64,000 nt of DNA from Malachius bipustulatus (taxonomy: Eukaryota; Arthropoda; Insecta; Coleoptera; Melyridae), in assembly GCA_910589415.1 (NCBI GenBank), contig OU342630.1, positions 44,052,012 through 44,116,011 on the forward strand. Reading direction: 5' to 3'. Below the pieces are notes generated by a model. The model was not told the origin of the DNA, did not search any database, and saw nothing but the letters and a program-made list of their open reading frames with translations. The position numbers and the translations under genes are program-made. This document shows, one piece after another, positions 1 through 64,000 of the stretch (position 1 is the stretch's first letter; every line of letters starts with the position of its first letter).

Positions 1-1379
1 AGATATTCTCTAGAGTCGGTAAGGTAGGGATCGGAAGAAGTACATGTCACCATGACGTATCTTTACACGTAAAGAATTCACTTTCTACGTTAGACGTAAA
101 GAATTGTCGTTGCTTTAGCAGTCTGTCAGCGTATGACAATGACAGAGGGACACCAGTTGGAACAGCTGATCGATAATTCAGATATTTCGAATTTAACTTA
201 AAATTCATGAGCGAAGGTATGGGATAATGTTAATGAAGGAAATGTTTGGATGTAACTTTCAAAGACAGTTTGGACCGCAAAGCTCTCTAAGAGTATCCTC
301 TTTGCACGGAGTCAAACTTCTTTAAAGCTGCTCGAGACTTTCGCGACGGTATAAACAACCACTCCGTAAAGCTCCTTTTTCAAGGTTACCCTTTAGCGGC
401 AGTGTAGCGGTAAGAAGATAAGGTATTTTCGCGTCACGACACTATTATTCACCAGCAGTAAAAAACACAATAACTAACTAAGACATTCTTAGACTAACAT
501 GCGAGTTTTCATGCAAATAAAATAAAAGGATAAGATAACTGTACGATACATCTGAACAAAATAATTTATGACGTTAATATTAATTTTCCATTTAAAATAG
601 GAACTAGGAAGAGATCAAGTGCTTTTATTTAATTAAGGTAGTTTCTAATCCAAAGTTTGAGGGTGAATTCGATTCCCGCCGGGGAAATGCCAATTGCAGC
701 GTGAGCAAAATAATTATTTATTATTCAGGGAATGTCGAAAGTAGCAGTAACGAGAGCTTGCAGTGCAAGCGAAGGGCAAAATGTTGTTTCGGCAAAACGA
801 TAATACTGCAAAAGAAACTTTCACGACAAATTTCTCTGAAGATAATGAAGTTGAATAACTTGAAAACTGAATCAAATACTATCAGAGTGCTAGTTATTCT
901 GCTGCTTTAATTATTTAAAAGGTACACCCTATATATAGGTATCTAAGGTAGATTAGGGATGCCAAAGAGTTCTTCAGTTCTTATTAACTCGATTTGCTCG
1001 AGTTCTTATTTTTATTGTGCTACCTAAACTCTATGAAGAACTAATAAAAAGTAGATTTAGGGTTATAAAGATGTTAATGTGATTTTCAAAGAATAAGTTA
1101 AAATGGACAGATGTTTAATGAGCAAATTATGGTTTACATTTCCTGTTTAATTAAAATCAAATAATTATCCTGTCTTATTTTAAAAGCTTTAAATCTGATA
1201 TAAATATATTTAAACAATCAGTTTGTTTGAAAATAAAGGATCCTTTATCTTGTACAGCTGTGTACAAAAGAATAAGATACTTCCGATATCATTTATATCG
1301 GGAAAGATAAAGTTCGTGAGTGATAATTAATTAATTTACTAAGTTAGCACTGATCTTCTAGTCCTTCCTCGTCATGATC
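1..1379. other. upstream non-coding stretch, no gene recognised
   Basis: No reading frame here resembles a known protein; the 69-codon frame near 701 has a non-ATG start and low-complexity composition. A tRNA B-box-like string (GAATTCGATTCCCGCC) lies near 667, possibly a SINE relic, but no A box was seen upstream. The stretch is either 5' flank or first intron of the p130Cas gene. Confidence 0.4.
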
Positions 1380-2400
1380 GGTGAGATAAAATAAAAGACA
1401 ACACTTACAGTTTCCGGGATGAAGCTGATTGAGGTAAAAACTGTCTTTATTTTGACAGTAAAAAGGATATTAATAACTCCTGGACTTTGCTAGGGGTGGT
1501 GCTCAATCAGGCATTGAAGTCTCCAGAGAAAGCAGCAGGTGCAGAGACGACGCCCTGATGAGACTCCTAGGATTGGACAACCAAAACAGCACTAGTACCG
1601 GGAAATGTTCTGCGGTCGTTGAAAATCACCAAAACGTTGATTTATTTCACCATGGATAAGTGAAAACGATGCAAGGATCAATTAGATAGTTGAAGAACAG
1701 AAATGGGCCACGCTCCCTTTGTTTCCTAGTCCAAGATGGCTCCCTCGGTCGCAATAGGCAATTAATCCAGATAGTTAGTAAATACCAGAGAAGACAAAGT
1801 ATTTACCAGAGATAAAGGTAAAGATAAGGTATAAGGTAACGTTGAGATAGAATCCCCGAAAGATTGAAGGAAATCCCAGAAGCTAAAAATAAGTAATAAT
1901 CAAATTAGAGCTTCTCTTCAAAAATATCTGTAATGGCGACTTACCCTGAACAACAGGCTTCGATGGGAACGATCAAGAGAATCAACTTTCTTGATGGACA
2001 GATAAAAAGGAAGTGAATTCAGTTCCGTGAACTGGAGAGGAAATTCGCCTTCGGTTGGTGAAAGAAGAAATGTCATGGGCAGATACTGAAATCTGATTGA
2101 CAGTTGACAACTTATTTGGTTCCTGAAAGGAACTCAGGATCGGACTGAAACGACAACTTATTTGGTTCCTGAAAGGAACTCAAAATCCTAGTGAAACGAA
2201 ACGTGCAATGCCATCTAGTAGTGAATTATCCAGACGGTACCAGCGCCAGTATATGGTGTGGGTAGTCAGTTCAAAGATGCGGTCTATATTATAGGGAGTT
2301 GTAGGGAACTGTAATTTTACAATTCTCTTTAAAACGAGGGAAGCTTTGCAAAAAGGACAACAGGTGACGTATTCACGTTACAGTATTTTGCTCGAGTTAA
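1380..2400. repeat. unclassified GC-richer insert with a 48-bp tandem duplication
   Basis: This block is less AT-rich than its surroundings and has no long open frame. At about 2106-2200 a unit containing ACTTATTTGGTTCCTGAAAG is repeated twice about 48 bp apart. The motif ATAAAAGACAAC near 1390 also occurs near 14525, at the edge of a second GC-richer block, so the two may be members of one non-coding element family. Termini and target duplication were not identified. Confidence 0.3.
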
Positions 2401-2848
2401 TTGGAGACTTCACTAAAATTTTCACTGTGTTTTTACCAGTCATATGTCTTGGATTCCATGAATTCTATTACGGACATTGTTTTCTCTCTACGGAGGGAAA
2501 TTCGTTGTAGCATTCTGTGGTTGCAGTGGCGACTTGTGCATTGCAAAACTAGTGCAGTGTGGATGTGTATTATAAATTTCATGCTAGCTACAGGTAACAA
2601 TGTCTCAAGGAGTCACGCAATTTTCTAGTTGTTGAAAATTTACTCAGGTGTAAAAACTAAAAATGAAATAATAAAATGAAATAACAAAATAATAACAGAA
2701 AAAGCCACTAATAAAAATTGCTGCGGCCAAAATGTTTGCGCCATGTATGGGGGTTGCGGATTGCTAGAATCAGAAGGGCTAGAAAAGGTATCAGAATATA
2801 AAAAAGTAATTTTATAACCAACAATTACAACAAACAAAACATAACATA
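2401..2848. other. non-coding, nothing recognised
   Basis: The short frames here show no domain, no plausible splice sites and no repeat relationship within the window. Confidence 0.3.
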
Positions 2849-2857
2849 AAATTCATA

Positions 2858-2970
<113 letters not shown>

Positions 2971-3032
2971 TCTTATGGCTGTGGTAAAACCCAAGTGTCA
3001 GAAGTTTTCAAGTAGCCTCAAGGGCCTCTGAC

Positions 3033-5746
3033 CCCAACTAACAATTTTATATTTTATAAATGCTGTAAGAATGTTAATAAAACAAAATTTATAAAACAGC
3101 TTTATTCCTGAGAACATTTCTAAAACGTCTATACAGCAGTTATAAACGCAAATTGGGCGCAGGTTTATAAAACATATTGGCTTTTTAACTTGTTCTATAA
3201 GGTCAGCGTAGCACTAATATCGGATAGTTATGTAAACGTTTACTCAAGCCTTAAGAAACAAAGTCAAACATCTTTATAAAACTGTTTTATAAAGGTTATA
3301 CCTATTACCACTATGCAATGGTTATAAAATAAAGAGAACATTTTCAAGCAACAGTTTTATAACTTACTTCCAAGTTACATATTTGTTTTATTAGTGTGAT
3401 GGATCACTGCAAGCATAAAATATATTTGTTTCATAGGTGCTAAACAATTCCTTTACTATGAGATAGAGTGTATAATATATCCTTAAAGAAACTAAAATGC
3501 TACGACTGGGTATTTTAATGAAAACGGGATGTTGTATAGCTACTCACTTTCGTACTTACAAGTCAAATTATCGTGGCTCCTAAGATCTCCTAAAAGTCAA
3601 TTTTACTTGCGAAGTAAATTTTATTGTGAAATATATAGTATATATGTGGTAATATTTCAACGCGCCACAGTTAAAATTGATATTAAAAATATTAAAAATT
3701 TATAAAAAAATTCAAAAAAAAAAAAAATTCATGATAATATAATAATAGGTACGTGTAAACTTTTTTTTAAGAATATACTTCAACTGATATGTTTTTTATT
3801 GTTAAAAGGTGGTAACTACTGACTCAAAATTACACATAATTCAACAATGGCGCCTGTTCATAGGTGCTTAATTCTGTATCCAATATGGCTGGTACCTAAT
3901 AAAACAATTTTGTATCTAAAGTCGACCTTATATGGCAAGAAAGCAGAATTAGTGACTTTTATAAAACAATATAGTTACGACATTCAACATATCCAAAATA
4001 CAGGACCGTATTCGATGTTTATCAAACAATAATAATGATACCTATTATGTATGTTATTATTATTATTTTTAAATTACCCAACAGAAACATAAAATTTCCA
4101 GTTACAGCGACCAGTTAAAGTACAATTGAAATCCAAATAAATAGTACAATACACAAAAATCAGTATTATATTATACATCAGGTTGTTGATGAATAGGTGG
4201 TACTTGGGAAGTACCGGCGTTCATACTACTTGAAGTGCCATTGCAGTAAAATGTTTATCATTAAAATTATAATATTACTTTAAATATAATATTATAATAA
4301 TTAAATGCCGTTAAAGAATTTATAAAAAATTATTCGATTATTATTAACATGTGTAAATTTCATTTCTATTTGCTCACGCGATATTAAGCGACACTAGGGA
4401 AGAACGGCAACTTTGAATTGCAAAATATGAGTAAAATCGCGTATTTAAATATCCCACCATAGAAAAATAATAATACGGTTCTGCAATTGCCCTCTCCATA
4501 AGATGCTGTGTTCAAAATACGTTGTTGTGCATAATACAGTTGGTATGCAAGTCTTACCGAACAAATTTGTTGTATAACATTGGCTTGTATGACAGTTACA
4601 GAACAAATCTGTTTTATAACACTGAATTGGAGACAAGTACAGAATACATTTGTTTTATAATCCTGTTCTCGGTGACCATTAGAAAATATAAGGCAAACAG
4701 GTTACCAGTTAAGTAATATACAGAAGAAATCTGTTTTATAACACTGAACTGCGTGACAATTACAGAACAAATTTGTTTTATAAGCCTGTACTTGGTGACC
4801 ATTAAAGAATTATGATATTTGCAAAATTGATTTTAGTTTTATAACAGTAATGTTTCAGCAGTTATAAAACACATTTGTTTTATTATAATGTGAAAGTATA
4901 TCTTTAGAGAACAATTTTATTCGCTTCTGAATCTGATAGGTAGTTGAATATCTAATTCTTCGGTGCATTCTAACTTTACAAGCCAGTCATTATTTGCTAA
5001 ACTATACTCGCTTCTGTTTCGTTTTCTGTCCTGAGACTAGACCAGTTGTTATTGAGTACAAAATGTCCTTCACTTACAACCATTTCGACAGCAGGAACCC
5101 TTTCGCCACTGCGTTTTATTTTTTCCAGCGACTAAAATATCCGACATTTTATTTGATTTTTGTAAGAATAAGCACCCTTGATCTTTTGAACAGGCACACA
5201 TATATTAGACTTTTATTTATTTCTTATTTTTTTATAAGTAGTTATCCTTTACAGGGTTATTTCATAACAGTTTTATTATTATTTCCTTTTTGCAGGTTCT
5301 TCAGTTGGTATATAACAATTATTCTCTATTATGACAAATTTGCTGCGATAACAAAATTGCATTGTAAGATCACTTATATAACAGTTTCATTAGAACACAA
5401 CGTCACTTGTATAAAGCAATTATGTAACCGAGCTTTCATATTATGTTTTAAACACTGCTAAATAACTCCTATAAATCAGTTTAATTCTATAATAATTTAT
5501 ATCCTATAACGATAGTCGCATAAACGTTTATAAAACAGTTTTATATTTATTTTATAAGGTGTTTTATAATTTAGCACTAAGAACGTTCTAAACATTGTCT
5601 AAGAAAACAATTTTGTTCCCAAGAGCAAAATGATTTCCCTCACAGCTTAAATACAACAAAATTATATTCTTGAAGCCGCAATATAATAATTATAAAACAA
5701 ATCAGTTCTTTTATGAATATTTTATACAGCAAAATTGTTAGTTGGG
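3033..5746. mobile_element. 2.7 kb non-autonomous DNA transposon with 16-bp TIRs
   Basis: The ends are perfect inverted repeats (CCCAACTAACAATTTT at 3033 and its complement ending at 5746). They are flanked by AC on both sides (3031-3032, 5747-5748), and the uninterrupted copy at 19654 shows a single AC at that place, so the target duplication is 2 bp. The interior is full of inverted TTATAAAACA / TGTTTTATAA modules with no transposase. A 155-codon frame at 4994-5461 has no recognisable domain and begins with TTG, so I do not call it a gene. The superfamily is uncertain; CCC-starting ends with a short duplication might fit the CMC group. Confidence 0.75.
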
Positions 5747-6084
5747 ACGTAACTTAACGACTGCTGTGAAGCAGCCGGGACCCCCTTTTTAACGTACCTC
5801 TCGGAGCACGAAATTCATATAAATAGAAAACGCATAAAATTTATACAAAATTGCAGAAAAAGATCTTTTAACTTAAAAAATGCGCAAAACTATTTTTTAG
5901 CGTCGTTAGGAAATGTAGACTAGACTCAATTTTCAAGTCAGCTATTGACTTTGAACTAAAAGTGCCTTGGTAGATATATTTTCTTCATTTTCCAACAAAT
6001 ATACGTGTTTAAAATGCGTAAATTTCAGAAGAAAAATTGAAAAAAAATTAATTATAATTTACGCCCTTAAAACGCTTGCATATA

Positions 6085-6636
6085 CAAGGTGTCCAGGTAT
6101 GAGTGTAAGAGCTACACGTGGCGACCTTCCTTGGACTATTTTGAGTAAAAAATCTTAATACAATAATGCTCTAAACCTCTTCACGGTGCCACACGAGGTC
6201 ATCAAAGTTAGAAATTCTGGGTCACAAATATGTATGCATATTATTGAACTTCTGTTTCCTTTTGCAGTTACGGTTAACATTTTTAAAGACTTTTGCAAAG
6301 TCTTATTTCATTTAATTTTCGTAACAGTGCAATTATTAACTTTTTTAACATTTCCTAAATTTTTTTTTAAGAAATGTTAAAAAAGTTAATAATTGCACTG
6401 TTACGAAAATTAAATGAAATAAGACTTTGCAAAAGTCTTTGAAAAAGGTTAACCGTAACTGCAAAAGGAAATAGAAGTTCAATAATATGCATATTTGTGA
6501 CCCAGAATTTCTAACTTTGATGACCTCCTGTGGCACCGTGAAGACGTTTAGAGCATTATTGTATTAAGATTTTTTACTCAAAATAGTCCAAGGAAGGTCG
6601 CCACGTGTAGCTCTTACACTCATACCTGGACACTTG
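6085..6636. mobile_element. palindromic foldback MITE, TA-flanked (552 bp)
   Basis: Two arms of about 270 bp are near-perfect inverted repeats meeting near 6361 at a short A/T spacer. The outer ends CAAGGTGTCCAGG / CCTGGACACTTG sit between TA dinucleotides, as expected for Tc1/mariner-type mobilisation. There is no coding capacity; the same peptide appears on both strands because of the palindrome. Confidence 0.8.
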
Positions 6637-6639
6637 TAT

Positions 6640-7394
6640 ATTAGCCCAATAGTTAAGGACATTCCCTGTCTCTTGTACCGCACCTTTCCATCAACAGATC
6701 TTCCTGATCGGTTTAATGCTACTGGGGCGCTTTTTTGTACGCAAGCAGAATATATTTTTTTTGCATCTGTTTGGTAAACGGAATAGGTATGTGGGTCGTT
6801 GTAAGATGACAACGACGTTATGGATGTCATCGTCTCTATACGAGCGTTATTTGCATAAGGCACGTACTACTTTGAGCTTGCGATGACTGTGGTAAGTCCG
6901 AGCGATGTATTCGGATTAATTTGAATAAAAATTACTGTCAAATTATGACTTTCAATATAATTTATGATTGACATTCAAACGAACGTTTAGTCTCCTATTT
7001 CGAGAAAATTTTTATCTAAGGGGCTTAGTGCTATTGGTTGTTTCTGTTATATGCGATGTCTTCACTACAATGGAAGACCCTATTTATTAACATTTTAATA
7101 CCTGACCGAATCTTTAAATATGCATAGTTAACTTAGCTGAAATGACTTATACAAATCCTTTGTTCTATACGTGACTCAATGAGCCGTTATAATTTATAAT
7201 TGATCACGAAGTATGATGATCAAATGGCCATGAAAAATGTCTGGACCATGTACTACATATGATTGAGTTTTTACAGCTTTATTGATAATTATTGTTTATT
7301 TATTTATTGCATTGATAACAACAGCGAATAAACAAAACTGCGGCGCTGCAGATATTTTACCAAAATTTGCAAACCGATCGATAACGTTACTATA
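6640..7394. other. non-coding, nothing recognised
   Basis: AT-rich sequence without supported genes or repeats. The frame on the minus strand at 6564-6863 overlaps the foldback and is not convincing. Confidence 0.3.
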
Positions 7395-7614
7395 CCTCAG
7401 TCGGCCAAAAGATATAGTAATAAAAGTGCGCGGTAAGTTTACAATCCAGGTAGGCAGACCTGTTATATACACAAACCTTATTAGAATGCCCTTCTCATTG
7501 GTTTACCGGAACCAGGTAACCAATAAATAAGGCACTATCTGCCTACAGATGTGACTACTTGGACCTTAAAAGTTTGTGCGCAGTTTTATTACTATATCTG
7601 TTGGTCGACTGAGG
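7395..7614. mobile_element. 220-bp MITE, copy 1 (CCTCAGTCGGCC ends)
   Basis: TIRs of about 35 bp begin CCTCAGTCGGCCAAAAGATA on the left, with the complement ending at 7614. TATA flanks both ends. A second copy is at 60113-60338. The interior has further short inverted pairs (GGTAGGCAGA / TCTGCCTACA). Confidence 0.75.
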
Positions 7615-8778
7615 TATAACTTTAATTATTACATCATGAGTGCATGAGGACTCATTAAATTTATGACCTGTTATTGTTTGTTTAATTTCCTGCCTCTTTA
7701 GGCTGTAAACACCTTAGGAATAAACCGTAATTTAATACCCAATATACTCTTTTACCAATAGAAAGAATGTAAGAAAATTACACCATATTTGATGAGTTCC
7801 TATTATAGCATACTAACAAAATTAAAATATACCATTGAATGCAAAGATGAGTGATTGAAAAGCAATGTCTTCACATTGAGTTTAACGATTGTTGGCGCCA
7901 GTCGCTGTTGCAAAATAATCTATACTGAGTGATTCAAGACGGTTATTCGATTCAGGATCGAGAATTAATTACGTTTCGATGTGTGATCTTGTACACGCAC
8001 ATATCGTAACAATGCCTAATAATTTTGACATGTCGATTGACCTGTCTTGTATAAATTTTGATTGTATGAATCTTTGAACAGCCTTTGATCATTATTCTTT
8101 CAAGATGAAATTGTTCTTGCTTGTTCTTGTGATTGGAACATAATACCTAATATATCTGAAACTTGCATGAAGAAAGACATACTTATATGGTCATCTGACA
8201 TCAGGAAATAAATTTAAATTTGATAGACGTAAGTCCATATTGGGCATTTCGTTCTTGATTAGCATTGGAACATATTTTTGTTATTGGATAAGTTGTTTGG
8301 CTGCTTTGCATATTATGTTTGAAAGGGAGATAATTATGTAGAAATGCATAGGAACATTGCTGAAGAGTGGAAATTCTTGACTAACTGTTGATTTAATTTT
8401 TTTGCTATGTAGAAGGGACTTAGTGTCTCTGATACGAGTTATGATAAAAGGCAAATAATACAGCAGTAATTCTTTTTCATTTTCTTGCTGTATCTGGTTA
8501 TATCATATTATACCTACGTATGCTTGCAACATTAAAATAGTCTATAGCAGTTAAACGAAGCTAACGTACCGCTTCAAATCCATTCGAAACATGAAACCAT
8601 TGATCAGTATCAAACCGTTAACATTTGGATCATTGTTCCCCTTGAAATTAGTCACCCCAAATGATATGTTCCATTCATAATGTAAGCTAAGTGATACCCT
8701 TCCGATAAGGGATGTAGTATTGTTTATCTATACAATATAAACTTCAATACCCATTTTGCTTTCCTCTTCCTCTGACAG
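7615..8778 (+). other. probable intron upstream of the first visible p130Cas exon
   Basis: No coding or repeat feature was recognised. It ends in a polypyrimidine tract and an AG acceptor at 8777-8778. Confidence 0.4.
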
Positions 8779-8936
8779 ATGGTTTTTTGCAGCACTGCTT
8801 GGCACGAGCCCTGTACGACAATTCACCGGACTCACCTGATGAGCTGGCGTTCAAGAAGGGAGACACCCTTGTTGTCCTCGAACAGAACACCGCCAACATC
8901 GAGGGTTGGTGGCTTTGCTCGCTACGCGGGAGGCAG
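8779..8936 (+). CDS. p130CAS: p130Cas adaptor, exon with most of the SH3 domain
   Basis: The translation runs through ALYDN, SPDELAFKKGD, GWWLCSLRGRQ, the hallmark ALYDY-type, RT-loop and n-Src/WW segments of the Crk-associated substrate SH3 domain, which binds proline-rich ligands such as those of focal adhesion kinase. The codon frame places CAC at 8793 and ends with CAG at 8936, followed by GTAATT, giving phase 0. Two acceptors are possible: CTGACAG before 8779 or TTTTTTGCAG before 8793. The second is phase 0 and aligns with the vertebrate exon start after the first few residues (NVLA-type versus HCLA). The start codon must lie in an upstream exon that I could not find. Confidence 0.9.
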
Positions 8937-9522
8937 GTAATTGCACCCTATTTTTTTACCTTTTTTAATCTCACTGTAAGTACTCCACTTGAATTATGAG
9001 TGGTGGTTTTGAAAAGTACATTCATTGAATATTTGTTGCGGTTTTTTAGACCCCTCTGTTCACCCTCTGAGGTTTGAAGTTCACAATCAAAATCAATAAA
9101 TCAAAACAAGAGTCATAGGTAAGAGGTCACTGAAATGTTTTTAGTTTCGAACTGCTCCCATTCAAATGCAAATTATGTAAATGAAAATCAGTGGTGCATG
9201 TTTGTTAATATTTTAGAGCTATATTGATACTAAGTACCTATACAAGTCCGATTATTGTTATAGGTAGGCGATTAGGCGAATAAGTTCTTACTGCGCAGAA
9301 AGGTTGGTTATTAATGATTACCGCCTTCCGAGTGCCTAATCATTTATAACATCCAAAATCAACAATCTTAGTCGGTGTCCACGTTAAAAAAAAACCACCA
9401 ACCAGATAAGGCTACATGTAAAACACAGAGGTGGTGAACAAAGGACGCAAGATAGTTCCCGCCTAGCCTCTCGTCTTCTTATAAAAATTGGACAGTACCT
9501 ACCTACCGTTTTGCTTTCATAA
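8937..9522 (+). other. start of p130Cas intron (12.6 kb)
   Basis: The donor is at 8937-8938. No other feature is seen before the Harbinger-like element. Confidence 0.6.
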
Positions 9523-9776
9523 AGGCGGCCACAGACTAGCGCACATGTATGTCATACATGTATGTCATACTTGCTTGTGCGTTGATATTCGCTAGTGTGT
9601 GGGCGAAACGTGGCAAACATGTGCGTCGCACAAGTTTCAGGTTTCAACTTGAATTCATCAACGCGCATACATCTACGTGCATACATGTATGTCGGTCTGT
9701 GGACAAATCTGACAATCTTTTTATATAATTTGTTTATTCAGTGTCGTGTAGTGTATTTCTTAATAATAATATTATA

Positions 9777-10052
9777 ATGTCCGATTTAAGAAGTTTTACA
9801 AAAGATTTTATGACAGAATTTATAGAACTTTACAAAAGTTATCCGTGTTTGTGGAAAACTAAATGTAAAGATTACATGAATAGAAATAAAAAAGATACAG
9901 CCTATGAAACGTTACTAAAAAAACTACGAGAGGTTGAACCAAATGCGACAAAAAATACCGTTAAGTCTAAAATAAATAGCATTCGTGGAAGCTTTCGACG
10001 AGAACTTACAAGAATCGAAGAATCCAAACGATCAGTTGTAGGAACGGGATGA
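9777..10052 (+). pseudogene. MADF-domain protein of a Harbinger-like element, frameshifted
   Basis: The frame starts at an ATG after a short A/T leader and encodes about 91 residues. FIELYKSYPCLWK, the spaced lysines and the NSIRGSFRRELTRIEESKRS segment match the helix pattern of MADF/Myb-SANT-like DNA-binding domains. In such proteins a DEVYVP-like segment followed by LWY usually comes next. Here DEVYV is present but one frame away, after the stop at 10050-10052, and a MITE is inserted 20 bp later. MADF proteins of Harbinger elements help the transposase bind DNA or enter the nucleus. The copy is broken both by the frameshift and by the insertion. Confidence 0.7.
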
Positions 10053-10076
10053 AGTATACGTGACTGATATATTATA

Positions 10077-10658
10077 CAGGGTGTACCAGCTCGATTTAGA
10101 CAACGGTAAGGGCCGTGTAGGTCTCGTCAAGACGAAACGTTTTTTTATTTGAAGTTTTTGAATTTGGACCTTCGTTGCGGAAATATGGCCGACTTCCGGT
10201 TTTTAGTTTTTTGGCTCCAGTTTCGGCATTTTTAGGTTCTCGCCCAAACTGAAACTAGTTTTGGAAACTCCTTTAGCTTCAGTTACAACTTTCATATTGA
10301 AGTCAAGGTTCTATCTCTGTTGGATTCAAAATGGCGACATGCCAAAGACTTTAAATTTTAAGTCTTTGAATCAATTCAAATTGAATTAAATTGAAAAATT
10401 AAGATTTTGAATCCAACAGAGATAGAACCTTGACTTCAATATGAAAGTTGTAACTGAAGCTAAGGAGTTTCCAAAACTAGTTTCAGTTTGGGCGAGAACC
10501 TAAAAATGCCGAAACTGGAGCCAAAAAACTAAAAACCGGAAGTCGGCCATATTTCCGCAACGAAGGTCCAAATCCAAAAACTTCAAATAAAAAAACGTTT
10601 CGTCTTGATGAGACCTACACGGCCCTTACCGTTGTCTAAATCGAGCTGGTACACCCTG
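10077..10658. mobile_element. palindromic foldback MITE, TA-flanked (582 bp)
   Basis: Arms of about 270 bp are near-perfect complements with ends CAGGGTGTACCAGC / GCTGGTACACCCTG between TA dinucleotides (10075-10076, 10659-10660). The centre lies near 10367. It interrupts the Harbinger-like element and is therefore younger. Confidence 0.85.
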
Positions 10659-11198
10659 TATATATGTCTCTGGTATAATTTTCCCTAACGACTGAGGAGA
10701 AATAAGCGTTGAAAACTTTAAGTCTTCATAATTTCTTCCAGTAGCTAGATAGCGAAGTGTTAATCGCTTATGTGGTGATATGGCATCCCTTATTCAAATT
10801 GTGTTCTGTTTTTCTATTATTGGAGACACTAACTTTAATAGCGTTACGTAACTATCTTCATCCATCCTCAGGTAATTTCGCCAATCGTCTGGTTCCAATC
10901 GTAGTTCTTCTAGAAGATTTATATGCGTATATTATGAGCGTTTTAAAAGCCAATCTTTGACCCATTTTTTTCGAATTTTCGGCTTTTGAATTTATTTATT
11001 TCTTTTCTTTTTAACTAGAACAGCGTACGCCGCTGCCAGTAAAATATATTCGTCCTCACTGTTCATCGCGTACTTCGATACTGCTTGCGTGACAAGCTAG
11101 TGTGTAGATCTGTGGCTGAGAAACGCTCATCGTACATGGACGATGCACATGTATGGCAAACATGTATGACGCACTTGTGTGCTAGTCTGTGGGCACCT

Positions 11199-11951
11199 TA
11201 ACAGATAGGTTTTTAGAACAGTGCGAATTTTATTTGCAGGCGAATGTTTCCCGCTTTACTAAGCTGTTCACATCTTATTAACCTAGAAATGACATTCATT
11301 TTTTTTTTATGAAATTTTCAAATCTCAGAAAAAGAAAAAAAACTGAATAGAATAAATTAAGGGCACCATTTCCTTCTAAAATCAAGACAAATATCTAAGG
11401 TCCGTAGGTATTTAAAAAAATAAAGTTGATGATGACAGCGGAAATTCGAAACGTATAACCCTCTATCTCATATTTTGATAGCAAATAAAAAGTGGCCGTG
11501 AGATGGGATGTTCTTTCAGTTTTTTGATATCTTTTTCAATAAGCCACCTAGGAATTTACACTTTCAAAAAGTTAAGTTTGTGTTTTTTAATTTTTTCGAA
11601 AACTATCGAAGATAAGTAAATTTTTTTCTCAGATTATTATTGAGCTTTAAATTTAGCAAACTTTTAGGTTTGATCTGAATAGCCTTGAAAATCGTAGACA
11701 GTGCGCTCAGATGGTATTTTTGTACAACATAACCAATGCAAAGGTAAAGTGCCCCAGTCTACTCCAACAAATCTCTTATAACGTGCCTAGATTTATGACT
11801 GGGAATGTCCTACGTTTTATCTCGATACACCTCGCACTAGGTATCTGCAGTCATCGCCGCTTCAACTGATGTGCAGACTGTATCATGAATTGAATTCAGG
11901 ATTCAATTGATATATTTAATACAAGTGTTAAAAGCATAATAAAAATCTTTT

Positions 11952-11987
<36 letters not shown>

Positions 11988-12143
11988 GTTTGAAATTACA
12001 AATTGCAGTCTTACGATTAACATGTTGTTTAGTTTATTAAATTACATATGATTGGTTTCGTCGATCATGGGGAAAAGAACGATCTGTAGGATATTCTGAT
12101 GCGATGTTGACATCATGGTGAAGCATTTGCTTTGAGAGATATA
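11199..12143 (+). other. intron sequence with a (TA)n run
   Basis: Non-coding. A TA microsatellite of about 17 units lies at 11952-11986. Nothing else was recognised. Confidence 0.5.
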
Positions 12144-12292
12144 TGCCCGTATTCACAAACGATAATTTCCTAAATAATTACGTAATTATTTAAATGAGTG
12201 AGATGGAGATATGCAGTTTTTTTGCAATAGAATGAGATGGGGATATTTGATTACGTAATTATTTAGGAAATTATCGTTTGTGAATACGGGCG
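12144..12292. mobile_element. small hairpin MITE, copy 1 (TGCCCGTATTCAC ends)
   Basis: TGCCCGTATTCACAAACGAT at the left is mirrored at the right. The inner arms contain TAAATAATTACGTAATTATT. The flanks read ATA on both sides, suggesting a 3-bp duplication. A shorter copy lies at 16435-16511, with TAA flanks. Confidence 0.7.
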
Positions 12293-13602
12293 ATAGTCTA
12301 GGGAAAACCCCATTAAAAAACCTAGACACACCATCCTGTTGAGATTGTTGGTTTGAAGTATTCCAATCATTTTGCAGCATCCGTCTGAGGTTATCTGGCT
12401 GTTAATGTAGATTTTGTTTACAAGAGCTTCAAATTCTGTAACCAGTCTATTGTTTCGGTGGAAATTTCATGAATTGCTTGAAAACCTCCAGAAAATTTGG
12501 TTAAAGGACATTCATTGACAATGTGCAATGTGATTGATGGATTCTTCAGGATGTCCGCAAATACAGGAAGCGCTTGGTATTAAATTCCATTTATGTAACA
12601 TTGAATTACATCTACCGTGTCCTGTTCTTGTACCCGATTTACTTGTACCCAGACTTTCCTTCTTATTTCAAAACCGTTGACTACTGATGAAGGATCTTCG
12701 ATTAAAGTGTTGTTGAATAAAGAAACACTTTTATTTCGCCAATCATTTCTCCATTCATCTTCAATTTTAAATGGTCGATCCAGGTATGTTTCTAGCCACA
12801 CAGGTCTTCTTGATTTTAATCTCGTTGTTGGAAGATTATTCAGGTCCGATGTTATTGAAAAATCATCTGGAAATGTTCGGTATTTATTCATGATTTTATG
12901 TGTTGCTTGTTGTCTTCGGAGATTAGATGGAGCAATATTTGATAAAACAGATAACCAAGGGATCGGAGTTGAGGAAATTGTTCCAGTAATAATTCGTAAT
13001 GTTTGGTTCAGTTGAATATCCACTTTTGATTGATGTACACTGTTGAGCCATACGGGTGCACAATATTCCGCTGTTGAATAAACAAGTGCAAGAGCTGATG
13101 TGCGAATTGTTTTTGCATTGGCTCCCCAAGTCGTTCCAGCAAGTTTGTATAGAATATTATTCCTTGTTTTTAATTTTTGTTTCACTTTTTCTAAGTGTTG
13201 ATTATAGGTTAAAGATATATCCAAAGTCACACCAAGATATTTTGGATTGAAATTATGATTCAGTGACGATCCGTTGAAAGTTATATTTAGCTTTTTAGAT
13301 TTTTGGTGGTTATTGAGATGGAAACATGTAACTTCTGTTTTTGAAGAGTTTAAGCAAAGACGCCATTTCTTAAAGTAATCATTCATGATTTTCAAATCAG
13401 AGCACAGCGTTTCTTCTAATAAATTAAATTCGCTGTTTTGGTAAGTTAAAATAATGTCATCGGCATATATGAATTTTCTAGATTTGGTTGCAGGCAAATC
13501 ACTAATGTAAATATTGAATAGCAGTGGAGATAAAACAGAACCTTGTGGGAGACCATTATTTAAGATTCTGTATTTACTGCTCTTTTCGTTTACGAAAACT
13601 TT
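12293..13602 (-). pseudogene. 5'-truncated non-LTR retrotransposon reverse transcriptase (Jockey/CR1-like group)
   Basis: Read from 13602 downward, the frame gives NNGLPQGSVLSPLLFNIYI (RT motif 4 region), FIYADDI (the catalytic YADD box), KTEV and PKYLGVTLD, then the thumb (LKTRNNILYKLAGTTWGA) and a long C-terminal region. These are the standard blocks of LINE reverse transcriptases, which copy element RNA at a nicked target. The open frame closes at 12580. In another frame CICGHPEESINHI follows, a C-terminal zinc-knuckle-like motif, so a frameshift is present near 12580-12600. The N-terminal RT, endonuclease and ORF1 are missing, and the 5' end joins A/T-rich sequence near 13602. The element is dead. 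Confidence 0.85.
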
Positions 13603-14133
13603 TATTTATATTATTTATTATTTATTTATATTACTAAGTACCTACACATATACCTGATACCTAGCATAATATACCAAATATGTTTTACTTAAGTTACATC
13701 GGCAACATTTTTTGTTGCCTTTGCTTTTGATGTTGTTGATTGTATATATCATGCAAAATTGTTAACATTTGTAGGTATTTCCCACCCAACTAATGGCTCC
13801 AAAATTTTGCTCCAATTTAATGCTCAATTTCAGAATTGACTCTTTGGCATCTCGCAGTGGCTAAACCAAGCAACTTTGTACCCAGATAAGTTGACTTAAA
13901 TCCACTTTGTTTCATCCGAGGAACATTTGACAGTAAAGGACATTTAAAAATTTCAGGGACATCCTGTGTAAATTAGTCGTTGACAAATTATTTCCAAATT
14001 ATTCAAAAGAGGTACATATATATTTGGAAAAACCAAAATAGATATTCCAGTGACTGATATAGGTAAGCAATCGGCTATTACTACTCACTCAATTTACTGT
14101 CTCTATAATAAGAACAATTACTTGCTCGTGGAA
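13603..14133 (+). other. intron sequence, nothing recognised
   Basis: AT-rich, with no supported gene or repeat. Confidence 0.4.
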
Positions 14134-14415
14134 TTTTATATTTAGAAATTAAAAATAAAATAATAATTATCCTATAAAAAAAAAACAACAAATAAATTAA
14201 TAACTAATAAATAATAATATACGACCCTTATAAAGCTTATAATATTAAATTATGTATTATTATCAAATTGATACTTTTATATTTAGAAATTAAAAATAAA
14301 ATAATAATTATCCTATAAAAAAAAAACAACAAATAAATTAATAACTAATAAATAATAATATACGACCCTTATAAAGCTTATAATATTAAATTATGTATTA
14401 TTATCAAATTGATAC
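14134..14415. repeat. 141-bp perfect tandem duplication
   Basis: The segment starting TTTTATATTTAGAAATTAAA at 14134 recurs essentially unchanged at 14275, with no spacer. A recent local duplication, or possibly an assembly duplication. Confidence 0.9.
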
Positions 14416-14439
14416 CTATATTAGATTATGCTGAAACGA

Positions 14440-15700
14440 ATTTTAGACAGATAGACACGTTGGGTGTCACTTGAAACGAATTATTTTACCCTAGAGGGGA
14501 AAAGTAACCGTTGGTAGCATGAGACAAATAAAAGACAACAAGGGTCGTGGGTTGAGTTGCCAATCTAAGAGGGTCAACAATAACAAGCGGGTCAGCAGAA
14601 CAACAGGTACTCTTTATTTAAAAAAAAATCACAGCTATTAAGTATCACATAATCTTGAGCACGGTTAACAAAATAAAAAACGTTGAGATCAGCCGAATGA
14701 AAGGGGTGGTAAAATTGGACCAGTGAAGGCACTTATCTTCGTAGGGCTCTCCTGTGCGAGGATGAAGGTTTTCAGCCGGGGCTCTGGGTAGCCCAGGTTC
14801 GGCTGCTATTTATTGGTTCAGCTGCTGCGGGGGTCAGATCAGCAGCTCCAGTACTACCAATGTGTGTCCCTGGATCAGGTGCACTTCGGGCCGAAGACAA
14901 GGGTTGTCCAATCGGAAAAGTGATCTCAGGTATGAAGGGTGTGCTCCGGTATGAAACGTCGGTCTAGTAGGAAAACTGGATCCTGTAGAAAAACTTGCTC
15001 CCGTAGGAAAAGTTGCTCCCGTAGGAAAACTTGCTCCCGTAAGACAACTTGCTCCCGTAAGAAAACTTGCTCCCGTAGGAAAACTTGCTCCCGTAAGAAA
15101 ACTTGCTCCCGTAAGAAAAGCTGAAATTTCAGTATGTCTAAGAGACACTCTTGGTGGTGTTAACGGTCCGATCGAGTTCTGGCCTACCAGGGGTACATAA
15201 AATTATGTCCCATCCTCAAGATAATTTAGATAAAAATGTGAGCAACAAATTTTACATGCGGGCGAAACTCGATCGGATTAATTGCTGTTTTCCTCTTTGT
15301 ATTAAAAGGAAATATGATTTGTACAATTAAACCAATAATAAAAGAACCATTTTAGGTCACTCACCAAGCCAAAAACACAGGCGATGTTTATAATATTTTA
15401 CGTGAAAGTTCAGGACGCCATTTTGGTGAAAATTGCAGTTGTTTGCCGAAACGACCTTCTTCAAGCGAATTCCAGAAGAGAAAAGAATTATTAACATTAA
15501 TTATTAAATTAAGTAAAAAGGAAAGGTGAGATCTCAGGTATCGGCGTACCGGATCGAAACTCGACAGTCGAGGTCGACGAAACTTGAGGCCTCCAGCCGG
15601 CCGCGTTTGCACTGAACTAAAAGCCACCATCATCACTCACTCATGCGACGCGCGCAACGCGGTTGTCTCCGAGTCGCTGGCATTTAGCCAGTAAGTACAA
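14440..15700. other. GC-richer block with minisatellite and a CpG-rich edge
   Basis: Base composition differs from the surrounding intron. The part at 15530-15700 is rich in CpG (GGCGTACCGGATCG, CGACGCGCGCAACGCGG) and ends in CCAGTAAGTAC, a good splice-donor-like string. It could be an internal promoter or untranslated exon, or an inserted element related to 1380-2400. No coding sequence is supported on either strand. Confidence 0.3.
14975..15121. repeat. 18-bp minisatellite, about eight units
   Basis: The unit CTCCCGTAGGAAAACTTG is repeated head to tail with small changes. Because 18 is a multiple of three it stays open in several frames, producing Thr/Gly/Ser/Phe-rich and Arg/Lys/Ser/Cys-rich peptides on opposite strands that are not evidence of a gene. 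Confidence 0.9.
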
Positions 15701-17679
15701 AATGGACATTACAATGCTTAGGTTTAATATTGAAAATAAAAATCCTCAATTTTCAGTCAGAAAAAGCAGAGTCCTTGTCACTTGATTCCTCGCCGTCATC
15801 ATTAGTTTTCGCAATTTATAATAACTGTAGGATTAATTTCAGTTAAATTCATCAATATATCAAGTTCATTATCCTTATGTTTGGTATACCAGAAAACCAC
15901 TGAGCATATACATGTTCGATGAACGGCGGAGATACTCTTATCGACCTAATCTGATTTGTTGTTTTTTAACGTAGACGCACCAACTAACATTATTGATATT
16001 GGTCGATAAATATTTTTGCACTCGGAAGGTGGAAAAGTGATGGCAACTAACATTTCTGAGTAGTAAGAACTTTCTCGCCTTCGAATAAAATTCGTACTGC
16101 ATGAAAATGCATATTGAAAATCTGTCCTATTAAAAAAGTTAAAATTTAAACATACAAACATGTTCACTTGATCATAACGTACATTGTTATTATAAACTAG
16201 TTTTTAAACTCATGTTTTCATACCTTGCCGGTGCCGCTGCCACAGAATAGACTCCGCTGCATAAAGCTTCGATTGATCTAAACCCAATAATAATAGAAAT
16301 GATGGGCATTTACGACGACTATTATACAGTAATCTGTTAAATTATCTAATGTTTTTGTAGTCTATGAAAATATGTACTCACTCATTTGGTTATTTAATAA
16401 TTTCCGAGCTATAATTAAACTCTTGCTTTATTAATGCCCGTATTCACAAACGATCATTTCCTAAATAATTACGTAATTATTAGGGGTAATTATCGTTTGT
16501 GAATACGGGCATAAATCTACTATAATAATACGTACCCATAGTCCGTAATTCGTCCGAAAATTGAATATTGCATATACCTACAAATGTTACTTATTTAGTT
16601 TTGGCCACGAAAGTGGTATGTAGTATCATATTTTTGTAATGGTCTTATGGCCTTAGAGAAAGCAGCTGAAGAACTGTTAGTTTGCGGGAGATGATACAAG
16701 ATGAAGATATATGTGACTGACTATAGCATTCTCGAGGTCACGAAAACAAGGTCCAATAGTCCAGTAAATTAAATTGGTTAAAGAGTCGAAAAGAAAATGC
16801 TGAAGTTGCGTTAATTAGAAGTTTTATGAAATTCTAATGACAGGTAGTGGGTGCACTAGAACACTCCTGCCAAGTTTCCTCCCTCAGATTCCGTAAGGGG
16901 TGACCGCCATCCGGAATTAGAGTGATGAAATCATGTATCTCGGTAAATATTGGTTGAAAAATTCCTATTACAAAAATTGTTAAGTAGGATGAATTTTTGT
17001 TTGGAACTTTTTCTGAAGTTGCTTATTGTTCAAAAATTACAAATTTTCAAAAATCACACATTTGGGGGTGGAAACGGTTTTTTAGATTTTACAACAAAAC
17101 GGCCAATCTGACAAAAGTTGTGACAAAAGATGTAGCTTCTCAGTTTTCCTACAACTTACGCGCATTCAAAATATTTTTGCATGTTGGGTGCGAATACAGA
17201 GTTAGAAAAATGTCGACCGATGGCAATATTATTGAAAATTTTTAATTTTGCACCTAATTATTTAAGTCATAGCGGCTTCACCGAGGGTTTCACCAAATAT
17301 ACCTACATGATTCTGTGGCTTTCGGAGTCGCTGATGAAATTCCGATATCCGATCTTCAAAAATAGAAAATGGCGGATTCAATATATCGGACGTCTTTAAT
17401 TTAAATTCATCGCATTTTTACCAAAATTTAGAATATAGAAGGTATTAGGAGGTTTTCGGGGCCTCTGATATAAAAAATCCGGTATCCGATTTTTAAAAAT
17501 CCGAAAAGCAAAATGACAGACAATCTGATGCGGATTCTCAGTCAGTGGCCCTGAAACCCCCTCTAATGATGAGTTCGGTGAATGAGCACGTTTACCAAGT
17601 GCTGTTGGATATCCTCTAAATTTCATTTTCTTTACTTTCGTAGTCATTCTTAATAGCAGTGGCCATGATTGATAATACA
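15701..17679 (+). other. intron sequence with a possible old dispersed repeat
   Basis: No gene. The stretch at about 17280-17560 contains internally similar phrases (CCGATATCCGATCTTCAAAA and CGGTATCCGATTTTTAAAAA, plus TTTCGGGGCC), which suggests a degraded repeat. Confidence 0.35.
16435..16511. mobile_element. small hairpin MITE, copy 2 (77 bp)
   Basis: The ends TGCCCGTATTCACAAACGAT and complement enclose a minimal TAATTACGTAATTA core. TAA flanks both sides (16432-16434, 16512-16514), fitting a Tourist/Harbinger-type MITE. Confidence 0.75.
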
Positions 17680-18725
17680 CAGGATATTCTGTAAGTAATG
17701 GTCCGTGGTGAAGTGGAAAATTTTTCGTTTCGAAATATTATGATCTGACACAACTTACTCTAATAAATTATATTGATAATAAAAAAGATACAGGGGGGAA
17801 AAATGACATTTAAAAATTTATTATAATTTGAAAGATAACGCACGAACGTAAAAATTTTACGAAAAACGAAAAGACGTTTTACGATATGAGAAATCATAAT
17901 TCGATATACTTTTCGATGTATTTTATATATAGAGGGCGGCACATAAGTCAGGTTTATCGTATAAATGCACACTTGACGATTTTACCCTTAACGCTATCTC
18001 GTTTTTTATTTTAAAACATTAAAGGTATACGTCAAAATTGCTAAAAAAAGTTATACTGTCGTCGCCCTCAAAATTTAGTCTATTTTGTGATAATCACATT
18101 TTAATAGCGTTATATAATAAATAACTGCATAATTTACATTTTACTTATTGTCAGAAATATTAGGCTTAAATAATGACCAACATTTCAACAATTTACCATT
18201 TTTCATTGTGATGGACTAACAAAACAAAAATTAACTCGGTGATTTTAATTTTTTTTTTAATTAAGAAAATTAAAATTATTATAATCCGCTTAGGTATTTG
18301 CGAGGGTATTTGTTATTATATTATTTTATTTTTTTTTCTAGACGAGCAAATTTTCACTTTGTTAATAAGTATGTCAAAGTGAAAAATGTTAAATTATAAA
18401 AACATTGGTACTGAAGCCTAATATGTGAATATTTCTGATAATAAATGAAATATAAATTATGCAAGTGACTAATAAAATATGATTATCTCGAGCACGACTA
18501 ACTTTGAGGGCGATGATCAATGATCAATATAACTTTTTTTGCAATTTTGTAACGTCGTACCTTCAATATTTTAAAATAAAAACCGAGGTAGTGCTAATAC
18601 CGTGCTAAATACCCTGTATCTTTTTTATTATCAGTACTTTGTTAGAGCAAGTTGTGTCGATCGTAATATTTCGAAACGAAGAATCTTCCACTTCAACCAG
18701 GGATCATTACTCACGGAACACCCTG
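17680..18725. mobile_element. 1.05 kb foldback MITE with imperfect arms
   Basis: CAGGATATTCTGTAAGTAAT at the left matches the complement of ATTACTCACGGAACACCCTG at the right. Matching continues inward through TTTCGTTTCGAAATATTA and GATAATAAAAAAGATACAGG. The right flank is TA. The arms differ more than in the other foldbacks, so this copy is older. Confidence 0.7.
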
Positions 18726-21533
18726 TATAAATGTTAGTTTTTTAAAAATGTTTATATGCCAACATAATAAAACAATAAAAAAAAGCTTTCCACCCTGTAG
18801 TAATGTGTTTGTATCATGTGTGTATATAATGATCTACTATCAGAACTAGACTGCATGCGGGCACTAGGTAGATATATGACTGAGTATGAATGGTTTGATA
18901 TAATCTTTATTACTCTTTATGACGTAAGGAGTGGTACGATATAATATAGTGCTATGTGGGAATCGTAATCGCCTAAGCTTCGAATTTGCTAGATTAGCGA
19001 AAACTGACGTATCTGATAAGATACGTCAATCTGATACAAATGCGATTTAATGTCTTATTAAAATGTTCTGGGTGGTACGAAAGTTGAATTTTCATGTTAC
19101 AGTTTCTAATTTTTATTGGGGTAACCATTTTGATTTAAAATTCTGTCCTATATAATTTATATTCAATTGCGTAGATAGAGGGTTTTAAATAAAAAGGCGG
19201 ATGTAACTTTAAGTTGGTATAAACAAAACATCCAGTCAGAAAAAAAGTACAATTTACTTAGATAGACCGAACGCGAAATGAAAACATATAGGTACGTCTC
19301 ATATGCTTAGAAACGCTGATCGGTAGTAGCCAGTCTTGAAACAATCAAAAGGCGAACAGGTAACAGACGTCGGCTATCGTAATTGAACAGGTATTTGATT
19401 CATTATAAATTTATTTATTCATAATAGAATTATTATAGAATTAGTTGATGATGTACCTACATGTTGTTTTCATTTGACGTTCGGTCTACCTCTTATTATT
19501 TAGGTATATGGGATGCTCAAGAAAAATATTTATAAACTTCAAGCATAAAAAAGAAACCAAAACATACGATAAAAAAAAAATAAATAAATATCTTATGGCT
19601 GTGGTAAAGCCCAAGTGTCAGAAGTTTTCAAGTAGCCTCAAGGGCCTCTGACGTAACTTAACGACTGCTGTGAAGCAGCCGGGACCCCCTTTTTAACGTA
19701 CCTCCCGGAGCACGATCGGTCACGGAACTTTTTTATTTACCACTATAATTGGTCACCCATCTAAGTACTGACCAAGAAAAGTCATGCTGCACTTTAGAGA
19801 TCGTTTGACCGAAAATAACATTTACGATTATAACAAATAATCCCAGATATTAATATGTCACTACCTGCTTGAATCAAGGGCTGCTTCCACCTCGTATTAA
19901 CGATAACATTTCTGTAAATTAATTTGTATCAGTTTTTTTGAATACACAGTATAACAATAGTCAATCATTTGCTAATTTAAATCAATTTGCTAATTGTTTC
20001 TATTACACTCATTTGACCTATTTAAATGGTCACTTCCGTAGACTGAAAGATGAACGACATTAAATTTAATAAATAATAGACTGCATTCAAAAATCAGGAG
20101 TTCATTTACGTCAAGAAAATTTCAGAATACAAAGTTTAAAAAATCGAACAGAAATTTAAGCGCATCCCAATAAATTTGAAAACTTCTGCATAAGGTTTCT
20201 CATTTTCTAATTTCAGAAATTCCATCAAAATAATTTAGGTAAACCCAATTTTTCTTGAAGGAAATATGAAATATGATGATATTAAAATAAGACCGTTATT
20301 TTGAAGAAATAAGACGAATCTTTTACCTAGATAACCCATAAGGTTCGGCGCTGTTTGGTAGGATACCTCGGCCCGGTCGAAGTTGGGCTGACTTTTATAA
20401 AATATTTAAAAGATGCAGAGAAATCGTGAAATGAGTTCTCGAACTTTGATATGTAGCACCATATTCCGATACTCAAGTGAACCCAAGAACATGAAACCAA
20501 AAGGGCGTTAGCTCTGGCGTTAACTATAAATACACACCCAATGTTTAGAAAATCATAAACCTGGTTGTATTCTAATAACATGATGGTGATGATATAGATG
20601 TGTGGGTACTTAATATTCAGATGCTCCTAAATGTGCCATATATGAATACGCAAATAAAATTTTATTCACTACTCAGGTTACCCGGAAGTGCCAATAAACA
20701 TCCTTGCTTGCCTAATATTTATTTTTATATGTAGCACATATTGCGATTCACAAGACTAAGTTTTGAAAGAATTAAACCAAACTGGTGTCACTATTATAAC
20801 ATAAAATTTGGCGAAAACATGGGAAAAAATTCAAAAAGTTCTAATTATTGTAATGTAAGAGGGGGGTTGCATTGAGGTTGTGCCGAGAGGAATTTTATAT
20901 TCAGAAAGTGACCTGTGTAAATCAAGTATTTTCGTTCCTAGATATAATTACTGCATTTGAAAGTGAAGTTATTATTAACAAAAATTCTTAATATACAACT
21001 CTGTCTGTTAATCTACAAGTCTGTTAATACCGTTTGTTATTATTTTATTAAAAAGTCCTTTTTTTGATCAGTTCTGCATATCAGCACGTTAATTCCCATA
21101 CATGGAATTCTATCATTTGATGATTATACATTACGACTTCTAAAAGTAGCATGGAAATAGTAGTGTTATCGGCAGACATATCCTTAATTGGCAAATTAAC
21201 CATGCATGAGGTTGTAGAATAAGGAACTATGAATATATTAACCATATCACTTGCTCAATGAACTGTGTGAAATTAGCATCTCTCAACAAACGTACTGTTA
21301 TAGTTAAACCAGAACTAGAATAACACAAAATATATTTGCAATAAATGTTGGATAGAAAAAGAACTTAACATTGCTAATTAAAACATGTCTTCATTTTTTG
21401 CATAATTTTTGCGCTGCTGAGGGCTGACATCGAAATTTTACTGTTTGAAATCAACTATATACATACCTATACCTACTTGAAATTTCTTGAGCAATATGTA
21501 ACAATAATTGCTTATAATTACTTCTCGTTACAG
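18726..21533 (+). other. intron sequence, one retroelement copy only
   Basis: Apart from the retroelement at 19571-19714 nothing was recognised. It ends with the acceptor CTCGTTACAG at 21533. Confidence 0.4.
19571..19714 (-). mobile_element. short non-LTR retroelement, intact copy
   Basis: Same sequence as the split copy at 2858-5810 but uninterrupted. It has a short A/AAAT tail at the left and the CGTGCTCC end at the right. It proves the pre-insertion state of the 2.7 kb DNA transposon target. Confidence 0.75.
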
Positions 21534-21680
21534 GGTATATGTCCGGCCAACAGACTGCGACTTATCCCCGGAGTGTATGAAGAACGAGGTTGTTCACCAC
21601 AGTTCACCGAAATAACCTCCGACTTCAGCAGCCTCCAACGTCAGGGCAAACGACGAAGTTGGCACGTCCAGCCTAATCAG
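21534..21680 (+). CDS. p130CAS: p130Cas adaptor, exon completing the SH3 domain
   Basis: Acceptor TTACAG and donor GTGAGC bound a 147-nt, 49-codon exon in phase 0 at both ends. It begins GICPANRLRLIPG, which joins GRQ of the previous exon to complete the last SH3 strands (GRQGI-P-NRL is the family signature). The rest is a linker rich in Ser, Gln and Arg, ending WHVQPNQ. In vertebrate relatives the next region holds YQVP repeats before a V-x-x-P-x-R segment. If those exist here they would need another exon in the 15 kb intron, but I found none; direct joining to 36818 keeps the frame. Confidence 0.9.
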
Positions 21681-23899
21681 GTGAGCTTTTAGGTCGCAAT
21701 CTACGCCGGCTTAGTTGCCCTGTGCGTTGACTCTTAATATCTAATTAGGTGTCAATTTCAGATGATACACGATTATGATTTGTCATTATTGTAACCGTGT
21801 GTAAACCTGTAAACTACCTATGTGTTGTTGTTAATTAGTGTAATACTCGAGACTGTTTCTGATAATTTTTTATAATGCAGAATAAGTCATGACAGGTGAC
21901 CGATATTCTACCAGCGGATAGAAGGGATTATTTCATGTTGAAAAGTACCTCTGAAGAAATGTCCTCATACTGTCACCATTCAGGAACTACAAGAGGTAGA
22001 AAAGTTCATCAATTTTTTGTTCCTGAATGTGCTGATGATTAGAAATCGGAAACAATCGGTGATGAATGTTGCCGTGGAGATATATTGCATAACGACATTT
22101 CATGACGTTTGTCACTTTGATAGTTAGAAAAAAAATTGTCAACTGATGGGATTTCAAACACACAAATTGTATGTTAAAATGTGTCAAGAATTCAGGAAAA
22201 GGAGAGAAAAGGATAGGCGGAAACGGACAAAATTTTATTATGAATGAAAACGAAACAGATAGGTCATAATAAGATTAAATAGACCTCACGCCACTAGATC
22301 ACTTTGTAACAGTTCGACGGGTGTTAGGTATCGGTAATCTCGATGAACTTCTCTCGATTACTTTTCTCGTTAAACAGTCTTACAAATATCGAGTCCTTGA
22401 TGTAATTTATGTAAATGCATAAGAAGAAATCACATGAAAGCTTTCAAAAACTGGCTGGCTTGTTCTGTAATTCTGGGAGTTGACCTACTTCCACTATATT
22501 TGAAACAATGCTAAACCTGCAAAAAAATTTTGTTATAACTGTAAGTTTCGGAAAAACCATTGATAAAAATTTTACCTGCAAGGAATGAGTAAAAGTCGTA
22601 AAAATAAATCGTAAATGTTCCAGTCTATAGCGTCTGTCATTGCGTGGATTCGAATCCCACCATTATCATGGGTGGTTGGTGTGTCGTCTAACGAAGTAGA
22701 ATGACTCTGACTTATTACAATTAATATTTTTCACACAATCAAGACGTTTTCCTCAGAATAAATTTGAATAATCACGAATCTCGTAAAGTGGCTATGGCTG
22801 TGTTTGTTATCAGGGGATGATAAAGTTAATAACTTTCATACATTCTTTATAATGTATGAATAATGATTCTTTTTGCAAAAAGCCGTTACGAATGAATGAC
22901 AAAACTACTCGCATCTCGAACCCGTAATGCTTCAGCACTCAGCAACCGCCAAAGAGTTTGTATGTCTTTCACAGATGCTTTATGACGAGGTTCATGTACT
23001 CGCAGACGCTTTGATAAATGCTTACTCCATATACATTGTAGGTCCTAGCAATTCTTGTAAAGAGCACGTTCCATGGACGTAAAATTAGACAAGCATGACA
23101 TCGGAACAAATTTGCCTGGCAATGTTCCAGCGTGGCTTAAAAAATGTGCGGATTACTCTAGAACGGGAACTTCCAGGTCGCAGGTCTCGAATTATAATAA
23201 GTAAAGGGCGTTCAAGAATGACTTGCTTCAAGAATTCTGAGCTTCTTTTAATATTGTTAAACATCTTTGATAGAATGTTATTTATGATTTATTATATTTC
23301 TTATTTTTATTAGGCTTTTTATGGAAATGTAAAATTCAGAAGAAAAAAATGAAATGATTAGTGAGAGGACACAGGAGAGAGTCGATATTTTATAAAACGC
23401 TTCAAATCAAAACCTCAAACTCAAATCTCCTAAAAATATTATGCATTGGCCATAGGCCCTTGTCAGGTCTCAGGTTAAACTATACTGCTTTATCCAAAAA
23501 CTAACACTCTATTGGGTGTTAGCTCAAAAGATAACATGTGCGAGGTTGTCCGAGGCCACCTGACAGAAACTTGGCACTCTGTGCAAGACCCAACAGTTGT
23601 AGGTATACATCATCTACTGTTCTGTTACTCCTGTAAAAGATCCAAAAACGTCCCTATGTTCCATGTTTAGAACTCAGCTCCAAATCATTCTCTACGACTG
23701 CTAGATTTCATTCAAAATAGAAAAGTATTGCTTGTCGATGATGCCTAGAGAACTCAAAATGTCTGAAACACCGCAGAAAAACTACAGGCGACTTGACCAT
23801 CTACTTGAGGAAGTGACCGAACTCATTTTTTTTGAAATGGTTTTTTTTTTTTTTTTGACATGCTTTGACAGGGTCGTCAAAGCATCAGCAGAATTGAGT
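21681..23899 (+). other. start of 15.1 kb p130Cas intron
   Basis: No gene recognised. A B-box-like string GGATTCGAATCCCACC near 22648 may be the trace of a tRNA-derived SINE, without a visible A box. Confidence 0.4.
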
Positions 23900-24440
23900 G
23901 TGCTCACCCTTTCAAGGTGAATCTGTCCTCTCCGAGAAAAATTATTTGCATGGTTTCCATAATTTCGAAAAGTTACAAAATCAGATTTACTTATAAATAT
24001 TTAAAGACAGTTTATTGAAAAATTTTACCAAGATATCGGTTCATCCTTGATTCAACCCCAGACCATGTTTTATCATTAGATATGACAGCAGTGTCAAAGA
24101 TAAGATTGAGTCACTAGGCATACTATGAAGCAAATCAATAACATATAAGAAAAAAAGTAATGGTCCTAAGCAGTGCCCTGTGGTACACAAGTATTTATTT
24201 TGAAATAATCACTAACGCAATAATTTATTTTGACTCTTTGGTACCTGTTATCAGGGCCCGGGCTTTACCTTGAAATCCATAGTCAATAATTTGTCCAACA
24301 GAATGTTATGATTCACCGTGTCAAAAGCTTTGGCAAGCTCAAGGAAAGTTGTGGGTTGTGTCAAGCGTCATTAGTCCTGAGATCTCCCACGAATCCATAT
24401 TGCCTCTTTGACAATATTTTGTGCTTTCCAACAAAGCTTA

Positions 24441-25720
24441 GTGGGTCCCGTGGTGTAGTGGACGTTGGTCCGCCAGCCGGTAGACCTTGGTTCGAACCTC
24501 ACTAGCAGCCAACAAAACTATTTGTTATGCTTCTCGAACCAAGATCGAGATCCTCCTTGCGGCAGGCAATGGCAAACCACCTTACAGTATCCTGCCTAGT
24601 GAAACCTCTCAATTAGTGTCGTTCGGACTCCGGCGATAAAAAGGGAGATCCCATATGTCCGTATACAGGGTGCACCATGTATCCTTCTCTATATTGCTAT
24701 CTCCTAACGCTAACAGATACAGGGTCGGTTAAACAAATCCAAAGGAGCGCAATTTTGTGGCCATCTCGATTCCGTCGAGGCATACAAGATATCTGTGACC
24801 GTTCCTGAAATATCCTGAAAAAACTGAAAAATCGAGATTTCTTATTTTTGCCATATCTTTTTTATTATTGGAGATTAATGAATATTTTTTTGTGGGCTTA
24901 CATAAGTTCGGCAAGAGCTACCCATCTGTCATTTCAAAAATTTTCAAAGCCGACTAGATCCCAGAATTTTCATAGTCGACTTTTGTTTTTCATATGGCCA
25001 CATAGTGTTTTTTTTTATGTCGTTCGGTATAAAAAAGTCATAAAAACTAAAAATTGTTAAACTTCAAAAAATAAATTAAAAAAAAATTTATTCTTTTTTC
25101 TTTACAAAAAAAAACTTTTTTAGACCGAATTTTATAGATAAATTAAAAAACCATAAGGCAAGCACTATTTCGGCGTATTTTATAAATGTTGGACGTTTTT
25201 CGACGATTTTTTATTAGGTTTTTCTTTAAAATATTAAGAATAAAAATTTTAAATTTTTTTTTGAAGTTTATTAATTTTTGGTTTCCATTATTTTTTTCAT
25301 ATCGAACGACATAAAAAAATAATATGGCGGCCATAAGAAAAACGAAAGTTGACTGTGAAAACTCTTGGATCTAGTAGGCCTTGAAAATTTTTGAAATGTC
25401 AGATGGATAGCTCTTAACGGCTTATGTAAGCCTATACAAAAAATTATTTATTAATTTCCAATAATAAAAGAGATATGAGGAAAATAAGAAATCTCGATTT
25501 TTCCGTTTTTTCAGGATATTTCAGGAACGGTCACAGATATCTTGCATGTTTTGACGAATTCGAGATGGCCACATAACTGCGCATCTTTTCTCTAATTTAA
25601 CCGACCCTGTATCTCTTAGCGTTCAGGAGATAGCAATATAGAGAAGGATACATGGTGCACCCTGTATAGTGAGAGGTAGCCTACACCCAGTTGTGGGTAT
25701 GGCACTGTAAGAAGAATTCT
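24441..25720 (+). mobile_element. tRNA-derived SINE, split by a foldback MITE
   Basis: It starts with a tRNA-like head: A box TGGTGTAGTGG (24451-24461) and B box GGTTCGAACCT (24489-24499), the internal RNA polymerase III promoter. The body contains GGCAGGCAATGGCAAACCAC and continues to 24665. After the MITE it resumes (GTGAGAGGTAGCCTACACCC) to about 25720. It lies inside the LINE relic, so it is younger than the LINE and older than the MITE. The acceptor-stem halves do not pair, so it is not a functional tRNA gene. Confidence 0.75.
24666..25664. mobile_element. 1.0 kb palindromic foldback MITE, copy 1
   Basis: CAGGGTGCACCATGTATCCT and complement form the ends, flanked by TA (24664-24665, 25665-25666). 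Arms of nearly 490 bp are close complements meeting near 25165. A sister copy lies at 34537-35534. Confidence 0.85.
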
Positions 25721-26040
25721 TAGATTCTTTGAAAAATAACATTTTCAAATATTTGTGCTGTACCTATTATTAGTGAAATAGGTCTACAATTTGTGATTAG
25801 ATGTTTGCTGTTTAGTTTATGAATTGGTTTAATTTCTACTTTTTTGAGTTAATAGGGCTAGAGCGACACGCTATTTAAAAACAATTTTACTGGCACGTTA
25901 GGCTTACCCACCAACTCTTCTGTGAGCGTTAGCCCCCCCCCGTTAAATTTCATATAATCTTTTTTTACCACCCCATGGAAGAACGGTAAATAAAAAATTG
26001 TTGCCTAAAAGCAGATTAGAATACGCTTTCAATGGTCTAT

Positions 26041-27201
26041 AGCTCAGATCCAAAATAGTAGTCACTAGAGTCCCTCGATATATAAGAGTCTGGCCATACG
26101 CGGTCATGTTTCTGATTGGTTAGCCGCCTCGGCGGCCATTTTTATCCTTTTAGCTCCGGCGAGTGCCATAAGATTAGCATTAGCCGGCCTCGAAAATGTC
26201 TACTAATTAATTTTTTTCATCGAATTGCATATACCTATAAGGCTGCAAATAATGCCTGGTCGTTGTGCAATTAGTTATTGTTGCAATAGTGAAAAAAAAA
26301 TTAAAAATATACTTTAAAATTCAATATAAAATTAAAGAAACTCGCTTTAATCTAATACTTCCAGATATATTTTATCAAAAGTTAGAAAGAATAATGAACA
26401 TTTTACTGAATCATTTATAAAATAATGAAATGCGAAGTTGAATAGATTTTAGATGGTTTTAGTACTCCGTTTAGTATTATTGGGATGCTCGAATTACATA
26501 GAACCTGTCTAATAAAGAACAAGCCTGACCGCTTCACTTCTAAAAACTATATATTTATTACCCTTCAGTATATTACCCTTTAGGATTTTTAGTCCGTGAG
26601 TCCAATTATATTTAAATTTATTACTGCAAGCTTTAAAACTTGGGTAGGTACTTATTTACGTAATAAAAACTCTTTTTTTTAAATATCGCATAATATTATA
26701 TAAAATATGTATTTACATTTTCGTATTGAGGGATATTTATTGTTAATGTTGCTTGGTTAATAAATGAAAAACCTCACTTTTGAACTTGACTACATTTAAC
26801 ATTGTTTTGAAGAATACGCAGTAAATCAAGGTAAATCAAAAGATAATGTGGAAACGATTTTACAAGATCCTTTAACATTCCCATAGTCACCATCAAAAAA
26901 ATCACTGTATAAATAATATGCAAAATAACGCGTATTTTAATTGTTTTAGTGCTAAGCGCCTATCTCATCAATGCATTTTTTCGGTGAAACAGGATAAACA
27001 TGGCTGCCGCAGACCGTATGACCAGACTCTTGTATATCGAGGGACTCTAGTAGTCACTAACTGACATTACTAAAAAAACTATTTTGGATAAGCGGTAAGC
27101 AGAAAATTTTCCTCTAAACATCAGTCTCAGCTGGTTCCAGCTTCTCTGAAATTACTTTTTCAGAAATGTCAGTTAGTGACTATTATTTTGGATCTGAACT
27201 T
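26041..27201. mobile_element. small hairpin element hosting a P-like transposon
   Basis: GATCCAAAATAGTAGTCACT at the left pairs with AGTGACTATTATTTTGGATC at the right (27175-27194). Removing the inner element leaves a hairpin of about 170 bp whose arms continue through AACTGACATT / AATGTCAGTT. It is a MITE-like element that received the P-like insertion. Confidence 0.65.
26066..27049. mobile_element. P-like (THAP transposase family) non-autonomous element, 984 bp
   Basis: TIRs of about 30 bp start TAGAGTCCCTCGATATA and match the right end with one or two differences. They are flanked by the 8-bp direct repeat GTAGTCAC (26058-26065 and 27050-27057), the duplication size known for P elements. 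At 26251 the frame MPGRCAISYCCNSEKK begins like a THAP zinc finger (C-x-CC start typical of P transposase) and then breaks after about 21 codons. The central RNase H-like domain is missing. Confidence 0.7.
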
Positions 27202-27762
27202 TATAATCATTTTCATTAATCTCATTCTCATTTTCTTGTAGCCGAAAGGTAAATTTTTGCAAATAATTATTATATCTCATTTGAGACCTATGTAGGTTGG
27301 AGTATTTTGACAATTTTTTGGTTGTTGCAAGTTTGAACGTAAATTAACTCTTTTACTTACTAAATAGATTCCCAAAACTCACAAAACGTTCTCAACTCAT
27401 GCTCCAAATCTTTATTTGCAACGTTGCGATAGTTTCTGACTTTTTTTTTTGTCTTCTCACGAATAAACGTTTCAGAATCGCTGTGTTTGAATTTTGAAAA
27501 AATCCTTAACAGCATACAAATCAAGTAGGTATCTCAAAGTTCTTAAACTATTCAGGGTTGATTATTTAATGGCGCATTTCCTGAACGGTGCGTAGGGGGC
27601 AATTGGTGCAGCACAGAAAAAATAGTAAAACAAGTATTTCTTGTATAAAATGAAAACTTGTGATTTTCATTTGTTTATAACTCAAAAATAAATTATTTTA
27701 AACCGCAACTGTGAAAAGCATTATTATTGTATTTTCTCAGGTTATGAAAATACAAAAATATA
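27202..27762 (+). other. intron sequence, nothing recognised
   Basis: AT-rich non-coding sequence. Confidence 0.35.
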
Positions 27763-28178
27763 CAGGGTGTCCTATTTAAAAAAAAAATAGGCGATCTTGC
27801 ATTACTGAGTTAAGGAACACCTGTATAATTTTTTAATAGAAAGTAAATTAAATTACAAAATTGACCCGTTTTTGCATTTTTTTTAAACTCAAAACTGAAA
27901 GATTTATTGGACCGTTGCTAGACTTTCTGCGCACCCGTTATAATAATATGCTTTATTAAAAAATAAACAATCAATAATATTTGATACAAGAGACCATACA
28001 CTATTTTAGGAAACAAATCGTTTAAAACTGTCCATATTAAAGAATTTGAGATCTTAACTTTCCCTCTTCATATCTCGGTCAATTTCAAATAAATATTCTT
28101 TTCACTATTTTTCCTTGTTGCACGTATTACCCGCTATAATGTACCGTTGAGGGGATGCTCCATTTAAGACTGACCCTG
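27763..28178. mobile_element. possible TA-flanked MITE, degraded (416 bp)
   Basis: The ends CAGGGTGTCCTATTTAA and CTTAAA-type complement ending CCCTG are flanked by TA (27761-27762, 28179-28180). Unlike the other members the interior is not clearly palindromic. Confidence 0.45.
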
Positions 28179-29241
28179 TATACACAGTTTTCATTACAAA
28201 TTTTCATAGTTTATTGAGAAAAATTTTAAGATTATACCAGGCTAAATCATCTGACTTTTCATGGTCAACCGCGATCCGAATAAAGTTGGAATACAGTATA
28301 GTAGTAAGTTGTAGTTGTAATGATGTCATTACATAAACTTTTTGCTTATCTCAATAACGTGACTCATTAATTTCATGAAGGGATATTGCAAAAATAGTTA
28401 ATAATAGAATAAATAAAATAGATCAATATTAAATTATTGAAGAAAATAGTTCTAACAAACACAAAATCTTCTACCCTAGAATAACTCGTAAAGCTGTCAG
28501 AGAACATTAAACAGTAACCACCACGTATTCTTGGAACATAAAAGAATATTATTTATATACATAGAAATATATATTCACCTCTCATAGTGTTTTCAAATAA
28601 TAACACCTACCCATTTAAGTGTATTCAGGTCTGAGTCGCTTAAAAGGAGGTCTACTACACGACAACCCACATATAGGTATTACGTGTTCTAACAGGGGTT
28701 AAAATATTATCTCTTGAATCAGCCATAATCCTGTCTTCTCAGACATTTTATGCTAAACAAGCCTATGGTTCACATAATCGTTTCTTGAATGGGCAGCAGG
28801 TAAATGTAATTTTTTCTGAGGTGAAACCATCCCTTATATGGTACCATTGACACCATAAACTATATACTAAATTGAAACGAGGAAAGTTGTATGTACTATA
28901 GAGACACAATCTTTATAGGTACCTAACAAAATTGTGATATAAATTTTTTTAATCTCCAACCCACAATGACCTAAATTTTATTAGCATCAGCACATAAGTG
29001 GCATACTTTTCCGTTAGTGATAGATGGGGATAACGCTATCTTTGGTTATTTTGATGTAAATAAATATCGTCGACCTTACACGTAGATAAGCTAAAATTTA
29101 ATATTTAAATGGCAAACGTAGGTATACACTTCCTCTAAAATGGTTAAGAGATATTCGAGTAGAGTATTAAAACCAGTGAACTTTGAGAAATCGTAATTAA
29201 CTCTCCAAGAAGTAACTTACAGTTTTTGTTTTGTATCTCAC
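28179..29241 (+). other. intron sequence, nothing recognised
   Basis: No gene, no repeat seen. Confidence 0.35.
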
Positions 29242-30076
29242 CAGTGGCGGCGATAAGACCCCCGCAACCCCGCTGTGCTGGGGGACCCCAGCTGCAGTAT
29301 AGGGCCCTGCGCCGTTTTCCGCAATTTTATTATCGCTTGTAAAAATGTGTAATTGGAGTTCCGCTCTCTATGCTTTTTAATTTGTAAAGAATTTCTACAA
29401 ACCATTGTCAGGTAAGAAAGAGCGCTGATTTCCTCTGAAAACGGGTAGATGTAGGTAATTTGGCTACTGTTATCAACATTTCTTAAGTATCACAATTGCA
29501 GTTCTGTTTGAAGACAAGTTGATTTTTATTCAATTTTCCTCTCAAGACCTGTTTCCAGGAGAAATTTCAATTCGAGTAATTTTTATGGTTTTTTTATCTT
29601 TGTCCTGAGTCAATTTTCGTCCCCGGAAAACTCACCAGAAAAATTTATTTGGAAAACTGGAAGATGAGTGATTGAGTACTCCTTCACATATCACCAAGAC
29701 CCTGTAGAATTTTTTTGCAGGTTTTTTAGTTTCAGTTCAATAAAAGAGAAATATAATCGAAAATATAATCGAAGGGCAGCTGATGCGAAAAAAAAATAAT
29801 AGAAATACCTTAGGAATATCGAAAGTTATTCCCAATCAAAATCAGGCAAAATGTTGGGACCGCCTAGATCCCCCGCCAAAATTGCTTGTACTTTTATAAA
29901 TTTTTTTCAAAATTTCCTTTTTTTTTTGGAAGACTTATACGTTTTCATATTACTCTAGTGCTAAAGTTATCTAATGATCATCATATTTTATAGTAATATC
30001 ATGAATAAACATTGAAACATTGAAAAATTCACCGGGGGGGGGGGGGGGGGGGGCAATGTCCTTATCGCCGCTACTA
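29242..30076. mobile_element. hAT-like non-autonomous element (835 bp)
   Basis: The left end CAGTGGCGGCGATAAG pairs with CTTATCGCCGCTACTA at the right. The 8-bp flanks TATCTCAC (29234-29241) and TGTCTCAC (30077-30084) differ at one base, fitting the hAT 8-bp duplication. The right end holds a run of 20 G (30034-30053); the left end holds matching C-rich strings. No transposase frame is present. Confidence 0.7.
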
Positions 30077-30239
30077 TGTCTCACTTATTTCAACGACAAA
30101 TATCCACGAAAGCCAACTTATGTACTGTTATGAAAAATTAGGTTCACCTAATAATTAAAGTTTGGATTTGATTTGAAGATTTTAACAAATAAAAATTATT
30201 AGTATTTAATTATTAAAAATGTCAAAAATAAATTTTGGA

Positions 30240-30900
30240 TTGTTTAAAAAAATCAGTAGAGAAAAGAAAAAAGTGAATGGAGAAAAATGTTGATAGCAAC
30301 GGGGATAATTAATGAGAAATTAAGAAAGTGGACTGTCAGAAAAGAGTAAGAGAAGTTAAAAAAATAATGATTTAGAAGAATTAAAGAAAAGAAGAAGTAA
30401 TATTTAGTGGAAGAGGATAAGAAAGAAATAAACTATAAGAAGAGAGGTTGTCAAAAGATAATAATTAAAAAAATTTGGGAAGCGGACTGTCAAGGAAAAG
30501 AGTAAGAAAAGTAAAAATAATTATTTGGAAGAAAAAGGAGAAGAACAAAGAGGTAGCTAACAAGGAGAATTAATTAATTAGATTGAAATTGAGAAGAGCG
30601 TGTATAAGAAAAGGTAAAAAGGGTGAAGGTAGTTATTTTGGAAGCACAAAAGAGAAGAACAAATAGATAGCGAAGAGAACGTGAAGAAGTCGGAAGGGGA
30701 TAAATTATAGAGAAGATCAACTTGAAAAGAAGTGGAAGAAACCTGGGAGATGTCTAAAAGATAGAAAATTACAGATTGTATTTAAGAAAGGAAGGAGAAG
30801 CGGAAAGAAGAAGAGAAGCAGTGAGACACGAAGAGAGTGACAGAGAGAGTTGGTAGATCAGGAAAAGGAGAAGCGAGGCTGCGAGACGCATATTGAGAAG
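30240..30900 (+). repeat. 650-bp purine-rich strand with degenerate tandem units
   Basis: The + strand is overwhelmingly A and G, with very few C. A phrase of the form AAGNGGACTGTCA followed by AAAAGAGTAAGA recurs near 30327 and 30480, about 150 bp apart, with weaker later echoes, so the tract may have grown from a tandem repeat. No coding sequence is supported. Confidence 0.6.
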
Positions 30901-33073
30901 GATATTGTAAGATTATTTTGATGTGATAATTAATTTTAAATTCTTATAAGTGTAGTTTTAACAAAATTTAGAATCAGAGAGCTCGAGGTAGGTTTTTTTT
31001 TTGTAATTTTCTGTAATAAATATTCTGTCAAATAATAAATTAGGTATTTGTTAAAAAATTTTCAAATTAGAATTCAAATTAAATTAAATCAAAATTTTCT
31101 TTTCAACTGAACCCAACTGAGAGAGAGAGTGCCCTCAAAGAATCGTTAAAATTTTATTTGTTTATGGTATAATTTTTTTTAATAGAATTAATAATAATAA
31201 TAAATTAGATAAGGGGGAAAAGGAATACCATAACAGTACCTATTACTCTACTAGTTGCTAACATAGAAATAGTCATAAAAGTATGTAGTCTGGAAAACTT
31301 GTGGAAATTATTAATCCTGATGCAATGCTGTTATTTGCTTCACTAACTATTTGTGTACATCGTGGCCTCTACAGCGAAATAAGCACTGATGGCGGAATTG
31401 GTGATTTTAGTTCGAAAGCAGATAGGCACAGAAGGAAGGATAATGAAGACATAAGTAGATCTTATCAGTACTTACGAACTGACATCCTCACATGAGCGCA
31501 ATGTTTTATTTTTGGTCGAAAAAGGTTTAGTAGTTAAACAATTACCGTCCAGCGTATTTTTGGAACCTGATAGTTGCTTTTTCCCTGTCTTAGTCAGGCT
31601 TGAAACGTCAGCCTCCCTGCTTATAGTGAGTTCTAATATAGGCAAGTTCCTGCAGTAGAGGTAGCAGATCCGTTTGATAGAGAATTATTATTAGCTTCGT
31701 CATCGGGTCTGCAAAGTATTGAATTGAACGACTTCTTGAGACCATAATAAAAAATTATTTCAAGTCTGAACTTGAATGAACCACCATGACGACCCTAATA
31801 AGTAAAAAATATTGGCAAGATTGAGTATGAGTGAGCTATTTAAAAGTACACGATATGAGCCCTAGCTCATATATAGTGTAAAGTTTAGTATGGATTAATT
31901 TGTAGACCATAAATATGTCTAATTAAAGTAGGTTTTGAAGTAAGTATTTATGATCTTGTACCGATCTTTTAAAACAAAACCGGTAGGTTTATTTAAATAT
32001 TTTACCGTGGTATAACATGATCTAGTGAATCATAGGTCATTGATTTCAGATGGATTGAAATACCTAAATAAATAAAAAACAAGAGAGCAACAATCCTAAG
32101 CTTCTAAGCTTTTCGGATTATCTCATTTCAACCAGTTGGCAATTTACCCCTTATATGCATAATGGTTATCATCTAGCTGCCCTAATATGTTTTAAAAGTC
32201 GATAATAACATCCATATATGAATGTAATTCCACAAAAATCCAATATCGAAAAACAAACATAAGCAATAGAAAACCTAATCATTATTCCTGGAATTCTAAA
32301 CTTGCCCTTTCCCATACAACAAATTAAAAATCAGAGCCATGATAGAAAGAGTGGGAAATTTGATTATTCGTCACCTTTACACAAGAAGAAAATCAATAAC
32401 TGCCTGGATAACGCGATCCTGTTTCTATAACAACCATTAGCTTTCATATGAATACTCCACCCTCTACTTACTAAGTAGTGATTTCCAACAGTCTGTCATT
32501 TAAAAATTTTTGACAAATTAATACCAAACGATGCAGGTGCATATTATTATAGGATGTTTAAAATTCCTCGATCATTTGATTAAAGACTGTGGAGATAAAA
32601 GTCACGTAGAATTCGATAGAACTCATTGGCTAATTAGAAGCTGGCTGTATCATTAGGTGGGCAGCAGTGCGGTTCGATAAACGGGTTTGCATGGATATGC
32701 CAAAAATGGACATAAGGCGAGTGGGGTCAACCATGACTGGCTATTTCCACATATGTTATGTATTATGGCTGCTCTTAATGTTTCGCAATTCTATCATACT
32801 TGCTGTGTTAAGTTTATGTCTTTTGTCCTCTGAAATGATTTGGAAAGTGTCGTTAATGATTCATTCGGATTTTAATTAATTAATAATGGTTATGTCATTT
32901 TTCTTACTACCTATAGTCAAAATAAGAGCGTTAATTTTTATTTCTTACTATATGCCTACTTGTCCTCTATACTGCTTGTAACTAATAGGGCAAGTACGAT
33001 TTTGAAATCTTACAAAAAAATCAATTCGAGTTTTTAAGGGATTTACACGTTTTCAGATTTGCTGAGCATCAAA
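30901..33073 (+). other. intron sequence, nothing recognised
   Basis: The short frames at 31301 and 32667 have no domain or splice support. Confidence 0.35.
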
Positions 33074-34136
33074 AAGTGTTTTTAAACCATAATACAGTCT
33101 TTTTCTTTTGGTCTTCCTTTTTTGTCAATTGCTTTTCCTTATTTGTTAAATGATTTCTTATTTTTCTATCAATGATTATAGTCACTGATTTATCAATCAA
33201 TTTCCTTTTATGTCAAATCAGTTTCACTTTGTGTCAATTGCTTTTCCTATTTACGTACAGTGACATTATAATAAACATTTAGTTAGGGCCGCGGTGACAA
33301 AAGTGCCTTGCAACTCCCAAACGGATGAGAAGCACGGTTTTGTATAGTTCGAGTGTCGTTCTCGAAATCCGTGTTGTCGAGTAGGGGTCTGGCGTTCGGC
33401 GTTGGGCGGCTATAGTATTTTTTCCGAATTTTGCCCAGCGGTTCCAAAAATTATTTCCCAAACGGATGAAAATTACTGGAGGGCATCTACGCAAACCCCC
33501 AATTACCGAAAAATATTTTCAAACATTTTTTTTTTTAAACACTGCGGGGTTTTTTGTTATTTGGCATAATTTTGCCAGGCGCATTTTAGATGAAAACTTT
33601 TTTTTCTAGTAACATAAATAATAACCATTCATATCAGTCCGGTTGCGCATGCATGCGGCTGATGATTTTTTTCATTTCAGAGTCTGGGTCAATTTAATTG
33701 TACTGCAGGCTACGGCAAGGATCAAATCGGATGAAAATATTTTTCCGGTAATTGGGGGTTTGCGTAGATGCCCTCCAGTAATTTTCATCCGTTTGGGAAA
33801 TAATTTTTGGAACCGCTGGGCAAAATTCGGAAAAAATACTATAGCCGCCCAACGCCGAACGCCAGACCCCTACTCGACAACACGGATTTCGAGAACGACA
33901 CTCGAACTATACAAAACCGTGCTTCTCATTCGTTTGGGAGTTGCAAGGCACTTTTGTCACAGCGGCCCTAACTAATTGGAAAAGCATTTTGATATAAAAG
34001 GAATCTCATTTGACAAAAGAGGAATTTCAATTGGAAAATCACACTGACGTTTGATAAATGGGAAAAGCATTTGAAAAATTTGGAAAAGCAATTGACAAAA
34101 GAGGAAAACCAAAAGCAAAAGACTGTAACAACACTT
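33074..34136. mobile_element. FB-like foldback element with repeat-bearing arms
   Basis: The inner palindrome (33281-33973; GTTAGGGCC ends, TA next to each) has near-perfect arms of about 340 bp meeting near 33627. Outside it, both flanks carry short repeats based on TTGTCAATTGCTTTTCC on the left and their complement on the right. They end in AAGTGTTTTTA / AACAACACTT, so the inverted symmetry extends to about 1.06 kb. Direct subrepeats within inverted arms recall Drosophila Foldback elements. Alternatively a MITE is inserted in an older hairpin. Confidence 0.65.
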
Positions 34137-34536
34137 CGGAAAAGTTACTATTAAGTGATAAATTATTTTACGTATAATTTATCATTTTTTTTTGGAAATA
34201 CCAATTTTGATAAAAAAGGGATTTAACGAGACTCGTAAATGCGTGTAGTTTTACGAAATCTTGGGTCAGTTCGTAGTTTTATAAAAAAAAGAGCACTAAT
34301 GGTTACCCGAAGTACGAAGTTATAAGTTCGTAAAACACTTACACATTCCATAGGAGTCCATAGAATCCTGCTTAAACCTCGATCAAACTTTAATATTTTG
34401 AAGTCATATTTCTCCAAAACTATTCAGTTATTTGAACTAACTTTTGTAAAGTGAAAAATCAAAACAAGTCTAGTTTTCGAGGGCAAATCCGCATCCTATG
34501 TTATCATCTGTTAATATTAGTAATAGTTTTGCTATA

Positions 34537-35534
34537 CAGGGTGCACCATATATCCTTCTCTATATTGCTATCTCCTAACGCTAACAGATACAGGGTCGGT
34601 TAAACAAGTCCAAAGGAGCGCAATTTTGTGGCCATCTCGAATCCGTCGAGACATACAAGATATCTGTGACCGTTCCTGAAATATCCTGAAAAAACTGAAA
34701 AATCGAGATTTCTTATTTTTTCCATATCTTTTTTATTATTGGAGATTAAGAAATAATTTTTTGTGGGCTTACATAAGTCGGCAAGAGCTAGCCATCTGAC
34801 ATTTCAAAAATTTTCAAAACCGACTAAATCGCAGAATTTTCATAGCCAACTTTCGTTTTTCTTATGGCCACCATATTGTTTTTTTATGTTCTTCGGTATA
34901 AAAAAAATCATAAAAACAAAAAATTGTTAAACTTCAAAAAATAAATTAAAAAATTTTTTATTCTTCTTTTTTCTTTACAATAAAGACACTTTTTAGACCG
35001 AATTTCATAGATAAATTAAAAAACCATAAGGCAGGCACTATTTCGGCGTATTTTACAAATGTTGACGTTTTTCGACGATTTTTTTTAGGTTTTTCTTTGA
35101 AAAAAGAAAAATAAAAATTTGAAAAAAATTTTTTGAAGTTTATTAATTTTTGGTTTCCATTATTTTTTTCAAATCGAACGATATAAAAAAATAATATGGC
35201 GGCCATAAGAAAAACGAAAGTCGACTGTGAAAACTCTTGGATCTAGTAGACCTTGAAAATTTTTGAAATGTCAGATGGATAGCTCGTAACGGCTTATGTA
35301 AGCCTACAAAAAATTATTTATTAATTTCCAATAATAAAAAAGATATGACGAAAATAAGAAATCTCGATTTTTCAGTTTTTTAAGTATATTTCAGGAACGG
35401 TCACAGATATCTTTCATGTTTTGACGAATTCGAGATGGCCACATAAATGCGCATCTTTTCTCTAATTTAACCGACCCTGTATCTATTAGCGTTCAGGAGA
35501 TAGCAATATAGAGAAGTATACATGGTGCACCCTA
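34537..35534. mobile_element. 1.0 kb palindromic foldback MITE, copy 2
   Basis: Same family as 24666-25664, with ends CAGGGTGCACCATATATCC and complement, flanked by TA (34535-34536, 35535-35536). Arms of about 490 bp diverge slightly from copy 1. Confidence 0.85.
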
Positions 35535-35536
35535 TA

Positions 35537-36817
35537 TAATGTAGAACCAGTGTTATTACGAGTATTATGGACGAAACTTAAAAAATATTGTTGTAAACTT
35601 TTTGAAAATTCTGAATATACCTACTCGATTAGTTTTAATAAATATGAAAGTTTTTATCTAAAATTCATTGATAAAATCTGCATGGCTCAGAGAGTCAACT
35701 GAGTAGAAACTGAGCTAATCGATTTTCATTCTTATAGATCACGGTTTCCTCCTTTATCTTTCAACTATACCGACAGTGTCGGTCGTGAAATTCTTGGAAG
35801 ATCATATCGACCAAATCTGAACTGAATACACAAGCACTGATGACCACTTGTGCAGCGACTTCCATGTTCTTGCTTCCTGCTAAAGCGCCGCCAACACACT
35901 CTCTCTCTTCTTGACATTCTTTTTTCTGCATGCTATGGGCATTTTTGTTGTAATATTTTCTGTGGCCTGACCGTCTTAGGCGGATCTAAAACGTCATTCT
36001 TATATCTAGAACTATCAGAATCTTGGCAGGTTTATCCATTCATCAGTTTTGTAGGGACCAATTCGGGCAACTTGGTCTTCTGACCATATACATTTACATA
36101 TGTTTTTTAGCCCTGTATGATCTTCTGCTTCGAATTCGGAATAAAAAATCAGAATCAACTTGATCCTTTTCATTTCACTCACCACTATCATACTACGAGT
36201 ATGTTCATTGTTAAATCTATTCAGACTTCACGTAACCATAAAATACCTGAACCGTTCCAGAATTTGACAATCAACTTTCAGATTCTCCCAGTTGGAGGCA
36301 TAGGTATTAAGAGAAACTTATTAGGCACTGATTTGAAACCATATACCACTCGGTAATCTTCGTGCCCGCTTTATATTTTGTAAATCACGTGCATATGACG
36401 TTTCGATTACACAGTGCAATTAATAGAGTAATTATTCTTATTATTATAACTCGAACGTTAAAGAATTCACAATAAATCATAAGTTCATGATATTGGCTTT
36501 GCATTGACGAGACCTTGAAATATTATTTCAAGAAGCTCTAATTTCGCTTGTCCACATCTTTGTATTTATTTTCGTTTCGAGTTCCCTTCAAATTAAAACA
36601 TAGCTTAATTTTATAGAGCATTTAATTTATTAAGGTCCAATTTAAGAAACAAAATTATGTTATCTGTATCTTGATCGAACTGATTGAATTCTCTAAAAAA
36701 AGTTTACATTTTTTATTTCATTAATTATTATGTAATTTTAAACGGTACAATTTTTCGATGTAATCTATAATTTTTTTTAAATCAAAAAATTTCTAATTTT
36801 TATTAAATTAATTCTAG
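35537..36817 (+). other. end of intron before the last p130Cas exon
   Basis: No gene is supported. The minus strand at about 36100-35850 reads through short protein-like phrases (GPYKTDEWINLPRF) with stops, possibly a transposon gene remnant that I do not recognise. It ends with the acceptor AATTCTAG at 36817. Confidence 0.4.
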
Positions 36818-38353
36818 GTGATAACTCCGAAGAGATTCAACGATGTATACTTCTACGACACTCCCCCCATTCGTTGTTCGCCTTCAACCCCATCTGGTGG
36901 TATTCAAAGCCTCAGCCCCAGAGAACCAACCGGCGACTGCTACGACGTCCCTCCAAAGGCTATTCCTGTAACTAATGAAGGCTTTAGAAACTGTCCACGA
37001 TGTTCTCCGGCTCCCTCATGTGTCTCCCCCATCAGCCGGGATAGCAGGGACTCTTGTGAAGCTTACGACATCCCTCGACCCCTCGCCAACCACCACAACC
37101 AACTCACACCTTCTAGCTCGGCAAGTTCTCTAACCGCCGACTCGCTGAGCTCATCTAATAGGAGTAGTCTGGCTAATATGCCGGATTATGATATTCCCAA
37201 ACCGGCTGCAAGGGTCCCGCATATTCTTTACCATCCCCTTCATAGCACAGACGTGAATTTGAGCAATTTAAAGGAGCTTCCTTTGGAACTAGGATCGGCC
37301 CTTGAAACTTTAGAGAGGTTACAGACTGAAACAACAAGTGCAATTTCAAAATTACTGGGATTTGTGGTTGGACCGCAATGGAGAACTAAAGAAAAATTAG
37401 AAAATAATCTTATGGATATAAAATTGTATGTTACTAGGTTACAAACGTCCCTTCACGATCTAGCAGAGTTTAGCGAAGGTACTTTGGGTAATGCGACGAA
37501 AGCTTCTGATAAAAATCTATGTTTAAAATTGCAACCTTTGGTGATAGCTCTCAAAAGATCCGACGCATTAGTAAATGAGGCTTGTGATAAACTTAAAGAT
37601 CATGGTTGGAATATCGACATACTTTCAAGACAAGCTGACGATGATAAGGCAAAACCAGACGAATTGGAGCACTTAGTAGCTTGCACGAGAGCGCTAACCG
37701 AAGATATCAGACAAGTAGCATCCTTCATACAAGGAAACGGCCTACTGCTTTTCAAAAGAGAACCGAACACCAACAACAATGAAATAGCGGAAGATTACGA
37801 TTACGTTCACCTAAATACGAAAGATGCAATGTCTAAGAAACATGCTGAAATTAGGGATGCTCTACCAACCGAACTGAAGAAAGGTTATGATAACTTGGTG
37901 AAGCAAGCCGATAATGTTGCAGTTGACAACGAAAGGCCTGCCTTGGATGCCGATGATAAACAACTGTTAACGTTTTTTGCTGCTCAAGGTGTTACACATC
38001 ATACAAATTTAACACAAGCAATTGATGCTTTCTTATTGACTGTCGAACATAATCAGCCGCCGAAAATTTTCTTGGCTCATGGTAAATTTGTTGTCCTTAG
38101 TGCTCATAAATTAGTTCATATTGGTGATACCGTGCACAGGAACATTTCTTGTAAAGATATAAAAGAACGCGCTTTAAATTGCTCAAATGCTTTAGCTGAT
38201 GCTTTGGCAACCTGTGTCAACAAAACGAAACAAGCAGCTTTGCAATTTCCTTCGGTGACTGCAGTTCAGGAAATGGTAGACTCTGTTGTTGACATATCAT
38301 ATTCGGCACGAGATCTGAAAGTTACTCTTGTACAAGCAGCGCATCCTGCGTAA
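36818..38353 (+). CDS. p130CAS: p130Cas adaptor, terminal coding exon (substrate, four-helix and FAT-like domains)
   Basis: The exon begins right after TTCTAG in phase 0 and encodes 511 residues to TAA. Counting from the exon start, VITPKRFNDVYFYD matches the conserved V-x-x-P-x-R segment. YDxP motifs at Tyr 13, 42, 83 and 124 are the Src/Abl phosphorylation and Crk SH2 docking type. Residues 97-120 are Ser-rich. About 149-314 form the serine-rich four-helix bundle, ending ASFIQGNGLLLFKR. EDYDYVHL at 325-332 is the Src-family SH2/SH3 docking site. About 378-509 form the FAT-like C-terminal domain (IFLAHGKFVVLSAHKLVHIGD). The protein scaffolds integrin and kinase signalling at adhesions. Only four YxxP sites are present, against about fifteen in vertebrate p130Cas. 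Confidence 0.95.
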   Translation: MITPKRFNDVYFYDTPPIRCSPSTPSGGIQSLSPREPTGDCYDVPPKAIPVTNEGFRNCPRCSPAPSCVSPISRDSRDSCEAYDIPRPLANHHNQLTPSSSASSLTADSLSSSNRSSLANMPDYDIPKPAARVPHILYHPLHSTDVNLSNLKELPLELGSALETLERLQTETTSAISKLLGFVVGPQWRTKEKLENNLMDIKLYVTRLQTSLHDLAEFSEGTLGNATKASDKNLCLKLQPLVIALKRSDALVNEACDKLKDHGWNIDILSRQADDDKAKPDELEHLVACTRALTEDIRQVASFIQGNGLLLFKREPNTNNNEIAEDYDYVHLNTKDAMSKKHAEIRDALPTELKKGYDNLVKQADNVAVDNERPALDADDKQLLTFFAAQGVTHHTNLTQAIDAFLLTVEHNQPPKIFLAHGKFVVLSAHKLVHIGDTVHRNISCKDIKERALNCSNALADALATCVNKTKQAALQFPSVTAVQEMVDSVVDISYSARDLKVTLVQAAHPA

Positions 38354-38925
38354 CAAAGGGCTGATTAAAAGTTAAGGTACTTATCTACTAAAGTATTTTA
38401 TAATCTTGAAAATAAATTTGATTACAACTTATATATTTAGACTGTAAGAATTATTATGAGTATGTACTAAGTCACGAAAAGTGAGATTTTTTAGCCTCTC
38501 AGCCGAGTGTAAGTTTCTCGATACATTAAGGGTATAAATATGGTAGAGTTGAAACACATCATTACCCTCTTAAAATGTTAGTGACTGGAAAAGGAGATTT
38601 TAATATTTGTATTTTAGCTGCTTGAAATTTCTTATATCAATTAAAATTAATTTGTTTTTTTTTCACTCTCCATTTGAAGTATTATAGTATGGTTTGAAAA
38701 AATTGCAGTAATTGGGTAGGTATGTCAAAAGCAGTTAAAGTAAATTTGTTAAAATCTAGAGTTGAAGAAATGTCATTGCTAACTCTACCATGTATTTCCT
38801 ATATAATAATTTTATTTGCCATGTTTATTTGCATTTTTCATTTCGTTTATTTAATTTCCTTATGTACATATTATTTTATTGTAAGTTATTTTCCTTTTGA
38901 GTAAATAAACTTTACACACAATTTT
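38354..38925 (+). other. probable 3' UTR of p130Cas
   Basis: AATAAA signals occur at 38411-38416 and 38904-38909, so short and long 3' ends are possible. TGTACATA at 38863-38870 fits the Pumilio recognition motif TGTANATA and lies in the long form only. T-rich sequence follows the distal signal. Transcript ends are inferred, not seen. Confidence 0.55.
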
Positions 38926-40224
38926 TTTTATTTTTTTTTATTTTACTATTTTACGACTTATGGTGACATAATAGATCTAGCATGATTGTATTTATTGATA
39001 ATGATGGGAAAGGTAGATGCATCACACAAGCATAAAAATGAACTCCGTATCATATTCTAAAACTAACACCAGAAACGCACACCACCGCACATGCAACACC
39101 AAGTTCCTGCACTTCAGCTGCGTCTTCCAAATAGATTCAAGTAATATTAGAGAAATCCTCTAAGCGTTTCCAAGTGGGTGCTTGGCGAAATTGTCATCTG
39201 GTTGACGCCAGTTGAATGAACCACTTGATAATATTTTGGCCAAAAAACTTTCGCTGCTAATTCACTAGATTTTAAACGATTTGTTCTGTACTGATCGCAT
39301 TTTGGAAAATGTCTCTTCTATTATTTGAATCTGTCTGGTTCACCGTGAAAGTAGGTAAGGTATCACTGGCGTGTCAAAATATTCATTAAGCCGTCGAAGA
39401 ATTAAATTTCTTACATGACTTGGAAGTTGCAACTCGGCGCCAAAACCCGTGGAATTTTCGCGGGGGGTATTATACCAACTGCACCATGAAGAGCAGAAGA
39501 ACATTGGAGTATGTATTATTATAACAGAACTAAGAAATGCAGTATCCATAAAACTTTTTGCAATAAAATAGTTCGATGTTAAAAAAAATCCTTCAGTTAT
39601 AGTCATATATTGACATCTTTACTAACTAATAAATTCTCTAATTACATAACGTCCTTTCTGTATTTGTTATACAGCTTGGCAGCTTTTTCCTTGCAGTAGT
39701 CAGGTATAAGTTGAGACTGAAAAAGAAGGCTAACAAACAAGTTAATCTAAATTTTCACTAATAAATAATTCAGCGAAAAATTGCTGACAATAGTCCCATT
39801 TTACAGTCGGGCAACATTATGGTTATTGTTAACAGTTCCATATTTTTCTCTCTTACACTATTATACCAAGTACCTACTGCAAAGTTATTACTTCAGGATG
39901 CTGCAAATAAAAAGTGGCCTGAATGTATTACATGCATATTAAGAATTCTGACCCTTTGATCTATTTTACATCAATACTTTTCAAAAATTAAATTTTCAAA
40001 TTAACTCCTCAATATTTCGACAAGCATCGAAATCCTGATGGATAGTCATCGTGAGGTGCCATTTTGCGTTGTCCTATGCTCGTGTTAAATTTTGAGTAAC
40101 ACTTTCTAAATGGAAATTATGTTATTTTTTGGGTCGACATATTTTCCTTGGTGCCTTTAAGATTTTAATATTAACCACGTAAATTCTAAGAAAGAAAATA
40201 AAACTTTTGTGATTATATTGCTTT
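38926..40224. other. intergenic, nothing recognised
   Basis: No supported coding sequence; the frames are short and lack domains. Confidence 0.4.
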
Positions 40225-40239
40225 TTTTATTCAGTCGTA

Positions 40240-40362
40240 AAAAAAAAATTTTGGCCCCGGCTGCTTCACAGCAGTCGTTAAGTTACGTCAGAGGCCCTTG
40301 AGGCTACTTGAAAACTTCTGACACTTGGGCTTTACCACAGCCATAAGATATTTATTTTTTTA
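40240..40362 (+). mobile_element. 5'-truncated short non-LTR retroelement with 15-bp target duplication
   Basis: It carries the 3' part of the family seen at 2858 and 19571, from GGCTGCTTCACAGCAG to the TTTATTTTTT tail. Perfect 15-bp direct repeats TTTTATTCAGTCGTA flank it (40225-40239, 40363-40377). An A run and an unrelated TTTTGG precede the truncated body. Confidence 0.85.
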
Positions 40363-40377
40363 TTTTATTCAGTCGTA

Positions 40378-43300
40378 TAAAACATGGAGTATATGGCACG
40401 AGTTGAACATCAAACTGTACAATGAAAAATTATTTAAAAAACAGCCTCGAGCAAAATTATTTAAATTATTTGAATTTAAAATCGGCTTTTCCACGCTCCA
40501 CTTGCTTTTGGTTTCTACATTTCACAGTCTTAAGAAAATTTCACATTTGCAACACATCTTTGGAGAGTATACCTAAATATGAACCCTTCCTGATAATATT
40601 ATGATATATATTCTTTCTATCCCTTGCTGATATTGTATTCTTTTTATGAATGGAAGTATGTTTTTCATAAACAGAGTGAGAATTTTTCTTTGACATCGGA
40701 ATGTTGACACGTGCGGGAGGGAGAATTCGCTACGAAGCTCTCACTCCTACACATGATGAAATTTCCCCGCCAATGCTAACGAATGCGAACGTTCGTCAGA
40801 AGAGTAACTTAGCATTACTAATTTATCAGCAATTCGCAAAAGATCTTAAATATCTTACGATATGATTACTTATTTGATAATATAGTACAAGAAAAGGAAT
40901 CATTTTCTTTTGCATTTTAGCAATTTTAATAATCGAAGTTCAATAAATCTGTTAGGAGTAGTGTTCTTGTTTTACAGCAATTTTTGGATAAATAATTAAC
41001 GAGGACATAGCAAAAATGGTGTACCAAGCCTCAAAAAAGTCATGCACGTATTAAAAAATTAAAATAAAGTGTGAGCTCTGGATCTTTATGTGGAGATGAA
41101 CTGCACAAGATCATAAAGTTCAGGGCTCAAACATTTTACTTTTTTTTTCCTTTCACGGAATATCCTACCCAAGCTAAAAGAAGTGATTGTTTATTCAAGC
41201 AACTTTTCGATCTACATACCTATAAATTTATTTTTGCGAAAACCGCAGTATTTTTAGAGTACCTACACACGATATATCCATGTTGTTAATATGACCATAA
41301 CTGACGGAAATACATATAGGTAATACATAATACATGAGATGATCAAAGACTGTAAAAATAAAAATTTGTTTTCTTGACTAATGATCCTATTATTATATTG
41401 TATTGTTGTATACTTAGATTTTTATTTTTCAATGCTAAGATTACTTTACAATGGAAATACAATAAAAAAATTAAACTAGTTCTTAGATATAAATTGCAAT
41501 AAATTTAAATTTAAATTGCACAATTATTAAACTAGACTAAATTAATTTATTCAGTTCAGAACCAGGAAAATTGCAATTTTTGCTCAACTTAACAATTATT
41601 ATAAAATTTGACAAATTATTATTGTTGTCTGACGTTCTGAAATGTCTGAGCTGTCTGACTATGCATACTTCAATTTTTTAAGATTGAAGAAATAAATAAG
41701 TAGGTAATTGCAATTCTCCAGTTTTGAACTGTTTGGTGGCTATGCGAGATGTAATAATAGTATTATTGTGAACTGTGACAAAGCCAAGTATTGTAAGTTG
41801 TTAAATAACCAAAATGTTGATATGGAGGAAGATATTTGTTATACTTTAAAATTTAGTCTACCTTTAAAATGCACCATCATTATTACCATCTACTAATTCT
41901 ACTATAACATCGTTTTTCTTTCACAGCAGTAATAACATGCCTACTTTAAAAAATTATCTTTCTGTCGAAGTACAAAAGTTTAAAACTTATTGTAACATCT
42001 ACAAGAAAAAGTCTAAAAGTAAACATAATTTTGAAATATTTTTGGTAATTTATAATATAGTAAAAAATATAGCAAAATATTTTAGTAAAAAACAGCTTAA
42101 ATCAGTGGAACTGTCAATACAAATAGTTAGGGAATCATACGAGTATCATAAGTACCTACGAGTATAATCATATTATCTATTTATGCAAGATAATTACAGT
42201 GGGGTAGCTTCAGATTTGGGGCCACCCCGCCAAATGTGTTTGGCGGGCCCCCACTTAAAGTTATCTTTATTGGTGGTTCGTGGATTGTGTAGAAAACAAG
42301 TCTTAATAAGTCTCAAACAATTTTTTTTAATCTACAACCCTATATTTTTGAAAACATAAATTCTTGTCTGTATTTGAAAATTATCTGTCATGGATGAAGA
42401 TGTAGTTCCCTATATCACATCAATAGGTACTTTCCACCCCCCTTCCATTCAACTTTATCATCTAAATTTATCATCACTTTAAAACTAGGCATTAGGCCCA
42501 ATTAATAATGCATTAGAAACACAAATTTGTAGATTTGCTGCTGCCCGTTCTGACTCAGAGAGATAAAAACGGTAAATGAAAAAATAAAATAATTTTGCAT
42601 ATCATGTGACTAATTCTTTGAGAGTTCAGGTTGAATATTTACTGTAAACAGTGTGACTTATGATCTTACTGCCATGTTTTCTGACACTCACTTGGGTATA
42701 ACTCGAACATGGTTGAAAGGGTAGCAAAACGCTTTCCAAGTTTTCGAGTTCTATTTCATGGAAATTAAAAACTATAGTATAACGTGATTAAAAATTTTCA
42801 TTATTCGGTCATCCTGTACTTACTGATAGTTTTTCATTTACATGGAATAGAACTTGAAAAGTTATAGGGACATGTGAACCGTTTTGTTGCATCTTCAACC
42901 GTTTTCAAATTATACCTTCACGTATAAAAACTGGTGGGATCTGAAAATGGACACACGTCGTAAATATTCATAATGGTTTCTGAAAAAATTAGTCATAGGT
43001 ACATGTATGATATGCAAAATTATTTTATCTTTCAGCTGGTACCATTTTTACCAATCCAAGTCAGCATGGAAAACGGCATCAGTAAGTTTGTTCTTTTCAA
43101 TGAATTAGCCATTCAGATTAGAACAACTTCTGATCAAAATTATCAACCAAATTATATAGGTATGTGAAATTCGCTTTGTTTTATAGAAAATATTTACACT
43201 TCAAGTTTTTATAAGTAAAACTTAATTGGACAAATACATCTTCATTGCTTCTTAAAGAAAAATCGACATTCTGAATGAATGATAAAAAATATTATTAGAT

Positions 43301-44705
43301 ATCCTTGACTTTGAGATTTTTAAAGAGGATTGCGGTTTTAAAGATTCTTCAAATGGTTTGTTGTTATTAACTTGCAATAATTGATAAATGTGCCTGTAGT
43401 AAATAAAACCCGAATACCTCAAAGCTAGTGACACCGTGAAATTTAGATCGCTGTATAATTTTTTTCTCTCTACAGCTACATTGTACCTACTTGAAACAGT
43501 TCTAAACAAAGTCTTCCTCCAAATCATACTGCTTAATAAATTACTTAAATTCTTATGATCTCATTCTGAACTAAGCTAGATATGCTGATTTCTCACAGTA
43601 AGCGCACAAATTTTCTTTATCTAAGATTTTAGTTCGCGATTTGTATGATTGTTTTTGTGAATTTTTCTGATAATTAATATTTAGTAAATATTGATGAAAT
43701 GATGGACTCTATGCATGGTTGTGCGAGTGTTTTCGAAAATTAATGAAAGTTTGTAGAAATGTTAAGCATAATCTTAAAGTACATTTATGTATTAAGGACT
43801 TGTTTGGTATAAAAAGGCGACGGGGTTTCAAAAATTTCTTAAATCTTTACCTCAAAATTCTTATTGTGTACCACTTGTGCCCCTATAGTATTTTTGAATT
43901 TTTTCGGATTTATATAGGTAAATGTTTTCTTCTTTAATGAAACAACATAATTAACTCAATCCTGTGCTAGTTATCTCTAATCGTTTCTCAAATACTCATT
44001 TATTTAAAAACAATAAATTCGAGTATAAAAAAAATAACATTTTCAACATTTTCACGTAATTACAATAACATGTCATCTATCTAACTACAAATAAAAATAT
44101 AGCTGTCTTATTATACCTAATAATAATTTACGATTTCTAACAAGCTCCAAAAAGTATACCTAACCGTATAAAGTTTTTAGTTCCAAAACATCTGAGGTTC
44201 TAAAGGAAATTAAACTTTGACCCATGGTAAATTTGAGAAATTTTGGTAATTGCCGTCATGAGTGTACATATTATTACCTTCTTTGATAAGTTTTATATAA
44301 TTATAACTTAGACTACGTTAAAAATTACAATCGCCTATACTAATTTATAACACACTTTTAATATTTATTAGTCAGGACCGCGGAAAATTGCAATTTATCT
44401 AAACTGTTTACACCTACTGTAACAGTACCTACACCAAAAAATTTAGAAAGACCATAAATCTGGTTCTGATAGTATGATAATAATTTCCTCTAAAATTGAG
44501 GAAATTATTAAAATTTGATAAATTGCAATTGACTGCAGTTTTGAACTATTATTATAGCTGACGAATATTACAAAAATAGTGATATTTGGTTTATTCATAT
44601 AGGTAGGTACCTAACAAAAGGCTATAACATTATCATGTTATTTGTTATATCATTATTAATATAGTATAATATTATAAAATGTATAATATATAAGTAGTAG
44701 ATATA
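40378..44705. other. intergenic stretch with a weak hairpin, no gene
   Basis: A degraded inverted repeat lies at about 42705-42915 (CATGGTTGAAAG... against its complement, with shared GAGTTCTATTTCATG / CATGGAATAGAACTTG). A GC-rich patch with GGCCACCCCGCC / GGCGGGCCCCC lies at 42220-42253. Small frames at 41708 and 41937 follow a good acceptor-like tract but show no recognised domain. Confidence 0.35.
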
Positions 44706-45233
44706 CAGGTGTCCTAAAAATGGCATAAACACTCTTCAGTACCTCAGTACCTACGTCATTGACGTGTCATCAAGAAGGCACGAAAAAATGGTAAAAAAAA
44801 GTTTTCTAAATTAATCGAGACATGAAGAAGTAAAGCTGAGAACTCAAATTAACTAATATTGGTGACAGTTTCAAAGAATTCGTTTTCCTTAAAATAGAGA
44901 TTACGGCATCTCGTTTCAAATTTCAAATAAAAATTTATTTGTTTGAAACGAGATTAGCTTTAATAATAATTTGAATATAAGAAAACTGAAGTTATTTTGG
45001 TTTCAAATAAATAAAATTTTTATTTGAAATTTGAAACGAGACGCCGTAATCTCTATTTTAAGAAAAACAAATTCTTTGAAACTGTCATCAATATTAAATA
45101 ATTTGAGTTCTCAACTTTACCTCCTCTTCATATCTTGGTCACTTTGGGAGAGATATTTTTATGTGACTCCTTGACGACCTCTCTCTGAAGGATCTCTAGT
45201 GAAGAGTTTTTAAGTCATTTTCTGGACACCATG
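44706..45233. mobile_element. palindromic foldback MITE, TA-flanked (528 bp)
   Basis: CAGGTGTCC at the left pairs with GGACACCATG at the right, both next to TA. The inner arms share long complements such as AAATAGAGATTACGGC and TTTCAAATTTCAAATAAAAA, with the centre near 44970. Imperfect arms suggest moderate age. Confidence 0.75.
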
Positions 45234-45235
45234 TA

Positions 45236-48200
45236 TGCTATTTGCTATAATATTATTAGTAATGTTATATATCAAATCATTATAAAATATTCAGTCCTAC
45301 CTATTTTAATTTTCCCAAATGGTTCCCCAAATGGTTTGGGTGAATGTACCTACCTAGTTAAAAGAGTTATTTAATGCTGAGAGTGATTGACATTAATAAC
45401 ACAAAAAAGAGAAGTTACGAATGCCCAAAAAGTTTATTAGAAATGTACAAAATTGTTAATCTTGTTTATTTTATTTCAATTTTATTTCAATCAAGTATTT
45501 TTTTCAAAATTTGAAGCTATTATAAGAACTAATGTTATTTCACAAAAAAAGGTATAATAATAAATTCCTCTTTAAAATATTAATAATTAGAAATTCTCGT
45601 GTTTCTCCATCTATTTGTATACCTACCTAACTATTATTAGTATTACGAAAAAGTCCTATATCGTAAAATGTTGCTTTACTTTAATATTAATTGTTGCGTA
45701 GCAACAGTGCAACGACTTGTTTAAATTAAATAAATAAAAAAATTTAAATAAATAAAAATTAAATACCTATAAGTATATAAAATTAAAATTTCGGTGACTG
45801 TTGCTAGGTGAGTGATGGCTTAAGGAATGATGGCTGTTTCTACCAATACTTTTTATTATTGTGGGTAACTTTGTAGAAGTAGAAGATATAGAACTAAATG
45901 ATGAAAATTCAAACATGAAGTGTTCTTATTGATCGGTTTAGTAACTATTACGGCAACGAATCATTGAATAATTTTATCAACTTTTGCGTTCTTAAATACA
46001 ACATCTTTAGAGGTAAATAACTTTTTTATGATTTTAAAAGGTACGTAATAGGTTAACAGATATAGTCCACAACTTTTTGGAAATACTTTTCAATGCAAAG
46101 GTTAACAAAATTACTTTTAACTCGAAATCTTTTCACCAAACCTTTGGGGAGCTCTATACTCTTCCGTTGTGTTCTTTCGCATAGGTACCATAGGATGTCT
46201 CATTGGTTAGAATTTTAGCGAAAACTACTTAGAAAAAGGATAATAATTAGGTATACTGGCTGACCATTAATGATAAAATTATTGAGGTTAGCAAAAAATA
46301 TAAAAAATCAAACTTACTTGGTTTCTCTATGACATAAATTGAACGGTCAAATTTCGGGATTCCATTCAACAAAATTAGATTTGAAAAGTTTTTCTTCTAT
46401 ATGCAAGGCCATGGGCAAATGTTTTCAACTCGCTTAAACGTTTTCAAACATTAATGATCACCCGGTAAATTAATAAGTTTTATTAAATCATAGACAAGCA
46501 AAAAGCAAAATAAACTATTTTTCTTCTGGTCACTATTTCTTGAATTATATTGCTAGCATGATTATTATCAGCTGAGTTTTTTCTTAAGTTTATGTAAAAT
46601 CATTTTTGATTTAGACAGTTTCAAGTAGTCACCTAATTGTAGTGTAGTACTACCTACTGATACCATTTTATGGTCGGCAACAGGGTAACCATTTATGCAC
46701 TACATAAAAGCCATTCTTCTTTCTAAACTAGCACTTTCAATTACCGAATAAATGACAGGAATTTTGGGGGTCGTAAATTATTATTATATTAAATATGAAA
46801 TCTCACATAGATGGAACTATAATAATTATTATTATGTCAAAATACAACTACCTATATTTATTGCAGCGCGATAATTTTATTTTAATTGTGCCAAATTTTG
46901 AAAAAAATAAAAATAGAGATTGCCTTATTAGGTTAGGCGTACTAACCAATGGAACATACTGTACCTACTTATAAGAGTTAGTTTGAGGTTTATACATTTC
47001 ACATCCAAACCTTAATATGTATTTGTAAATTCCTTTTAAAAATCATTTGAATTCTGAAGCTTAGCAAATAATTTTATTGTTATTTTTAAGCAACTTACTA
47101 AGATTGAAATAATGTAAGAATGTGCTAGAATAAGAAGAGTTAAAATTGTAGAACATATCATCTTTTGAAAATTCTAAATACGAAACTATAACACCTGAAA
47201 GAGAAACCATAAATCTTATATTTTTATAATAAAAGATTCTACTGTTATCTAAAATGTCCAAAAACATAAACTTAATTTTAGATAATAGTTTTATCTTCTA
47301 AGTCTATAGGCATTTTGAATAAAAATTAGGCCTCTTGCCATTTTTTGACACTAGTGGCTTAATGTTTTATTCGGTGTTCTATTCTCAGGATTTGTTAACA
47401 AACTTCTGGGCAAACGAAACGAAATCAAAAAATATAATCAAAATTTAGGATTAAGGATTCTCAAAATCAAAATTCGTTTGTAAGGATATATTTCTCAGGG
47501 ATAATGGTGCTTTTAGGCGGTCATTGCAAGGTGAAAGGATTCTGTTTTCGGACAGATACTGTCAAGTTCAGTTGTTCAAAGCTGCAGTTGATTACGATTT
47601 ACCCTAATTTGTTAATGAAGGAATCTTATCGGCTTGAGATCTTTTACAGAGCTGACACATCTTGAGCAGTATTAGGTGACTTATTAATAAATAATAATAT
47701 AAAATGTAATGCAATATGCTGTTCTGAACAACTGCCCTGAGTATTTGTCTATATTATGTGGTTTATTTTTCAACCTATATAAGTATTATATTATATTGTC
47801 TCGTTAAACTAGAATTGAGAAATTTTTTTACATGATCGGCAGATGTTCAATAAGAAGTGGAAGTATTTTTTTACAAATTTCATGCACCTCTGTTTCCAAG
47901 CTTCAATATTACTTATTAATTGGATAATATAAAATATCCCATAAGTGAATTCAAAATTTTTCTCTCTTATTGAGTTGAAGAAGAATGAATCGAAAAATAA
48001 CTACAATCCTTTATTGTGATTCTTATATAATCCACAACAAAGTGCCTTGTTGGTTATTATGTCTTATACATATAGGGATATTTTATAAAGTCTGCATCTT
48101 AAATTCAGTTTTTAAAGTAAATTCTTCATACTACTCATTAGGTTCACATTTTCAGTATTTCTATAATTTGAATAATCATACATTTTCCATTTATTGCTAT

Positions 48201-48278
48201 TCTGTTCAGTTCACTGTACCGCCTTTAGGTGTAAATTAATTTTGTAAATTCCTAATACGTTTCTTTAATACTGTTATG
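45236..48278. other. intergenic, nothing recognised
   Basis: AT-rich sequence with no supported gene, RNA gene or repeat. Confidence 0.4.
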
Positions 48279-48441
48279 TCCGTATTCATCAAACTTCAAA
48301 ATATAACTCTGGGGTTATATTTTGAATTTTCTGACCGCTGATTGGTCTAATGCTCAAAGCCTACGAACGCTACGAATTTTAAACCAATGACATGTTCCAA
48401 AATATAACCCCAGGGGTTAAATATATTGATGAATACGGGCC
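48279..48441. mobile_element. small hairpin MITE related to the TGCCCGTATTCA family
   Basis: CCGTATTCATCAAACTTCAA and TTGATGAATACGGG form the ends. The inner arms pair through AAATATAAC-CTGGGGTTATAT. The terminal CCGTATTCA is shared with the elements at 12144 and 16435, but the interior is different. Confidence 0.6.
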
Positions 48442-49444
48442 TGAGTGATAAAATAGCTCGTCTTGTCGGAGAAAAAGCGCACAAATCCAATAAAAAAATC
48501 TACGCACAAGGAAAAGCACACAATGTGTATCAGCCGCTCGCAGCGTGTCGAAGTTTGTTTATTTGCATGGGGTGTATATTCTAAACAAAAATATCCTGAT
48601 TCATGTGTAACATAATTTTTATACGTATAGGGACGGCCTATTTGTTAAGTTTAGCTAAAGTAAGAGGAAAAGCTTTTTTTTTGGATTTTAATACTGTTAT
48701 ATTGTTATTTTTGATTTGTTTCAAATATAAGATTTTTTTAAAACTTAAAACAAAATATTTATGGTCAGTATTATGAAAAATTAAAATGTTCCTTCACAGT
48801 TAGATGTCATTTAGTCGCATATTTGGACATTTTTATACGTGACATGTAACTTTAAAAAATTCTTGATAATACCGGTCATTAGAGTCAAAATTCCTTACAG
48901 AATTTGTGAGAGATTTAAAAATAGTCAAAAAAAGTGATAACATCTTGTAATATTATTCTATAATTGTTATTATTAACGTTATTTTATTTGAAAAGGTAAA
49001 GATGAATGTTTAACTGTAATGCATAATCTCCATCGGTACTTGAAAAGTAAACAAAAATTAACGCACAAGATTTGAAACGCACATTGTATAAAAATTTTGA
49101 TACACCGGTTTCTAAACGAAGAAATTTGGCCAGGATTTTTAGTTTTGATTATACAAGACATGCGCAATAAAATAAACAAAATACTGTAGATTTTTGTGAT
49201 ACAGACTTATTTTAGGAAAACAACGCACAATTAGTGCCTTTCTTTCCAATACGCTTCATATTTTTCGCTTGTCAACTTTTATCACAAAATAAATGAAGAC
49301 TTAATTTTAACTTATGCTTATATGGTAAATTCTGTTATTACTTGGAATGTTGTAGCCAAATTCAAGTTGTCTCATATAATTTTATCTCATCACAAGGGTT
49401 TACCCAATTGTTTTCACAAAACATGTTCACAAATACTCTCTATA
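48442..49444. repeat. region with scattered CGCACA motifs leading into the satellite
   Basis: GCGCACA / CGCACAA strings recur irregularly (48476, 48512, 49060, 49077, 49223), probably decayed monomers of the adjacent array. No gene. Confidence 0.4.
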
Positions 49445-50745
49445 CGCACACTCTTCACGCACAATCGTTTAGAGTGTAAATTAAAAAATTGCAACCGATT
49501 TCAAGTAGTAGGTATCGTATTTAAAACGCACAAAATCGTTTACGTCTTATCAATACGCACACTCTTTACGCACAATTGTTAAGAGTGTAAGTTGCTTCAA
49601 ATATTGCAACCGAATTCAAATTGTTTTGTGTTTTATCGCGCAAACGTTTTTCCTGTTTATGCTGTCTCATCGATTTTACAAAGAATGTTCTTAAAAACTT
49701 GCAACGTGCACTCTTTACGCACAATTGTTTAGAGTGTAAATTGCATGAAAAATTGCAACCAAATTCAAATTGTTTTGTGTTTTATCCGCAAAAGGTTTTT
49801 CTGTTTATGTATTATCGATTTTGGAGAGGATATTCTTAAAAACTAGCTACGCACACTCTCTACGCACAATTATTATTGTTTAGTGTGTAAATTGCTTGAA
49901 ATATTATTTCAAATTGTTTTGTGTTTTATCGCGCAAACATTTTTCCAGTTTATGCTGTGTTATCGATTTTACAAAGAATCTTCTTAAAAACTTGCAACGT
50001 GCACTCTTTACGCACAATTGTTTAGAGTGTAAATTGCATGGAATATTACAACCGAATTTTTTTTTTTGTGTTTTATCCGCAAAAGGTTTTTCTGTTTATG
50101 TATTTTGCAGAGGATTTTCTTAAAAAACTAGCTACGCACAGTCTCTACGCACAATTATTGTTTAGTGTGTAAATTGCTTGAAATATTGCAACCGAATTCA
50201 AATTGTTTTGTGTTTTATCGCGCAAACGTTTTTCCTGTTTATTTATTATCGATTTTACAAAAAAAAGAGTAAAAAAAAATTACTACGCACACTCTCTACG
50301 CACAACTTACTGTTTAGAGTGTATGAAACATTGCAACCGAATTCAAATTGTTTTGTGTTTGAAGAAACAAAAGTTTTTTCTGTTTATGTCTTATTGATTT
50401 TACAAAGAATGTTCTTAAAAACTTGCTACGCACACTCTCTACGCACAATTGTTTAGAGTGTTTGAAACATTGTAACCGAATTCAAATTGTTTTGTGTTTG
50501 AAGAAACAAAAGTTATTTTCTGTTTACATCTTATCGATTTTACAAAGAATATGCTTAAAAACTTGCAACGTGCACTCTTTACGCACAATTGTTTAGAGTG
50601 TAAATTGCATGTAAAATTGCAACCAAATTCAAATTGTATTGTGTTTTATCGCGCAAAAGTTTTTTCTGTTTATCGATTTTACGAATAATTTTTTTATAAA
50701 CTTGCTACGCACAATCTCTACGCACAATTGTTTGGAGTGTAAATG
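49445..50745. repeat. satellite array, about ten monomers of 137-151 bp
   Basis: Monomers begin at about 49445, 49556, 49705, 49850, 49998, 50135, 50286, 50429, 50569 and 50708. Each opens with CGCACACTCT-like sequence, then ACGCACAATTG and GAGTGTAAATTG, so ACACTC and GAGTGT form a dyad. AATTCAAATTGTTTTGTGTT, a CGCGCAAA-like box and ATCGATTTTACAAAGAAT follow. The small frames that resemble each other here come from the repeat and are not genes. Confidence 0.9.
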
Positions 50746-51813
50746 TTTCTGATACCAAGCTCATTAAGAAAAGTAAGCACAAAATTTATTTGGCGCACAA
50801 ATAAATGTATGAATTTATATATGATGTATGAATTTTTTAAACTATATGTACCTATACAAAATGACAAAAATAATAGAGCTAACTGGAGCACAAATATTAT
50901 ATTTGAAAAAATGCATACCTACTATAATAATAGTAGGTATGTGTTTTTTCTGAGCATTGATCTAACTAATGACGAACATTCTATTTAATTTCAGCAGTAT
51001 CGTAATATAGACAGCATCAAAATTTGCTAGTGCATTCCAAGTGAAACATAAAAATAAATGATTTAGGAACTTAATAAGCTTTTTTAAAACGAACGTTATA
51101 ATGCCAAAAATAAGCTATTGATACTATTTATTTTACTATTATTAATACTTTTTTATCATTTTCTGTTTATATTTCTTATTGTTTTTAATGTAGAAATAGT
51201 TGATGTCTATTATTGTGATAAAATATGTGATGTATCTATAAAAAATCTCACTCCATATAGGGTAAGTTTTTTTTTCACTTTTCTCATGCATTCATGTCAC
51301 TAAAAAATATACGCATTATGTAATGATTGACTTTATATTATTTTACCAATGTACAAGAAAATGAAATCAATTTTACTGAAATTTTAATGGCCGATAAAAT
51401 AAAACATTTACTTCTCGAATAAGATTTACTTAGCAGCAACTATTTCAGTATATAGACTGATTACTTTAGGCCTAAGTAAATTTTCATGTAAGTAACAAGC
51501 TTTATAATACCGGTTATCAGAAGAGTAATTTTTACGAGAAACTTACACGCAGCAGGCAAAACTAGCCTAGGTAGACTGTATTAGGTGCAGTGTTATGTGT
51601 AATATTAAAAAAAATATAAACTACGTTGACCCCTAAGTGTATAAATGTTTAAAAAAATATTGTAAGTGGTGTTAGAAGTAGAATTTTCTGCTTAAAAAAG
51701 ATGTATTAAAAAATATTGAATAGATTTTTAAGTGTATTTTATATTTTTTTATTGAATTTCGAAGAATTATTGCTTCACTAAATTTCCGCAATACGAACTA
51801 TCTACATAGGTTA
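50746..51813. other. intergenic, nothing recognised
   Basis: No supported feature. Confidence 0.4.
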
Positions 51814-51817
51814 GTTC
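51814..51817. repeat. target site duplication GTTC, left
   Basis: Matches GTTC at 59357-59360 directly after the second LTR. Confidence 0.75.
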
Positions 51818-52540
51818 TGAAATGGATCGCACCTAGGTAGGATTATAAGGAAATTATCTCCTTCGCCTCATTAAATCAGCCCAAAATCGAAAAAAGCAAA
51901 CAGTGCAAAAATTATGTTAGGAAATTAAATACAGCTACGCGCCGTTGCATCAATAGAAACAATTCCTGCCTGCACATTAAATATTCATAAACAGAAATGT
52001 TCTCGCTCTGGTAAAAAGCCAGCTTCTAAAACGACCGAGCTAGGGTAGCAACGCACCAGCACCGAATATTGCCGCAGGGTATTGGAAGGACATTCCCTAG
52101 CTGCGTGAACGAGATACCGACCGCCGGCCGGGTGGAAAGATTTGTAAAGTAAACAATAACACCTCGCATACACAATAGAAACTCATTAGGTATCCTGCCC
52201 ACGAAAATGAAATTTACACGTATTGATAGAGCGAATTAAGATATGACAGCCGCCGAAAGTTCATTACGCTACATAGACAACAAGTAGGTGAAAAGACGCT
52301 ATGAAGTATAAGCAGGAGAATAATTAGTAAGTCGACACAATGAAAAGTACCTAAACGCGTTGACCGATTTGAAGGAAAATTTAGATAGTGCAGGTTTCGG
52401 ACAAATTAGTGAGGTAGCCGCGAGGTCAACTCGCCAAATCTCAAGACAATTGAGATACGATTAAGGACTAAATCACAGAATGAGAGCAGTGTCGATAAGG
52501 TTCATTATTGCGCGGTGTTTAGAAAGCGGGCGACTGCTTC

Positions 52541-52578
52541 TATAAAAGCAGACGTCTTCCAGCAACTCGCTCTCAGAT
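52541..52578 (+). promoter_or_regulatory. LTR core promoter, TATA box plus initiator
   Basis: TATAAAA at 52541 and TCAGAT at 52573-52578 have the spacing of a polymerase II core promoter. The same sequence is in the 3' LTR at 56361-56398. Confidence 0.6.
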
Positions 52579-53050
52579 CAATTTTGACTTCCTAACCCTT
52601 TATACGGTACCTAGAGATGGCATATTGTGGACTCCGGGATACCTAATCCTTATCTATACCCGAAAATTCGACTAGAGATGGCATTTAGTGGACTCCGGTC
52701 GAATTTCCTTTATCTACCTTGGAAAAATTCCAGTTGAAAACCCGAAAAGGCCAAAACAATCGTTTCACGCCAATTTCTAATCACAATTCTAATAAAACTC
52801 GGCTAGAGATGGCATTTAGTGGACTCCGGTCGAGTTTCCTTTACCTATCCCGGGAAATCCCAGTGAAACATACTTCATTCGCATCTCGAACTCAATATTC
52901 GCAGTTGGCAAATTCTCTGCGAACCAATTCACTAGTAGATGGCAAAGCGCATATTCCGAAGGAATTTCCTTCACAAAGTAGGGAAAATCCTTTGAGAGGA
53001 TAGTTAGGGAAGATTTCTCTTCGAAACAAAATCCACATCAATAAATAATT
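52579..53050 (+). repeat. variable block in the 5' LTR with repeated GAGATGGC...GTGGACTCC modules
   Basis: CTAGAGATGGCATTTAGTGG followed by ACTCCGGTCGA recurs at about 52671 and 52804, with a variant at 52611 and a degraded one near 52934. The corresponding 3' LTR block has a different version of the module. Confidence 0.85.
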
Positions 53051-54780
53051 AAACAGATTCACCAAATCCGCGAGCGCAAGTCCCCTTTTAAATCAGACCC
53101 AATAATCAACTAGGTATTAGGCGGCACCACAATAGGTACCTACGCAATTACGTCAACAATTAGAAATAAACCAAGTTAGGCAGGAAACAGGAATAAATAA
53201 TTTAATAGTCACGTATAGGAAATCGAGATAGAGCTAGGAGCGACAATAGACCCAGGTCAGGAAATAACTTATAAACAAAAAGGCCCATGATTCAATCATC
53301 CCATTCTTCGAAGAGTCCGAGTTTCTATTTAGCGCAGATGGTTAGGAAGGAAGCAGTCCCTTTAAAAACGATTTAGAAAGTGAAAGGAGTTCCTCGCCAT
53401 TATATGACACCATAAATAAATATCACATAGCAGAGCACCCCCGGTTAGTACAGGTCTGGATAGGAACGAGGCAGCGTTGTCAGATGTAGCATCTGTTAAT
53501 TCGCAAATATTATCAGGAAATACTAATTCCATTACAACACCCAATTAGGAGTTAAAATACGTACTCTATTTCCAAACGTTGGGGGAGGGATCCACCTCGA
53601 TGTCCAGGTGAAGACCTCCGTTGTACCAATACAAGAGTATACCTCTTTAAAGTGGAAATCGTACAACAGGGCAAAAGTACCCTCAGAGCAGAACAGAGTA
53701 ACGCAAACCAAAGCAAGGTTGCCAGGTGTAATAAACGCCCTCACATGTCAGGAAATCCAATAATCAAAATAAAGTTAGGATCATGAATCGCAATTCACAA
53801 ATAAAAATCCAAAGCAAATCAAAATTAATCCCGAGTATGGGAAAGCCAAAGAAGAAAATCCAGAAACCAAAGTGTCTTTATAAGGTCGTTTTTCCGAATC
53901 TCTTCTAACCAGATTTTATACATACCTAAATCTTATGTGACAAACGTTATTATTATGTTCTCATCATACTATCTACGCTCTTTGGGTTGATAGGTCGACG
54001 TACTCGTGTTATTGGCGGACCGGTGGCTGGTACCGTACAATCAAATAAGTAAATTTGTCCGTAAACATGCCTAAACACGAATGAGGGATAAAAGTCCAGC
54101 ATTTTCAATCATTAACTAGATTAATGGTTAAAGAGTCGTGGTCTGTAGTGTGGTCAGCTGATAATCACGTTGATGAACAAAGATATTCGAACGGAGCCAA
54201 CATGCTCTGGGTAATAAATTAAGGTGTGTAGAAAAATCTACAATAATACAGTTGATTAAGGTTTCAATCAGAAACGCAAATAAGGTAAATCACAAGGTAT
54301 AACAGTAACAAATGCCTAAGGGCAAGGTAACATATATGACATAAAGGTCGCCTGACGAGGCAGCATCGACGGGTGCAATAAAAGGTAGAACAAGACAAAT
54401 AACAACAAGGTATACAAAGTGATAACTAAATACAGTATCACCCAGGTTATGAATTAAATAAACGGAGGTGAAATAATTCACACTCCTAGGTAAATCAACT
54501 GTGTAAATAAAATCATTAAATAAAAGAGAATCGGAAGGAACGATGTTATAAAAGATACAAGTCAACATTCAAGAGAAATGGCAACCCCGTACTTACTCGC
54601 TAGGTAAAACCAACTAAAACGGCCCGAGTCTCCACCCCCGAGAACAAGAACAGCTATTATAGGTAGGCAACCGAAATGCCGACAGCCGTCCAAGTTCGAT
54701 GCTTAACTCACGCCAGACACACAGCGACGCAGCTAGACATACAGGGTGATTCTCCCGGTTGGAAATTGAATAGGTAATAG

Positions 54781-55011
54781 ACAGACATTCCCGCATATAC
54801 CGGGTCGTCTGTAAACAACATGGTTGTATTCTTTAATTAATTCAAGCAGTTGCTTGAAGTGAGATCAAAGAATCTAGAAAAAGGAAATTAGGCAAGGAAA
54901 ATCGTTGAATAGTCAAACCCACAGACATTTCCGCATATACCGGATAGTCTGTAACCGAAATAAAAGCGAAACGAAACAATAAGACATTCCCGCATATACC
55001 GGGTAGTCTGT
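54781..55011 (+). repeat. three copies of a hairpin motif in the 5' LTR
   Basis: ACAGACATTCCCGCATATAC followed by CGGGTCGTCTGT at 54781-54812, with near copies at 54921-54952 and 54981-55011. ACAGAC pairs with GTCTGT and CCCG with CGGG, leaving a CATATA loop. The same three are in the 3' LTR from 58656. Confidence 0.8.
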
Positions 55012-55481
55012 AAACGAAACAAAAATAAAAAGAAAGCACAGGTGTGCAAAAGAGTGGAATCCGAAATGGATTATAGTTTGAAAGATGGATGAAAGGGATC
55101 CCTCTTCGCTTTCCATTTTCTTTTGCACTCTCTATGCAAAAACACAGCCCATCTCGCCATTCACCATTTTACACACTTGCAAACGAATTCTCTCGCTCAT
55201 CACTCGCTTTTAAAACCTCTGATAGAAAGCCAACAGTTAACAACGAGTCCCAGAAAATTTCCCGCTTCCGACAAAAGAAAAATCCCAGTAGGTTCTTAGC
55301 GCATCCGTTTCGGCCATAGTAATCCTGGCATACCTCAATCAAAGAGCAGGGGCGACTACGGTAATTACGGTAAACACAACGAGGAAAACACAGCGGTCCT
55401 ATTAGGAGAAACTCGGAAAACTAGACGATCACTCGGTGGCTTTTCGCGACAGATCCTGCGACCCGGGTCCTCGACGTTACA

Positions 55482-55637
55482 TTGGTGCCGTGACCAGGAT
55501 TGAGGGCTAATACGCGGGAATAAATTGGCCGAGAAGGAAAACGAAAACGAAGAACAACACGAAAACTAAGTAGGAGAGTTAGGGGGCGTCTTCCGTCTAT
55601 CAGGGTGCCCTCTGATAGCCTGAAGACGAGGGGGCGG
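55482..55637 (+). mobile_element. internal region (156 bp) with PBS, hairpin and PPT
   Basis: TGGTGCCGTGACCAGGAT starts one base after the 5' LTR and looks like a tRNA primer-binding site; the tRNA was not determined. GAAGACGAGGGGGCGG (55622-55637) ends at the 3' LTR and serves as the polypurine tract. Between them CGTCTTC (55587) pairs with GAAGACG (55622), and CTATCAG with CTGATAG, giving a strong stem-loop that overlaps the tract. There is no coding capacity, so all proteins must come from another element. Confidence 0.8.
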
Positions 55638-58600
55638 TGAAATGGATCGCACCTAGGTAGGATTATAAGGAAATTATCTCCTTCGCCTCATTAAATCAGC
55701 CCAAAATCGAAAAAAGCAAACAGTGCAAAAATTATGTTAGGAAATTAAATACAGCTACGCGCCGTTGCATCAATAGAAACAATTCCTGCCTGCACATTAA
55801 ATATTCATAAACAGAAATGTTCTCGCTCTGGTAAAAAGCCAGCTTCTAAAACGACCGAGCTAGGGTAGCAACGCACCAGCACCGAATATTGCCGCAGGGT
55901 ATTGGAAGGACATTCCCTAGCTGCGTGAACGAGATACCGACCGCCGGCCGGGTGGAAAGATTTGTAAAGTAAACAATAACACCTCGCATACACAATAGAA
56001 ACTCATTAGGTATCCTGCCCACGAAAATGAAATTTACACGTATTGATAGAGCGAATTAAGATATGACAGCCGCCGAAAGTTCATTACGCTACATAGACAA
56101 CAAGTAGGTGAAAAGACGCTATGAAGTATAAGCAGGAGAATAATTAGTAAGTCGACACAATGAAAAGTACCTAAACGCGTTGACCGATTTGAAGGAAAAT
56201 TTAGATAGTGCAGGTTTCGGACAAATTAGTGAGGTAGCCGCGAGGTCAACTCGCCAAATCTCAAGACAATTGAGATACGATTAAGGACTAAATCACAGAA
56301 TGAGAGCAGTGTCGATAAGGTTCATTATTGCGCGGTGTTTAGAAAGCGGGCGACTGCTTCTATAAAAGCAGACGTCTTCCAGCAACTCGCTCTCAGATAA
56401 AATTCGACTTCCTAACCCTTTGGACGTGTCTGGAGATGACATAAGTGGACTCTAGATCGCCCAATCCTATTCTAAAATTCCATAATTAGTTTGGAGATGA
56501 CGAACGAGTGGACTCCGATCTAATTTCCCTCATCTACCTAATTAAAATTCCAATTGTAACCCTGCGAGATTGATTCTCATCCAATAGAACTTCAGCACGC
56601 AATTCTAAAATTCCCTAATTAGTTTGGAGATGACGAACGAGTGGACTCCGATCTAATTTCCCTCATCTACCTAATTAAAATTCCAATTGTAACCCTGCGA
56701 GATTGAATCTCGTCCAATAGAACTTCAGCACACAATTCTAAAATTCCATAATTAGTTTGGAGATGACGAATGAGTGGACTCCGATCTGATTTCCCTCCTT
56801 TATCTAATTAAAAACTCCTATTAAAATCTGGTTAGTCCGGATTCCATCGCAAGAAGACTTCATATTGGAAAAATAGTTAGGGAAGTTCTTTTAGAACAAA
56901 ATAAAATACAAATAAATAAATAATCAAACAGATTCACCAAATCCGCGAGCGCAAGTCCCCTTTTAAATCAGACCCAATAATCAACTAGGTATTAGGCGGC
57001 ACCACAATAGGTACCTACGCAATTACGTCAACAATTAGAAATAAACCAAGTTAGGCAGGAAACAGGAATAAATAATTTAATAGTCACGTATAGGAAATCG
57101 AGATAGAGCTAGGAGCGACAATAGACCCAGGTCAGGAAATAACTTATAAACAAAAAGGCCCATGATTCAATCATCCCATTCTTCGAAGAGTCCGAGTTTC
57201 TATTTAGCGCAGATGGTTAGGAAGGAAGCAGTCCCTTTAAAAACGATTTAGAAAGTGAAAGGAGTTCCTCGCCATTATATGACACCATAAATAAATATCA
57301 CATAGCAGAGCACCCCCGGTTAGTACAGGTCTGGATAGGAACGAGGCAGCGTTGTCAGATGTAGCATCTGTTAATTCGCAAATATTATCAGGAAATACTA
57401 ATTCCATTACAACACCCAATTAGGAGTTAAAATACGTACTCTATTTCCAAACGTTGGGGGAGGGATCCACCTCGATGTCCAGGTGAAGACCTCCGTTGTA
57501 CCAATACAAGAGTATACCTCTTTAAAGTGGAAATCGTACAACAGGGCAAAAGTACCCTCAGAGCAGAACAGAGTAACGCAAACCAAAGCAAGGTTGCCAG
57601 GTGTAATAAACGCCCTCACATGTCAGGAAATCCAATAATCAAAATAAAGTTAGGATCATGAATCGCAATTCACAAATAAAAATCCAAAGCAAATCAAAAT
57701 TAATCCCGAGTATGGGAAAGCCAAAGAAGAAAATCCAGAAACCAAAGTGTCTTTATAAGGTCGTTTTTCCGAATCTCTTCTAACCAGATTTTATACATAC
57801 CTAAATCTTATGTGACAAACGTTATTATTATGTTCTCATCATACTATCTACGCTCTTTGGGTTGATAGGTCGACGTACTCGTGTTATTGGCGGACCGGTG
57901 GCTGGTACCGTACAATCAAATAAGTAAATTTGTCCGTAAACATGCCTAAACACGAATGAGGGATAAAAGTCCAGCATTTCCAATCATTAACTAGATTAAT
58001 GGTTAAAGAGTCGTGGTCTGTAGTATGGTTAGCTGATAATCACGTTGATGAACAAAGATATTCGAACGGAGCCAACATGCTCTGGGTAATAAATTAAGGT
58101 GTGTAGAAAAATCTACAATAATACAGTTGATTAAGGTTTCAATCAGAAACGCAAATAAGGTAAATCACAAGGTATAACAGTAACAAATGCCTAAGGGCAA
58201 GGTAACATATATGACATAAAGGTCGCCTGACGAGGCAGCATCGACGGGTGCAATAAAAGGTAGAACAAGACAAATAACAACAAGGTATACAAAGTGATAA
58301 CTAAATACAGTATCACCCAGGTTATGAATTAAATAAACGGAGGTGAAATAATTCACACTCCTAGGTAAATCAACTGTGTAAATAAAATCATTAAATAAAA
58401 GAGAATCGGAAGGAACGATGTTATAAAAGATACAAGTCAACATTCAAGAGAAATGGCAACCCCGTACTTACTCGCTAGGTAAAACCAACTAAAACGGCCC
58501 GAGTCTCCACCCCCGAGAACAAGAACAGCTATTATAGGTAGGCAACCGAAATGCCGACAGCCGTCCAAGTTCGATGCTTAACTCACGCCAGACACACAGC

Positions 58601-59356
58601 GACGCAGCTAGACATACAGGGTGATTCTCCCGGTTGGAAATTGAATAGGTAATAGACAGACATTCCCGCATATACCGGGTCGTCTGTAAACAACATGGTT
58701 GTATTCTTTAATTAATTCAAGCAGTTGCTTGAAGTGAGATCAAAGAATCTAGAAAAAGGAAATTAGGCAAGGAAAATCGTTGAATAGTCAAACCCACAGA
58801 CATTTCCGCATATACCGGATAGTCTGTAACCGAAATAAAAGCGAAACGAAACAATAAGACATTCCCGCATATACCGGGTAGTCTGTAAACGAAACAAAAA
58901 TAAAAAGAAAGCACAGGTGTGCAAAAGAGTGGAATCCGAAATGGATTATAGTTTGAAAGATGGATGAAAGGGATCCCTCTTCGCTTTCCATTTTCTTTTG
59001 CACTCTCTATGCAAAAACACAGCCCATCTCGCCATTCACCATTTTACACACTTGCAAACGAATTCTCTCGCTCATCACTCGCTTTTAAAACCTCTGATAG
59101 AAAGCCAACAGTTAACAACGAGTCCCAGAAAATTTCCCGCTTCCGACAAAAGAAAAATCCCAGTAGGTTCTTAGCGCATCCGTTTCGGCCATAGTAATCC
59201 TGGCATACCTCAATCAAAGAGCAGGGGCGACTACGGTAATTACGGTAAACACAACGAGGAAAACACAGCGGTCCTATTAGGAGAAACTCGGAAAACTAGA
59301 CGATCACTCGGTGGCTTTTCGCGACAGATCCTGCGACCCGGGTCCTCGACGTTACA
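55638..59356 (+). mobile_element. 3' LTR (3719 bp) of the giant-LTR retrotransposon
   Basis: Same termini as the 5' LTR and the GTTC duplication follows at 59357-59360. Outside the variable block I saw only three clustered base differences (5' LTR about 54099-54151, 3' LTR about 57979-58029), so the insertion is recent. The 55-bp length difference lies entirely in the variable block. Confidence 0.9.
56399..56925 (+). repeat. variable block in the 3' LTR with a different module version
   Basis: TTGGAGATGACGAACGAGTG followed by GACTCCGATCTAATTTCC recurs at about 56490 and 56622 (132-bp period), with variants near 56430 and 56758. Only the skeleton GAGATG-C...GTGGACTC is shared with the 5' LTR block. 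Confidence 0.85.
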
Positions 59357-59360
59357 GTTC
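59357..59360. repeat. target site duplication GTTC, right
   Basis: Pairs with 51814-51817. Confidence 0.75.
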
Positions 59361-60112
59361 TATATACTCATTCATGTAATTATTATTATAATAAGCTTCG
59401 GATAATTTTAAAATAATTTTTATAGCATTTTTGACAAGTCTTAATAAGGTCTTAATAATTATTATTATGCAGAATTTTAGTTCGAAATGTATATGGAAAC
59501 TAAAAATTATCTTTAAATAATATTCAAAAAGGATATGTAATTGCCCAATCAGGGTCTTTAGTCGAAACTAGTCAAAACTGAATAGAGATATTACAGTAAA
59601 TGTTTTTTCAGGTTTATTAATTCAAATTCACTTTCTCGATAATGCGAGAAATGTTGGAATTACACTTTGTAAAAATGTGCGCAACTTATATGTAAGTACT
59701 TGACTTTTGCCCCCTTAGATCAAGAAGTGGAACATCTATAAATTGACTTGTTATTTATTTATGAGATGACTGCTGGGTATGTTATACTCCGCTTTTTACG
59801 TTATAAATTGGCTATGGAAACTTGATATTGCGAATTTCCTATTGCAATAAAAGAAAATTTCGAAATTTATTCTAATCGGCTTTAACGAATTAATAAAACG
59901 TGATTCTCATGCAATAGCGGGGCATCCTAGCCCCAGGTTTTATGGACTACATAGAACTGGGGCGCAAACCTTATCCATAACTTGGAGCGGCAAAAGCTTT
60001 TTGGAGGCGACAACTTTTATTGGTGTTAGGTATCGTAACTATCGTATCTATATTTTCTGACGAAGAAGGGCGCATTATTTCTTAGCCCACGATCGCTGAA
60101 TATCTTATAGAT
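59361..60112. other. intergenic, nothing recognised
   Basis: No supported gene or repeat. Confidence 0.4.
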
Positions 60113-60338
60113 CAGTCGGCCAAAAGATATAGTAATAACAGTGCGCGGTAAGTTTACAATCCAGGTAGGCAGACCTTATACACAAGAATTATATACACAA
60201 ACCTTAGAATGCCCTTCTCATTGGTTTACCGGAACCAGATAACCAATAAATAAGGCACTATCTGCCTACAGATGTGACTACTTGGACCTTAAAAGTTTGT
60301 TGCGCAGTTTTATTACTATATCTGTTGGTCGACTGAGG
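60113..60338. mobile_element. MITE copy 2 (CAGTCGGCC ends)
   Basis: About 90% like the copy at 7395-7614, with a short duplication around TATACACA in its middle. The right end is CGACTGAGG followed by TATA; the left flank is altered. Confidence 0.75.
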
Positions 60339-63129
60339 TATAGTACCGTATAATATACTGTTCAATAGCTACATCGGAATATCTAAGTAGCAATAGTAGC
60401 ATATTATCAATATCAAGAGTAGACTGAGTCACAATATAAACAAGTTATATAACTAAAAAAATCCAATTAATTTCTATTTTTCGCAATAATTACCCACACT
60501 AGTTATGGGAGAGTTAATAAATCTTTGTGTGTTATAACAGAATTCTATGGTGTAGGCATATACAAAACAAAATTTAAAACACCAACTTTACTGAAAAAAT
60601 ATAACGAGCAACAAAAATTAAATAATTATTTGATAAACTACTATGATTGAATCAAAATGAGAAAGATGTATACGTCACAGCCAACCTGCGCAAATAGACT
60701 TCCACCAGTGGCGTGGTCGATTTAAATTGAGTAGGTACCTACTATGACACATTGTAGTTCTCAATCCGCTTCTATTCTACGTAATATGGTTATTCTGGGT
60801 TTTTGCGACTGAAAATTAAGGTACCTCGACTGTTAAATTAAATTACTCTAATAAAATCTAAATATACCAATTAAAGTCATTTAATAATGTATGAAAAAGA
60901 TTTTAATTGTGATGAAAGTACTTACCTACATATTAAATAACTGAACTGAGTTATCCCTATTCAGTTTTGACGACTTGTAAAAAATGTATTGCCAGGTCAG
61001 GTCAGGTTAATATAATAATTGAACTAAATTAGCTCAATTATTTTCCATTTTTTTAGAACCGTTGAATAAGAGGACCAATTAAAAAAGTTATTGTTCAGAT
61101 CTAAATAAGTTGGTAATGCTCCTAAAGACTTTTATTGTTCTTTGCAAACGAATATAGGGACCAGAACCATTATTACCAAAAATTATTAGTTACTTTTTTA
61201 TGAGCTATTCTTACAAAAAGACCACTTGAATCTTTCTAAAACGTGAGAACGAATAACAGCATGAGTTTGCATATGTTAAATAGGCTTTTATCCCATTCAT
61301 GGGATTGTGTGGCAAATAAATCTGTAACGTAATCCATTTGACTACACCTTGTGTGTAACAATTATTATGTCTATAGATTCTGCATAAATAATTAATTAAG
61401 CATGAAACATTTCGACTATGTGTATTTTAGTATTGGTCCACCAACGACTTCCTATGTCGGAGTGTCAAAAACACGATAGGTATACCAATCACGTGAGAGG
61501 GTTACTCGAAACTTACTTATATGAACATTTCCAAGGTTTAAACAGCCAAATCGCAGTAAACAACGAAATTAATCCAAATGACTTAAGTTATTTTAAAAAT
61601 AAACACAAAAAGACTGGGACTCTTTTGATTACCTATTGGGGTAAAAGATTCCAGCCTCTTATTGTAAGTAGGTACCTACTTCATTTAATTTTTTGTAACT
61701 TAACTTTAGCGAAGTGTAAAAGTAAAAAAGTTTCAAAAAGCAGGGGCAAGTGATGATTATCTTGATCATTTGTTTGGTGAGTCACGCCACCACTTACCCG
61801 AGTGAAGGTAAAACCCACAGAAAAGCCATCCATTATTCCGAAATATTCAAAATTATTTAATACTTTCACAATAGAACAACAGAATAAAAACTTCAATAGT
61901 AAACCACCATATTAATAAATCTGTTTCATGCATGGTTATTTCTGTGAAGTTGTTTTACCTTTAAAAAGGTATGTCTGCAGTTCATCGCTTAACTTACGTT
62001 CAAATAAGTGCGGACATAGCTTAAGTCACGTGCAGCAGGCGAAAACACTGTTTTCACTTGCAGCATGCCACGCGACACTATTCTCGACTAGCGAAGATAG
62101 CTGAATTCTAAAAAAAAAAAACAATGGATTTAAATCAAATTAGAATGAACTATTTTGATTAACTGAAAATGTATACTAAATAACCAAAAGAACAATGAAT
62201 AACAATTTTGACATCAATATTGAGAATAAATTTAAAAACCAAGAACATCCTAGGAGGTAAACCTCCTCCATTAGGAGGTAAACCTCTTAACCTGTATCAC
62301 ATCACTTGACGTCTTTTTCAAACTCGTCCATTTATATGAGGCGAAACCTTCAACCTTGGGGAGCAGGTGGGACACTGAAAAAAGTAGGTTAAAAAGTTCA
62401 AACCCGACATCGTCAAAAATGTCATCTTAATTAGGTAGAGTTCTGATACATTACAGGAGTGTCTACTGTATAAATCTGTTGATATAGGTATAATTATTCA
62501 AATTACACGACTATGATGAATTTTAAAAATTAAGATCATAAATCGATAGGTATGCAATAATACATCTTGCGCAGAACGATATGACCATGTATCATAGAAT
62601 AGAACGAAACAAGATACCCCATCGTCTTCATTATAATGCGAATAATTTGACATTTGACTTAGAAATGTATTATTTTATTATTTAAATTAAATTTTTCTTT
62701 TTATCTTTATTAATTAAAATTAAATTCAAGTTTTTGTCTAGTAATAGTAACATTCATTTTTCATTTTATTCACATAATACGACGCATAGCTTCCAAATTT
62801 GTTGAACAAAAATTCAAGTAATTGTAATGTTTAAAAAATATGACATAAAGCAAATTTAATAATATACATATAATTATTCAAATATAATATTGTAATAATT
62901 TATGTCCTTAATATATTACTGAAGCATATTTTCATATTTGTGAATTTTGCTTCTGGTACGGCGTGTCCTAGCTGCATCCGGGGACTGCGGTGCGTGCGTT
63001 GCGTGCGTGCGTTGCATAATAACTTAGTGGCATTAATTAATACTCGTTAAGTAGATGAAATGGAAATTTTAGTTAGGTACGGAAGTAAAAATTGTGTGAT
63101 AGCAAGGAGTTTTGTAAGAGTCACTTTCG
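60339..63129. other. intergenic apart from one candidate exon
   Basis: Two palindromic 16-mers AGGAGGTAAACCTCCT / AGGAGGTAAACCTCTT lie side by side at 62252-62288. Nothing else was recognised except the frame at 61431-61663. Confidence 0.35.
61431..61663 (+). CDS. candidate exon of an unrecognised protein
   Basis: A 233-nt open stretch is preceded by TGTGTATTTTAG and followed by GTAAGT, so both splice signals fit, ending in phase 0. It would encode about 77 residues with a mixed, coding-like composition (HDRYTNHVRGLLETYLYEHF, then KKTGTLLITYWGKRFQPLI). I do not recognise the family and found no partner exons nearby. It may be a transposon gene piece or a chance frame. Confidence 0.3.
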
Positions 63130-63801
63130 TTAAGAGTCAAACAATGTTTACAGGATTTCGTAAACGATATTTTGTGATACAAGTTGCAAAATAGGAGTGT
63201 TTTAATTACGCGACGAAAATCGACAATCGTTGAATGCTTAAAACACTTCTATTTTGCAACTTGTGTCACAAAATAGTAGCTATATTACGATCTCCTGTAA
63301 ATCTTGTTTGACTCTTAAGCGAAACTGACGCTTAGAAAATTTCTTTTGTTGCATTAAGAGTCAAACAAGGTTTACAGGAGTTCGTAAAAGATATTTTGTG
63401 ATACAAGTTGCAAAATAATTGTGTTTTAATTACGCGACGAAAATTGACAATCGTTGAATGCTTAAAACACTTCTATTTTGCAACTTGTGTCACAAAATAG
63501 TAGCTATATTACGAACTCCTGTAAATCTTGTTTGACTCTTAAGCGAAACTGACGCTTAGAAAATTTCTTTTGTTGCATTAAGAGTCAAACAAGGTTTACA
63601 GGATTTCGTAAACGATATTTTGTGATACAAGTTGCAAAATAGGAGTGTTTTAATTACGCGACGAAAATCGGACAATCGTTGAATGCTTAAAACACTTCTA
63701 TTTTGCAACTTGTGTCACAAAATAGTAGCTATATTACGAACTCCTGTAAACCTTGTTTGACTCTTAAACAAAACTGACGCTTAGAATTTTTTTTTTGTTG
63801 C
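63130..63801. repeat. three 224-bp tandem repeats, each a large dyad
   Basis: Units start at 63130, 63354 and 63578 with TTAAGAGTCAAACAA. Within each, AAGAGTCAAACAAGGTTTAC pairs with GTAAATCTTGTTTGACTCTT, and AAACACTTCTATTTTGCAAC with the complement of its earlier half. Each unit is thus an inverted repeat around GCGACGAAAATCGACAATCG. Units differ by only a few bases. Confidence 0.9.
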
Positions 63802-64000
63802 ACAAGTTTTTTGTTAAGTCGCCAAGAAACAACGATTTATAAATTCTAGAAATTGGTATTTTATACTGTCAAAATGATGGGCCTCATGAAAACTTGCTTT
63901 TAATTGCCATTGTTTTTACTTTTCAGCACTAGTGCGTAAAAGAATGTTATTTTGAAACTGAAATGGAAATCAAAATATGAACTATATAACGAGATTTTCA
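63802..64000. other. window end, nothing recognised
   Basis: Non-coding AT-rich sequence. Confidence 0.3.

Follow-up and report, generated by a model that had tools for sequence, protein, structure and literature searches.

An R block of a different type in one LTR of a young, gene-less LTR retrotransposon of Malachius bipustulatus

Reverse transcription should give an LTR retrotransposon two identical LTRs, and LTR pairs are therefore used as clocks. In Arabidopsis, LTRs of Onsen (Copia78) have recombined among family members, and most of the events, as summarised for that study, fit a first strand transfer within R (PMC5668417). For HIV-1, the summary of one survey gives 26 of 88 proviruses with LTRs that differ by deletions, for which intermolecular transfer was proposed (PMC9278108). 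Conversion tracts in plant LTRs are mostly 100-1000 bp long in the portion of the source consulted, with candidates in 25% of LTR pairs as an upper limit (PMC7251063). The element described here lies in a window of 64,000 nucleotides, the whole stretch of M. bipustulatus DNA that was analysed, and the two LTRs of this single insertion carry different types of one block.

The element is a non-autonomous LTR retrotransposon without genes (Table 1). Its LTRs are direct repeats with TG...CA ends, and a primer-binding-site-like sequence and a purine tract can be read in position, adjoining the LTRs. No gag, pol or env was found, with a 156-bp internal part and no ORF of at least 100 aa overlapping positions 50000-60000; a gene-less element must depend on a helper. 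The LTRs (3664 and 3719 bp) are longer than the short LTRs of a TRIM. Neither an Rfam family at gathering score nor a tRNA gene was found in the window. The intact GTTC duplication, together with three differences in 3191 bp of U3 and U5, indicates a single young insertion, and recombination between two separate insertions is ruled out by the same duplication.

Table 1. Coordinates of the element and its parts within the window.
Feature	Position	Strand	Basis or remark
Left target-site duplication, GTTC	51814..51817	+	flanks read directly
LTR1, 3664 bp, TGAAATGG...CGTTACA	51818..55481	+	
U3 of LTR1	51818..52577	+	TATAAA at 52541; 0 differences to LTR2; last few bases may be past the RNA start
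R block of type R1, three hairpin modules, probably imported	52579..53050	+	predicted RNA start ~52575; AATAAA at 53040
Hairpin module 1 of R1	52599..52648	+	covariance model match
Hairpin module 2 of R1	52660..52709	+	covariance model match
Hairpin module 3 of R1	52791..52840	+	covariance model match
U5 of LTR1, 2431 bp, start haplotype A (ACCAAATCCGCGAGCG)	53051..55481	+	
Entire internal part (156 bp), without a listed ORF	55482..55637	+	
Putative primer-binding site TGGTGCCGTGACCAGGAT, presumably a match to tRNA-His	55483..55500	+	sequence
Polypurine-tract-like GAGGGGGCGG	55628..55637	+	sequence
LTR2, 3719 bp	55638..59356	+	
R block of type R2, four hairpin modules, probably native	56399..56925	+	three modules in 133-bp tandem units
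Hairpin module 1 of R2	56418..56466	+	covariance model match
Hairpin module 2 of R2	56479..56529	+	covariance model match
Hairpin module 3 of R2	56612..56662	+	covariance model match
Hairpin module 4 of R2	56745..56795	+	covariance model match
Right target-site duplication, GTTC	59357..59360	+	flanks read directly

Direct alignment of the two LTRs finds 0 differences in 760 bp of U3 and three in 2431 bp of U5 (53051-55481 against 56926-59356), whereas the blocks between them are only about 60% alike (349 of 596 aligned columns identical, about 50 columns of identical flank included). The block coordinates given in the preliminary description, 52579-53050 and 56399-56925, prove exact, as does its figure of roughly three base differences over some 3.2 kb of flank; the different versions of a repeated module that it reported correspond to type R1 with three hairpins and type R2 with four. 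Ordinary scattered mutation, which it named as the refuting case, is ruled out by the contrast between the flanks (3/3191) and a block that differs by about 40%. A coding explanation of the repeated module is likewise ruled out, as the frames differ between R1 and R2. In LTR1 the block begins 4 nt past the A of CTCTCAG (52575) and finishes 10 nt past the start of AATAAA, and these motifs, with the upstream TATAAA, predict it to be R, from RNA start to poly(A) signal. The three U5 differences between LTR1 and LTR2 (54105 T/C, 54150 G/A and 54155 C/T) form a second small cluster, which gene conversion of R leaves unexplained.

The module repeated in both R blocks, which has no further copy elsewhere in the window, is a hairpin with the core consensus GAGANGRC ... 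GYGNACTC, in which A/A and G/G are opposed. It is a conserved RNA structure whose base pairs have been kept through changes on both sides: in 20 modules from six R types, covariation was 0.313 against 0.186 in shuffles (0 of 500 as high), both-side changes occupied 43 cells against 22.6, and slid structures reached at most 0.159. The number of pairs changed on both sides (10 of 17; 229 of 500 shuffles) and the number of pair types (29; 255 of 500) were not above the shuffles. Folding of the whole R was little better than that of shuffles (z -1.52 and -1.20), and the module hairpin alone stands out. From their position and repetition, the hairpins may serve packaging, dimerisation or strand transfer.

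R types that are deeply diverged and share a hairpin core number at least six in the family within this one genome, a count that, like the other genome counts, is a lower bound drawn from the best 40 of 775, 344, 1209 and 940 candidates per search. R1 and R2 sit on a single common pool of U3. R3-R5 diverge from R1 and R2 already between the TATA box and the predicted start, and the start site is therefore no general border; the breakpoint position suggested in the preliminary description is only partly borne out. The sequence GACTYC.TAACCCTT opens five of the six R types and a shorter match opens the sixth, while in three loci (L023, L024 and L026) R2-like first bases are joined to an R1 body. 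The preliminary description had proposed counting leader types, seeing whether mixed pairs recur and considering a dedicated diversification of the leader. Among 40 copies collected by their internal part, 36 are matched in R type between their LTRs, three gave no call and only the window copy is mixed; there is thus no second mixed pair among the 37 resolved elements, a rarity expected of accidents, and no diversification is seen to accompany each insertion. The 37 resolved elements exclude C6:13145102, in which the left stretch is not LTR, C4:24508502, in which the left-LTR R lies beyond the piece compared, and C17:14973908, whose two pieces do not align mutually and show no R start; the matched pair C3:51875847 is compared over 67 nt only. 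Of eight R2-type single matches checked downstream, seven run into an LTR end that lacks the internal part and so cannot be the left half of a mixed pair; C2:31099322, the eighth, gave an ambiguous picture.

The U5 of the window copy groups with R2-type copies, and R2, in the right LTR, is therefore probably native, which is well supported, with R1 the probable import in the left LTR. Over the first kb of U5, the 12 best places besides the window's own represent nine copies, of which the six closest are on the R2 list (two of these match only part of the R2 probe), followed by two R1 copies and one R1b copy, all three at 95%; the closest other copy of any type among the best 40 matches reaches 97%. 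In a tally made by hand, U5-start haplotype A occurs in 7/12 R2 and 3/22 R1 elements and haplotype B in 2/12 R2 and 18/22 R1 elements (Fisher p 0.0006 for B). Where an R1 locus has haplotype A (L030, L031 and L034), the end of its R is altered, and the combination found in LTR1, a usual R1 end followed by haplotype A, occurs in no other R1 locus of 20, except partly in L032. When each of the 20 R1 loci is taken as the donor, the right border of the import falls no more than 17 bp into U5 for 17 of them and no more than 48 bp for the remaining three, in keeping with the sharp border previously claimed; the left border, which had been placed just after the initiator, is unplaceable, since many R1 copies and some R2 copies do not differ over the last ~345 bp of U3.

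Ectopic gene conversion of the left-LTR R, templated by DNA or cDNA, fits these observations best, with a probability of roughly 0.53, and local replacement of this kind is also the best of the three options offered in the preliminary description. An R2-type non-autonomous LTR retrotransposon would have inserted with two identical LTRs and later, or at the very end of synthesis, would have had the R of its left LTR alone replaced by copying from an R1-type template, in a gap-repair-like conversion with an R1 LTR or R1 cDNA as donor and with U3 and U5 retaining the recipient sequence. We infer the copying event itself. The contrast would look so dramatic because R in this family consists of hairpin arrays in deeply different versions, R1 and R2 standing over a common U3 pool. 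One repeat carries a patch of the other type and keeps its recipient flanks, which is the signature of gene conversion; such a patch does not by itself distinguish conversion from template switching in reverse transcription. A different kind of local patch is found in L035, where the U5 of the left LTR has a cluster of nine differences and an additional 284 bp, while the 2289 bp beyond are identical. Against conversion, no close donor was found among the best 40 of 775 candidates, in which no other R1 copy exceeds 98% identity; compared with the majority of the 20 R1 loci, the R1 of LTR1 has nine differences, six of them private, all in R positions 342-438. It also counts against conversion that in 17 of the 20 R1 loci the U5 differences begin inside the first 18 nt, where a random tract would usually carry them, and that none was carried. 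Of 17 pairs, three (window, L032 and L035) have patches that distinguish the two LTRs at or just past the R/U5 border, a position suggestive of a process linked to the RNA end and not of random repair.

One alternative is a switch while the left LTR was completed, in which the minus strand leaves at the R/U5 border, copies a co-packaged R1 and returns at the R start, host repair then fixing R1. The border close to the R/U5 junction agrees with it, the hairpins could stall synthesis, the common start of the R types could serve the return, and the R2-like first bases on R1 bodies in L023, L024 and L026 are of the form expected; moreover, in both assignable cases (window and L035) it is apparently the left LTR that is odd, and the within-LTR recombinants of Onsen mostly fit, in the summary of that work, the first switch, which uses R (PMC5668417). 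Such a switch is nevertheless unlikely, if the least so of the alternatives, as it takes two switches in one 480-nt stretch and no second whole-R exchange occurs among the 37 elements. Somewhat less credible is intermolecular plus-strand transfer in a two-RNA particle, with the left LTR from one cDNA and the right from the other, although it would account for the intact target-site duplication and has been proposed to explain asymmetric LTRs in HIV proviruses (PMC9278108). It requires two RNAs that are identical in U3 and 3/2431 apart in U5, yet different in R; the nearest R1 copy is at 95% in the first kb of U5 (best 40 matches), and R agrees between the two LTRs in 36 of the 37 resolved elements. 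As no R1 copy among those scored (best 40) carries the window's U5, the swap between two independent co-packaged RNAs considered in the preliminary description is unlikely.

A shade more doubtful still is the idea that R itself is the unit of exchange: RNAs that every LTR of the family could make from promoter to poly(A), exactly R, would replace a resident R after reverse transcription or as repair templates, the exchanged block being bounded by the RNA start and the poly(A) site, leader cassettes would circulate over shared U3 and U5, and the window copy would be one event caught in one LTR. The family is high-copy and was judged from the assembly alone, so that an assembler might have taken the left R from another copy or haplotype; this artefact is improbable, because the switch must enter and leave near the R borders, with the adjoining U5 in both LTRs being the copy's own (next best 97%), and because the R1 of LTR1 is at most 98% identical to any other scored copy (best 40 of 775), which leaves none of the scored copies as the source of a misplacement. 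Three-LTR composites with target-site duplications have been reported in cereals, according to the portion of the source consulted (PMC1950507), and the loss of one unit by LTR recombination could leave two different LTRs. There is very little to recommend this for the window copy, as a middle LTR would bring its own U5, which is nearly the same in both LTRs, and no such composite was seen in 10-kb stretches around seven full-length elements.

The window copy would yield a false age if its R were counted. The multi-type leader with its hairpin is a more interesting result than the swap: with at least six diverged R types, and R1 and R2 on the same promoter pool, the family offers a natural assay of retroelement leader evolution, and the conserved hairpin is a candidate recognition element for the helper particle that carries the gene-less RNA. 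If R borders prove to be preferred exchange points, the strand-transfer step or the RNA ends would be tied directly to leader exchange.

Among known systems, TRIM and other non-autonomous LTR elements (PbTRIM of ants, the bivalve TRIMs, Helenus and Ajax) are alike, in the descriptions consulted, in having two LTRs and no genes and in needing a helper, and their primer-binding site and purine tract have putative counterparts here; the 4-bp target-site duplication is also that given for animal Helenus. Unlike these, the present element has LTRs of 3.7 kb, is almost wholly LTR and carries a structured R that exists in several types. The hybrid LTRs summarised for Onsen belong to new insertions (PMC5668417), whereas the window element has two R types within one insertion. 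The asymmetric LTRs of HIV-1 are comparable in that a block distinguishes two otherwise similar LTRs of a single insertion, but there the differences are deletions, whereas here a homologous block diverged by ~40% stands as a replacement (PMC9278108). Conversion between plant LTRs was, in the portion available, inferred from stretches that are too similar (PMC7251063), whereas the stretch in the window element is too different, with its border near the RNA end.

The window element is of odd design: its two LTRs, of 3.7 kb each, enclose only 156 bp of internal sequence, so that U5 would make up most of its RNA. No ORF of at least 100 aa overlaps positions 50000-60000, and an element that is nearly all LTR must therefore depend on a helper.

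Features of the retrotransposon and of the rest of the window (window positions)
Feature	Position	Remark
Target-site duplication GTTC	51814-51817 and 59357-59360	
Whole LTR retrotransposon	51818-59356	one in the window
LTR1	51818-55481	
TATAAA	52541	motif
CTCTCAG	around 52575	motif
Predicted R block of LTR1	52579-53050	R1 type
AATAAA	53040	motif
Putative primer-binding site TGGTGCCGTGACCAGGAT	after LTR1	by sequence likeness; presumably fits tRNA-His
Internal part	55482-55637	156 bp
GAGGGGGCGG	directly before LTR2	sequence
LTR2	55638-59356	
Predicted R block of LTR2	56399-56925	R2 type
Near-perfect palindromes	6080-6641 and 10069-10668	~560 and ~600 bp (95%, 92%); perhaps foldback elements
Open frame (-)	12580-13605	341 codons; resembles, by eye, a non-LTR reverse transcriptase remnant
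Two 1-kb copies	24662-25674 and 34533-35545	93% alike; inverted ends ~440 bp each
Open frame (+)	36818-38353	511 codons; presumably like an arthropod p130Cas-type adaptor gene exon (by eye)
Tandem array	49554-50744	about 8 units of ~139-145 bp; lies 1 kb upstream of the retrotransposon
Three 224-bp tandem units	63130-63802	also match themselves inverted

Direct alignment of LTR1 with LTR2 gave 0 differences over 760 bp of U3 and 3 over 2431 bp of U5 (54105, 54150 and 54155), while in the block between them 349 of 596 aligned columns are identical, ~50 flank columns counted in. The sharp divergence between nearly identical flanks is thus as the preliminary description had it. Judged by its motifs, the block would be the R region, from the predicted RNA start to the predicted poly(A) signal. 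Two of the U5 differences are variants present in other copies, and across the compared loci the third occurs in LTR1 alone; all three fall in 51 of the 2431 bp (54105-54155 and 57980-58030).

The genome was searched over 544 Mb in 52 contigs (the window is G000:C1:44052012-44116011). A gene recognised by eye points to an insect as the probable source. Among 40 elements, those scored out of 1209 candidates drawn by internal part and not by R, there are at least six leader types, a count the preliminary description had called for: R1 (7 elements), R2 (7), R3 (10), R4 (6), R5 (1) and R6 (1), plus R1b (6); the remaining two are the mixed window copy and one without type, and one R3 and one R4 element were typed on the right LTR alone. 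Both LTRs carry the same R in 36 of the 40, at ≥99% identity wherever the two were aligned to each other. Fourteen of these came from the R1 or R2 probes, having both LTRs on the same probe's list, and a further 9 and 13 were paired through fetched sequence pieces, one of the 9 on 67 nt only. Three elements are undecided, and the window copy is the sole mixed pair; the recurrence of such pairs, which the preliminary description proposed to check, was not found in this set. Around 20 places, taken from 30 merged R1-probe places other than the window, 10 kb was fetched: 7 are full-length and single LTRs are in the majority (13/20, where a lone LTR with R stands and the internal part is missing).

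On sequence distances, one U3 pool carries both R1 and R2, since U3 distance is only 0.018 between the types (0.027 and 0.014 inside them) and R distance is 0.378, across 36 LTRs (28 R1 and 8 R2, some sharing an element, the window's two included). Exchange over U3 is shown for R1 and R2, and only suggested for R3-R6. Several R3 and R4 copies have a different U3 type, with 75-79% likeness to that of the window, and U3 at 78-80% likeness is also found with R1 (loci L022 and L032). R starts with GACTYC.TAACCCTT in five of the six types and with TTCCTTAACCCTT in R6. R3-R5 diverge from R1 and R2 before the predicted RNA start is reached, in the stretch that follows the TATA box, which argues against the start site as a universal breakpoint. 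Breakpoints at the R ends are present in some copies: an R1 body has R2-like first bases in L023, L024 and L026 and an R2-like last stretch in L031 and L034, and the R2 pair at C3:16305005 has an R1-like last stretch.

The R2 of LTR2 is probably native and the R1 of LTR1 imported, because the U5 kin are R2-list copies and both window LTRs have haplotype A at the U5 start. A search with the first kb of U5 gave 40 best places, of which, with the window's own two set aside, the nearest are C13:22262530 and its partner (97%), C6:33315203 and C2:29432990 (96%), and C14:16316827, C2:14981324 and C6:21715762 (95%). All six nearest copies sit at R2-list places, C13:22262530 and C2:29432990 via part of the R2 probe; the R1 copies L030 and C1:38577302 (95%) and an R1b pair follow, and 5 of the 40 places are untyped for R. 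In a hand tally of loci drawn by R probes, window excluded, haplotype B was seen in 18/22 R1 vs 2/12 R2 elements (Fisher p 0.0006) and haplotype A in 3/22 vs 7/12, the others being mosaic or different. The right border of the import would lie somewhere between the last R base and the first U5 difference with the donor, which falls at +6 to +18 nt with 17 of 20 R1 loci as donor, and at +35 or +49 with L031, L034 or L030. Of the two borders proposed earlier, that at the R/U5 end holds within these limits; the one at the start site has no placement, because ~345 bp of upstream U3 is identical in many copies.

The repeated module within R is a hairpin with the core GAGANGRC - loop - GYGNACTC. Pairing cells amount to 85.6% in the 11 modules of R1 and R2 vs 76.7% in shuffles (0/500 as high), and to 73.2% vs 64.9% (0/500) in 20 modules of six R types, where cells changed on both sides (43 vs 22.6) and covariation (0.313 vs 0.186) also exceed shuffles (0/500 each). 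Structures slid along the sequence reach ≤47.1% pairing on the 11 modules, and ≤39.4% with covariation ≤0.159 on the 20. These controls weigh more than the shuffles, because kin sequences may beat shuffles by relatedness alone, and they are in turn biased in favour of the tested structure, as it was built from those very sequences. Neither pairs with both-side change (6/17 in 11 modules, 10/17 in 20) nor the number of pair types rose above shuffles in either test, and whole-R folding barely differs from shuffles (z -1.52 and -1.20). A covariance model found 54 sites at E ≤ 1 in 11 sources (150,920 bases); its 7 window sites are all inside the two R blocks, as are all 7 occurrences of the simple motif in the window, all on the + strand, with 0 elsewhere in it.

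Seven full-length copies beside the window were compared across their LTRs, the first bases of one LTR lying outside the fetched stretch in L030 and L032. L035 is a second asymmetric insertion: its left LTR is longer by 284 bp, and the two LTRs show 9 clustered differences from ~+49 of U5, beyond which 2289 bp are identical; one more difference lies near the LTR start. Over L035 136-4048, the longer left U5 start is mosaic and partly duplicated, and the remainder nearly equals the right LTR. In L032, single-base differences at the last R base, +11 and +18 put the LTRs in opposite haplotype states, and 3 more fall at the end, where the LTR end is missing or altered; L017 has 1 difference plus 8 at an end of the same kind. 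The aligned LTR parts differ at 1 position in L022, 1 in L027, 3 in L029 and 0 in L030. Nine more pairs show 0 differences around the R/U5 border, eight of them over ~200 nt only. That 3 of 17 pairs (window, L032, L035) differ at or just past this border hints, on small numbers, at a hot spot linked to the RNA end, but the window copy has a small U5 cluster at 54105-54155 as well.

In normal reverse transcription, both LTRs are copied from one minus strand. The LTRs of one insertion come out identical, as PMC1950507 also states. The open-access literature listings searched gave no description of an insertion in which an exchanged R is all that sets the LTRs apart. Plus-strand transfer between molecules, proposed for HIV in PMC9278108, would require two RNAs with shared U3 and U5 and different R, but no R1 copy sharing both is present among the copies scored. 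An assembly artefact is excluded by argument only. The favoured reading is ectopic gene conversion from donor DNA or cDNA, in which R1 would be copied into LTR1 alone; local replacement is preferred because one event suffices, the U3 and U5 flanks are kept, and no scored R1 copy shares the U5. Against conversion count the lack of a donor above 98% among the 40 R1 candidates scored, six changes that only the window's R1 has, in its 3′ third, and 0 co-converted U5 differences, though 17 of the 20 R1 loci have the first such difference within 18 nt. The window copy may be set alongside LTR gene conversion in plants, for which PMC7251063 gives candidate tracts of mostly 100-1000 bp in LTR pairs and also names cDNA as a template.
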